Assembly (NCBI RefSeq): GCF_026151205.1
Contig: NC_087078.1
Coordinates: forward strand, 10,612,175 to 10,676,174
Length of the DNA: 64,000 bases
DNA from: Bolinopsis microptera
Taxonomy: Eukaryota; Ctenophora; Tentaculata; Lobata; Bolinopsidae
Reading direction: 5' to 3'
Positions within the stretch are counted from its first letter, which is position 1. Every line of letters begins with the position of its first letter. The translations under genes were made by a program, and so were the position numbers. A model generated the notes under the pieces. It searched no databases and had not been told where the DNA came from. It saw nothing but the letters and a program-made list of their open reading frames with translations. Positions 1 through 64,000 of this stretch are shown here, piece by piece.

Positions 1-609
1 GGCGGTCGCGCGCTACTGCAAGCGAGAGGGCTATAGTTAGAGCAACACATCGCGCCACAAGTCAAATATTTATCAACATCTTGACTAGCTACGCGGTCCT
101 TTTCCGCATGCGCTCGCGCTGTGCTCAAAAATTGACGTCGTCAATCAATTAACATCAAGATTTTAGTTTTACATTTGACCTTAATGTCAAAAAATTTCTG
201 AATTTTCAATCGGTGGTCGATGTTACCTGAGGACCTCAGGATTCGTCCTTACTTCGTCACAGGACGATCGGAGCTCGAAGAGCGTATAGAGTGCTGGCTG
301 GCGTCGTCCTGTGATGGTCGACGTATTTTTGCTTGCTGGGATCCGGCCGAATGACGCCACATGCAACGTGTAGGGTAAAACTAAAAACGCTTCCCTATAT
401 GAGATAGTATGACAAAAATTGTTTTGGTCACGTGACCAGTCAATGACATTGATATTTCGCTGCGGACGGTTTGGTGGAGGGTTAGGGTGAACGTTTATAC
501 ATTATAGGGTCAAAGTTAGGACTAGAGTTGTACACTATTGACATTGTGAGGGTAATGGTTAAGGTTTATCACTAGCGACCTTTTCATCTGACCACAATAT
601 TGCAAAATG
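1..609. other. Intergenic stretch, no gene seen
   Basis: I see no credible coding region or RNA gene here. The one clear structure is an inverted repeat of 11 matching bases: GTCACAGGACGA at 256-267 and its complement at 304-314, separated by about 36 bases. This could form a hairpin or be the core of a small element. Confidence 0.5.
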
Positions 610-1115
610 CTATGTTGTATGTCACGTGACAAATTTAGCCGAGGGTCGGAAGACGGAGGTCGGAAGTCAGTGGACTCTGTTGGAGTCCGGCGGACTCCGA
701 GCGGAATCCGCCGAGCTGGCGGACTCCGCCAAGCTCCGCCGGACTCCGCCGGATTCAAGTCTGGCGGAGAGGTCCGGCGGAGTCCGCCAAGCACTCCGCC
801 GGAGTCCGCGGCGGACCGGAGTACGCCTAGTGGCTTAGTCCGCGGCGGACCGGAGTACGCCTAGTGGCTTAGTCCGCGGCGGACACTCCACCGAGCCGCC
901 GCGGAGCCGCTCGGAGTCCGCGGCGGACTTTAAAGTCCGCTCGGAGTCCGCTCGGCTCCGCTTGGAGTCCGCCAAAATGTACTCGAGTCCACTGTAAATA
1001 CATTTTGGCGGAGCACCGCCGGAGTCCGCTCGGAGTCCAGCGGCTCCGCCGGAGTCCGCTCGGAGTCCGGCGGCTCCGCCGCGGACTCGACTCCGCGACG
1101 GATAGTGCCAAATTT
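610..1115. repeat. CpG-rich region of degenerate CGGAGTCCGC-type repeats
   Basis: A sharply bounded GC-rich island in AT-rich surroundings, built from short variants of CGGAGTCCG and CGGACTCCG on both strands. It includes an exact 34-bp tandem duplication at about 804-871. The overlapping open frames on both strands follow from the repeat composition and the lack of AT-rich stops, so I do not call them genes. It could be a CpG island or a satellite. Confidence 0.7.
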
Positions 1116-1194
1116 TTGGGAATTAAGGTATCATTAATTACGTATCATTTCGACATAACTCGATTCCGATCGAAGTTGTAAATTATTGTAAAAC

Positions 1195-1286
1195 TTTACA
1201 GGGCCGCGCTCAGCCTGTCAGTGCATCATTCCGCCGAATCTCTATGTTTATGAACATAATAGCCTGGCCCTGAGGTCCCCAGGTAA
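1195..1286. mobile_element. Small TTAC...GTAA MITE, copy 1
   Basis: It shares the core GGCCGCGCTCAGCCTGTC and the end CCCCAGGTAA with copies at 6666-6731, 9250-9349 and 9994-10074. The flanks TGTAAAAC and TGCAAAAC match at seven of eight bases, consistent with an aged 8-bp target duplication. Confidence 0.65.
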
Positions 1287-1883
1287 TGCAAAACTAATAA
1301 CTATGCAAGCCATTAGATATACCACATACCAATTAATTAGCGTCACAGTTGTCTATTTTTCCCGATTTAGGGCACAATTTATTTATTAATAGTACTAGAA
1401 AGCCCGTGGTAACAGGGACGAAGCTAGTAGTATTCTTTGAAAGAAAATTTTAATCGCATCAAAAAATATCCATCTTAACCAAAGATACAGCCGATTTAAA
1501 TCTAAAACACTTTAAACACAACGTAATTACCACAACAAAAACATAATTAATTAGCGTCACAGTTGTCTATTTTTCCCGATTTAGGGCACAATTTAATTAT
1601 TAATAGTATAGTACCTTGCCCAGCAAAAGTTACTGGCTGGTGGTGGTACTGGTACTAGAGACAGAGTTGGTTTAATTTAGACAGACGGCTTGACCTCGCG
1701 CGCGACATTAAGCATGATTTGCACGCGTGGCGCATTCCAATGTTGAAGCAGCATGTTATAGCACGTGATTCAGCCAATCAGAGTACAGGAAGATAAAGTT
1801 GCAAACTTATAATCGGTCCAAAATGGGACTTTTCTGGAGATTTTGAGATAACTCAACAACTACGTTGTCTTAAATTTTCCTTT

Positions 1884-2743
1884 TAGTAGAGGCTCTTACG
1901 GGCAAAAAGACGTGTTTTCTGCTACGAGTTTAGAGACCTAACCGCTAATTGGACACAATAATATGATGTCTAAGGATCGATAATATGTTAAGAAGTATAA
2001 ATTTGGCCTTATTAGTCACGTGCTATACCAATGCGCGTTTTAAACTTTGACAGTCTATTACTCTAAGGCAAATAGAGTAATTATATTCATATTTTGTCAG
2101 CAATAAGATCACATTATTTTCTATTTAGTGTGAAAATATGAGCTAGAACGGACATAATCTCGCTGAGTTATAGCTGTTTGAAATTTATGATGAACGCGCG
2201 GGTGCCAATTGATAACAACTAAATGCTTTTGCGCGTAGTGCGCGTCGAAAATTTGGCAAAAACGCTTGCGGAGTGAAAATATTCAAACTTCGATAAAGTA
2301 TATGAAGTGGGTACTTCTCGGAAAGGAAAAATTTAGGCAAACACGATGTGACTATTTTTGGGTTGATTTAATACAACTGCAAAAAATTATTCAAACTTCA
2401 AGCAAAAAAGTCAAACTTTTTACCACTTTTTGGATTTTTACCTCAGAACAAATAGAGGGATTTGTTTTATTTTTATACAATCTTGTGCGGCTGTCTTTTA
2501 GCTATCTTTATGCAAGTTTTGCCGACATGCCAACAAAATTAACTTGCTCAAAATATCAAAAAACATGGTTTTTTGGCCTATTTTTGGCCCAAAAATCGGT
2601 TTTTTGCGATTTTACCCCAGAACAATCAGTCCAATCATCTTGAAACCACTTTCAATCGATTCTACGGTCAAAAATACGTCTAGTAAGGTGTATCTGGGGT
2701 CCCTAACGTATCGAGCAGACAATGCCCGTAAGAGCCTCTACTA
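1884..2743. mobile_element. Nested 860-bp element with perfect 20-bp terminal inverted repeats
   Basis: The left end TAGTAGAGGCTCTTACGGGC is exactly complementary to 2724-2743. The related repeat at 9189-10885 lacks the whole segment, and its flanks there join directly, so this is an insertion with a paralogous empty site. The flanking duplication is either TA (if the repeat is read two bases shorter) or TTT. A 125-codon open frame at 2266-2643 resembles no transposase I know. It is non-autonomous. Confidence 0.8.
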
Positions 2744-3530
2744 TTTTGGCGAGGTAACGTTACTTAAACTTTTACCAGACAAACATGATACAAAAAACCG
2801 GAAGTCCCTAACTCTTTTACTTTCAAAGTTAGGCCCCATCCAGTAAGGGTTTCTGGGTAAGACTGCTCTCCAAATTTTCTTCATGCTACACGTCGTGAAC
2901 TTCTCTTATCGTGCACGCAAAGTGTGAACTCGGCGCAGAAAAGGGGTAATATAATGTAAAGATATAAGGTATAACTTAACTTGTTATGTAGCGCGATGCA
3001 CTACTAGTACTACTACTAGGCCGCACATCAAATAATGCTTCTCGCAACCACTTACGACTGTAAACAAATTAACTATCTTCAAAACATCAAATGGTTCTTA
3101 TCACTTATAATCATGATCGGAGTCGAACATTGAAAATAACGTCGGGTTTTCCTAGCTCTATAAGTAATCTAAAAGTAATCTCTAAAGTAATCTCTAAAGT
3201 AATCTACAATGTCTGTAAATTTGCAGTGTTGACAAATAGCACTGCTATAATTTATTACAATAAAATCAATATCATTAAGCTAAAATATTATGACCAGTCG
3301 CTCGCGCTGACGTCTCACTGCGTCAATCATGATCAGATTGTAAAACGCCTCTACTCTTACTATACGACTATGAAAACAATATAAATCTAGCGAGATTTGA
3401 AAAGGACATCAAAGTCAAACAAAGATTGACCTGAACTGAACGAAGTTTTTTCGTAACCACGAGTGCTTTATTAGTTAAAAATCTCAAAGCTTACTGTCAC
3501 CAAGATGTAACTAGGTCGAACGGAGAAATT

Positions 3531-3616
3531 AGGTCTCACGCAGGAATTACTATTAGGTCTCACGCAGGAATTACTATTAGGTCTCACGCAGGAATTACTA
3601 TTAGGTCTCACGCAGG
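3531..3616 (+). repeat. 24-bp tandem repeat, about 3.6 copies
   Basis: The unit begins AGGTCTCACGCAGGAATTAC, at 3531, 3555, 3579 and 3603. The second copy of the host repeat has only one full unit plus a partial one near 10850, so copy number differs between the copies. Confidence 0.85.
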
Positions 3617-3639
3617 CGCGTGATATAGATGATGATTTA

Positions 3640-5560
3640 TCACTCTAAATATCATTATCATACTTCAGGGAAAATTGCTTTAAAATGCATTTGAATGTCA
3701 TAAATGTTATTATAAGCTAAGCGCCTGAGCGGCTTATTATCGGGTGGCACCGGTCTCTCTGCCGAATCTCAGTAATTGTAAACAACGACGCTTCTATTTC
3801 ACAGCCAATGAGCGGGCTTATGAAGGATCTCAGTAATTGTAAACAACGACGCTTCTATTTCACAGCCAATGAGCGGGCTTATGAAGGAAAGATCTCAAGT
3901 TGAGAAGAGGAAAGACGTTTTCCCAAATACAGGGTGTACCACAAAAAGATTAACCCATTAGGGACGATAGGGTTGATTACGACCCATCTTTTCTAGGGGC
4001 TATAGATGACAAACCAAAATATTTGATTACACAAATTTATTGGGCTGCATTTATATTTAGTTCGGAATATGGGCCCCTAGTGAGTAACTAACAGTTAGTT
4101 AATATAAATTAAGTTAATTAGAGGTGAAAATTGGAAATTATTCCAATTAACTTCTGGCCTTTACAATTATTGGGCCATTAAAACTTCATGAAGGCCACGG
4201 GTGCTATGCGACATAAGTTGCGGGCAACGATTTCCTGGAAGCTAGTGAAAAGCCCGTGATAATCAGATGTTCGCAAACAGAGCTAGACGCTGTGTCTTAA
4301 CTGCGGTCGCATACGACCCACTCGTCCGGGTCGCAAACGACCCATCAATTGTTTAACCACGTCATTAATAGATTAATTAGCAGTACCAATATCATGCGGT
4401 TCCATCATCAATTAAGTCAGCGTAACAGTTGGTGTAACTTCACTGAAAGACTGAACAGTTCACGCACTCGTAGGTCTTAATCCCACACAAACCACGGTGG
4501 CTAACCACTAGGTCCCATGAGATCCGGGGTCTCACGGTGATCTGCCTTTCGGACATTGATTAGGTTAATGAGGTGTCGTACGTCACCTCGAGATTGCAAA
4601 ACTGAGCCGTGGAACTGCATGGTTAGTCAGTCAGCGACCCAAGACTTTTACTGCACCTCCAGGAATCATTATTTCAATAAAGCAACGCGCCAACGCTATC
4701 ATCTACCTAATTGAAATTCGATTGGAGGAGCAAGAAGTAGACAGACAAACTCCGTATTATAAATATAGTTATCTTAATGATTAGTTTGTGCAATATGCAA
4801 GGGTTAAAATAATAACAATAATTATCTTGCAATAGAGTGGAAAATGAACATATATGCAACAATAAAAATGCAAATTCAATAAAGGAATTATTCATTATAA
4901 TTGTTAGGCTGCAGGCTTGGCTACTCCGTACTCATAGAATAATCCATAACATTAACCTTCTAGAATATTCTGAAATATTTATTTTCCTTTTAGGTAAATT
5001 GCAGGAAAGTAGTGAGCATAATGATAATCGACGACACATTCCTGTCCTACATATTTTTTTTCGAATAGTCAACTTTCAGCTAGTACCTTTAAGTATTAAT
5101 CGTGCACTATAAAAAGTATTGATCACATAAAATAATAACCCATGAGTAGCAGTTTCAGATCATGTCGAGCCTCACCGAACGAGTCTGATAAAATGTTGTA
5201 AAAAAGATCTTTCTCACAGTCATCAGCACCGTCAGTCGGAGCGTAGGCTACAACAAACCGCTACGAAGACTTGAAATACCGATATAGAAGTCCCGATACA
5301 ATCCTTGGTAGTCCTTTTCGATATTGGTAGAAATCCGTATTCGTTAATCTTAAGCAAATATTTGGATAAATTTCTTTCGTCTTCTGAACTTGAGATCTTT
5401 CCTTCATAAGCCCAATTATTAGCTGAGAACAAGTGGCGTCGTTGTTTACTATTTCTGAGATTCGGCAGAGAGACTGGTGCCACCAGATAAGCTGCTTAGC
5501 TTATAAGTTATAATAAAGCAATTTTCCCTCGAGTATGATAATTATAACCAGTTTTATCGT
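3640..5560. repeat. 1.9-kb segment bounded by long inverted repeats
   Basis: About 200 bases at 3640-3860 recur in reverse complement at about 5420-5560. Both arms share GGCACC(G/A)GTCTCTCTGCCGAATCTCAG and GGGAAAATTGCTTTA. The left arm also has an exact 61-bp tandem duplication (3766-3826 and 3827-3887). No transposase is seen in between, and I found no clean target duplication. Confidence 0.65.
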
Positions 5561-5955
5561 GTTTAACGTCCTCGAAAACATAGGGTTACATGATGTTCGC
5601 TTCGATATTCATCAACAAATAATCCTTCTATTTTCAAATCTCTGGCCCAGTTGCCTGATGGGTTTCAGAAGGTGATACCTGATCAATATGCAGCAATAAT
5701 TGCGCAGCTCCTATAATTGGATCCATGATTACACGCGATACATTATACACTATATTATTTCATATAAGGCCTGATCGAGTAGCTCGAGTTCGGAGAGCAA
5801 GCTCTGGTGACGTCACAGCCACGTGACCTCACTCCTCAGGTTCATAATCACGTGACCTTATACCCAATCAATTGGGTTCTGGCATGGTCAGCCCCATATC
5901 TTGAGGTGACGTACGACACCTCGTTGACCCAATCAATGTCCGAAAGGCTGCAAAT
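4540..5955. repeat. Second inverted repeat pair, interleaved with the previous one
   Basis: The stretch 4541-4595, containing GAGGTGTCGTACGTCACCTC, reappears inverted at about 5900-5952. The arms lie inside and outside the 3640-5560 unit, so the two structures are interleaved rather than nested. No gene is seen from 3890 to 5420. Confidence 0.6.
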
Positions 5956-5959
5956 TTTC

Positions 5960-6665
5960 ACATGCCAAATTCACAAGATTCTTAAAGAGTTGTGCGAGAT
6001 GACGGTACATATAGGCCGCAGAATTACGAGGACTAACAGTAACAGATCCTGGTGGAACCTAGCCTAAGCGATCCATGATATCACGACAGGCCCTACCCCG
6101 ACAGTTGAAATTAACTCGAATCGCTGTATTTTTGGACGTTGATTCCGAATCACCCCCATGACATAGGGTTAAAATGCTCCCTGGCGAGATATTGGCGAAC
6201 AAAATGTCTTGATATTCACGCGATATGACCATGATATAATTTTAAGGAAGTTGGTATAATTTCTCGTTAAGGTTATGGTTAGTGTTTCAGCAAATGATTT
6301 TGTTAGGGTTTGGGTTAGGGTTAGGGTTGGGATCAGATTTGAGGGCACCACGGTATTAACTTTAACACGACTTTCCGTAAAAACTGTGAGAGATATACAA
6401 TGGAAACTGTGCCAAATGCTTTTATGGCCTTATCATCAGTCAGACAGTATAAAGAAATAAGAACATGGCCAATTGTAATAGTGTGGTGGTGTCAATTGTA
6501 ATAGGGGCAGCTGTACTCGGTAATAAATATTCTATAAACATTAGCTAATTGGACACTTACTACCAACCTTATCCCGGAATACTATAAAAAAGTACTTTTT
6601 TTTATAGGTATCGACGCGTAAGCAGCATGTGATTGATATACCCAGCAAACCCTACCGGCTGGGGT
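5960..6665. other. Intergenic, with short telomere-like run
   Basis: No gene is seen. At about 6298-6330 there are four to five imperfect TTAGGG units. They may be interstitial telomere-like DNA or a chance low-complexity run. Confidence 0.4.
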
Positions 6666-6731
6666 TTACTGGGCCGCGCTCAGCCTGTCATTCCGCCAAA
6701 TCTTTAATAACAGCCTGGGGTCCTCAGGTAA
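6666..6731. mobile_element. 66-bp MITE with 8-bp target duplication
   Basis: The element starts TTACTGGG and ends CTCAGGTAA. It is flanked on both sides by GCTGGGGT (6658-6665 and 6732-6739), an exact 8-bp duplication. That length is typical of hAT-superfamily insertions. It belongs to the same family as 1195-1286, 9250-9349 and 9994-10074. Confidence 0.85.
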
Positions 6732-7072
6732 GCTGGGGTATATCCCCAAAAGTAAAATAGATAGAACATTCCAGTTTTTAACAAAATGTTCGTATCGTAA
6801 ATCTAAAGTTAGCTCACCAGGAGCAAAATTTGGGACAACCTAGATTCTGAATTAAACTGAAAAGTTTGATTGTTGGCCAAATAAAAGATCACAGCTTTTT
6901 AACTTTGCAAATTAATGTGGTCGTCATGGCTACTAGGCTCAATCAAGCGTGCGAAAAGCAAACTTTACGTCACGCGAGAGGACAAACTGCTGTTGACCTC
7001 TAGCAGTAGCAAGCCCGGCAGGCGGTAAGGTTTTCTGGTTAATTAATTGAAACTTATTACAATTTGTAAGTC

Positions 7073-7245
7073 GTGAATGAATGGGAAAAGCGAGCAACCG
7101 ATTTCATTCCCGGTATCATTTTGCATTTGCGGACGGTTATTCAAATTAATATCAATATCATTTCCTTTTGTTTGGGAAAGAGAGACACTGGCAGCGGTCC
7201 ACTCTACCACTCCAGTACCCATGATTATGGGTTTTGGTCAAATTT
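7073..7245 (+). repeat. Solo copy of the inverted-repeat arm found at 53.8-54.0 kb
   Basis: This stretch, from GTGAATGAATGGGAAAAGCG to GGGTTTTGGTCAAA, matches the reverse complement of 53825-54000. Its second half matches 60670-60715. It shows that the arm sequence is a dispersed family. Confidence 0.75.
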
Positions 7246-7837
7246 ATAAACAGAAAGAATTTAAACTTTAAAGCATTACTTGAAACATGCAATATGGCCC
7301 GCTAGAGAGGATCGAGCCATATACTCAGAGTCAGTTATTCTAAATTTATCGTACCCTGCAACGTAGCTAGTTTTTTAAATAGGTACGTTCCGTGGAACGC
7401 GTGATCCTCATCTAATTGTCCAGGTATGAGGTAATACAAATTCCAACTGCTCTCCACTTGTTCCGCGGAAGGAGTATTGAGAGGCGAAGGATCTCAAAGG
7501 AACTTTTAATCGAATTCCACAATCAAAAGGTCGACGGTCGTATGTGATTTGCCTTGAGTCACAGCAAAGGTATGTGTTTATTATTGTAGGTTTACAACCT
7601 ACCAGGACGCGCGCCGAGTTGGACTCGTCGATGGTCCCAATATATGGAACAGATATAATATGGAATAGATATTTTACGAGTAATCGAGGACTCCAATTTA
7701 AGTTATATTATTATATTATGGCTGTTTGGATGGCTGTTTGGATGATGCACATTGATAACACTTAATACTTTTAGTAATCTTTTTTCGCTCTTAACAGCCC
7801 AGTTCCACGGCTAAGTTTTGCGACCAGATTTATTATA

Positions 7838-7993
7838 GGGGTCGTTTACATATTACGTAATCAATTTTGGCCAATTTTTAACCCCCTCCCCCTCCGTAAT
7901 CAGTTTTACACATAGCTATTGTGTCAAAATTAAACTAGCGTAATCATTTGGAAACCCCCCCCCCTGGGCAAATTACGTAATGTGAACGACCCC
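7838..7993. mobile_element. MITE with GGGGTCGTTTACATATTACG terminal inverted repeats
   Basis: GGGGTCGTTTACATATTACGTAAT at the left matches, inverted, ATTACGTAATGTGAACGACCCC at the right. The internal C-rich tracts are partly complementary. I recall related short elements in many animal genomes, but I do not assign a superfamily. No clear target duplication. Confidence 0.75.
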
Positions 7994-9188
7994 GGGTAAG
8001 GACTAATATTTAAACATCAGGTGATCATTAGATTACGAAAAAAAGTAGAATCAATTCATCAAACAAATATGGATTAATCATTAATTTAATGACCAGGAAA
8101 CTTATGCTTTATAGTACGCTGATTTTATTATATTATATATATATATTAAGTAGAGAGCAGTTGGAATGGTTCTTTCCTGTAAAATTAAATTTGCAATCTG
8201 CATTCGCCATTCTGCAGGAAAGAGTTTTGCAAATATTATTCAACCCCCAGAGGTCAGATATTAAAATATTTCCGTAAATTATCTGATAAGTTTTCCGTCT
8301 ATTCTATTAAGTCATGAATCAAAATAGAAGGATTAGTGATTACCGCGGTCTCATACCTTATCGGACCTTATTTGGACGGACATTAATTGAAAGCTGGAGG
8401 CCTTAACGTTCATCTTAATGTCCGTTCAAATAAAGTCCGTTCATTTAAGATCCATCCAAGTTAAAGTCCGTTGAATTTTTTTCAAAAAATTCTAACCTTT
8501 TGTCCAGAATATTACAACTATGAGAACTTTATTGTGCCGTAAGTTAGCGACGGCAAGGTTCTCCTTGGTCTGCCGGAGGCACAGAAATTGAAAACTACTA
8601 GTATATGATATTTTCAAGGGGCAATTTGCGGAAAAAGTCAACGAAATTATGGCACTCAACAACATAGTTCACGAGCTAGTCCCCGCCAACATTACAAACT
8701 TGTTCCAGCCTCTAAATATATTACGGTAAATCGTGTTGCCAAGGACATTGTCCGACGTTGTTATAGTTCATATTACTCAGGGGAGGTAATGAAACAGGCA
8801 GCAGTGCTAGGAAAGCTCCATGCCTGTATTAATTTGCACGCAGTAATCGATCATACGCGAATTAAAGTAAAAATAAACTCTGTAATTCGCTTCCTAATAT
8901 CACCCTGGCTAGTGAGTAAAGTACCCTCGACCTCGTACACCATACCATTTCAGTAATGATAAAAATATGTTATCAATAACAATACTCCTCTTCACCCGGT
9001 CATGTAATTGTGTTGTGATTCGATTCCTCGACCTCGCACATTATAACTATAAGACCTCGTACTGATATGTATTTCACTTTAACTGGCAGAAAGACCGGAG
9101 AGGTGTTATAGCAAAACTTTAAGAATACTTTAAGACTGAAGACTGTCACTCATAGTTTATTCTCAGAATTGTTAAAAACTTCACCTAC
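7994..9188. other. Intergenic, no gene seen
   Basis: Nothing coding is supportable. Near 8375-8480 there are several loose copies of a TTAATGTCCGTTCAAATAAA-like motif in both orientations. Otherwise it is unremarkable AT-rich DNA. Confidence 0.4.
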
Positions 9189-9249
9189 TGAAATATCATT
9201 AATAACGTATCATTTCGACATAACTCGATTCCGATCGAAGTTGTAAAAC

Positions 9250-9349
9250 TTTACAGGGCCGCGCTCAGCCTGTCAGTGCATCATTCCGCCGAATCTCTAT
9301 GTTTATGAACATAATAAGATAATAGCCTGGCCCTGAGGTCCCCAGGTAA
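9250..9349. mobile_element. Small TTAC...GTAA MITE, copy 3
   Basis: Located at the same position within copy 2 of the long repeat as 1195-1286 is within copy 1, so it predates the duplication of the host repeat. Confidence 0.6.
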
Positions 9350-9993
9350 TGCAAAACTAATAACTATGCAGAGCCATTAGATATACCACATACCAATTAA
9401 TTAGCGTCACAGTTGTCTATTTTTCCCGATTTAGGGCACAATTTAATTATTAATAGTATAAGTACCTTGCCCAGCAAAAGTAACTGGCTGGTGGTGGTAC
9501 TAGAGTAATTGCATTGGTTTAATTTAGACAGACGGCTTGACCTCGCGCGCGACATTAAGATTAATTAGCGTGATTTGCACGCGTGGCGCATTCCAATGTT
9601 GAAGCAGCTTATAGTTATAGCACGTGATTCAGCCAATCAGAGTACAGGAATCCGCAAAGATAAAGTTGCAAACTTATAATCGGTCCAAAATGGGACTTTT
9701 CTGGAGATTTTGAGATAACTCAACAACTACGTTGTTTTAAATTTTCCTCTTGGGGAGGTAACGTTACTTAAACTTTTACCAGACAAACATGTTACAAAAA
9801 CCGGAAGTCTATAACTCTTTTTCTTTCAAAGTTAGGCCCCATCCAGTAAGGGTTTCTGGGTAAGACTGCTCTCCAAATTTTCTTCATGCTACACGTTGTG
9901 AACCTCTTTGCTCTTATCGTGCATGCAAAGTGCAGTGTGAACTCCGCGCAGAAAAAAGGTAATATAATATAAAGATATAAGGTATAACTTAAC

Positions 9994-10074
9994 TTACTGG
10001 GCGGCGCTCAGTCTGTCATTCCGCCGAATCTTTACTATTGTTTATGAACATAATAGCCTGGGGTCCCCAGGTAA
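9994..10074. mobile_element. 81-bp MITE with 8-bp duplication and empty site
   Basis: It starts TTACTGGGCGGCGCTCAG and ends CCCCAGGTAA. AACTTAAC flanks it at 9986-9993 and 10075-10082. The matching place in the other long-repeat copy (about 2972-2983) has the target only once and no element, so insertion is directly visible. Confidence 0.9.
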
Positions 10075-10796
10075 AACTTAACTTGTTATCTAGCGCGATG
10101 CACTACTAGTATGTAGTACTATAAGTACTATAGGCCGCGCATCAAATAATGCTTCTCGCAACCACTTTGACTTACGACAGTAAACAAATTAACTATCTTC
10201 AAAACATCAAATGGTTCTTATCACTTATAATCATGATAGGAGTCGAACATCGAAAATAACATCGGGTTTTCCTAGCTCTATAAGTAATCTAAAAGTAATC
10301 TCTAAAGTAATCTCTAAAGTAATCTCCAAAGTAATCTACAATGTCTGTAATTTTGCAGTGTTGACAAATAGCATTGCTATAATTTATTACAATAAAATCA
10401 ATATCATTATGATTAATAATAATATAACAGGTGCAGTGCCCTTTCCAGAAGGTTTTTTTAAAAAGAATTCTTTAACATTACTATGTTCTATCTATTACTG
10501 TTTGTATTATAATTTTGAGTAAACATTAATCGAGTAAACCGCTCGATTCCCAATCAAATCATTAAGCTAAAATATTATGACCAGTGGCTGACGTCTCACT
10601 GCGTCAATCATGATCAGATTGTAAATCGCATTTACTCTTACACTTACAGTCTACTAGTAGTAGTACTATATAAGTATATACGACTATGAAAACAATATAA
10701 ATCTAGCGAGATTTGAAAAGGACATCAAACAAAGACCTGAACTGAACGAAGTTTTTTCGAAACCACGAGTGCTTTATTAGTTAAAAATCTCAAAGC

Positions 10797-10975
10797 TTAC
10801 TGTCACCAAGATGTAACTAGGTCGAACGGAGAAATTAGGTCTCACGCAGGAATTACTATTAGGTCTCACGCAGGCGCGTGATATATATATAAATACAAGC
10901 TCCTGCTAGACACCTAATTCCTGCGTGAGACCTAATTTTTCCGTTCGACCTAGTTACATCTTGGTGACAGTAACA
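10797..10975. repeat. Palindrome with arms of about 52 bp
   Basis: 10799-10850 (ACTGTCACCAAGATGTAACT onward) is reversed at about 10919-10972 around a 70-bp AT-rich centre. It abuts the stop codon of the fascin-like gene that ends at 10980, so this gene's 3' end probably runs into it. Confidence 0.8.
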
Positions 10976-10979
10976 GTTA

Positions 10980-13900
10980 TTAAGCATTAACGACAGTAAA
11001 CTGTTCCCAGCTTGAAGCGGACAACTTATCCACTTCTAACTCTCCATCAGGCGAAGCTGACATATATTTGTTGTGGTGGGATCGGAACGTGAACTTTTCC
11101 TCGACACAATCACAGCGTGCAAGTGTGAACTGCTCCCAGATCTGAACCCTATCTCGGTTCCATTGTAGTGTTCCATTAGGTTGGGCTGAAGAGTGGAGGA
11201 GAGTTTTATAATTTTAATAGCGGTATTTCTTGGTATTTCAAGAGGCATAATACCCAATTATTAACAATGTGAAAACATTTTTGGGCAGTACATAACTCGA
11301 ATATTGTAATATGAACACAATATCGTGTACAATTTAATCAACAATCTGTTCATCAAAATAGAATATGAACATATTCCATTTTTTATGTGAAAATGTGTAA
11401 AAATATAGAATGTAACGAAAAATGTGTTTGCTAACCGGAGAGGTATTTTCCAAAACGAGACCTGAAAGCGACCACATTGTGTCCAACTTTAATCACACTG
11501 ATAATCTCTGAGCTACCAAACGACTTCACTTGACATGTCGCATTCGCACTAACATAAAAACCATGGTGCCCCTTCAGTCCGACTCCACCTAGACTGGCTA
11601 ATGATGTTGCGTAGTCGGTATCACTGTTGCGTCGTTTAACAGGAACTTTACCTTCTTCCAGCCTGAATATTTCCCACGCTTGAGCTTTATTTCTGTTAAC
11701 TTCAATCCTCCCATCAGGTTGAGCTGACACGTATTTACCGTGGTATGAGAGTAATGTTATCCTTCTATCAGCCACTCTACCAACGTGGAAAAACTCCCAA
11801 ATATTGGGGCTTCCTCCTCTGTTCCATTCAAGGGTTCCATTTGGCTGAGCTGAAGTGTTCGAAGTCAAATTCAACTCATCAGTAAGCAGTAAACCACTTG
11901 ATCAGTAAGCAGTAAACCACTTAGCATTTGTATCGTTTTTAGCTTGTTATCAGCAGTCGTTATCTGCAAGTGTTACACACCACGCTAACCTGATGAATTT
12001 CTCTGTGGACTTACTACACACAGTGGAAAAGGATATGCAATCGGAGATTGGAAAGCTCATGAAAGCCGTGAATGTCTCGTCCTTCTCTGATATCAACCAG
12101 GGTGTTCTACAAAAACTGCTTAAGGGTCCGCTTGTAAATTTCCTCAGCAGCATAGTAAATTTAATGGACAGCAATATGAAGCTATGCAGGTCTGCAGCCA
12201 GCAAGATAGATCAGATGAAAACAGAACAGATAGACATGCAAAAGCAGCTGATAAACAGACAGCAGAATCAGATCGAATCGGTGCAGAAAACTGTAAAGAA
12301 TGAAATGAGAAGTTGGGCAGATGTCGTCAAGAAGAACAGCGTCCTAAACAATCAGCTGACAACAAAAACTGTGAAAGAAGCCGTGCGATCAGTGAATAAA
12401 GAAGAAGAAAGATCGAGAAACTTGATTATCTACGGTTTGAAGGAGACGGAAGAAGGGGAGTGGGAGGACGTATTAGAGATGGACCCTCTCCCGGACTTTT
12501 TCAAGTCAGTTTTTGCTGAGGCTGGCTGTCATTTTCCTGACACGGATGAGATATGCAGGATTGGGAAGAAAGTTCCTGAGAAAACGCGACCAGTCAAAGT
12601 TCAGTTACAAAGCTCTAGCGATGTGGACATTATACTAAGGAATGCACACAAACTTAAAACAAATGATGATTTTAAGTCAGTTTATCTTGCACCGGATAGG
12701 ACAAGGGAGCAGAGAATGCTACACAGTGGACTTGTCAAACAGATGAAAGAACTTATAAAGCAGGACAATAGCAAGCGTTATTTTATCAGAGACAATAAAG
12801 TTAATTGTGTTAGTGAGAGCTAGAGCCTTATCTACAAGTACACTGACTTGTTATCAGAATTTATGAACTTTAATAAGTTATGTTCACTTTCGTTATCTAC
12901 GTGGTGATTCAGTGTAGTTTTTACATAGTATGTATTTATAATTTGGTGTAAGTGGTGGCCGTTGTATTCTATAAACCGTTTTTAACGAGTTTTTTTACGA
13001 TGCAGTATTTTGTGAGGAGATTTAAGCAGCATGAACTGTGGCTCATATTTTATTATTTAAGCTGCTCTACGAGCACACACGCTAGCTAGCTGGTTTTTAG
13101 GTAGTTAAGAGTATTAGTTACTTAGTTAGTTAGTGTAAATTAGTATCAGTCAGGATCTGTTAGCACACAGAACTGTTAGTTTTCGCGAAGCAGGTCTGAC
13201 TTTCATATATATTCTTATAGTAGACTTCATCATATAAATTTATTTTGAACTTAGTAGCAATTTCAGGGAATAAATAGAAATTTAAGATTTCATTTCTATT
13301 CTAATATTCACGTATATTAAATACAATTATATTGTTATGTATCATATGATTTTGTAAACATTGGCCGGTGTACCAAAAAACCGGTCCCCAAACAAACAAA
13401 CAAACACTCACATTTTAATTACTACTAGAATTACCAATTAGTTTCAGCTTTTGTTGTTTGTGCACGCTGATAGTGATAAAGATGCCTCATCTCTGAATAA
13501 GATGAGGCATCTTAATTATTTCCTGACACTGACAGGACTCATATCTAATTATCGGGAACAGGGTAGCCGGTGGATCGCAGCCCATATTGGGTTGTGGGGA
13601 AATGAAAAAGCGGATGAGCTGGCCAAGCTTGGCACGACCAGCGAACACGTTTTGAAATGCCCAATCCCTCAATCTTACATCAAACGACAAATCAACAACA
13701 AAGTCCACAGACTGAATCAGGATATCTGGTTAACGGATGGTCCTAGACACACCAAACTAACCTTGGCCAAAAGCACACCAAAATAATCAATAATATAAAC
13801 ACGTCACTCATCAACAATAGACAAGACTATAGAACCGCAGTCCACCTAATCACGGGCCACTGTGGCTTAAACAAACACCTTCACACCATCCGCAAATCTA

Positions 13901-14706
13901 GCACCAGTGCTTGTCCTATGTGCGGTGACGGAGAGGAAACTGTCTCACACTTTCTTGGACAGTGCCCAGCTATTGCCCAACTAAGAGGTCAATACTTTCG
14001 GGACTACTACCTCTCGGTCAACGACATATTCGACAACCACCACATTACCACAATCGTCAACTTCACAAACCGCACCAAACGCTTAATAGTACCAGAAGAA
14101 CTGGATCAGACTGGCGTAACTTAGCGCATTAACACATCACATTTGCAGCCTTGCCTAACTGATCTATAAACTCATCTGGTACCAAAGCGCGGTATTCCCA
14201 TTCAGATCATTACCACCACCGTCCTCCACAATTCACACTGTTGTCTCCAATAAACCCCCCCTCATCCCAGAGGTAGGCAAAGCATCTTAATGCTATCCTC
14301 TAGTGGGCTTTCTATGCCCAGCCTCTCTTAAAAAAAAAAAAAAAAAAAAAAAAGGGTAGCCGGCGTATGCAATCATACCAGTCGATATAAAATGTCTTGT
14401 GGGTGTTGAATTAGAGCTTACGGTGGAGTACTGATATGAAAATTGGAAACATAAGCAAACCACACATTGCTAAGAAAAATTGGAGAAATTAAGGGTTAAC
14501 CCTACCTGACAGAAATTTCCCATATCGAGAGTAAAAAGCCACGGTATCAGGTTTAACTTGAACCACGCGACAGATAGTATCATTCTTTATTTCTTCTTGA
14601 CTACTATCCACCCTACCATCAGAGAAAGCCTGAAGAAAACCGTTGTGGTGTCCACGTATAGCTACTTCAAATGTTGGGAAACTTTGTTGGCCGAACGGTG
14701 ATTCAC
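10980..14706 (-). CDS. Fascin-like trefoil protein, short locus (5' end unresolved)
   Basis: Three exons are supported: 14506-14706, 11436-11849 and 10980-11185, all joined in phase 1 and ending at TAA 10982-10980. They encode consecutive fascin-type beta-trefoil repeats. Recognisable signatures are HGKYVSAQPDGRIEVNR, NGTLEWNR and FRSRFGKYLSG, with RGHHNGF in the first exon. Fascin domains in known proteins bundle actin or bind ligands; no binding site can be verified here. The first exon has a proper acceptor but no start codon, and I found no upstream exon before the neighbouring gene's stop at 16268. This is therefore a 5'-truncated tandem copy, or alternative 3' exons of the large gene, whose exon 8 also ends in phase 1. 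The last exon lacks the intron that the large gene has at the matching place, and stops after one trefoil strand. Confidence 0.7.
11993..12823 (+). mobile_element. LINE ORF1-type protein, intact frame
   Basis: 276 codons. The N-terminal half is helical and predicted coiled coil, with many Lys, Glu and Gln residues around positions 60-120. The C-terminal half has the motif series typical of non-LTR retrotransposon ORF1 proteins of the CR1/L2 type: RSRNLIIYGL near 140, EICRIGKK near 190, RPVKVQL near 200, and YLAPDRTREQR near 235. Such proteins bind the element RNA. No reverse transcriptase follows. After the stop there are about 560 bases of AT-rich sequence ending in an AAAC microsatellite near 13391-13408, which could be the element's own 3' end. 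It lies on the plus strand inside the intron of the minus-strand fascin-like locus. Confidence 0.75.
12824..13560. other. Probable LINE 3' sequence and intron remainder
   Basis: No gene is seen. A (CAAA)n-like tail at about 13391-13408 may mark the 3' end of the ORF1-bearing element. From there to 13560 is ordinary intron sequence up to the target site of the next LINE. Confidence 0.4.
13571..14353 (+). mobile_element. 5'-truncated LINE with RNase H end, poly(A) and target duplication
   Basis: GGGTAGCCGG occurs exactly at 13561-13570 and again at 14354-14363, straight after a run of 24 A. The element therefore starts at 13571, inside its RNase H domain. The RNase H motif IAAHIGLWGNEKADELAK is visible, followed in another frame by a zinc-knuckle-like CPMCGDGEETVSHFLGQC. 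One frameshift near 13783 separates the two parts. Elements with this order belong to the I/Jockey/Tad-like RNase H-bearing LINE groups. Dead on arrival by truncation. Confidence 0.88.
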
Positions 14707-15136
14707 CTAGTGAAACACATTTTATTATTTTAAATGCTGCTGATTGTTATATTAAGTTATTAGTAAGATCTGAGGTCGGTCAAGTTGCGCGGCTCCAATC
14801 AATTAACATGCGAAATCTTGAGCCGTGCAACCGAACTTACACAATAGTAGTAACAGTAGTAACACTTTCACTTAAATAGGTATTGTTTATCAGCTACAGG
14901 GTTATAAAGTAACCAGCAGGGTTATAATTTAGAAAGCCAACAGATATTTAAAGGACAGCGACGGATAAACTTAAAGTACTGTACCACACACAATTATTCG
15001 ACTAACAGTAACCTTACTATCATGATCATGGGTAAATGCTATTTTTGAAAGAGTTGATTATGAATTAAAATGAGTGATGTCAGCTTTTTTAATTTTATTT
15101 CAGTTAAATTTATAATTATATGTTTTAATGTTGAAA

Positions 15137-15648
15137 GGAATGGCCTGGTCAGCCTGTATTAAACTGCAAAAAGTCTGGTCCTCTGGCATTTCCGAACAAC
15201 TGAAAGTCAAGTTCTTTAGAGCCTGTGTCGAACCAGTATTGCTCTATGGATCAGAGACATGGACCATAAACAAGCAGCTTGAGAAACGCCTCAACGGATG
15301 CTACACCCGTCTTTTAATGAAGGCCAAGAACATCTCGTGGAAGAAGCATCCAACCCTCAAGCAGATCTATGGCAACCTTCCATCTATTGCCTCAGTGGTT
15401 GCGTCGAGGCGTTCCAGATTTGCTGGGCATTGCATGAGAGCTTCTGACCAAGTTATCTCCACTATCCTCCCCTGGCGACTTGCCCAATCGGGCCGTGGAA
15501 GGAGACCACTCACCTTCCTGGACGTAGTAGCTCGTGACACTGGGCTCCAGTTAGACGACCTTCGAACTGTTATGTGCGATCGAGACGTGTGGAGGCAGAC
15601 AGTGAATGGGATTTCGATTGAGGATCGCCCAAAGTAAAAAAAAGTAAG
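15137..15648 (+). mobile_element. 5'-truncated RTE/BovB-like LINE fragment
   Basis: TAATGTTGAAA flanks it exactly (15126-15136 and 15649-15659), so the insertion is 512 bp. The open frame to 15637 encodes the C-terminal end of a reverse transcriptase with the familiar motifs LLYGSETWT, KRLNGCYTRLL, RRSRFAGHC and the DRDVWR ending seen in RTE-like elements. The frame is uninterrupted and the duplications are exact, suggesting a recent insertion. The tail is GTAAAAAAAAG. It sits between the two fascin-like loci. Confidence 0.88.
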
Positions 15649-15659
15649 TAATGTTGAAA

Positions 15660-16267
15660 TTGCTGTTAAACTTTGTGACACAAACATGATTATTCTTGAA
15701 AAAATTAATACAGTGCGTTTGATTTGTCTCACGTCGCGATCCTCATTTTAGGTAACGAAAGCCGCGGATTCGTTAGCAAAACCTTGCCGAGTTGCTGCGT
15801 TAAAATACCAACAAGCAACACTTACAAGTAAATGTAGTGATATCCAATTCTATTATATTCTACCTTACTACTATCTACAACTTAACTTCATTGAACTAAA
15901 TAAAATGCGTTTGATAATGTTATAATAATCAATAAAATCAATAAAAGGATCGTAAACGTTACACAATAATTGTTATTATTTACTGCTGAACATTATTTTA
16001 TACGCTGCAAATTCAATCGACTGTAACTACAATTAAAAATAAAATACATATGATAATATGCTCTAGCCTCTAAATCTACAAATACTGCCCTGAATTATTG
16101 GCAGCTGCCTCCACATTACATAACAAAAAAATTCGTTTTATTTCTCAAAAATCCGGATTGCGATCTTCCTTGAGTAAGATCTAACTTAAAGAATTGTTGA
16201 AATTAAACTAACGGACAGCAAACATAAATCAGATGACATATTCCACATTTCCTTACACAATGCACAT
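15660..16267. other. 3' flank of the large fascin-like gene
   Basis: No gene is seen. On the minus strand an AATAAA signal occurs at 16142-16137, about 130 bases past the stop at 16268, and is a plausible polyadenylation signal. Confidence 0.4.
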
Positions 16268-19200
16268 TCAACACTTGGTTATTCTCCACAAAAAGTCTTC
16301 AGCTCCGACCCCTTTATCTGTGACATCAACCCACCAGGTTCCATCACCCCGCAGTCTTCTTGACACCAGATATTTGTTCCTGTGCCTGTCTTGAGATTTT
16401 CTTAGTTTGTAGCCGACAGTAACGTTATCCTGGGTAACAGGTTCAATCATCCAACATTCATCTGTTTCTCTGTGTGGGGTTTTATGCACTAGTGCTCGTC
16501 CGTCCTTACCGTGTGTATCACTGTGTACCACTAGCATTCTACCACTATTTGTACCTACAAAGAAGAGTACTTTTATATGTTTATCAGAAGTCGCTGTCGA
16601 CTACAGTAGTTTGGGGAAGGGAAACAGTCGCGGTTATAAATCGGGGTTTGCGATAAATCAGTGTTTGCCTATACCATTACCTTACTGTTGTTTAATTTAA
16701 ATGTTCATGAGACCCTGTTTAGTGTTCTATAATCTATAAAGAATGATTCAATTCGCATATAAAATTGAACAATATAAGTACAAACGATGCACTCACCGTG
16801 CAGAACTTCGATCTTGTAGCAAGGTTCAGAGTTAACGGTAGTGTACATTATTCTCCACTTATCATGTTTATCTTGACGGTATGTTGGCTGAGTGTGGACC
16901 CAGTATGAACTGTTGTTTCTTCTATCAGAGTTGTAAGTTAGAGCGTATCCAGCTGCTGGACCATCTATTGCTTCTATCGCATATTCAGCACCTTCCTCAG
17001 GCATAAACCCTCCTTCTGAAGGTATTTATTCGGGTGAAACTTGCTACACGTTGTAAATCTCTTGCTACACGTTGTGAAACTTGCTAAACGTTTTGAAAAT
17101 TGCTACAGCGTTGTATATCTCTTGCTACACGTTGTATAATGTATAACTTTTGCTACACGTTGTATACCTCTTGCTACACGTTGTATAATGTATAACTTTT
17201 GCTACACGTTGTATACCTCTTGCTAAACATTGTATACCTCTTGCTACACGTTGTATACCTCTTGCTACACGTTGTATACCTCTTGCTACACGTTGTATAC
17301 CTTTTGCTACACATTGTATAACTTTTGCTACACGTTGTATACCTCTTGCTACACGTTGTATACCTCTTGCTAAACATTGTATACCTCTTGCTACACGTTG
17401 TATACCTCTTGCTACATGTTGTATACCTCTTGCTACACGTTGTATACCTCTTGCTACACGTTGTATACCTTTTGCTACACGTTGTATACCTTTTGCTACA
17501 CGTTGTATACCTCTTGCTACACGTTGTATACCTCTTGCTACACGTTGTATACCTCTTGCTACACGTTGTATACCTCTTGCTACACGTTGTCTACCTCTTG
17601 CTACACGTTGTATACCTCTTGCTACACGTTGTATACCTCTTGCTTAACGTTATATACCTCTTGCTACACGTTGTATACCTCTTGCTACACGTTGTATATC
17701 TCTTGCTACACGTTGTATACCTCTTGCTACACGTTGTACACCTCTTGCTACACGTTGTATACCTCTTGCTACACGTTGTACACCTCTTGCTACACGTTGT
17801 ATACCTCTTGCTACACGTTGTATACCTCTTGCTACACGTTGTATATCTCTTGCTACACGTTGTACACCTCTTGATACACGTTGTATATCTCTTGCTACAC
17901 GTTGTACACCTCTTGCTAAACATTGTAGACCTCTTGCTACACGTTGTATACCTCTTGCTACACGTTGTATACATTTTCCTACACGTTGTATACCTCTTGC
18001 TACACGTTGTATACCTCTTGCTACACGTTGTATATCTCTTGCTACACGTTGTATACATCTTGCTACACGTTGTATACCTCTTGCTACACGTTGTATACCT
18101 CTTGCTACACGTTGTATACCTCTTGCTACACGTTGTATACCTCTTGCTACACGTTGTATACCTCTTGCTACACGTTGTATACCTCTTGCTACACGTTGTA
18201 TACCTTTTGCTACACGTTGTATAACTTTTGCTACACGTTGTATAACTTTTGCTACACGTTGTATACCTCTTGCTACACGTTGTATACCTCTTGCTACACG
18301 TTGTATACCTCTTGCTACACGTTGTATACCTCTTGCTAAACATTGTATACCTCTTGCTACACATTGTATACCTCTTGCTATACGTTGTATACCTTTTGCT
18401 ACACGTTGTATAATTTTTGCTACACGTTGTATACCTCTTGCTACACGTTGTATACCTCTTGCTACACGTTGTATACCTCTTGCTAAACATTGTATACCTC
18501 TTGCTACACGTTGTATACCTCTTGCTACACGTTGTATACCTCTTGCTACACGTTGTATACCTCTTGCTACACGTTGTATACCTCTTGCTTAACGTTGTAT
18601 ACCTCTTGCTACACGTTGTATACCTCTTGCTACACGTTGTATATCTCTTGCTACACGTTGTATACCTCTTGCTACACGTTGTATACCTTTTGCTACACGT
18701 TGTATAACTTTTGCTACACGTTGTATACCTCTTGCTACACGTTGTATACCTCTTGCTACACGTTGTATACCTCTTGCTACACGTTGTATACCTCTTGCTA
18801 AACATTGTATACCTCTTACTACACGTTGTATACCTCTTGCTACACGTTGTATACCTTTTGCTACACGTTGTATAATTTTTGCTACACGTTATATACCTCT
18901 TGCTACACGTTGTATACCTCTTGCTACACGTTGTATACCTCTTGCTACACGTTGTATACCTCTTGCTAAACATTGTATACCTCTTGCTACACGTTGTATA
19001 CCTCTTGCTACACGTTGTATACCTCTTGCTACACGTTGTATACCTCTTGCTTAACGTTGTATACCTCTTGCTACACGTTGTATACCTCTTGCTACACGTT
19101 GTATATCTCTTGCTACACGTTGTATACCTCTTGCTACACGTTGTACACCTCTTGCTACACGTTGTATACCTCTTGCTACACGTTGTATACCTCTTGCTAC

Positions 19201-22200
19201 ACGTTGTATATCTCTTGCTACACGTTGTATACATCTTGCTACACGTTGTATACCTCTTGCTACACGTTGTATACCTCTTGCTACACGTTGTATACCTCTT
19301 GCTACACGTTGTATACCTCTTGCTACACGTTGTATACCTTTTGCTACACGTTGTATAACTTTTGCTACACGTTGTATACCTCTTGCTACACGTTGTATAC
19401 CTCTTGCTACACGTTCTATACCTCTTGCTACACGTTCTATACCTCTTGCTACACGTTGTATACCTCTTGCTACACGTTGTATACCTCTTGCTACACGTTG
19501 TATACCTCTTGCTACACGTTGTATACCTCTTGCTACACGTTGTATACCTCTTGCTACACGTTGTATACCTCTTGCTACACGTTGTATACCTCTTGCTACA
19601 CGTTGTATATCTCTTGCTACACGTTGTATACCTCTTGCTACACGTTGTACACCTCTTGCTACACGTTGTACACCTCTTGCTACACGTTGTATACCTCTTG
19701 ATACACGTTGTAAATCTCTTGCTACACGTTGTACACCTCTTGCTACACGTTGTATACCTCTTGCTACACGTTGTATACCTCTTGCTTAACGTTGTATACC
19801 TCTTGCTACACGTTGTATACCTCTTGCTTAACGTTGTATACCTCTTGCTTAACGTTGTATACCTCTTGCTACACGTTGTATATCTCTTGCTACACGTTGT
19901 ATACCTCTTGCTACACGTTGTATACATCTTGCTACACGTTGAATACCTCTTGCTACACGTTGTATACCTCTTGCTACACGTTGTATACCTCTTGCTACAC
20001 GTTGTATATCTCTTGCTACACGTTGTATACCTCTTGCTACACGTTGTACACCTCTTGCTACACGTTGTATACATCTTGCTACACGTTGTATACCTTTTCC
20101 TACACGTTGTATACCTCTTGTTACACGTTGTATACCTCTTGCTACACGTTGTATACGTCTTGCTACACGTTGTATACCTCTTGCTACACGTTGTATACCC
20201 CTTGCTATACGTTGTATACCTCTTGCTACACGTTGTATACCTCTTGCTACACGTTGTATACCTCTTGCTACACGTTGTATACCTCTTGCTACACGTTGTA
20301 TACATTTTGCTACACGTTGTATAACTTTTGCTACACGTTGTATACCTCTTGCTACACGTTGTATACCTCTTGCTACACGTTGTATACCTCTTGCTAAACA
20401 TTGTTTACCTCTTGCTACACGTTGTATACCTCTTGCTACACGTTGTATACCTTTTGCTACACGTTGTATAATTTTTGCTACACGTTGTATACCTCTTGCT
20501 ACACGTTGTATACCTCTTGCTACACGCTGTATACCTCTTGCTACACGTTGTATACCTCTTGCTAAACATTGTATACCTCTTGCTACACGTTGTATACCTT
20601 TTGCTACACGTTGTATAATTTTTGCTACACGTTGTATACCTCTTGCTACACGTTGTATACCTCTTGCTACACGTTGTATACCTCTTGCTACACGTTGTAT
20701 ACCTCTTGCTAAACATTGTATACCTCTTGCTACACGTTGTATACCTCTTGCTACACGTTGTATACCTCTTGCTACACGTTGTATACCTCTTGCTTAACGT
20801 TGTATACCTCTTGCTACACGTTGTATACCTCTTGCTACACGTTGTATATCTCTTGCTACACGTTGTATACTTCTTGCTACACGTTGTACACCTCTTGCTA
20901 CACGTTGTATACCTCTTGCTACACGTTGTATACCTCTTGCTACACGTTGTATACCTCTTGCTACACGTTGTATACCTCTTGCTAAACATCGTATACCTCT
21001 TGCTACACGTTGTATACCTCTTGCTACACGTTGTATACCTTTTGCTACACGTTGTATAATTTTTGCTACACGTTGTATACCTCTTGCTACACGTTGTATA
21101 CCTTTTCCTACACGTTGTATACCTTTTCCTACACGTTGTATACCTCTTGCTACACGTTGTATACCTCTTGCTACACGTTGTATATCTCTTGCTACACGTT
21201 GTATACATCTTGCTACGCGTTGTTTACCTCTTGCTACACGTTGTATACCTCTTGCTACACGTTGTATACCTCTTGCTACACGTTGTATACCTCTTGCTTG
21301 CTACACGTTGTATACCTCTTGCTAAACATCGTATACCTCTTGCTACACGTTGTATACCTCTTGCTACACGTTGTATACCTTTTGCTACACGTTGTATAAT
21401 TTTTGCTACACGTTGTATACCTCTTGCTACACGTTGTATACCTTTTCCTACACGTTGTATACCTTTTCCTACACGTTGTATACCTCTTGCTACACGTTGT
21501 ATACCTCTTGCTACACGTTGTATATCTCTTGCTACACGTTGTATACATCTTGCTACGCGTTGTTTACCTCTTGCTACACGTTGTATACCTCTTGCTACAC
21601 GTTGTATACCTCTTGCTACACGTTGGTGAAACGTCAACTAAAACAAGCTCAAGAAATACATTTGACGATCGTGGTGGCACTGACGAATAAACCGTTGTGA
21701 CCTTGGATGAATACTTGTCATAATGACGGGTTGGTTTTTATACTTTGCACGCGCGTTTAAACTGAAATATTCTTAATAGTGTAGTCTCTCATACCCAATA
21801 CTAACAGTTTTAAAGACCGGAGTTTGAGTGAACCTAAAATCTCAACCTCAATAAACATGATAAGAATTACCGATTCAATTCAAGGTTCAGTTTTTATACG
21901 GGGTGACACAGTGTGATAGTGCGGACAATTATATCGTTGACGGTTGAACTCTACAAAAAATTCATGCTACATTCTTTCCTTCATCGCACCGATATTAGCT
22001 ATATAGTATGATACTGTGCTCAGAATAGAAAGTTGCTAAGAAATTTGCTATATCAAAATGGCAAAGAATTTATTAATGGCACGTAAAGAATGCAAAGGCA
22101 CCTGAGAAGAGGTTTGATAACAAATAAATGAGAGTGTTATGGAAAGGAAATTCACTGACCTCTATCACCCTGGATCCACATTTGACTGGACGGTGACCTC

Positions 22201-25190
22201 TCCGGAGATCTTAGCACTGCTTTCTTCTCACTAGCAACATATACCAGCTCATGGTGGACTCCATTAAAGTTAGTTTCCAACACAGTTCCACCCTCCTTTA
22301 ACTTCCAATGACCTTGCCTTGCCCCATTGAACCACTTTGTACCACCATCAGGTAAGAACTCTATAATACCGTTAGGTTTAGTCCCATCGTGGGCCCACGT
22401 CCACACACTCCCTGCTATGTTGCCAGGAAACGGATCTAAGCAAACAGGCGCAGGCTTTACAGTTCGAGTATTTTTGTGAATAACTTTGAATTGTTCCCAA
22501 ATATCCTCATTGTTCCTGTCAACCTGAAAAAAAAAATCTTGAATTTCCCGAGACAGCCAGGCAAAACAAATATTGGTAAAAAAATAACTAAACTAAATAA
22601 ACTATAGTTGTGTTGAAAGAATTTAAGCTGTTCTTTACCTCTAACCCTCCTTTAGGCTGCGCAGAAATGAACTTGTTGTGCGATGATCGGAATGTGTATT
22701 TTCCGTTAACTTTGTTCACGGTGAATTGTTCCCAATCTTTGGCACTGTCCCTGTTCCATTGCAGAGAGCCGTTTTTTTGGGCTGAAATTGCAAAGTTTAG
22801 GAGAGATTCAGCAATATTTTATTGGCCAATTTTCATACCGTCGAAAACTAATACAAATATAGTTCGTTATAGATATCAGATATGTCGTGGAAATTGAACA
22901 CTATCAGTATCTGTGCCAGAAAGGCCATATGAAATCAATTGGTGAATCGAAACGATTTCCAGTTGACAAGCTTATTACCTGAAAGATATTTCCCAAAGTA
23001 GGACCTGAAAGCGACAACATTTGGACTAATCTTTATCACATCAATCGTCTCCGAACTGCCGCAGTCATTTACTTGGCAGGTTGCATTGGCACTAACGAAG
23101 TAACCGTGGTGACCTTGCAGGAAGACTTTACCCGTTACAGAGTCTGCGTGGTCAGGAGAGTCAGCTGAGGCTGCCGCACAGGCTGCCGCACAGGCTGCCG
23201 CACTGGGACCCTCTGTCACACTAAAATGCTCCCAAGCAGCAGCTCCTTCTCTGTTAACTTCAATCCTCCCATCAGGTTGAGCTGACACGTATTTACCGTG
23301 GTATGAGAGTAATGTTATCCTTCCATCAGCCACTCTACCAACGTGGAAAAACTCCCAAATATTGGGGCTTCCTCCTCTGTTCCATTCAAGGGTTCCATTT
23401 GGCTGAGCTGAAAGGGTTCACGATTATAAAGTTTCTTTAGTAGCGGACTTTCAATCATTAGCCAACCAATACATACATTTTGTGGGTTTGGGGATAGGGT
23501 TAAACTTTGTGCTGAGGATTTTCGACAGAGTTACTATTATGTATTAGAAGTTAGAACTGGTTGTACAGTTTCAACTATGAAAAAAGTGCACTTTTTAAAA
23601 GTTCAACAGTGCTCACACTGTACAGTTTGTAGATTTTAGAAGCACCAGTCTTCAACAGCAGTCACAGAATAAAATAAACAAACATTGAACATGAAAAGAA
23701 ACACTGCGCAGACGTACCTGAGAGATACTTCCCGTAATGTGACCTAAAAGCAACAGTATCGGGTTTAACTTGAACCACCTCGCACACAGCCGCCTCAGTC
23801 ACACCAGTTATCTGGCAGTCAACACCACCATTAGAGAGTGCTCGAACATATTTCTGGTGGTGGCCTCGTAAGGATACTCTGGTTGAGGAGAAGTTTCCTC
23901 CGAATGGTAACCTGTCTGATAGTTGAAGTTCGGGTATTAACATTAAAGTTTGACGGCATAATCAAAGAAATAATCCATGAACTTTCTTTATCATTGTACA
24001 TATTTTGGGTAGATTAAGATGTGGTGCTAGATGAACTCGATAGTGTTGTTGTGCTAGACGAGTTTGAAGGTGTTGTTGTAGAGGATGAGGTTGTGCTTTC
24101 AGATTTTAGAAAGTAAAATCTTGAAATCAAAAAGTAATAACCGACCTCGATCACCCTGGATCCACATTTGACTGGACGGTGACCTCTCCGGAGATCTTAG
24201 CACTGCTTTCTTCTCACTAGCAACATATACCAGCTCATGGTGGACTCCATTAAAACTAGTTTCCAACACAGTTCCACCCTCCTTTAACTTCCAATGACCT
24301 TGCCTTGCCCCATTGAACCACTTTGTACCACCATCAGGTAGGAACTCTGTAATACCGTTAGGTTTGGTCCCATCGTGGGCCCACGTCCACACACTCCCTG
24401 CAACTTCAGGGAAGCTGGCCACTGAGGGACTAGTGTGATATTGTTGAGGGGTGAGAGGTTGGGGTGGGAACATGGTACCAGAAAGTGGTGGAGGTTGGGA
24501 CGCAAAGTTGTAAAGAGGGGGAGCAGTTGGGGGAGCGTCATGTATGCTCGTGTTCATCACTGGGAAAGTAAGAGTTTAAGTAATGGTTGACTGAATAATT
24601 ATATCTATATAATTGTAAATGAAATGAAGGTAAGAAATACTGAAACCCTCCATACACTACAGATTTTAAGAGTGTGAAATGTTGTGGAAGTGTTGTTAAG
24701 GTTTAGGTTAGAGTTAGATTTAAGATAAGGTTCTTGGGGCACCCCGTGACCTGTAAAACATACTTCCTGAGTGTAGAGTATCCCCTAGACCAGCTGACAC
24801 CCCAAGTAGTCTTGTAACCTCCTCCTCAGCAGTAGTTTTACCCTCTTGGCACTCCCTCAGTTCCTTCCGTAGTTGGAACACGTACTCTGTTTTAGTTATT
24901 TGTTAAGTTATGTTATTAATAAAGTTATTTGAAATATTATCTGATTAATTAAAGACCACGTTTGTATTAGTCACTGTCTCACATATTATATAACCAAATT
25001 AAAAGAGAGAACACTACAATATGGATAATATCTTTTATAAAGATATTATATATTTATATTCTATATAAATATAAAATATATCTATACCTATGACGATATC
25101 AGGGGCCAAGAAACCTATACCATCCCTAAGTTCAGCATCAGAAGTTTGGGACACCTCCTCAAGCGACGAGAAGTAGGATAGACCCGACAT
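16268..25190 (-). CDS. Fascin/trefoil multidomain protein, 9 exons, 759 residues
   Basis: Exons in order: 25088-25190, 24764-24886, 24146-24559, 23718-23915, 22979-23407, 22639-22781, 22160-22523, 16797-17015 and 16268-16554. All junctions keep frame and most are phase 1. The start is ATG 25190-25188. Residues 1-75 are charged and helical; 76-130 are proline-rich. A domain of about 75 residues that I do not recognise (core WTWAHDGTKPNG, GHWKLKEGGTVLET) occurs at about 131-212 and again at about 507-590. Between them are fascin-type trefoil repeats (HGKYVSAQPDGRIEVNR, FRSYFGKYLSG) with an Ala/Cys-rich insert. Residues 592-759 look like a ricin-B type trefoil, with YKLRKSQDRHRNKYLVSRR. Fascin-type folds bundle actin or bind carbohydrate; which applies here is unknown. 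No signal peptide or membrane segment, so probably cytosolic. The intron before exon 8 holds the 21-bp minisatellite. Confidence 0.82.
17036..21626. repeat. 21-bp minisatellite, about 218 copies
   Basis: The consensus unit is GCTACACGTTGTATACCTCTT. Variants recur in register (AAACATTGTATACC, TTAACGTTG, TTTTGCTACACG, TATATCTC), giving a higher-order pattern. The segments from 20981 and 21321 are near-copies offset by 340 bp, which is sixteen units plus a 4-bp CTTG slip near 21296. The unit length is a multiple of three and lacks stops in several frames, so long repetitive open frames appear on both strands. None is a gene. The array lies wholly within one intron of the fascin-like gene. Confidence 0.95.
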
Positions 25191-25820
25191 AGTATCTCAG
25201 GTGCTGTTTTTATCTCTTATCTGGGACATGTGTGATCAGAGATTAGTGAGATTTCATATGCTTTGTTTATAAATTATATATCTCAAATCTGGTGCAGTTT
25301 ATGTGACAATTCTCCGTTGCCCACTGCCCATCGGATTGATTTCTTGTCGGACGGAAAAAGTGTGTACAATAAAAGGCTGTAGGAGGCGTCCTTAAACAGG
25401 CGCGAGCAAAAATAACTAAGAAGAGTTCCGATAAGATAAGATAAGTTTGATGAGATCTGGAGCACTTTTCTGGTGATAAGTTATTTCCTGTACTACGGTA
25501 CACGTACTTCAAAATTTAAAATAAACGACGGTCTGTGTGCTGGAACAATCCTACACTTCAAAATTCAAACTTTCAAAACTATAACTATACCATATTAATA
25601 CTTTAATAGACCATAATAGACAATATGCGCACTCAGGACCATTTGCATTAATAGCAGTGAATCGCTTATCGAATAATGAAAGTACAATGTGTACTTCGTT
25701 GCCTAGGCAAAGTACATACTGTTAACAAATATTGAGTGGCCACAATAACATAGTCAAGATCTGGTCATTACAATTTACATGTAGATTACAATACACTATT
25801 ACAAATACAATATAAAAGCG
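25191..25820. other. 5' flank of the fascin-like gene
   Basis: Probable promoter and 5' untranslated sequence of the minus-strand gene starting at 25190. No further gene is seen. I could not assign a TATA box or transcription start with confidence. Confidence 0.4.
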
Positions 25821-26103
25821 GAAACTAAGATAACGGGTACGAAACTAAGATAACGGGTACGAAACTAAGATAACAGGTACGAAACTATGATAACGGGTAC
25901 GAAACTAAGATAACAGGTACGAAACTGAGATAACGGGTACGAAACTGAGATAACGGGTACGAAACTGAGATAACGGGTACGAAACTAAGATAACGGGTAC
26001 GAAACTAAGATAACGGGTACGAAACTAAGATAACGGGTACGAAACTAAGATAACGGGTACGAAACTAAGATAACGGGTACGAAACTAAGATATTACGGGT
26101 ACG
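25821..26103 (+). repeat. 20-bp tandem repeat, 14 copies
   Basis: The unit is GAAACTAAGATAACGGGTAC. Point variants (CTATGA, CTGAGA, AACAGG) are confined to units 3-8, while the remaining units are almost identical, suggesting recent expansion from the 3' side. The last unit has a short insertion. Confidence 0.95.
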
Positions 26104-28322
26104 AACAACGTGATTTATTCACGTGAACTAAATCCAAGAATAATTTGATCATTAAAAGACCAAATTTGCAGTGTATCTTTTTATTTTTCGGATAATAGAA
26201 ATAATTGAAAGATCGAGCAGACAGCAAATAAAAGGCAGACGTTATGTTGCCATGAACTTGACACACGATCACGTGACCCGGGACCCCATCCCACAGTCCT
26301 ATGTAAATAATAAGATCGAAAACGCAAATGTACTGAATATCTAATACTATATATCGTAAATAAACAATGCGCCATACATCGTGAATTCCAACTTTTGCAA
26401 GTTTTTATGGTAATGCTTTATTTCTATAACTCTACTATGATGAGGGTAAAAATGTTTTGTGTTTTTACGCCGTAGCTGGGGAGATTTCGGTAAGTTTAAA
26501 GTATAGTATAGATATTAGATATACGTTACAATGTATTAGATTAAGATACCTGCTGATACCAGTTACACTGTAAAGGGATATATTATTTGTGATTTAATGT
26601 ACACTGCACCTCCAGTCAATATACAATGTATAATGTACATTGTACAATGTACAAAGCACTGTACAATGTTGCAAACAATGAAGGCATGAGCTTTAACTAC
26701 ACAGAATACATTCTACGTATAAAGTCAACACAAACTAGAGCATGCACTGAAAATAACAGTTATGAAGCATAAAAAGCAGACAAATGACAAAGATCTGTAC
26801 ACACTATAACTTCAGTGACACACGTACAGAATAAGCAATGTAAAGACGTTTAACTGATGTTAGTTAAATATGGGAGGAGTCTGTTATTGTACATGATAAT
26901 CGGTATATGCTAGACACACGTTAATGTACAGGTAGGATGTACTTTAGGATGTACTACACTATGAGATGCCAATATGTACTATAAGATGTACTACATGATG
27001 AACTAAAGCTGATGTGATACAACTACAAGAACTGTAATGTGAAACCAATGACAAGTTTATGTTGCATTGATAAGCAGAACAGAAGAGAAAGGACTTAACT
27101 TAAGATAGGTAGGTAGGATGTACTATAAGACGTTTAAAATGTTGTACGCTGATATGTTGATACAGCAGGGTGTCAGAGTTTGGAAGTTTATTTAGAATTA
27201 AAACAACTACTTCATATATTGTAGCCTCCATTACATAACATTGAAATACAACAAATTTACAATAAATTTTGTAATCATAAAATTACAATGAAATTAAAAT
27301 TTTTCAATTTTCACCGGGTCATAACTTAACTTCTGAGTAATTACAAAATTTAAAAACAGGTTTGTAGATCTAGACAATCGTTTGAATTTTGTCTTAATTT
27401 CAGAATTTGGTAATGTTCTTCACAACCCATAATTATTGTACAGTCCTATGGACTGTTTGTTTGTCTCCGGATGATATTATTTGTATTATGTAAAAGTTTA
27501 ATAGTATTTTGTATATTTTCCCAAAAAAAAAATTAAGGCCGTTATTTAAAGCGTTAATTCCAAACTTGGTTAAATTTATGAGGGGTAATAATAAGGGATT
27601 TACGTGTTATTTCTTTCGTTGAAGTTTTCTTTAGAATAAACTGTGTAGCTTTTCAGGCGATAGTGAGATATATGGAAAGTTATCGAGTGGACTCACCCGG
27701 GGAAGCAGCTGAACGCTTCAATTCAAATAAACCGAATAATTATAATTGATAATACCCTGCACGTGCGGTCTGGAAATTTATCATTCAGGAAACCGAATAA
27801 TATTGTGACGCAATCCTCGTCTCAGACACAAAACAGTGAGAGAACACAGAGCAGCTATCTGGGTAATTGTACCTCCCCTCATCATGAAGTGTCAGCATTC
27901 CATGTTAACACTTACTTACTTACTTACTCACTTGAAAAGGTCTCCTCCTAGTCGTTGGAGTGGCCTGCACCACACAGTAACTCCTTTCTCCGGTGTATTA
28001 GACCGTTCCATTGTACCCATGTTAACACAGTTATGAAAATTCATCTTTGGTTAAGTATGATAGGCTATGGAACATTCTACCAAAAGAGGGTCAACTGGGC
28101 ACGTCCTATACACCATGGGGAACTAAGCTTCGAGACCAAAAACCTGCAAAAGGATCAAATGCTACCATCCATATTCTCTATCTGCTGGAATGGAACTTGC
28201 CAACTTGGACAAAGGCCATACAGACGGGGTTACGTAAGCATTATTTTGGGCAATTCTCATCAGGCCCCACATCCAGAAAGTTTTATATTTCCTCCCAGAT
28301 GCGTTTTTTTCTAAATTCTGTG
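26104..28322. other. Intergenic, no gene supported
   Basis: AT-rich DNA with several short palindromes of the type ACATTGTACAATGT near 26630-26670. A stretch at about 27765-28290 is open in two plus-strand frames and may derive from a mobile element, with a TTAC microsatellite at about 27911-27926. I cannot recognise a domain in it. Confidence 0.35.
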
Positions 28323-28505
28323 GCCCGCTCGCTTCGCTCGCAAGTTTGGGGAGGGGGCTGTCGGCGAGCGAAGCGAGTCGACGTGTCCAATCCAACTGCG
28401 CAGCGATCGAAGCGAGCAAGCTGTGGCAAGGGTCTGGGGGCGCAGCCCCCAGCGGGGTCCAGGGGCGGAGCCCCTTGGCGGGGGCTAGGGGGCGCAGCCT
28501 CCCGG
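28323..28505. repeat. GC-rich cluster of nested hairpins
   Basis: GCTCGCTTCGCTCGC at about 28327-28341 pairs with GCGAGCGAAGCGAG further on. Then come hairpins GGGGGC-GCA-GCCCCC and AGGGGC-GGA-GCCCCT and a third, imperfect one. The GC content contrasts strongly with the flanks. Similar palindrome-rich elements occur in unrelated eukaryotes. No coding content. Confidence 0.8.
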
Positions 28506-28602
28506 AAATTTTTTGCGAAATAGGGTCTTTTAGATGGCATTTGGCATTAAAGAAATTTGTAGGACAGCAATAAACTGGGATTGAAAAGAATCAAGTACTC
28601 AC

Positions 28603-28669
28603 GTAAATTTGGTAACTTCACAACAGCAATCTGCATTCTCCAATCAGAATATTTCACTGTGTTCCAAAA
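28603..28669 (-). pseudogene. Isolated exon-like sequence, possibly a COMM-type fragment
   Basis: A 67-base stretch with a good acceptor (TCCTGTCAG) and donor (GTGAGT) on the minus strand. It encodes FWNTVKYSDWRMQIAVVKLP. The W-R-M-Q-I-A-V pattern vaguely recalls the first strand of COMM domains. I found no partner exons, and the upstream sequence is low-complexity. It may be a lone exon of an unseen gene, a relic or chance. Confidence 0.25.
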
Positions 28670-29916
28670 CTGACAGGATGTTCCTCTTTGATTTTTATAC
28701 AATCGAAAAATTTTCTTCAAAATTTCCTCAATTAATTTGTCTTTATTCCAAAAAAATATTTCGAAATTTAGGAGTAACTTCTCAAAAATTTCCTCTTTTT
28801 CTCCCGTTTTTCCTCCCAAAAAAAAAATTTCCTCCCAGGCTGCCTTGCAAGATAGCGTGTTTCTGGATGTGGGCATCAGGCATGCGCTAATAGTAATGAA
28901 AATTTATCAATAGCCAAAATGTTTATTTGCGACTACCAGGCTAATGTGTACTTATGCATTTGGGATTATTACCATCATTCCTTGCAGAGATAAATTCTTT
29001 CTTTTCATATCATTGCCGGGCCATTGTTCTAATAATAGCCCAATAATATAGTGATTGTGGATAACTTGCAACCTTTTTCCGACCAGCCTCAATTTCCTTA
29101 GAATTCCGAGACCTTTGTTGTTTCTTATCGACATTTTAAATTGAAAACATCGCCAATATCATTACATCATTCAGCACCATCGTGAATATAAATGTTGCGA
29201 CCTCCAGCTTTTTTCAGCATTTCTAAAAGTTTTCAGTTGAAACTTGGGATTAACATTGTAATACTAATATTCAATTTTTCGAAAGCTTTAAAGAGTCCTG
29301 TTCAAGGAGTTAAAGCAAGAAGCGTTGACACATTGCTATTCCACTTTCGCTTTTGGGTACTTATATTAAACGAAGCCAGCCTTATGTCGCAGTCACCTCT
29401 TAGCTCCAAGCAGAAACCAGTCAAACCCTAAAATGTTGTATCACGTTGCGACCCCCACGGTCGTTTCACTATTTAGTATTTATCGTCCTGACGATACAGG
29501 GGGAGCCGCGCACTTCGTGCGCGGCGGGTCATACAACGTATGACAACTAAAATGGTGTCAAAATAAAACAACATTTGTCTATTAGTATTTTGTGATTTTG
29601 ACACCACTTGGGAATCCAAATTTCGGGACCTAAAATTCTTATTCCTTGGCCAATTTTGTATTTCTGCATACTGGTCAAAAGGCAATAAAAACATTCGGCC
29701 CAGCCAAAAAGTTTCGATTGTTTATCCGTCACGGCTTATGCGGAATATTGTGTTAAAGTTGATGTCATGGTGTCAGTAAAATATACATCGTCTCGCTTTA
29801 TATATCAGTAAGATCGCTTTGTATATCAGGCTCGCTTTACATATAGTAAGATACAGTAAGGTTACACTTGGTCTAGTAGCACCATATTCCTAATAAAACT
29901 ACAATCTCCTAGAACA
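28670..29916. other. Intergenic with low-complexity and a hairpin cluster
   Basis: 28690-28850 is T/C-rich low-complexity DNA. Near the 3' side, repeats of TCGCTTTATATATCAG at about 29794-29850 precede the membrane-protein gene and could include its promoter. Confidence 0.4.
29481..29544. repeat. Three back-to-back perfect hairpins
   Basis: TATCGTC-CT-GACGATA (29481-29496), GCCGCGCAC-TTC-GTGCGCGGC (29505-29525) and GTCATAC-AAC-GTATGAC (29528-29544) lie within 64 bases. Every stem is perfect. This resembles compact hairpin elements rather than a terminator. Confidence 0.85.
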
Positions 29917-31014
29917 ATGAGGTGGTTGTTAGCATTGATGACCCTCACCCTGGTCACCTACCTCTCGGACCAAAAGAGAGACACAGACGACAGCGTTACA
30001 AAGTGTTGGAACGAATACTGTAAATACCCGGGACTTCTCACAAAGACCTGTCCTAAAAGGGGGGAAATAAACACGTGCCGTATTAACAGTGACGAAACTG
30101 AGATAAAATGCGAAAGGATGTATGCAAGGGCGCCCGAACCTGATAAGACATGTAAAAACGACTTCATGAACGAGTGTTCGTGTGGCTATACTAACAAGGT
30201 GGATTCTCCCGAAGAAACTGAATCGACTGCGTTTTGTGATTGTAAAATGAAGTCGAGTGCCAAGACGACAATAGGTCTTATCGTGGGGTTTGTTGTTCTT
30301 ATAGCAGGATGCGGCGTCTGTTTGGGCAAGTGGTTTGTGGTCAAAAGAGAAACGGTCCAGTTTCAGATCAGAGAGAGAGATGAGCAGTCCAAGTTTGATA
30401 CGTACGGAGATTACAGTGCCAACTCTCAGGGTGGAACCCACAGTCAGAGTCAGGGACAGAGGAACAGTGCACATACACAGGGTGGAACCCACAGTCAGAG
30501 TCAGGGACAGAGGAACAGTGCACATACACAGGGTGGAACCCACAGTCAGAGTCAGGGACAGAGGAACAGTGCACATACACAGGGTGGAACCCACAGTCAG
30601 AGTCAGGGACAGAGGAACAGTGCACATACACAGGGTGGAACCCACAGTCAGAGTCAGGGACAAAGGAACAGTGCACATATTACACAGGGGGAAAAAAAGA
30701 CCAGTCTATCAGCCGGTCCCAGACACCAGCAACCTATTGCCAGCCCAGGAGGAAGATCAGTCTCACAAAATCCTGCAGCTGGAAGGGGGATGCGCGGGCC
30801 TGCATCTCCTCATTCTGGAGCTGGAAGGGGGATGCGCGGGCCTGCATCGCCTCATTCTGGAGCTGGAAGGGGGGTGCGCGGGCCTGTATCTCCTCATCCT
30901 GGAGCTGGAAGAGGGGTGCGCGGGCCTGCATCTCCTCATCCTGGAGCTGGAAGGGGGGTGCGCGGGCCTGCATCTCCTCATCCTGGAGCTGGAAGAGGAA
31001 GGATATCCCAATAG
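29917..31014 (+). CDS. Single-pass membrane protein with repeat-rich cytoplasmic tail
   Basis: 365 residues in one exon. The N-terminus MRWLLALMTLTLVTYLS is a good signal peptide. About 95 residues follow with ten cysteines, probably a small disulfide-bonded ectodomain of no family I recognise. The membrane segment is near residues 116-140 (TIGLIVGFVVLIAGCGVCL). The tail has five copies of a 17-residue unit (core GGTHSQSQGQRNSAH, 51 bp at about 30423-30680), then about six copies of a 14-residue unit (core GAGRGMRGPASPH, 42 bp to about 31005). The second is a GR-rich repeat like those in low-complexity RNA-binding tails. The repeats are nearly identical at DNA level, so expansion is recent. 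Strand and frame follow from the signal peptide and membrane segment; other open frames here are shadows. The role is unknown. Confidence 0.72.
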   Translation: MRWLLALMTLTLVTYLSDQKRDTDDSVTKCWNEYCKYPGLLTKTCPKRGEINTCRINSDETEIKCERMYARAPEPDKTCKNDFMNECSCGYTNKVDSPEETESTAFCDCKMKSSAKTTIGLIVGFVVLIAGCGVCLGKWFVVKRETVQFQIRERDEQSKFDTYGDYSANSQGGTHSQSQGQRNSAHTQGGTHSQSQGQRNSAHTQGGTHSQSQGQRNSAHTQGGTHSQSQGQRNSAHTQGGTHSQSQGQRNSAHITQGEKKTSLSAGPRHQQPIASPGGRSVSQNPAAGRGMRGPASPHSGAGRGMRGPASPHSGAGRGVRGPVSPHPGAGRGVRGPASPHPGAGRGVRGPASPHPGAGRGRISQ

Positions 31015-31338
31015 AGGTAAACGCGTTACTCTCAGAAACAATAGCTACAGTGGTTGGCTGGTTGCCAATCATAAAGTCACAAGTTGATTGATGATCTGAA
31101 TAAATATACATATAGTAAGTGAAATTATCAGCTGTATGAGCAAGATTGTCGATATCAGGGCCAACTAGATCACAATCCAATATAATATAATAGTACCTAA
31201 TTCATGTATTTTGTTCAATTATACTATAAAAGATTCAGAATTGGATTCAGGACTCAGTAAAGTAGCAACATGCGAATGTTAACGAAATCTAGTTGTATAT
31301 TTTGAGAAACTCTACTGAAGAATATTCTACGATTATTT

Positions 31339-31518
31339 GGTCATATATCCGGATCCCGATGGCACTGTCGCGGCACTCTCATGGCAGTGGCACTGTCGTG
31401 GCACTTTGGCGGCACAGTGCCAACTTTCAATCATGTTCGTTGAAAAGCATAGATTCAAGAGAGTGCCACGAGAGTGCTGCGACAGTACCATCGGGATCCG
31501 GAATCCGGATGTATGACC
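31339..31518. mobile_element. 180-bp hAT-like MITE
   Basis: The ends GGTCATATATCCGGATCC and GGATCCGGAATCCGGATGTATGACC are inverted copies, with the GATGGCACTGTCGC block also inverted. GATTATTT duplicates exactly on both sides (31331-31338 and 31519-31526). Confidence 0.9.
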
Positions 31519-31988
31519 GATTATTTCGCAATCGAATGACTTCTAAAAATATAAAATCTCTCGCAACAACTAGCTATTGTGAATAAAGTTAGTTTAGCTA
31601 TCCCTGTATAGAATTAGAACTAGGCCATACCTGAGGGTCAAAGCCAACTTTCAAAACTGAGTAACGAACTGAACATGATCTCTCCAACAAACCATCCTTA
31701 AAAGGGTTTTTATAGATAACATGGACAAATGGAACACACTAATATTCTTATTTGAGTATTTGATAGATTTTATCTTTTAGCAAAAATTGCAAGATTGATT
31801 CTTTTCGATGGCCTTAATTATCAATTTCTCATGTTATGGTTACATTTTATTGCTAAATTCGAAATCATACGCGTTATATATTTTTCAATGGTGTAAAATT
31901 TAACAATCGTTGGTTTATTTGATAGTTAACAGTAAACTATTCTTCTCGTAATATGTGGCATTCCAAAACAGTCCAAAAGGCAAAACTA

Positions 31989-32157
31989 GGCAGTATCCAA
32001 GCAGCCCAACCACTTAGGGTGGACATAAAGGTAGACACATTTTTAGTGTTAGAGTAAGGGTTACGGTTAGGGAACCTAACCCTTAAAAAGTAACCCTAAC
32101 CCAAAAGTTGTCTACCCTTATGTCCACCCTTGGTTGTGGGGCTTCTTGAACACTGCC
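31989..32157. mobile_element. 169-bp hAT-like MITE with telomere-like core
   Basis: CAAAACTA flanks it on both sides (31981-31988 and 32158-32165). The inverted ends include GGCAGT and GGGTGGACATAA(A/G)GGTAGAC. The centre is a palindrome of GGTTAGGG and CCTAACCC. Confidence 0.9.
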
Positions 32158-32165
32158 CAAAACTA

Positions 32166-33755
32166 TCAGTAAGAATCATACCTTTATCATGATAATCGTT
32201 AGAAAAATAAGCGTAAATTTGGACAAAATCAAACTTAATCACTCAAATTGTTAATCCTAAAACATATTTTAACAAGCAAATCTTTTGAAATCCTTAGCTC
32301 AATCTATGGTCTGAAGAGTTATCGTCTAAAGGTTGAAACTTTCGGCAAGTCACTTAAAGCTAAGTCCCGACCTAGCGATTACGATTGCTGCAAATCGGGC
32401 AGTTTTTGAGCTTTGAGGCAAAGTTTCTAGTTATTAATATTTTCGAAAGGTTAGAGCTAGAGGTATCAAATTAAAAACCTGTATACATTCTGTTGAGATG
32501 AGGGAATGAGAAACCGAATTTGAAGGTTATCATTGGAAAGTATTTCTTAAAATCTGTCTGTTTTTTCCACATCATTTAAATTTCGAACCAGTCAAGGAAT
32601 GCAATGTATTTGTGTAAGCAAATGTAAAATTATTTTAGTTTCATTGCCGGACAAAATTCATACATCGATGTCGGGGAAACTTTGGGAAACTTTCAGAATG
32701 ATTGATTTTTAATGAGGCCCAAAAAGATCGCACAGAAACAACGTATTGGAAATCATTTGTCTAGTTAAGTACAACAAATTAATTACAAAAAATTAAAACA
32801 AACGACACAAGAGCCCCAAAAGCTGAGACACATAGCATAGCACCTTCTAACTAATTAATTAATTGATTAACTAAATAATCGACTAACTAACTACCTAACT
32901 TATTCGTTAACCGACATAACTTCCTAAATACAGAACATGTATACTTCTAATTCAAATCAATCTTATAAAATGAAATAAAATGAATAATAGGTTAAAAAGA
33001 CTAAATATGATACGAAACTAACCTGACAATATGCGTAATTATGAATTGTTGCGTAAGAAATTCTATTATATTTCTATTTATAGATATGAAAATGCTTGTA
33101 AAGGCGGGAGAAAAGTTTGTTTTTACACGTGCTCAATATGATTTGTTGCACGTAATTATTTGTAAGCTGATTGGCTAAGAGCTGTCAAGTGCTTTAAAAC
33201 AAACTTCTTTCTGCCCAACATAGTTCTCAATATAACTTGATACAAACATGTGTCCTGAAAATATAAAGGCTAGCTGTGAATACTTATTATATAATATGTG
33301 ATATTTCAAAGTAGATACAGAACCGGGCGTAGCTTCTCTACGCTTGATTTTAGTAAGTTCTTACATATATAATGTTATTAACAAAAATAAATAAAATCCT
33401 GCTATCGATAAACAAAGTAAATCGTGTCTTCAATGCCACATTCAATAATTTACTATAAAAGTTAATTCCCCTTCCCGGTAGGAAAATTAATAAATGTTCA
33501 ACTCAATTCGAAGTCGAAAAATTTAACCGTCCAGTTTATTAAGTTATATTAATCAATTTACCCCTAATAACTACATATCAATAATTGTCTCTTTACCTTT
33601 GACATTTCATCCTCGCCAAGTCCAGCGGGATACTATTTTGTACCTATTATCTATCAGTATCACACAATAAAATCTGTCTTCTTCTTTTGTTCAACTCCTG
33701 TATCGAGATTTCAGAGCTGATAACGAGTTACAACTCTAAAACCCTACACTCAGTC
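32166..33755. other. Intergenic, 3' flank of USP24
   Basis: AT-rich with no gene seen. A TTTATT at about 33533-33538 gives a minus-strand AATAAA some 220 bases past the USP24 stop and is the nearest polyadenylation candidate. A TTAA/CTAA-rich low-complexity patch lies near 32836-32925. Confidence 0.4.
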
Positions 33756-36700
33756 TCACTGAGAACTTTCAAACTCGTTAAGAAGAGCGGTAGCATCACT
33801 CAAGGTCTCCTGGGCTGAAGCCGTCCTCTGGAACCCCTTGGTGCTGGCTGACTCATTACTCACAGAGCTACTCTTAGCTTCCGTCTCGAACGCTGTTCTG
33901 AGCCAGTTAACACTCCACTGCCAGTCAGTGATGTGTTCTAAGATGTGCTCCTTAGCAGCCGGGTTGCTCCTCAGCAGCTGAGTCAGGAACTTGACACACT
34001 GGTACGCTCTCTTGGGGTCCTCAGAACTGGACCGCCTCACCAGATTCAAGAGACCGTACTCGCCCGTGATGACGTTCTCCACTCTCAACAACTGATAAGG
34101 GTCCTCCAGAGCTAGGAGGTGGAGGAGGAGGTTGAAGATGGGTTTGAGCTCGTGAGCCTGGACACCAGCTAGCCTGGACACCAGCTGACTGAGGAGACAA
34201 GTAGTGAGGGCCTGGTTACACCAGCACATGATACACAGGGTACTACTCACACTGCTCTGTCCCACAGTGTGGCACACATCCAGCAGATGGGACAGGAAAC
34301 TTGACGCCATGCCAGTTTCTGACATGATATTGTGGACACCCTGAGCGGGGTCGGGAGCGTCAGGTTCAGAGTCTGTGCTGATCAGAGGGTTAGGGGTGTT
34401 GGTCTCGGTGGTGTAGTACTGGGAGAGGGAGGTGTGCGACATGATTTGTCCCAGTGTTTGGTACCCAGATGTAAAGTTGTGCAGCTGGCTTGAAGCCCAT
34501 TTTGTCACGTGATCACCGTTTGTACCGTTGCTGTTAACACCAGATCCAACCAGGAAGCTGGTGAAGAGAGCGATGAAGTTCCGAGATCTGAGATGACGAG
34601 CGGTGTCGCCTGATATCTTAGCATAATGGTACAGCACTCCAAAGTACTCCTCACAGTACTTGTTATTCTCGGTTAGTTCACGTGATATAAGGGCCAGGTA
34701 CCGCGCGATAAACGTGTCTACTACCGGGGATATCAGCCGGTCTATCTTCTGGAGACAGTCCATGGCTGTTTTGATCAGGGCAGCAAACTTCTTCCTGATA
34801 TAACTTCTTGGGCAGGTCAGCAAATGGAGGGTCAGATAATCGTGATTACGAGTTGAGCTTATGAACTCGAAAAAGGTAGCGACAGCACTTATTTCGCTCT
34901 CCATGACTATCCGGAAGGTTTCCATCCAGGCTTCCTCGTGGAACTGGAAGGAACTACTCACATGAAGGAACGTGTGCAGGTAAAAGTTACACATCAACTT
35001 GGTGCTCCAGTGAGTGTAGTCCTTCACGTTGTCGGACGCGATGTTGGTTATCACCAACTTTCTGACGAAGTTGAAGTACGATTCGTTGAAAACGGCTCGC
35101 TCTTTCAATAGTTTCGTGTTGGACTCAATAATGGCGTTCCTGACGACCGGCGGGAGTTTCTCCTGGAACATTCCAGACTTTTCGCCAGATTTTATCAAAT
35201 CCTCTAGAGCGTTGACAGGATCGTTGTCTTCCATGTGATCAGGAATGTTCGACAGCTTGGTCAGTGACAGACGGGATGCTTTCAGTCGTTTTGTGGGCGA
35301 TATCGGTTTTTGAGGCTTCTTCCAGGGTGAAGGTGGACACATTTCATTGGCCCTATCGTAAAATAGAATATAAGCGTTCCAATAACGATTTCTAGTTGAA
35401 GAAGATCCCTTCGACTTGAACTCTCCTCCAAAACACTCTTCAACCATAGTCTGATCCGTCATCTTAACAGGGGTCACTGTATCATCATTAAACTTGAACC
35501 AGTCCCCGGTGCCTCTCTTCCTGATATAGCTGTAGTAATGTCCTGCGTTAGCCTGACCCGAGTGCACTATGACCCCACACAGCGTGTACAGAGAGGTTAC
35601 ATCCCTCTTCTGTTTAGCTGTACCTTCCACCCCTACCTGGGTGTAGGGTAACATGTCTAACTGGTTTGGGAAACTGAAGTGATCATCAAATTTAAACGCT
35701 TTGTTTCTCTCCCAATCGTAGTCGAAACGTTTAAGGTGGATGACGAGGATGTTAGGAAGGGTTTTGATGCACATTCTTTTGAGGGTGGTCCTCTTTTCAT
35801 CGCATTCCTCGCACAGATACGCGTTATCTCCCTCCAGCACCTCGCCCTTGACAAACTGTTCTAAACTGTCGTCCAGGTTACCTGTTCTGATGGACACACT
35901 CAGACTCATGAACGGCTCAATGAGCTCCGATCTGTGGGGACATTCCACACATATCTTCTGGTCGACAAACTCTCCCCCGAATTGCGTCTGGTAAACTCTG
36001 TTCTCTCCCCTAGCTTTCAGGACGTCATCCACTTGGTCTGTTAGGTTGTTGAATAGTTCAAACGCGTCTTGTTGCTCATGGAGATTTATCGGCTGGCCCC
36101 AAAGTTTGAAGGATTTCCAGAACCCTTCTGGACTGTAGAACTTTTGTTGACTCTCGTTGAGGTTACCGAGCAAGTGCTGGAACTGGAGAAACATCTCCTC
36201 ACCGTACTTAGGTTGGGAGGAGCGAGAAGGGGAGGAGGGAGAGGGAGGCTGCATACACAAGATAGATTCAGAGAGACCCGGGACCGCGTGGAGCTGCTGG
36301 AGTACAGCGTTCATGTAGCAAGTTGCTCCACCGTTCTTCAGTCCCACATATCCACAATCGGATTTAGGCTGAACCATCGGATAGTAGTTCCACTCGGTAA
36401 CTAAATCCTGGTTCGGCTGGTGATGAAGTCGGACAAGTTCCAGGGTCACATCTCTGCTGTTCTCCGGAGAATCATTAACAAGTGTCACCAACAGAGAGTA
36501 GGCTGCAGATTGTGTCTCCTCACTGTTCATGGATACTGGAGCTTCGTTATATCCTTTAGACCGGGTCTTGCTGCCGGAGCTCTTATACATTATGTTAGCA
36601 GCAGGGAACAGGAAGTCTCCTAAAAGTGTGGGAATCAGTTTCTTTCCGACATGTCTTTTGTCGACTCCCTTCATAGAAGCAAGTGAGCAGAGGAGACGCA

Positions 36701-37895
36701 GATGACCCGCTAGGAACGCTTGCTGGACATTTCCCTCGTTAGCAGCTGTCTTCAACAACTTTATTTCATCCTTAACCAGATCGTTGATGCTAAGCTGTCT
36801 ACAGATCTGACTGTCAAGTGACATCTCCCTCAGAAGGAAACTGGTTAAACTGAAGAACTGAGTGCACCGACTCATAAGTCTCTTTTGGGTGTCTCGAACA
36901 TGGACGGAGGGACCCCATAACGGCAATGGTGTCTTAAGGAGGATTTGAAGGAGCTTGTAATGGACATTAGGGACGGCTTCGTTGTCCACATCCATCATAT
37001 CTTGCTCATCTATGGTCAATGTCTCTCGCTGCGCGATACAAAGCTTCTCCAGCTCCGACGCGACCAGAGACCTTACTTCTCCGGAGGGGGTGTAGAGGAG
37101 AAGATCCAGCAACATCCTCTTGTAACCACCAGGTAACTCCATGATATCAAACAGCACACTAATACCCTGTGGGTGGTAGGTGGCGCCTAACATTACCAGC
37201 TCGAATGCTTCGCATCCCAGAGAAGAGTTTTGATCTGATATCCTGTTTATTGTAGAACTGTTCTGAGCTGGTAGAGGTTGTCCTCTAGATTTCAGTTTGG
37301 ACCCAAAGCTGCCGCACAGGGCCGTGTGGGTGAAGAACTTCATCATGGCAAGGAGCTGATCCCTGGTCAGTTTCTTAAGATAAGTGACATTAAGAGGAGT
37401 ATTGTGCTTGAAGAGGGGGCTGGAGATTCCACAGAGCAGACCCCTGAAGATGGAGACAACCAGTAAGGAAACCTCTAGAAACTCCTCCTTCACCTCCCCC
37501 AGGAACAGCTCTGACAGGGTCATGTTAGAGGGTCTCCTAGACCGGGGATCATCACCGGAGTCTACGTTAAAGACATCGTAAAACATGTCCAGACCGCATG
37601 TAGAGCCGCACTTTGCTCCGGGGATGTCCGATGTAAGGTTCAGGAATATGGTGTTAAGGGCGAGCCTGTCGGAGGAGTCTTTCTCCACAGGGATAATCCT
37701 GGCACTGATAGCCTCCAGGTTGTAGGTGATCTTAGTGACAGGTCCGGTTAGAAGCTCTGTAAGGAGTTGCTCCGTGTTCTTGATCTTGTTGGTCTCCAGA
37801 GATTCCAGGACTTCCTGGATGCAAGGGTTGGTAGGGAGTTGGCTTAGGAGACGCTGTACAGCTTGGGAGACAGGTTTACCCATCGTGGACAAAAT
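33756..37895 (-). CDS. USP24: USP24 last exon with complete peptidase domain
   Basis: 1,379 codons plus stop without an intron, after 21 exons mostly below 260 bases. The acceptor is CCCGCAG|ATT. The Cys box GLKNGGATCYMNAV, the QQDAFE motif, zinc pairs CVECPH and CEEC, the His box VHSGQANAGHYYSY and the FNDD/YWNAYILFY end are all present, so the enzyme should be active. The frame also opens at an internal ATG (37880), but phase and homology show it is an internal exon. About 480 residues of helical repeat follow the peptidase, as in the family. Confidence 0.93.
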   Translation of the reverse strand: MLSTMGKPVSQAVQRLLSQLPTNPCIQEVLESLETNKIKNTEQLLTELLTGPVTKITYNLEAISARIIPVEKDSSDRLALNTIFLNLTSDIPGAKCGSTCGLDMFYDVFNVDSGDDPRSRRPSNMTLSELFLGEVKEEFLEVSLLVVSIFRGLLCGISSPLFKHNTPLNVTYLKKLTRDQLLAMMKFFTHTALCGSFGSKLKSRGQPLPAQNSSTINRISDQNSSLGCEAFELVMLGATYHPQGISVLFDIMELPGGYKRMLLDLLLYTPSGEVRSLVASELEKLCIAQRETLTIDEQDMMDVDNEAVPNVHYKLLQILLKTPLPLWGPSVHVRDTQKRLMSRCTQFFSLTSFLLREMSLDSQICRQLSINDLVKDEIKLLKTAANEGNVQQAFLAGHLRLLCSLASMKGVDKRHVGKKLIPTLLGDFLFPAANIMYKSSGSKTRSKGYNEAPVSMNSEETQSAAYSLLVTLVNDSPENSRDVTLELVRLHHQPNQDLVTEWNYYPMVQPKSDCGYVGLKNGGATCYMNAVLQQLHAVPGLSESILCMQPPSPSSPSRSSQPKYGEEMFLQFQHLLGNLNESQQKFYSPEGFWKSFKLWGQPINLHEQQDAFELFNNLTDQVDDVLKARGENRVYQTQFGGEFVDQKICVECPHRSELIEPFMSLSVSIRTGNLDDSLEQFVKGEVLEGDNAYLCEECDEKRTTLKRMCIKTLPNILVIHLKRFDYDWERNKAFKFDDHFSFPNQLDMLPYTQVGVEGTAKQKRDVTSLYTLCGVIVHSGQANAGHYYSYIRKRGTGDWFKFNDDTVTPVKMTDQTMVEECFGGEFKSKGSSSTRNRYWNAYILFYDRANEMCPPSPWKKPQKPISPTKRLKASRLSLTKLSNIPDHMEDNDPVNALEDLIKSGEKSGMFQEKLPPVVRNAIIESNTKLLKERAVFNESYFNFVRKLVITNIASDNVKDYTHWSTKLMCNFYLHTFLHVSSSFQFHEEAWMETFRIVMESEISAVATFFEFISSTRNHDYLTLHLLTCPRSYIRKKFAALIKTAMDCLQKIDRLISPVVDTFIARYLALISRELTENNKYCEEYFGVLYHYAKISGDTARHLRSRNFIALFTSFLVGSGVNSNGTNGDHVTKWASSQLHNFTSGYQTLGQIMSHTSLSQYYTTETNTPNPLISTDSEPDAPDPAQGVHNIMSETGMASSFLSHLLDVCHTVGQSSVSSTLCIMCWCNQALTTCLLSQLVSRLAGVQAHELKPIFNLLLHLLALEDPYQLLRVENVITGEYGLLNLVRRSSSEDPKRAYQCVKFLTQLLRSNPAAKEHILEHITDWQWSVNWLRTAFETEAKSSSVSNESASTKGFQRTASAQETLSDATALLNEFESSQ

Positions 37896-40800
37896 CTGCG
37901 GGAGAAGATATTAGTGTTTTCCTGATTTCTATAAAAATGAGTTATACAGTGCTGCAAACATTTTAGGACAAAAGAGTTTCACTTTTGAAAGATTTAATTA
38001 TCATTTTTAATGACACACAGTGAGAAAAATAAACCTACATCATCAGGTTTAACTACCTGGAGGTTCTGATGAACTTTAGGCTGAGTTGTAAGTAAAACGC
38101 CGGGCATCTGTTTCTCAAACTTAACAGGGGTATTAAGCTCCTCGTTCCAGGATTTCACAGGGGACGAGGCTGTGGGTAACACTCGAACTTTTACAACACA
38201 TCCTTCTGATATCTGAGGCAGGGTGGAGACGGTTGAGCGCAAAATTACGCGCGCGATTTGAAAGTTTATTTAAATTGTTTCGGGTTGTCATGAATTAGCA
38301 TGTACAAAAAAGGATAATTCCATTTTAAGGTAGGAACCATTCAATGAGTGGATAAAGGATTTGTGTTCAAATATAAAGGGTCATTAACTCATCATCTTTT
38401 AGGTAATAACTTATTATCACGATTTTCTAATCATCAAACTACCTCCCCACAGTTATTCTCTCTAGAAGGGTACAGTAAAGAAATAAACGAACCTGTGAGA
38501 GGTTGAGCAGTTTGTTATCGTTATTGGGAGCCAATATCTCGTCTGCTATCTTCAGTTCTACAGCGTCGGGGGAGGATTTAGAGAACTTGGCCGCTCGGAG
38601 CCGGACTGCTGAAACTTTCTCGTTCACATGATGGAATACCTGAATAAAGAAGTTAATTCAGGAGATGTTATCGTGTTCATTTCGTACATGAATCGTGGAG
38701 TAAACAGTTACTTACGGCATATTATTCATTCATTAATATCCTTACATTTGACAACCTGATTCTGAATTCTGCATCTGGTCCTGATTTCTTTTACAGAGAA
38801 ACTATTAACTTACAAACGACTGAAAACATTTGTCCTTGCGATAACCTTTGCATATGATGAATGATCTAAAAACTGAATACACTATGACATAATCTGTGTA
38901 CCATATGTTAAAAGTTGGCGCTCCGCACCGGTAACTTGAACACGTGACCTAGAATTGAACACGTGACCTAGAATTGAACACGTGACCTAGAACTATACCG
39001 AGGTATTTCTCAGAAGCTCAGCCCAGTGCCCCACGTTCTCTTCAGCTCAACATTTTAAACTGAAAATCGTTTAAAGAGGGCAATTTGAAGAGGGCACAAT
39101 CGATTACTTGGAAGATTTCGCGGTTCAACCAATGAATCACGTTTTATATGATAACGAATGGCTCTTTACGTAGCTTAAATCGATACTATTATTTTCATGC
39201 TCGAGGACTTGACTTGTAATTTGGAATGTTCGAGGCTTCGCTGTAATCGATTATCATGCCCGCATTCACCTGTGCTTGATTAAGAAATGGACGTTTCTAT
39301 GGTTTTATTATCGAACAATTGCGCTTCTCAACCGTTGCCGTGCCATGGTCTCTGTAGATGACTTTAAATCACATCTAACTTAATTCCAACAGAACATCCC
39401 CGCGCCATGGTCTCTGTAGACGACTTTGAATCACATCCAACTTAGTTCCTACAGAGCGTCCATCGACCCCATTTGGGCCATTTAGAACAATCTGCTGAGA
39501 CTTTCGTCCCCTTTGATCGTTAAAATTAAAGCAAGAACTAGGACTTTAATATAATATAATAATGCCTTCGGCTCTTCGGGCTCCGCTTGATAATTCCCGA
39601 CAGCTTGCTGGAGGGAATTTGCGGCCCGAAGAACCGGAGGTATTATGTATTATAATATTTTCCGGTTCCGAATTGGAAGGGGTGTAATCCGATACGTGCG
39701 CATGATACAATATAGTGTCTAATATATAGAACGCCAGTGTTATTTGTTTTACAACTTGCCGCCAGCCAGTCTGAGGTCTATGCTGATAATACCTTGGCTT
39801 CCCTTGCGGGATATATCGGCAAATTATCAGCTCTCAGTGTCCGAGACTTTTAGTGGATATAATTCCCGGAAGGTATTATAACATATAACGTGGCTCCAAA
39901 GGACGAATATAAGTAAAATTAAATAAACTAAGTTATAAAGAGGCAACAATATGCTAACTCGAATTTATCAAATGGCTTACTAAATTTAAAGAAATGTAAT
40001 AAATGATAAATCCTATCAGGTTATTTAGTATTCAATGTAATATCATGATTTTGTAGGATCCGTCTGCTACTACAAACTAGCATCAAATAACACATTTGAT
40101 TGAATCCTGTTAAAAAATCCTGTGATCAAATCAAGGGGCTAAAAACCGCTCAATAAGAGTCCTGCATAATAACTTTAACCATCATTTTATGTTCTCTTAG
40201 GCTCGTAGGCTACCAAATTACTGATGGTAGATAACAAAATTGCTTCCTACCAACAAAATAATTGTCTTATCGAAATAACGCAGAAAACCTAAAAGCCATT
40301 TTTAGTGGAAACTACACGTTAGCAAAGCATTCGTGGCGGTTTTCCCGTTTTCGGTCAACCGTGAACAATTTTCAGCTACTCGGAACCGAAGCCATTGTGC
40401 CTTTAAGTCAATGCCATTGTAATTATTCAAAATAAGCTGCGACGGCAGTTTAAGTAACGAATACTACAGATGCGAACAATATTTCTCTTAATATTTACTG
40501 GAATTTGCCAGTGGGGTGGTAAAGTAACTACCGCGTGTTTTCACTGATTAGATTTGTCCTTCTGGGATAGTTGAGTCGTAACAGTACACCACGTGGCCGA
40601 CAAAAGGCCGGCAGATGGCCGCCGCAATTTTTATGCAACACTTCAAATTATAACAGCCCCAACTCATTTTTCCGCTTTTATACACGTTTCGTGGCTTTGC
40701 AATGTGTATCAAACACGTACAACAGCTAAAATCCCGGATTTCTAGATTCCAAGCTCGTTCATTAAATCTAATAAAGCTTGAGAAACTAATTGACGACATC

Positions 40801-43800
40801 TAACAGGTTTCAGCAATGACTGAAGAGCTGAACATGCACACTCTACAGTTTACAACTGGTATATCTCCTATCACCAGAGGACCTGACCCAAACCCAACTC
40901 CTCCCCCAGACCTGGGCTCTGCTTTTTACATCATCAACATGGTGGTTAACGCCCTGCTCGCACTCAGCGCTATCCTGCTCAACTCTACAATGATGATGTT
41001 CCATAGAAACAACCTCAAGGACACCGTCCCTTTCACCTACTTTACCCTGAGTGTGAGTGACTTTATGACGGGCGTATGCGCAGCTCTCCACTCCCTGATA
41101 TTTCTGCTCCTGCTGGTGCCGTGCACTGCACAGAACAGTGCTGCTATGTTCTGTTTGGTTGCTGGCTCTTACACTCTGACACTTGTGTCTGTCAGGGTGT
41201 CCTGTTTTGTAAGCCTGGTATTTGCTATGATACGGACTGTGAATATTGTGTGGCCCTTCCAAGTTGTGTATCACAAGCTGGTGGTAGCAGTAATAGCTTG
41301 CTATACTGCTGTTTGGATGTGCGTGTTCATCTCCGAGATTGTGGTTTTTGTTGGCACAAAAGAAGCGGATGCAGATGTTGACGACTTTCTAAATGAAGCA
41401 CTTCATTCGTTGATGAGAAGTTACTTCTACGAGCCAGCTGATTTTAAACTTATCGGTTATCTCATCAGCTCAGGAAGCACACAGTTATCACGTGACCACA
41501 CAGCTGAACTCTGCGTGATCCACATCTCCTACACAGCAATACCAGTCACTCTGTGTGCAGTGCTAGCCGGCGTAGCAGCTCTACTTCAACTGCACACCTT
41601 GGCACGGCGCCAGAGAACAGATCCTAACTGGAGAGATAACAAAGAGGTTAGCGTAAACATAACTCTGATAACCCTGGCGTTTGTGCTGTGTTCCAGCTCT
41701 GCCATCTGCCTGCCCATCTACAACTGCCTTGAAAGATCTGGAGTTGTCGGGCACCGGGATCTTCCTACTGCAACTAGGCTCCAGATGTTTTATTTGTTGA
41801 GTTACACTCCCTTTTTCGTTAACGCAGCCCTTAATCCTCTCATATTTGCGGTTAGAGTCAAGGTTTTCAAGGAGTGGGTATGGGATAAACTTGGTACGAT
41901 TAGAAAGGTTGAAAACAACACGGAGGACAATAATCGTTCAATAAATCGCAGATCAACCGTTAGTTCTCAGATAACTTCAATCTCAAGGTGTAACTCTGGT
42001 GATTCTCATGAAATAGCAAGTCAGCACGAAACCAACTTGTGAACTGTAATTGGATAGTTATATTTTTTAATTGAACTTTCTGTGATGCTGCGATTCAGAT
42101 GATTCGTTTTGGAAGTTGTAAATGTTTGAAGAAGTAAAATGTTGACAGACTATGAAAATTCTTTTAAAAATGTGACAAATCAGTTTTGTAGTTCACAGAT
42201 TATTAAGTCGGTGAATTGGTGTTAACTGTAGTTTGGGTTTAGTGGCGGCGGGGGAGAAGGCTTATCAGTGTTACCGATGATTTATTTGTATAAATGAACT
42301 ATTAGTTTCATGCATGGTTGACTTAATATTTATGAACGACGCAAAATATCTTATCTCAATTGAATTGCAGCAGAAAAAAAGGGAACAACACATGGAAAAT
42401 GTTTCCTCAATATTACCAAGACGAAAATACTAAATTAAAACTACTAACCCTGATGGCATTGTCCTTGTCGAGTTCCAAGTTGAAAGTTATGAGGGTGCCC
42501 AAATACCGAGCACCATGCGGCTCCAACAATCTGACTCCCTTGTGGGCGGACTCTGCCAGAACTATGTAATCTGTTGTAATGTTCAGGATGTTGGCTGTTC
42601 GTTTGAGGACCTCTTCGTTTGGTTCACTTCCTGAGGCTTCGACACAACCCTGGCGGAAATTTGAGTTATGTCTTCCACCCAGATTATATTCAGGCTTGAA
42701 TTCAGAAGTGAGATCTAAACGAAATAACGTTAAGAGTCCAAAGTTAAAACGAAAGGATTACTGTTCAGCTTACAGTTTTTAGCAAGCAAACATTTACATG
42801 TCGAATGTCTATATGGAACTTTGTTTGTTGATATGTCGTGTCTACAGGATCTCATACCTGAAGGAGCTCTTGACAATGATTAGTAAAGTTGAGATGCAGT
42901 GTTGAGCAGTCTTTCTTTAGTTTGGGGGAGAGTGCAGAGTGGTTAACTCTGAGAAGGTAGTCCATCGCATCACGTGACACAACTTCGTCCTTTGCTTCAA
43001 GTGAAACGTTCCAGATAAACTTCAGACCTGAGACGATGAAATAACGGTGCAGTGATACATCGAAACTGGGACTACCAAACAGATGAAGGGTAGTCACTGG
43101 TAAGTATAATATTAGTTTTCCTTGTGGATGTGAAACGAGGACGTTACTATAAACGTTCTTATATTTCTGAAACTCATTCTAGAAGAACTTTCTAGAAGAA
43201 CTCACCGGTCATCTTGAGACTTTCAACTGTAAAACTGTTAGCTGTCCAACGTTTTATTTTTCCATCACGCACGTTTATACTCTCAAAATATACCTGGAAT
43301 TCGTCAAATAAGATAGCGGGAATTGCTTGTTAGAAACAACATATGAAATGCCTTAAGTTATTTACTGTGTTAAATTTTACGATATATTTTATACTATGAT
43401 ATGAAATTTGAGTGGAGGAGCAGAATGAAATTCTTGGGATGAGCGGTTTACCTTGAAACAGTTGAAAGCCAGTGGGCGAATACAACTTGTATCCAATAAT
43501 TGCAATCTCTGTTCAAACAATTTCGTTTGTGTGTTCGGATCTAAGTCGCTGACCGCTTTGGAAAACCAGTCACAACATTCATCATAGTGCTGGAGCGCCG
43601 CTGGAATATTATCATAGGATTACGAATCAATAGGAACAAAATTCGAATCACAAATCCAATTCTTTATTCTATGTGAGCAGTGAGACTAGTTTGTTGAATT
43701 ATAAACAGTTCCAGCCCAGTATTTCATTGTTAAGCCCTCGTGAGGTTAGTGATTGATCCAGGTTGATCTCAAAATTACAATGGAAAATCAAACTGGAGAG

Positions 43801-46800
43801 CATAATATCGGGTAACTGGCAAAAGTCCCGCACACATTGGGACGTCCGCGGAGTTTCTCGATGTAATCCGACTTATATGACCCTAAATAACACTTATTAC
43901 TCGGGTACACTTTTTCACCAGTGGGGCATTTCTCGGAATCACGCCCTTTTTGACCGCACCCATATTGGGACCCCCACTATAAATTATCTCGGCTTCTGAT
44001 TGAGATACAGACCTCAATTATGAACCAAAATGTGCCTAAGATGCATGTTTATATTAGTGCTATGAAGATACTTAAGGCCTAAGAGACTTAGTTTTTGAGA
44101 AATCGCCAAAACCCGATTTTACTATATTAGCAGTCTCGTGAGTAACAATTATTACACTTATTTCAAGATATCTCAGCTTCTGATTGGAGCTAAGCGCTCA
44201 TCTTGGGCATGAAAATGGTCAGAATCATCATATTGAGTGGGATAGAGCATGGTTTTAAAGTCTTCAGACTTCAGGTTGTTGAGTTATTAGGTCAGATCTC
44301 ATTTTTACGCTCTCGCGAGTAGCGATTGATGCACTTATTTCAAGATATCTCAGCTTCTGATTGGAGCTAAGCGCTCATCTTGGGCATTAAAACGGTCAGA
44401 ATCATCACATTGAGTGGGGTAGATCATGGTTTTAAAGTCTTCAGACTTCAGGTTGTTGAGTTATTAGGTCAGATCTCATTTTTACGCTCTCGCGAGTAGC
44501 GATTGATGCACTTATTTCAAGATATATCAGCTTCTGATTGGAGCTAAGCGCTCATCTTGGGCATTAAAACGGTCAGAATCATCTCATTGAGTGGGGTAGA
44601 GCATGGTTTTAAAGTCTTCAGACTTCAGTTTGTTGAGTTATTAGGTCAGATCCCATTTTTACGCTCTCACGAGTAGCGAGTACGCTCTCGCGAACGGCTT
44701 AGTGGCTCAGTTGTTAAATCGGCCTGGCATTTTTCGAGGTACCAGGTTCGATTCCCGACTCTGTCACTAGCCGTGGGGTGATCGTCGTCGACGCTCAACT
44801 AAGTACCCTGAGTGGTCTATGCAACCCCCCAGTCCACTCAGCCGAATACTCGAGTAATCGGGTGTGAGGGTTAAATGAGGAGCTGCCCATTGCAGCAAAG
44901 TCTCGGGCGACGAAAGTATGGTACACACTACCTTAACCGTCACTGGCCTAATGTATAATTGAATCCTTCGGCTTCCTGTAATTGACTGGTTACACTTGTG
45001 TAACAATGTGGTTGTTGGAAAGTCCGAAGTAAAAAAAAGTGTTGAGATTTTATGCACTTATTTTTGATGCACTTATTGATGCACTTATTTCAAGATATCT
45101 CAGCTTCTGAGTGGAGATATTTATAAGCGTTCATCATGGGCATTAAAATAGTAAGAATGATCAGATTAAGTAGCATCGAGCACGGTTTTAAAATCTTCAG
45201 ACTTTAGGTTATTAAATGATTAGGTCAAACCCTATTTTTATGCTCTCGCAAGTATAGTCACTGCAATGGTGAAAATACAGGGTGGGCCAAAAGTCAGTAC
45301 CCATACGTTGGCCTTTATAGCTCAGTCACTGAGTGCCCAATTTAAATACTTCCTTCTGGTATGACTTAGTACCACCACTGGTTCGAGGAATTTGTCAACT
45401 CGAAAAATATTCGCGTTCATTTTTTTCAAATGGAGGTTCATTTTTGCATTTATTTGATAGTTTGGATAGTCGGATCAAGCTAAATGTTATTGAATTGTGT
45501 TTGGCCATTCGAATTACGTTTGTCCTGAAAGAATTAGAACTGTAGCTTCTCAGATGACCGAGATATGAAGCATAACGAGTTTATTCATTACGTGTGATCA
45601 GGTGATTGGTTTACCTAATCACGTGATAAGGTGACCCCGTTAACTACCCCGTTAAACATTATGGGAATTGTTAAGGGTGCCCAATTAAGGTGTCGTGTCA
45701 CGGTGTCACATAATCACCCAATCAATTTTGTTAACGTGATACAGAAAATGCTTGATAACTTCGTCATTTCTAATCCGTTTTGCCTCATGTTTTCAGATCA
45801 TATGCAACATTTGATAATCTACCGTCTCTGAAAAAATTAGGCGTTCAGCATGTTCAGAGAAAACAATATAGGTGTTTTAATATTGAATGGGCGTGGTCTA
45901 AAATATTCGAATTTTCAAATTTTGACGACGGAATCCTCGAACCAGTAAGTACAGTATTTCATCTGCAAAGCAACAGCTCTCAAATATAAAACACGGCGGA
46001 GTTATTAAGGCCAACGTATGGGTACTGACTTTTGGCCCACCCTGTATTTATAAAATGAATTTTAATTAATCGCCAAGAAATGCCAGTGAAATTTCACTAA
46101 AACCTCTAGCCCTAGGAACATGCTTTACCCTACTTAATTTGATCATTCTGACCATTTTAATGCCCATGATAAGCGCTTAGCTTCTATCAGAAGCTAAGAT
46201 ATCTTGTAATAAGTGTGTCAATTGCTACTCGCAAGAGCGTAAAAATATGTTTTAACCTAATAAATCAACAACCTGAAGTCTGAAGACTTTAAAACCATGC
46301 TCTACCCCACTCAATGTGATGATATTGACCATTTTTGATTTTAATGCCCAAGATGAGCGCTTAGCTCCAATCAGAAGCTGAGATATTTTGAAATAAGTGC
46401 ATCAATCGCTACTCGCGAGAGCGTAAAAATGGGATCTGACCTAATAACTCAACAACCTGAAGTCTGAAGACTTTAAAACCATGCTCTACCCCACTCAATG
46501 AGATGATTCTGACCGTTTTAATGCCCAAGATGAGCGCTTAGCTCCAATCAGAAGCTGATATATCTTGAAATAAGTACATCAATTGCTACTCGCGAGAGCA
46601 TAAAAATGAGATCTGATCTAATAACTCAACAACCTGAAGTCTGAAGACTTTAAAACCATGCTCTACCCCACTCAATGTGATGATTCTGACCGTTTTAATG
46701 CCCAAGATGAGCGCTTAGCTCCAATCAGAAGCTGAGATATCTTGAAATAAGTGCATCAATCGCTACTCGCGAGAGCGTAAAAATGAGATCTGACCTAATA

Positions 46801-49800
46801 ACTCAACAACCTGAAGTCTGAAGACTTTAAAACCATGCTCTACCCCACTCAATATGATGATTCTGACCATTTTCATGCCCAAGATGAGCGCTTAGCTCCA
46901 ATCAGAAGCTGAGATATCTTGAAATAAGTGTAATAATTGTTACTCACGAGACTGCTAATATAGTAAAATCTGGTTTTGGCGATTTCTCAAAAACTAAGTC
47001 TCTTAGGCCTTAAGTATCTTCATAGCACTAATATAAACATGCATCTTAGGCACATTTTGGTTCAAAATTGAGGTCTGTATCTCAATCAGAAGCCGAGATA
47101 ATTTATAGTGGGGGTCGCAATATGGGTGCGGTCAAAAAGGGCGTGATTCCGAGAAATGCCCCACTGGTGAAAAAGTGTACCCGAGTAATTAGTGTTATTT
47201 AGGGTCATATAAGTCGGATTACATCGAGAAACTCCGCGGACGTCCCAATGTGTGCGGGACTTTTGCCAGTTACCCGATTAAAATCCATCAGCTGTGTCAT
47301 GCTGGCCATGATCCAAAGGTTTTATCGCGCCATGTTCGATAAACAAAAGTTTTGCTATTGCTAGTTTCAAATGCTTTTTTTCATATTTGAATCATTCAAT
47401 TTGTTTCGCGCGCTACGCAAATCACACAAAATAAGAATTTGGGCCAGAAAACGCGCGTAAATCTCGTTCCCGCTTAAATTACCATTTGGAGCAGCAAGGC
47501 AGTCCCAGATTGCTTCGACGTGATTCCAATGCAGGAAGTCACTGCAATGATCCAGTACTAATTTCAACATCTGAAGAAGATTATCTTAAATTATTTATTG
47601 GATATAAGAGTGCAAATTCTAACGAATTGAGTTAAGAATTCAGTGTTTTTACAATAATAGAAGGTTAACGCAGATGCTAATTGACCGACAATTAAGAACA
47701 AGCTAATTACCTTGAGATGTGTATGGACACACTCAGTAAGCGTGTACAACGAATCATTGCATCGTGTATCAGGATGTATTTTGTCGTTGTATTTATCTGT
47801 TATACTGGTGTAGTTAGAGACCAGGCTGTTTGTTATCAGCTTCACCGCTAACACGCTGTTTTGTAACTCCTGAAATAATAACATAAAGTTTCAGTGTCAC
47901 CCAATAATTAACATTACTAATTAATTAAATAATTAACATGCTGAACTAATCACACGTGTTATGGTTGGAGAAACAAATTCTTCGCTCACCTTTTAAAACA
48001 CGTAAATTAACCGAAGAATTACAACAAAAGGAAGAATAACACTAAATTTATCGTACTCTTCAATTTCACTAAATTCAAGAAGAAAAAAAACTTACTCTGA
48101 GAATATTCTTCCCAAGTTTAGAAGAGGACTGTAAACAGTTCTGAAGTATTCTAACAAGATAGTTCATGGCTGGTACCACCCATTCCCTGTTCTTAATATC
48201 GGCTATACACTTCATTACATACTCCTTCTTACAGTCGTCCTGGTTAAGTTTAAATCAGTATATACAGACTTTTTAAAGAGCGTTAACATTGTTTCTTTGA
48301 AAAGAAACAAGGTATAGGATTAATGGTGCAATCGAATCATGAGTATTGAGTAACATTGAATATGTAATATGTAATATGTAATGAATTGTACATAACGGTA
48401 ACCGGATCATTAAGACAGTCGATAACATTCAAAATTAACAATTGTGATAAAATAAGAGTACTAAAACTAATAATATAATTGAAACAAGATATTATAATTA
48501 GGAGAAAAGATAAAAACCTGGTAGGTAGGTGAGTTAAGTAATTCCAGATGAAGTGTCAGACCTTGCTCTATTTCTTCTATACCCACATCTTTCAGGTGAA
48601 TCAGCGCCCAAACCTGCTCCAATACCAGTGGCAACTTACCTGAAGTTAACACGTGATTAGTTAACATGAACACGTGGTTAACGCGTGGTTAACGCGTGGT
48701 TAACGCGTGGTTAACGCGTGGTTAACACGTGTTTCAGGAGAAAATATGCCAAAAACTTGGGACAATTTACTTATAATAAGTAGATAATTACTTATTACTA
48801 GTACATAATTAAAATGTAACCCAGTTTGAATTGTTACCTAGTTTTCCAAGGAGGGAGAGAAGTCTTTGTCTGCCTTTATGGTCCTCCTTTAACCAAGATT
48901 GTGTTATCAGTGTAAAAAGATGATTTGCTTGCTTCTGAAAATAATAACTTTCTTCAAATCTCTTCAGGTTACGATAAGATTGCATGTTACAAAAAGGTAA
49001 TTACGTGTTTTACACTTGATGAAATGTAACAGTAGATTGCAATGCACACCATAAGAAATTTAAATCAAATCAAAATGTTACCTCATTAAAGTGAACAGCC
49101 GCAGCTGCAATAATGTTGTGAGCATTCTCAACAACCACCGGCTGTCTGCCCTCCTGCAGCTTCCAAAACTGGTTTATATCTTCCTGAAACACAAGGAAAT
49201 ATTTTGGCTGGGTTATGAATGGCTGGGACGCAAGAAAACTGTACATTTTTTTCAAAGTAGTTATCACAGTGACATTATATCTATCACGTAAGAAAACAAA
49301 TACCCTAAATAAATTAACAAAACTATTCCTCTCACCGCCGTGATGGAAGCACCAATAAAGTCAGCTATCTTCATGATCTTAGCGGTGTACTGTGACTGAT
49401 GCAGGTTGTTCTCCAGCGCCACCATCAGGATCCTTTGTTGAGTTAACCACTCCAGTACTCTCTCCGAATCTATTGGGTACTTCTGGTTCAGGTCACGTGT
49501 TTCCTCCACTATACGCAGTGTCTGGGATGTGTCACGTGGTGAGAAAGGGGCTCAGCGCGTGTATATCACATGTTCAGCGCATGGTAACCACGTGTTCAGC
49601 GCATGGTAACCACGTGGTAAAACGCTGTTTAACACATTTATTTATGACATGATTAGAACTGAAAATCATGAGCGCAGGAATTTGTTATCTGAAAGGCACG
49701 TATCAGGTATTACTTAATTGTTTACTGATCAGCATCATGCAGTATTTACTAACTTTGAAAGGAATGCAAAATATGACGAACTGCATGCCTGGTCTTGTAA

Positions 49801-52800
49801 TCAACAAAAGGACGCACACGTGGCTTTATAATATTTGCATAATTTAGCAGTGCTACAGGTATAATTAGCAGCAGCTATGCAATACCACATACACAATGCA
49901 CAGTTGCACTGTGTAATTTTACCAAATAAAGTGATCGTTAACACAAAAACATAATTAACGTGATCACATAATTAAACATTATTTATTATAACGAGGCAGA
50001 CACAGGCAGGATTGTTACACATTCCTTAGAGTATTTGTATCGTGTTTTACTTAATTACTAACTTAAATAAAAGGACAGACAATTTAAAATATGTACTTTG
50101 TAGGTTATACCTCGTTTAGAGCATTCATTCTGGCGTTAAAATGGGAAGTTGTCAGCATTTTCTTTATTTCTTGTAGTCTCATCTCGTCCATGCCTTTAGC
50201 ATCCTGAGGAATTATAATTCAGTTTTCAGTTGAGCAGCGGTAGAAATTATGTATTTGACTTTTCAGAGACAAATACAGTGTAATATTTTAAAAAATATAA
50301 CGTTAATAATATGATTCGGTTATTGAGGACTTGCACCATGTTTATATGGTATTTGAAGTATTAATTCACATCTAATAAGGTTTGTGTTAACATTTTTATC
50401 ACAAAGATTCGGATATTATTGCCATTTTTCCTCACACATATCCAATAACGATCATGTTACAGTTTCAAATTAGATTTTAAAGTCAAATAAATTGATCGGC
50501 TCCTTGTTGAACGGTTTGATGATTTTCGATAATCACAACAACATCAAAACCCATCAAACCCATCAAAACCCATCAAAACCCATCAAAACCCATCAAACCA
50601 TATATATATTCACTTACACCTGGTATAGTATTCTAGTGGCAGAATATTTAAGCTGAATATACACATAATATATATAAGCTTGCAAATATGATCATCACAG
50701 ACTAAAACTATCAATAATGAAGAATTAAAAATGTATAAACAGAACGAATATCTTACCACATTGGCACTTACCCCGATAGTGAACTGGTTGCCACAGCCAG
50801 TACAGATAAGCTTCATGGACACAAGCAGATCACATACTAAACCAATCTCTTTAGACTTGTAATCTTCCACTGTCATTGACTTCATCGCTTCTATACTCGC
50901 CTGTATAAAGTTAGTTCTAAACTTTTATATTTTGGATGAGTGCAAGAAAGTACGCATTATTTACTATGGTTACAATACCAATCCCACTTTCCAAGTCTAT
51001 AATAGTTACAGAGTGCACAATATAATAATACATCATGACAGATAACATTGTTATCTGCATCCTAAGAGAGCACTCATATTCTGAGTTACTCACAGGAACA
51101 AAATACAGATAAGATAAATATCTTGTCTGTATTTGATACTGTAATATTACAGTATTTAGAGCTGCTGTGTAATGTAACCTGCATGAGCTGTTTGAAGATA
51201 GGGCCCAGGGTTTCAGGAACCAGGTACTCTATACATTTCCCCCACGGTTTCAGGACATGAGACAGTAAGAACGGGGATGGCTTCTCTTCTCCACACGCGT
51301 GGGACCTGGTTATGTATTCATGTTGTTAACTAGACAGTTTCATAGAATTTATTTCATCTGAAAAATCAACATTATGAACTTAATTGGGTTCAATCGATTA
51401 TAATTTTTCGATTAAAAACTACGCTTTGAAATAACTTGTAAGCTGTAAGAGACAATAATGGGGGTACTCACAAAATAGCTTGAAATCCTCCCTCTACTCC
51501 GAATGTGTTAATAAGAGAAGCTAACCAGCCGTAAGGATCTCTAAAGGTGGTTCGAGGAGGACACTGCGCGTATGCTACATCCTGCCAGAACAGAGAGTTA
51601 GCTTAAAGTCGTACAAAGCAAATCGGTCAATATAACAATTTGACGTTTGATAGCTATTATTAATTAAATATATATGTACCGTTTAAATTTGCTGCACATA
51701 TGTTAAGCTACCACAGTGTTTTTGGTTAAAAAGTGACTTACATGGCTAGAATTGTGTTTGGATCGTTTTGACCTGTTTCTGAAGTTGAACTCAGAGCGAG
51801 GATCCATTACAGTGGATAATATTTTTAGTACACTCAAATCCAGGCTGAAAAAGTAGCCGTTAAGGGTTAATTAAATAATTATCTAACAAATTACTTGACA
51901 TTATTTTTATTACTAACAGATTAACAATCTAATCAAGCATTATCTAATTGTCTAATTAACTCATTAACTCATTAACAACTATACATTCTAAAAGTCCCAC
52001 CCAAATAACAAACGTGTTTCTGAGCTGAGAGACAGCGAGAGCGAGGTAGGTTGAGGTAATGTTGTAGATAGCGTCCTGCAACTCGCTGTCGTGTAGGGGG
52101 GTGTTTGTAAGGAGCTTGGTAAATGCTACTGGGAGCACCTAAAATACAGTTTATATTTGTAAGGAGGTTGGTAAATGCTACTGGGAGCACCTAAAATACA
52201 GTTTATATTTGTGAGGAGCTTGGTAAATGCTACTGGGAGCACTTAAAATACAGTTTATATTTGTGAGGAGCTTGGTAAATGCTACTGGGAGCACCTAAAA
52301 TACAGTTTATATTTGCGAGGAGCTTGGTAAATGCTACTGGGAGCACCTAAAATACAGTTTATATTTGTAAGGAGGTTGGTAAATGCTACTGGGAGCACCT
52401 AAAATACAGTTTATATTTGTGAGGAGCTTGGTAAATGCTACTGGGAGCACCTAAAATACAGTTTATATTTGTGAGGAGCTTGGTAAATGCTACTGGGAGC
52501 ACCTAAAATACAGTTTATATTTATAAGGAGGTTGGTAAATGCTACTGGGAGCACCTAAAATACAGTTTATATTTGTAAGGAGCTTGGTAAATGCTACTGG
52601 GAGCACCTAAAATACAGTTTATATTTGTGAGGAGCTTGGTAAATGCTACTGGGAGCACCTAAAATACAGTTTATATTTGTAAGGAGGTTGGTAAATGCTA
52701 CTGGGAGCACCTAAAATACAGTTTATATTTGTAAGGAGGTTGGTAAATGCTACTGGGAGCACCTAAAATACAGTTTATATTTGTAAGGAGGTTGGTAAAT

Positions 52801-55800
52801 GCTACTGGGAGCACCTAAAATACAGTTTATATTTGTGAGGAGCTTGGTAAATGCTACTGGGAGCACCTAAAATACAGTTTATATTTGTAAGGAGGTTGGT
52901 AAATGCTACTGGGAGCACCTAAAATACAGTTTATATTTGTGAGGAGCTTGGTAAATGCTACTGGGAGCACTTAAAATACAGTTTATATTTGTGAGGAGCT
53001 TGGTAAATGCTACTGGGAGCACCTAAAATACAGTTTATATTTGTGAGGAGCTTGGTAAATGCTACTGGGAGCACCTAAAATACAGTTTATATTTGTAAGG
53101 AGGTTGGTAAATGCTACTGGGAGCACCTAAAATACAGTTTATATTTGTAAGGAGCTTGGTAAATGCTACTGGGAGCACCTAAAATACAGTTTATATTTGT
53201 AAGGAGCTTGGTAAATGCTACTGGGAGCACCTAAAATACAGTTTATATTTGTGAGGAGCTTGGTAAATGCTACTGGGAGCACCTAAAATACAGTTTATAT
53301 TTGTGAGGAGCTTGGTAAATGCTACTGGGAGCACCTAAAATACAGTTTATATTTGTAAGGAGCTTGGTAAATGCTACTGGGAGCACCTAAAATACATGTT
53401 ATATCACAGTGCTGGCAAGCACGACCGCCACCATTATACTCACTATACTATTTACCCAATATATTATTATACCCCCTTTACTGCTTTTCAGGCATTAAGA
53501 CTTACCGAAAGTAGTTCAGCAGGCATATTTTAAGTTCAAAACATTCTAATTCAATGTCAAAGATGACAGGAATAAGAAATAGTAATGTGGAGGTTTTTAA
53601 GAAATTTTACTTTATATTTCGACTTTGTAAAGTACCCTGACATTAACGAGGTCTGATCGTCATCTTCTTACAGCGTTCGATATCTGTGTGAAGGTAAAAT
53701 GGTGACATCCTCTGGATCAGGCAGAGGTCGCGTGTTATCAGGATTACTTTTGTAATAGTTATACAGCAATACTAAGGTATTTCCGCAGTAGTCCCATTAC
53801 CCTGACATTGATCAAAAAGAGATGATATTTTACCAAAACCCATAATTGGGTAAAGTGGACGGCTGCCAGTGTCTCCCGTTCCCAAACAAAAGTAAATGAT
53901 ATTACTTTGAACGACTGTCAGCAAATACAAAATGATACCGAGAATGAAATCGGTCGCTCGCTTTTCCCATTCATTCACGGCTTTTCCCATTCATTCACGA
54001 TTTACAGATTAATATCATTTACTTTGGGGGGGGGGGGGGGGGGCAACCATATTAAAGTATATTAAAATGTAGGATTTTTCCCGATTTTGACCCGGGATAT
54101 ACTTTAATATACTTTAATATACCTACAATATACTTTAATATATCCCTATCTTCTTGGAGGCCTACATTAAAAATTGTTGCCCAAAATAAGCTTGAAATGC
54201 AATTCTTAATTGATTCCAAAAAGTTCTTGAAAAAATATTGAAAACTGATGGAGTTATTTCAAATTTAATGAAGTCATTTTGGCTAGTATTCCGAACCGAG
54301 ATATTATGTGCAATTTTCCCAATTTTGTTCATGGAGGTCTTTTTACTTAGTATCCACTATATTCAACAAACACTGAGTTATATCTTTCACATAGAGTTAG
54401 GCTCATTAAAAAATATTGAAATTTTATCGAATTTGGGCAAAAGCGTATGCCCAAATATGGGCATATTTTTTTAAGCTCATAGCTCAGCCAATTTTTGACC
54501 AATCTGGATGAAAATCCATGTACTAGTCCAAAAACAGGCTTATCTTGCAGAGGCACATATTAGGTGCGGTAAAAAAATCGAAATTATGCGGTACCGCACC
54601 CGACTATAAAGGTAAAATGTGCGGTAAGGTGCGGTAAATTTTTACCAATTATGCGGCAAATGTGCGACGATTTTTTCGAAATTTGTGCGGGAATTGTGCG
54701 GTTTTCTTTTGCATTTTCTGAAGGACTTTGGAAATTCTAAACGTATAACCGCCGCTCTTATCAAAAATATGTCTGTTTATGTGTTACTGAGGGTGTAGTT
54801 CTTTACTAAGACCATGATTGAACCTATATTGAGATTCAGTTATCTGAGAACAGTGACTTGATCTGGTAGAGATCAGGAGACAGTTATTTGAAGACGCCTC
54901 TTGATAGAGTCGATCAGATCTCATGCGTGATCGCAAATATGTGACACGCTTGTTGGCATTGATCGTCAGTACTTGTAAACCATTTGATCCCAGATCCATT
55001 AAGCCCACTATAAAGCCAACGCTACAACGAATAGAGCTCACTACCCGATAAAAAGGGATGCAGGTATGATCCAAGTACGGTAACGACGAGGGTTCCATAA
55101 CGGCCTGGGTCACGGTCCCGAAAGGGCCTGGGTAACGGTCCCGACAGGGCCTGGGTCATGGTCCCGAAAGGGCCTGGGTCACGTGGTAACCGGGTCACGT
55201 GGCCTAGGCATGAGTTCCAAAAGGGCCTGGGTCACGGTCCCGAAAGGGCCTGGGTCAGGGTCCCGAAAGGGCCTGGGTCACGGTACCGAAAGGGCCTGGG
55301 TCAGGGTCCCGAAAGGGCCTGGGTCACGTGGTAACTGGGTCACGTGGCCTAGGTATGAGTTCCAAAAGGGCCTGGGTCACGGTCCTGAAAGGGCCTGAGT
55401 CACGGTCCTAAAAGGGCCTGAGTCACGGTCCTAAAAGGGCCCGATTTTTAACATATTTTGGTTTTTACACTCGAAAATCTTAACGCGAAAATTTCAAAAT
55501 TATAATAACAAAATGTGCGGAAGTGTGCGGAAAACAATAAATTATGCGGAAATGTGCGGAAAACGGTAAATTGTGCGATCCCGCACCTAATATGTGCCTC
55601 TGTTATCTTGCGAATCTGAGTGAAAAATATAGTTCATCATGTAAATCTTAACGAAGAACATAAACACCCTACGCGCGTGGGGTGGACTCCTGGGGTGGAC
55701 TTTTATTCAGCGCGTATTTTGTAGCCTGTTCAACTTGACGTTTTGATTCGTTACTATCTCAATGTCACAGATACACAGAATGTGAGGTGATCATCTTAAA

Positions 55801-58451
55801 GAGAAACGTCTCAGCTTTCACCTGGTGTAAAGTTTATCTTTGTACTCAAAATATAGCTCGCTCAGTGTGCAATAGAAGTTGACAATACAATAACCACGTC
55901 TGCGACCGGTCGTCAGATACCGGAGTGTTGCACAAAATTGGGTCCCTAAATTAAAATTCTATGACACAGTTACCATGCAGAAATGTCTAGGGAAACATTT
56001 GGTGAAAGTTTCAACTCTCTACTATAAAAATAGCGATAGTTATTGAAGATAAACCGTGAGAAACTCCCTCTTGTCGAGAAGGACGCTCTAGGAACCTCCC
56101 TTCTGTACCACGTGACAACGATTTGAGCGTCACGTGGCCGTCACGTGACAAAAGTGCGCGCATCGGATTGAGCAGTCTCGTGGGAAATCCTGATTGCCTG
56201 ATCGATCTCGTGGGAAATCCTGATTGCTACGGAAAGGGCTGACAACCACAGTTATTTCCCTTCCTCAATTTTCCAGTTCACTTGCTCAGTGCTGTCAGTT
56301 GTTTTTTGTTTGCCCTGCTATATAAACTTCACTCCGTCATAATCCCCTACTCCCCTATCCAATGAACTGTTTCTGTTACAGCTGCCATTCTGTTGACTGG
56401 ACCCTAACTTAGTCTCATCATTTTCACTTGATAACTTTATCCGTGTGCACTTTCTCGAAACTCAACTTATCTTTGTCAAGACTCAGCTAATCTCAGAACT
56501 AAATGTTGCCTTAACAGACTTACTTGTCACTGCACTGGGCCCTCCTTTAAATGCAAATATCATATGAGCAGCTGATCGATTTATTGCTTGAACTGTGCAT
56601 CCTTTTTAAAAATATATAAGGTCAATTTTACTATCGTGAAACTTAGTCACTGAAGACAACGCAATCTGGCTGTGCCGGTTCCCCTCTGCCTAAATCACTT
56701 AGAATATCCATAGTTAGCAATACTTTTATCGTTTAATGCAGCGATATAGCCAGTTATCAATGCTACATAGTAGATTTTAGCCTGTTCCAATCATCCTTAT
56801 ATCGCGTTAATGGAATTTATGAAATTGCCTACCGTTCAAATCGCTCTCTGTTGTTAGCACCACACTGATTAACTACGATGTTCCAATTTTTTAGAATTAT
56901 GTCCGACATAATTCTAATTTTTGCTGTTACAGCAGATAGTTATGGTGTAATGGCACGCAGGAATAAGTCATCCCTGTCCTCCAAAAAGCACATGAAAAGG
57001 TATTTGGTAAGCTATGTCTTTTCCAATATCAAATCCAATGTATCACAATCTGTGGACTTTCTACTCAAAAACTAGATTGATTAATTGATAATTCATTGCT
57101 GATTGTTCACGCGCCCTGTATGGAAGTATATAAATGGTAATCCGCATACTCCAGGAAGAATTGAAGCAATCTCAAAAGAAAAGAAGGGAATCTGGATCCT
57201 TCGTCGGATCGTCAAAGAGCTTAGAGGGGAGCTCAACGCTTCACTGGCCATGCAAAGCAGGGAGAGTGACGGAGGCGGAGGCACTGCTGGCTGCTGGAAC
57301 GGACATTAACAAGCTGGACAGAACGCAGTTTAACCCTTTCATGGACGCGATCAACTCAGGTAAATCATTTGACCGCCTTAACAATATGGGTTTATCTAAC
57401 ATTGGTAATAGTAGCAAGAGGTTTTAGTCATGCGTTTGATTACAGCACAGTGTGAAACCCTGAAGCATACGTCGAGCTCTAAACTCTGTTTTGTCTGATA
57501 ATCAATTATTTGAATATTGAAGGATTAAATTTGGTAACTTGATGATCACATAATTAACAGGACAGGTCGACTGTGCTAGATGGCTGCTGAGGCAAGACGG
57601 TTTAAAGCTTCAGCCCGAGATATGGTCGTTTTGTAGGGAGAGGGTGCTAGAGTCATTGCTAACAGCTTAACAGAAGGTAAAATCCTGAACTTTTGTTCAT
57701 TGATTAAAAATCACCATCCAGACATACAATCGTTCAGATGTAAAAATTATTTATTCACTATTTTGGATTACATTTAGTTACAGGACTAACATGCGACATC
57801 CGTCGTTGACCTTTGTCTTTATTTCAGCAAGGTAGGGAGAGCGATCCATGGCTGTCCCGATAGACCCACTCAGACTCCTGCCGGAAGATACTCCTCCGGT
57901 TGATCCAGATGAGACAGTTCTAGCAGATGATCAGTTACAGACTGAAGAACATATCCCACAGATCAATGCGTCAACATCTGCAAATGAAGGTACTTCAATC
58001 TGCTCTTCTTGTATATGTCTTTGTGCCTGCGTCTGTGATTGTACTGAAGTGTACTCTGTGTGTTTGTGTCTGTGTCTGTCTTTGTATCGTGTGTGTGTCT
58101 CTGATTGTACTGCGTGTGTCTGTAATTGTAATGTAGTGCACTGAAGTGAACTATGTGTGTTTATGTGTGTGTGTCTGTGTGTGTCTGTGTGTGTCTGTGT
58201 GTACTGTGTCTGTCTGTGTGTCCGTCTGTGTCTGTGTGTGTCTGTGTTTATGCCTGTGTCTGTGTGTCTATGTCTGTATGTGTTTGTGGGTGTGTGTCTG
58301 TGTGTCCTTGTCTGTGTGTAGCTGTGTCTGTCTGTGTGTCTGTCTGTGTGTCCGTCTGTGTCTGTGTTTATGCCTGTATGCCTGTATGTCTGTGTCTCTG
58401 TGTGTGTGTGTCTATGTCTGTATGTGTTTGTGGGTGTGTGTATCTGTCTGT

Positions 58452-58530
<79 letters not shown>

Positions 58531-61370
58531 CTTTCATAGAAGTTGTTATTTCCAAGATACGAAGTTCGAAAAGCTAGCATTTAGTAATAGACGGATTTTG
58601 CAGCTGATATCAGAATCGACATGATGATGGTACTACACGAGATGCTCATGGAAAAGGTCTCCGTTTGCTTTCCTCCTCCCACGAGCAGTACAAAGTGTGG
58701 GTTCAACTTTAATCTGATAGAAGATATCGTATGCGGAACCCAAGCCCGGCCATGTCTGTGCATAATAACGAAAGAAACCGGTAAGTTTCTAATCATGTAA
58801 ATGTTCGGCCGAACGTTTGCATTCATTTTAGACTAGTGACGAAAATCAACAATCGTTTGCCAGTTTGGTTTGCAAAATCGACAAAAAATAGTCCATTCCC
58901 CATGGCCATGATATTAGAATTCTGCCCGTTGAAATCGGCCACTCTGATTTTTATCATTGAACTTCACATTGATGACATGTTCATTCTCTACAGGTTATGC
59001 TGCGAGGGCGTTTACCTCGATAGATGTTGAAAATGCCCACAGCATTATAAATCATTTGGACCGCCGAGGGGTCCAAAACTCCTCAATCGAAGAGCTTAGT
59101 AGACATGCCAGCAACCTACAGAGACTTCAAATTCTCAGGAAACCTCTCTAGGACGGTAATACATTAACTTGTTTAGTTGATAAATTTAATAAGTAGATTT
59201 TGAGTGATGATTACTGAATACAGATATCGAGCCTCGAGGTACCATAAAAAGGGTATATAAACTTATCACTTATGCTTATATGCTTATACTATCAATGAAT
59301 ATCAAATCGCCTTCTCTAGTTATCAAACCCAACATAAGTTAAATCTCTGCCTACAAGGACTATTTGATATTTACAACAGACCGAGTGAATGTCTCAATCT
59401 TTTCAGGAAGCTTTATACTCCGACATCCACAATTTACCACGCCCCTGAGATCGACAAAGGTCTTTCTGATAGATTGACTTCCAGCCAATTCGATCTATCG
59501 AAGCCGAGTGGGAAGAACAAAGAACTGAAACCCCATGGTCGCAACGATGCTCCTCGCGGACAAGGGAGAGTTAGGGCCATCGGTGGTCACAAGACTGCAG
59601 AATATTTATTTTTTAAGCGTTGAGGTTGTCACGAAAGCGTACTGTAACGGGACTATCAGATTTGAGTGATTTGATTTTGTGATTTGCAGTTCACGTGATT
59701 TTATTGTGATTTTAGACTGTAAAAACTATAAAGGTTCAAGTTGAACTATCGTCGCCATGATTATGTATTTTGGAACTGTTCACGTTGAAATTGCTTCGTT
59801 AATCAGCAGTCTTCCTTGGTTACTTTCTACTGTGTAATGCAGCTACGATCAACGATACTTAGCTAGTACATTCATAGTAACACTAACTGCACTGAGAAGA
59901 GTAAAAAATTTGAGCTTTGACGGAATAACATTTCCTTGTTTTTAGATACGGTTACTACTCTAGTGAGGGGTTCATAGCTGATCATTAAGGTCTTACTCAC
60001 AATAATTTGTGCTCTGATATTGGCCGTACTGACGGCTGTTGAAAAAGCCACTCCATCAGATGCGCGCCGCAAGAGTCCACCCCTGTAGACCCCACTACGT
60101 ACAAAATTTGAAATTTTCCCAAAAACTTCTGATTAAGCTACCGTAGTTTGTTTTCAATAACTTTTGCAATATTTACAGTAGACCCTTCAAATTTTCACCA
60201 AATGTTACTCCAGACATTTCTGCATGGTAACTGTGTCATAGAATTTTAATTTAGGGACCCAATTTTGTGCAACACTCCGGTATCTAGCGACCGGTCGCAG
60301 ACGTGGTTATTGTATTGTCAACTTCTATTGCACACTGGGCGAGCTATATTTTGAGTACAAAGATAAACTTTACACCAGGTGGAAGCTGAGACGTTTCTCT
60401 TTAAGATGATCACCTCACATTCCGTGTATCTGTGACATTGAGATAGTAACGAATCAAAACGTCAAGTTGAACAGGCTACAAAATACGCGCTGAATAAAAG
60501 TCCACCCCAGGAGTCCACCCCACGCGCGTAGGGTGATAAATCTTCTAATTGTAGGTATATTAAAGTATATTAAAATGTAGGATTTTTTCCGATTTTGACC
60601 CGGGGATATAATTTAATATACTTTAATATGGTTGCCCCCCCCCCCCCCCCCCCCACTTTTGTTTCGAAAAGAGAGACACTGGCAGCGGTCCACTCTACCC
60701 AATTATGGGTTTTGGTCAAATTAGTCATTGAAAATAGTTGTACCAGAAACGATTGATTCAACCATAATAACATGAAAAACACAATCCTTCAAACAATACC
60801 TCATACAGAAACTTTTTACAGTCATCGTTAGATTGCACAATGTTCTTGTCAGAAAGCCTGGTAGCAGCATTAATACATTTTAAGAGTCCCTCCCCTTCTC
60901 TGTAATTCATAGACCAGTTCTCGCTGTATATCCTACTCTTGATATCTTTGAGCACTGAAGATTGGATTTATGATGAAGGCTACATCTATCATGACCATTT
61001 CTGAAGGAACGTCTAAAATTGATTACTGTTACCTCACAGTAATCAATAACATCAAGTTTCAGATTTAAAAAAATAATATCAACCCAGCCAAATTCTTAAA
61101 ATACTGGCCCAGTCAAAGATATAAATGATAGTGACAGCAACAAAAACCTTGGGCAGGAAATTCTTCTTCTTCCACCTCAAATGCTTCAATCTCCATTGGC
61201 TGAGTTCCCTTATTTTCTAGATGAGGACCGTACGGGACAACAGCTCTACTTGGATCAGTCAAGTAAGCAACAGCTTCACTGACATCTTTTTTACAGTGTT
61301 CAAGTGCAGCGGAGCTTTCCTCGTATCCAAAACCCATGTTAAGCAGTGTACTTAAAGCTTCATCCCCCAT
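33756..61370 (-). CDS. USP24: USP24-like ubiquitin carboxyl-terminal hydrolase
   Basis: Deubiquitinating cysteine protease. Exons in order: 61148-61370, 60800-60954, 52014-52138, 51742-51844, 51472-51581, 51179-51305, 50772-50900, 50111-50203, 49336-49521, 49082-49183, 48838-48934, 48518-48639, 48096-48239, 47711-47869, 47483-47570, 43452-43600, 43206-43293, 42858-43027, 42449-42694 (acceptor uncertain), 38493-38639, 38057-38212 and 33756-37895. The sum is about 2,352 residues; vertebrate USP24 has about 2,620. Exon 1 encodes a UBA-like domain (TLLNMGFGYEESSAALEHC). Exons 9-10 carry the conserved ALENNLHQSQY and ENAHNIIAAAAV. Exons 19-20 match the ubiquitin-like insert. The peptidase domain is in the last exon: Cys at about 1499, His at about 1759. 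Every junction keeps frame except the one into exon 19, where TTTAG at 42715 gives the wrong phase and I used CAAG|CCT; a small exon could be missing. Confidence 0.9.
38640..40815. other. USP24 intron 19, part before the GPCR
   Basis: Holds three exact 19-bp units (TTGAACACGTGACCTAGAA) at 38936-38992, each with an E-box CACGTG; a 70-bp direct repeat at about 39335-39475 (CCATGGTCTCTGTAGA core); and an inverted repeat near 39555-39655 around TCGGCTCTTCGGGC and GCCCGAAGAACCGG. No gene is seen. Confidence 0.65.
40816..42042 (+). CDS. Rhodopsin-class G protein-coupled receptor, single exon
   Basis: 408 residues. Seven hydrophobic segments are placed at about 37-60, 73-100, 110-137, 153-178, 235-260, 278-302 and 322-346. 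Family landmarks: Asn56 in helix 1, Asp82 in SVSDF of helix 2, Cys113 with a partner Cys233 before helix 5, CLP in helix 6, and NPLIF at 340-344 in helix 7. The DRY triplet after helix 3 is replaced by IRT in MIRTVNIVWPF, and the NPxxY tyrosine is Phe. The 60-residue tail is rich in Ser, Thr and Asn. The ligand cannot be inferred; divergent amine- or peptide-type receptors of invertebrates have this look. It lies antisense within USP24 intron 19 and is intronless, suggesting retroposition or the common intronless state of this class. Confidence 0.85.
   Translation: MTEELNMHTLQFTTGISPITRGPDPNPTPPPDLGSAFYIINMVVNALLALSAILLNSTMMMFHRNNLKDTVPFTYFTLSVSDFMTGVCAALHSLIFLLLLVPCTAQNSAAMFCLVAGSYTLTLVSVRVSCFVSLVFAMIRTVNIVWPFQVVYHKLVVAVIACYTAVWMCVFISEIVVFVGTKEADADVDDFLNEALHSLMRSYFYEPADFKLIGYLISSGSTQLSRDHTAELCVIHISYTAIPVTLCAVLAGVAALLQLHTLARRQRTDPNWRDNKEVSVNITLITLAFVLCSSSAICLPIYNCLERSGVVGHRDLPTATRLQMFYLLSYTPFFVNAALNPLIFAVRVKVFKEWVWDKLGTIRKVENNTEDNNRSINRRSTVSSQITSISRCNSGDSHEIASQHETNL
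44691..45035 (+). mobile_element. tRNA-derived SINE
   Basis: The head has a pol III A box TGGCTCAGTTG (44703-44713) and a perfect B box GGTTCGATTCC (44745-44755), 31 bases apart. A tRNA-unrelated body of about 270 bp follows, with an A-rich tail (GTAAAAAAAAG) near 45025. It sits between two monomers of the left foldback arm. The 5' part cannot fold as a full tRNA, so it is not a tRNA gene. Confidence 0.8.
45278..46044. mobile_element. 767-bp Tc1/mariner-like MITE
   Basis: The inverted ends CAGGGTGGGCCAAAAGTCAG run about 38 bp and are almost perfect. TA flanks it on both sides (45276-45277 and 46045-46046). The interior has no recognisable transposase. It is inserted at the centre of the foldback element and is therefore younger. 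Confidence 0.88.
48670..48732 (+). repeat. 11-bp tandem repeat GTGGTTAACGC
   Basis: Five near-exact units directly beside USP24 exon 12 (acceptor at 48640), within its upstream intron. Confidence 0.85.
52106..53397. repeat. 52-bp minisatellite, about 25 copies, made of a splice acceptor
   Basis: On the USP24 sense strand each unit reads from exon 3 start (GTGCTCCCAGTAGCATTTAC) through a short AT-rich link to CTGTATTTTAG. The unit contains the intron 2 acceptor and about the first 33 bases of exon 3. The copy nearest the gene interior is the real exon boundary (exon starts 52138). Units differ at a few positions only (TAAGGAGG, TGAGGAGC). Confidence 0.95.
54548..55602. mobile_element. 1,055-bp hAT-type non-autonomous element
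   Basis: The ends are CAGAGGCACATATTAGGTGC and its exact complement, flanked by TTATCTTG on both sides (54540-54547 and 55603-55610). CAG-starting ends with an 8-bp duplication fit hAT. Subterminal GTGCGGTAA/GTGCGGAAA motifs are repeated at both ends. At 55100-55440 there is a tandem array of about 24-bp GGGCCTGGGTCACGGTCCCG units. No transposase. Confidence 0.93.
56950..57670 (+). CDS. Short ankyrin-repeat protein, 3 exons, 123 residues
   Basis: Exons 56950-57006, 57155-57359 and 57561-57670 join in frame with good GT-AG signals. A basic N-terminus (MARRNKSSLSSKKHMKR) is followed by about two ankyrin repeats: TLHWPCKAGRVTEAEALLAA, GTDINKLDRTQFNPFMDA and GQVDCARWLLRQDG. The frame ends at TAA 57668-57670, only six bases before a good donor (AG|GTAAAA), so the exon may belong to a longer transcript. 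It lies in the core of the inverted-repeat block, antisense to USP24. Function unknown; it may be a captured gene fragment. Confidence 0.55.
57848..59151 (+). CDS. Unrecognised spliced protein, 3 exons, 158 residues
   Basis: Exons 57848-57989, 58604-58780 and 58994-59151 join in phase 1 at both junctions. An acidic proline-containing start (MAVPIDPLRLLPEDTPPVDP) leads to a Met-rich segment and then a C-terminal helical part (VENAHSIINHLDRRG, ELSRHASNLQRLQIL). The stop TAG at 59149-59151 again lies four bases before a donor-like GTAATA. An in-frame TAG precedes the ATG, so direct continuation from the ankyrin exons is excluded in this frame. It may still be the second half of the same gene, broken or differently spliced. 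No family recognised. Confidence 0.5.
58010..58525 (+). repeat. TG-rich microsatellite
   Basis: Degenerate GTGTGTCT repeats grading into pure (GT)n at about 58455-58525, within the intron between the first two exons of the gene above. The cysteine- and valine-rich open frames over it are spurious. Confidence 0.95.
59256..59624 (+). other. Open frame of about 120 codons, possible 3' exon
   Basis: The frame is open from 59256 to TGA 59622-59624 without an ATG at its start. The downstream part has coding character: FDIYNRPSECLNLF, KLYTPTSTIYHAPE, SKPSGKNKELKPHG, then RAIGGHKTAEYLF. Acceptor-like CTCTAG and TTTTCAG occur inside it. Its phase does not fit the previous exon's donor, so I leave it unattached. 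Confidence 0.35.
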
Positions 61371-61485
61371 TTTTTCAAAGTTCCCAAAAGCTATAGATTA
61401 TCGACCATGCTATGATTTCATGTCATTTTTCTGTGCTATGTTTAAAGTGGTGAGTCTTAACTTAAAAAGTTAGGATATAGTCAAT

Positions 61486-61634
61486 CAGAGACAAAAGGAT
61501 TTCGTGGCATGTACGAAATCGCGAAATTTCCCATTTACCGCGACAAATTTTATGTATAGTTTAATGTTTAGCTTGTTAAATTTCGCGGTACCGCAATTTT
61601 TGGCCAAGATAATCGCGAAATCCTTTTGTCCCTG
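61486..61634. mobile_element. 149-bp hAT-like MITE upstream of USP24
   Basis: The inverted ends are CAGAGACAAAAGGATTTCG and CAGGGACAAAAGGATTTCG. TAGTCAAT flanks both sides (61478-61485 and 61635-61642). The interior has GCGAAATTT and AAATTTCGCGG blocks. It occupies a third of the gap between CIAO2A and the USP24 start, so it may sit in the USP24 promoter. Confidence 0.92.
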
Positions 61635-61792
61635 TAGTCAATACCTAAAACTCCTAAGATTTGTGGCATTTTTGAATGATAAACGCTTTTTTAATACACA
61701 GCATCAGCATGAAGAAAAAAACTAATTAAAAAAGATCTAAAAATAAATAATTATTATTACAAATAAAATCTCATTCCCTGTATTAAAATTGA

Positions 61793-62553
61793 CTAATATT
61801 CTGGTTCGGCAAGGCACTCTTCAACCATTGCTAAAAGATATGGATCCTCAAGGGCAGCAGCGCGCCGCTCTTTGTCATTTATCTGCTTGTTGACTGATTC
61901 TTCTTTTTCATGGAATCCAGGCTCTACAAAAACATCTATTTTATTCTCTTGTCCAAGTTCCCTTTGTAACTTTGTTTGTATGCACAACCCTGAAATATCA
62001 GCATCACACATTATGACGGTATATGTAAATGCAACCATCGCAGATGGAAGTAATTTTTTACAAAAACAGAACATTTCAACTGATTTTAAGACACATCTGT
62101 ACTCTGTAGTCATCAATCCGCATCAATTTAAACTATTTCAAGAGTGAACCCTACGATGAAATGCTAGTAGCTTACCAATCATTGTAGCCAACGAGCAGTG
62201 TGTTATTGTGGGTTTGAAATAAATAGTAATAATATCATTAGAAACTGTTATTTTCTCCTCGGAGATGATCCCAAGGTCTTCAAGCGTGTTGGGAAATTCA
62301 GGGTCTTTTATGTCTCTTAGCAAATCTGTTATGAATATTGATTTAGAATTGATAATATACCATTGTGATAATTTATGTGAGGAACTTATAACTTTCGGCT
62401 ACCTTGTGGTAACTTTTAAAACCTAATATCTACAGCTGAAAATACATGTCTTGTTAGAACTGCGCTCAACACATTCAGAAGTTCCAACTTTACATTTTAA
62501 ACTTTACATTAAAATAATAAAAGTAGCTTACCATATATAGAACAAGCGTTCAT
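61793..62553 (-). CDS. CIAO2A: CIAO2A-like cytosolic iron-sulfur assembly protein
   Basis: Three exons, 62532-62553, 62176-62325 and 61793-61989, join in phase 1 to give 122 residues ending at TAG 61795-61793. Family members (MIP18/FAM96, DUF59) act in the cytosolic iron-sulfur targeting complex with CIAO1 and MMS19, or, for the A type, with CIAO1 on IRP1. Motifs are YDLLRDIKDPEFPNTLEDL, THCSLATMIG with the conserved Cys, KLQREL and NKQINDKERRAAALE. NTLE, HCSLAT and NKQINDKER are closer to the A than to the B paralogue as I remember them. The protein lacks the N-terminal extension of the human form. The first coding exon is only 22 bases, chosen because it alone restores phase and the conserved YDL. 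The stop is 423 bases from the USP24 start, same strand. Confidence 0.9.
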
Positions 62554-62697
62554 TCATTTCCTGGATCTAAATGAGTGGTTTATATCAATAAACACTAGGT
62601 AGTTGATATAAATATGAATAGTCAATCTTAAAATAGTGGGGATAATCCCTACCACACAGGAACTCAAATTTGGGATAGTGGGGGGGGGGTATGCAAC

Positions 62698-62790
62698 GAC
62701 CATTAATGACCATTAATGACCATTAATGACCATTAATGACCATTAATGACCATTAATGACCATTAATGACCATTAATGACCATTAATGAC
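62698..62790 (+). repeat. 10-bp tandem repeat GACCATTAAT, 9 copies
   Basis: Nine perfect units followed by a degenerate one, preceded by a G run. Upstream of CIAO2A by about 150 bases. Confidence 0.95.
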
Positions 62791-64000
62791 AATGTCAGTT
62801 TTGTCAAAATTTCATCTACTGACATTAATGGTCCTGTTTTTTCCGGCACTTCTCAGAGCGAAAAGGACGGACGCCTGCATCACTTAGACCCTACCTTAAG
62901 TTAACTAACTACAAGTATATGTTATTATTTTACATTTACAATTAGAGATTCGAAAGAGAAAACTTAGAATAGAATCTTCCGTGGTTAGGCAGACCTTCCA
63001 GAATATCACTTGAGAGGATTCCAGAGTGAGCTGAGTTAGGGATTACATTTATTAAGTTCGAATAATAATAATAATAATAATAAGGGCCCCCGCTCAGAAC
63101 ACCAGAGCTAGTGAGTAGTGGGTCCGAGGCTGATACTCGTGGTCAGCACCCCCGGGGTCGGTAACGGCAGCAGTCCATTGGATGGCTGCCGGCTAGAGCT
63201 ACTCACTCCCTGGCATTGCCAGATGTCTTCTTCCTGAGGTTCAGTTATAGCACAAAGTTTAAACTATTAACACTGTTAGTTCCCCCGTTACTAGTCCAAG
63301 TAACGGGCTAGAACTTGACCAAACAGCTGGTGAAACACCTGTAGACCACCAGAACCTCAGGCTCTATTGTCCTTCTCAACATCATTTAATGTTATCGTGA
63401 GATTTTGTAATTGCTTAAAATTCATGTTTAGGAAGGAACAAAAAAAAAAGAAAGAAAACTACAAAAAAAGTTAAAAACAAAAAAGACAAAAAAAAGCACA
63501 AAATGGAAAAACCAAGAAAAGTATATATGTGACTGAAACAGCAGTATTTTAAGATTTATCCCCTTATTATATATTTATTCGTTATCATAGCAGCATAGAC
63601 TGTCAGTACTGAAAGATTCTCCATCCTTAGTAAATAATTACTATTTATAGTGTTACCATTTACCATATCCATTGTATTAGTAATTACATTGTAATTGAAA
63701 TTATATTATATATATCCTTGTATTTGGTGTTACTTGTCCCCCGGTTAATTCCCTTTCTTGCCTCTCGTTGGTGAAAATCTTTTATCCATCTGCTCTAGCT
63801 CTTGGTTTCTTGACTAGGTGCAATTGACACCTAGTGGTTTTCTTTCCGGGCATGTTGGCTCTATTACCAGAGCCAACCATCCCGCTCTGGTTACAGAAGG
63901 AGACTCCGGTCACTGTGGGATGATGCCGGACTCTTCACTTGTACAGAACAAAGATTGGCAGACCAAGCAAGGTCAATCAGAAATAATAATCTCCTCTCAG
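62791..64000. other. Unresolved sequence at the window end
   Basis: No gene can be supported. 63070-63370 is more GC-rich, contains several short inverted repeats (GGCAGCAGTCCATTGGATGGCTGCC; GTTACTAGTCCAAGTAAC) and precedes an A-rich patch at 63440-63510, so it may be part of a retroelement. 63730-63920 likewise has hairpins (AGGTGCAATTGACACCT; GTTGGCTCTATTACCAGAGCCAAC). Confidence 0.4.

Follow-up and report, generated by a model that had tools for sequence, protein, structure and literature searches.

Mirage minisatellites, tandem repeats whose unit spans an exon-intron boundary, were first described in amphioxus (PMC117041, via PMC3087553). The passages of PMC3087553 and PMC3902484 that deal with them report duplicated splice sites without aberrant mRNA in the genes encoding Adh3, TnC and the globins BflGb6 and BflGb9, similar imperfect repeats in PGBD5, six and three copies in two haplotypes of BflGb6, and somatic instability of the Adh3 mirage. 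In humans, a minisatellite of IFI6 (G1P3, 6-16) supplies multiple splice donors (Turri 1995, as summarized in PMC4526556), and the portion of PMC4974935 on intron gain by tandem duplication presents the Rogers AGGT model and the potato RdRp. The literature searches made here listed no ctenophore case of a mirage minisatellite. Here we describe such an array at a USP24-like gene of the ctenophore Bolinopsis microptera, within a window of 64,000 nucleotides.

USP24, a deubiquitinase, is a very large protein with an N-terminal UBA domain and a UCH (ubiquitin hydrolase) domain. The gene, on the minus strand, has a UCH domain (E-value 6.8e-56) and a UBA domain in its first coding exon, and by these features of its sequence it fits the definition of USP24. 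Human USP9X is the closest solved relative among the matches listed and served as the reference for homology, the USP24 label being taken from domain content. The first coding exon spans 61148-61370 (its ATG start and its end at CAAG|gttttt were read by eye) and is followed by exon 2 at 60800-60954, which ends in CKKFLYE and whose start was placed by eye from the acceptor cttcag. Intron 2 (52139-60799, 8661 nt) runs from the donor GAG|gtattg to the final copy of the array, and exon 3 (52014-52138, 125 nt) begins at the 25th and last acceptor and ends at the donor AC|gtttgt. Exons 4 and 5 lie at 51742-51844 and 51472-51581. A long open frame with the UCH domain (33756-37910, minus strand) is considered to be the gene's 3' portion, with the intervening exons modeled in part.

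The array is a 52-bp minisatellite at 52104-53404, for which TRF gives a period of 52, 25.0 copies, 97% matches, 0% indels and a score of 2420. Reading it unit by unit, we find 25 acceptors on the minus strand spaced exactly 52 bases apart, from 53386 down to 52138, without a single indel. The sequence TGTATTTTAG forms the acceptor in 23 of the 25 units; in the other two, at 52970 and 52242, TTTTAA replaces the acceptor AG. The intronic part of the array (52139-53404) thus carries 24 decoy acceptors, 22 with an intact AG, and only five of the 52 columns vary across the 24 upstream units, whose variants are irregularly ordered. Each unit comprises 35 bases of exon 3 and the terminal 17 or so bases of intron 2, reads TGTATTTTAG|GTGCTC across the boundary and starts with GT. 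All 12 genome matches listed for the unit, in a search with capped candidate lists, fall within the array; at that sensitivity, a mobile or satellite family is rejected. The roughly 25-fold tandem amplification of a USP24 acceptor put forward in an earlier note on this DNA is thereby borne out, with two amendments: the span given there, 52014-53397, becomes 52104-53404, 52014 being the end of exon 3, and the exonic portion of the unit is 35 rather than 33 bases, as the coding copy diverges from column 36.

Reading frame and homology indicate which of these acceptors is spliced. The junction of exons 2 and 3 through the last acceptor aligns with human USP9X without gaps (E-value 5.6e-10). Since 52 is not a multiple of three, retention of one extra unit leads to a stop 76 residues past the junction, inside exon 4; two to five extra units lead to a stop 38 residues past it, and in each case from two to 24 extra units at least one stop lies in the exon's own frame. 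The last acceptor is very probably the one in use, as no other acceptor both keeps the frame open and aligns with human USP9X without gaps. The earlier expectations that added units would shift the frame or meet a stop, and that only the last acceptor precedes a full exon, agree with these results. An alternative exon start at an internal CCCAG (score 3.8 against 4.2) was discarded: with exon 2 ending in phase 0, TAG would be the following codon. Work on exons flanked by large introns reports that the sites nearest each other across the exon are preferred (PMC9225289, in the part concerned).

The earlier note regarded the array as a peculiarity of USP24, a view at odds with the amphioxus precedent and with other exons of the same genome that have the same structure. 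A pair of USP9X-like paralogs contains a 45-bp acceptor array with 78 copies in one paralog and one in the other, an 89-bp acceptor array with six copies in USP9X-A and one in its counterpart, a 22-bp acceptor unit with two copies in USP9X-A and 122 in its counterpart, as well as a donor array with about 21 copies in one and 17 in the other (20.8 versus 16.8), all of these being differences between paralogs of one genome; the counts are biased, as the pair was noticed through one of its arrays. USP9X-A also has a 71-bp acceptor array of 2.5 copies that adjoins a run of N and has weak homology (best stretch i-Evalue 4.5). At the 45-bp, 89-bp and 22-bp arrays, homology is likewise gap-free when the last copy is taken as the acceptor. 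On the donor side, the structure is seen at a myosin-family exon and at a USP9X exon (weak homology, E-value 0.027). Of 124 exons sampled without regard to arrays, a sample that included 20 of 25 further genome regions planned for it, a single one carries a donor array, of 22 identical copies. Boundary-spanning arrays therefore occur at several genes of one genome, on both acceptor and donor sides.

Several other repeats were set aside. A 48-bp unit present twice at C3:9157283 starts at a donor but lies within the intron, and the 20-bp and 30-bp arrays of L035, the 32-bp repeat of L042 and a repeat at 49552-49616 of the window lie near exons; none of these spans a junction. For a 62-bp pair at 39338-39455 of the window, no exon was assignable on reading the sequence there. 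Upstream of USP9X-B, a 45-bp array with CAG|GTGAGA (130 units by pattern) follows an open frame; it was not counted as a confirmed donor array, as the exon proposed there has no match among solved structures.

These comparisons bear on two other explanations of the USP24 array. In one, which takes up the idea of the earlier note that copy number could tune USP24 output, some transcripts would be spliced to a decoy acceptor and removed by nonsense-mediated decay, and the length of the array would determine how much USP24 is made. Such a device would fit with the premature stop that follows every decoy use, with the AG kept in 22 of the 24 upstream acceptors and with the unequal array lengths between paralogs, but two of the 24 are broken and the remainder look merely homogenized, and the recurrence of this structure at further exons and in another gene family suggests that a genome-wide mutational process, not a device of USP24, is responsible; we consider regulation improbable. 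In the other, the array would have been collapsed or inflated in assembly, the true locus having one or few copies. Tandem arrays are difficult to assemble and the 71-bp array of USP9X-A adjoins a run of N, but a 1.3 kb array with irregularly ordered variants and no indels, similar arrays at several loci, each with its own flanks, and a biology already known from the amphioxus literature, as far as those sources describe it, make an artifact very unlikely.

Splice-site strength was scored with a matrix fitted on 64 introns of this genome, of which eight were dropped by hand for length mismatch, low score or, in one case, duplication, leaving 56 (one row with a mismatch of 4 was retained); the reference scores may be inflated because the fitting picked good sites. 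Among these 56, the acceptor of the USP24 array lies at the 12th percentile. That of the 45-bp array is ordinary (59th percentile), and a weak acceptor is thus unnecessary for tolerance. A motif resembling a branch point (CTTAC/CTCAC) lies 21 nt from the AG, but such a motif is absent from the bases inspected in 13 of the 56 reference introns and is thus a weak guide. An RNA hairpin over the acceptor was dismissed: a stem is possible, but with a z-score of -1.2, and 17 of 200 shuffled sequences give an equally good fold.

The same scores weigh on the earlier remark that TTTTAG|GTGCTC resembles a recursive splice site. In recursive splicing, each unit would act first as acceptor and then as donor and the array would be excised stepwise as 52-nt introns. 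GT opens every unit and AG closes 22 of the 24 upstream ones, GT follows the AG in three of the five acceptor arrays (52, 22 and 71 bp), and the exon 2 donor of the gene itself scores no higher than the GT of the unit. As a donor, however, TAG|GTGCTC lies at the 5th percentile of the 56, a score matched by about 13% of all GT sites, so that the unit lacks the good donor that immediately follows the acceptor in a recursive site, and no GT follows the AG in the 45-bp and 89-bp arrays. On the weakness of the donor and on these two arrays we reject recursive splicing, which is scarcely probable.

We favor a different account, and think it likely that the USP24 array is a mirage-type minisatellite seeded across an intron-exon boundary, of which the last acceptor is spliced and the rest tolerated. 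A short duplication may first have linked base 35 of exon 3 to the intron about 17 bases ahead of the acceptor; this step is modeled on the one-copy state observed in paralogs of other arrays rather than at USP24, where no one-copy ancestor was found. Unequal exchange or slippage would then have raised the number to 25 copies and homogenized them. Judging from frame and homology, the spliceosome would splice exon 2 solely to the last acceptor, since exon 3 would be recognized when this acceptor pairs with the donor 125 nt farther on. Copies upstream would stay intronic because the acceptor is weak and they lie farther from that donor. The branch point of the acceptor in use is probably located in former exon sequence of the preceding copy, and a slip to any earlier copy would produce a premature stop. 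Most likely the array has no function of its own and is tolerated, not selected.

The long intron 2, the weak acceptor, the paralogs with few copies or one at other arrays, and purifying selection count for use of the last copy. The USP9X-like paralogs differ by 18 synonymous and three nonsynonymous changes in 500 codons (dN/dS 0.044, an average over a time older than the 89-bp array), and the coding sequence of both has been under purifying selection. Counting against it is the 89-bp array of USP9X-A, whose intron is short (73 nt in USP9X-B), so that intron definition would favor the first copy; as the six units are 100% identical, selection may not yet have had time to act on this array.

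More doubtful, though conceivable, is a wider reading in which splice junctions of this genome are favored birthplaces or survivors of minisatellites, with hundreds of genes or more carrying tens to over 100 copies of a site and survival tracking the direction of transcription. Acceptor arrays would then last mainly at weak acceptors, with decoys made before the true site, and donor arrays at strong donors, with decoys that come after it. Such an asymmetry is expected if transcription reaches decoy acceptors earlier than the true site and decoy donors later. As a weak lead, array acceptors score below ordinary ones (n = 5, including the 2.5-copy case beside the run of N; one-sided P 0.038) and array donors above ordinary ones (n = 4, among them a case with two copies and the 45-bp array that is unconfirmed; one-sided P 0.014); both comparisons are post hoc, having been conceived after the first scores were seen, and concern very few arrays. 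The donor value becomes 0.041 without the 45-bp case, 0.035 without the two-copy case and 0.11 without both.

If this reading is true, the genome offers a naturally occurring set of arrays in which to measure spliceosomal choice among identical sites, a choice usually studied with few copies. Acceptor copies number 6, 25, 78 and 122 and donor copies about 17 to 22, at exons of large conserved genes. Two acceptor arrays have a near-identical paralog with one copy in the same genome, and a third has one with two copies. On these contrasts, intron definition, exon definition and a 'first come, first served' rule can be compared directly.

Set beside the systems described so far, the USP24 array fits the known mirage kind. 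As in the amphioxus cases, so far as their sources describe them, exon-intron boundaries are duplicated in tandem. The ctenophore arrays belong to another phylum, reach 25, 78 and 122 copies against the six and three reported for BflGb6, and in two acceptor arrays have a one-copy paralog in the same genome. Human IFI6, as it is summarized, shares a minisatellite unit with a splice site at the exon edge, but there the downstream units serve as donors and isoforms are made, whereas the USP24 unit bears an acceptor and splicing to a decoy would yield a truncated protein. The Rogers AGGT model and the potato RdRp, as outlined in their source, similarly involve a tandemly duplicated segment whose splice signals yield extra sites; the USP24 copies, in contrast, extend an existing intron and require no new one, and tandem-duplication models of intron change gain young examples from these arrays. 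With the USP24 array, mirage minisatellites appear to reach beyond cephalochordates into a distant animal phylum.

The minus-strand gene that carries the 52-bp array in the window combines a UBA domain in one exon (E 5.6e-06) with a UCH domain in a 1384-residue open frame (E 6.8e-56), and human USP9X is its closest solved relative among the matches listed. We refer to it as USP24-like on the assumption that UBA and UCH domains joined in a very large protein denote USP24. On the minus strand, its exon 2 (..CKKFLYE) extends to 60800, where the donor gtattg follows, and is separated by an intron of 8661 nt from exon 3 (52138-52014), which starts at the 25th acceptor of the array and continues in frame into exons 4 and 5 downstream.

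The array (window 52104-53404) comprises 25.0 copies with 97% matches and 0 indels according to TRF and, read on the minus strand, presents 25 acceptors spaced exactly 52 bases apart (TTTTAG in 23 and TTTTAA in two), confirming the roughly 25-fold tandem amplification of an acceptor at a USP24 exon that the earlier note had described. Among the 24 upstream units, 5/52 columns vary. Since the coding copy, at the start of exon 3, agrees with the units over its first 35 bases and carries one of the unit variants at the variable columns, the unit consists of 35 exon bases and ~17 intron bases; the earlier note had thus correctly placed both the acceptor and the exon 3 start within the unit, while its count of 33 exon bases is corrected to 35. 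Ahead of the first copy stands ATATAACATG, in place of the ATATAAACTG found before the other copies. All 12 matches listed in a genome search with the unit fall inside this array. The array is real and is an acceptor minisatellite of the mirage type, described in amphioxus, in which exon-intron boundaries are duplicated.

The joined exons of the USP24-like gene align with USP9X (E 5.6e-10) without a gap across the exon 2/3 junction. Beginning exon 3 one copy upstream leads to a stop 76 residues past this junction, and beginning it 2-5 copies upstream to a stop after 38 residues; with 2-24 extra copies at least one stop lies in frame in each case. The statement in the earlier note that one extra unit shifts the frame and that three units run into TAG is borne out. 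Because starts at earlier copies run into stops, we infer from the sequence that the 25th acceptor alone would yield a protein. Most likely, the last copy is the one used, and the array is tolerated without having a function.

Other repeats and open frames are present in the window, whose GC content is 39.9% (37.8% in the loci from the rest of the genome compared with it). Within the USP24-like gene, a 177-bp unit forms two arrays (44134-44679 and 46119-46951) in opposite orientation, ~1.4 kb apart, possibly the repetitive inverted ends of a mobile element. A single plus-strand open frame of 412 residues (40804-42042) lies antisense inside the same gene; it gives the impression of a seven-helix receptor and had no match in Pfam. 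A minus-strand cluster of similar open frames (10980-24575; ..YHGKYVSAQPDGRIEVNR..) includes two frames that match Pfam FRG1 (E 1.2e-08 and 1.3e-07), with Fascin under the cut-off, and a third with no Pfam match. Near these FRG1/fascin-like frames, a 4.6 kb array (17040-21625) holds ~218 copies of a 21-bp unit containing AG|GTATAC. The open frames at 11909-15637 resemble pieces of a non-LTR retroelement, one having a sub-threshold Pfam match only, and a plus-strand frame (29860-31014) contains minisatellites of 51 bp (x5) and 42 bp (x5.4), each a multiple of three.

Junction arrays recur in this genome. A search with the UCH frame revealed exon fragments recurring every 89 bases on contig C13, where USP9X-like genes form an inverted pair, USP9X-A at 13.93 Mb and USP9X-B at 13.71 Mb (sequence pieces L009-L016 of genome G000), which are mostly 91-99% alike in aligned pieces and less so at repeats. 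At the start of the catalytic-cysteine exon, A has six identical copies of an 89-bp acceptor unit and B has one; the unit comprises 30 intron bases (ending in CCCGTAG) and 59 exon bases, and its last copy runs on into the exon. A 45-bp acceptor unit at the start of a second exon has 78 copies in A, with the AG kept in 78/78, and one in B. At another exon start, a 22-bp unit, ending in the exon's acceptor and including only ~3 exon bases, has 122 copies in B and two in A. A 71-bp acceptor unit adjoining a run of N has 2.5 visible copies in A and one copy in B, the homology of its exon to USP9X being weak. Donor repeats also occur: 20.8 copies (A) and 16.8 copies (B) of a 35-bp unit (..CSSQFVRQ|gtttgt) are found at the end of an exon with weak homology to USP9X (E 0.027). 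A 45-bp unit with CAG|GTGAGA extends over ~6.3 kb upstream of USP9X-B (B 1-2493; pieces L046 and L047) in 130 units, the donor-like string being intact in 129; the candidate exon before it, guessed from an open frame, had no match in a homology search. With a length divisible by three and one open frame, this 45-bp unit would add 15-residue repeats without a stop if later donors were used.

Given splicing to the last copy, homology to human USP9X spans the 45-, 89- and 22-bp acceptor junctions without any inserted residues. For the 45-bp array, the start exon (43 residues) had no match when searched alone and aligns inside a longer stretch. Over 12 exon pieces of the pair (500 codons) there are 18 synonymous and three nonsynonymous differences, and because dN/dS is 0.044, both genes have been maintained as working genes through most of their history after the duplication, a signal that the youngest arrays may postdate. 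Array copy numbers in the pair diverge widely while the compared coding sequence is nearly unchanged.

The frequency of such arrays was assessed in 29 loci (155,223 bases, 124 exons from 126 family hits after merging two overlaps) found via myosin, SNF2, chaperonin and tRNA-synthetase families, arrays having played no part in their choice. One of the 14 arrays with at least three copies and a period of at least 20 straddles an exon end, against a chance expectation of 0.44, viz., a 40-bp donor unit that follows the P-loop exon in a gene of the myosin family (22.1 copies, 100% identical); the same locus has a two-copy 26-bp donor duplication. Acceptor arrays were not found in these 124 exons. 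In USP9X-A 3/4 arrays straddle a junction (expected 0.33) and in USP9X-B 2/2 (expected 0.11), counts biased by the locus having been found through one of its own arrays. Together, these counts suggest enrichment of arrays at splice junctions.

Splice-site strength was compared with 56 reference introns, out of 64 fitted from 66 adjacent exon pairs. The acceptors fall at the 12th (USP24-like 52-bp, leave-one-out), 7th (89-bp), 11th (22-bp), 39th (71-bp) and 59th (45-bp) percentiles, and the donors at the 93rd (35-bp), 59th (40-bp), 93rd (45-bp candidate) and 89th (two-copy 26-bp). In one-sided, post hoc Mann-Whitney tests, array acceptors are weaker (P 0.038) and array donors stronger (P 0.014) than the reference, the latter P rising to 0.11 without the candidate 45-bp and two-copy 26-bp cases. 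Such an asymmetry, if true, matches co-transcriptional splicing, where decoy acceptors, arising ahead of the true site, need to be weak, and decoy donors follow it. A branch-point-like CTTAC/CTCAC lies 21 nt upstream of the repeated AG, in exon-derived sequence; a similar motif occurs in the inspected bases of 43/56 reference introns. The likeness of TTTTAG|GTGCTC to a recursive splice site, raised earlier, fares less well, as TAG|GTGCTC scores as a donor at the 5th percentile, equal to the gene's own exon 2 donor, and would be a weak, though possible, donor.

In amphioxus, mirage minisatellites are described on both acceptor and donor sides, unit number in BflGb6 differs by haplotype (6 and 3), and RT-PCR is stated to indicate that mirages seem to be without effect on splicing (PMC3087553). 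Other reports add Adh and TnC, and PGBD5 with imperfect repeats (PMC3902484), and human IFI6, where minisatellite units act as alternative donors (PMC4526556); site choice is described as favoring the closest site across the exon with large flanking introns and across the intron with short ones (PMC9225289). Among the matches listed in open-licence literature, none was a ctenophore minisatellite across a splice boundary. The USP24-like and USP9X-like arrays are of the same kind as the amphioxus mirages, a kind already known, and are more than routine because the taxon is new, the arrays are large and low-copy controls are built in.
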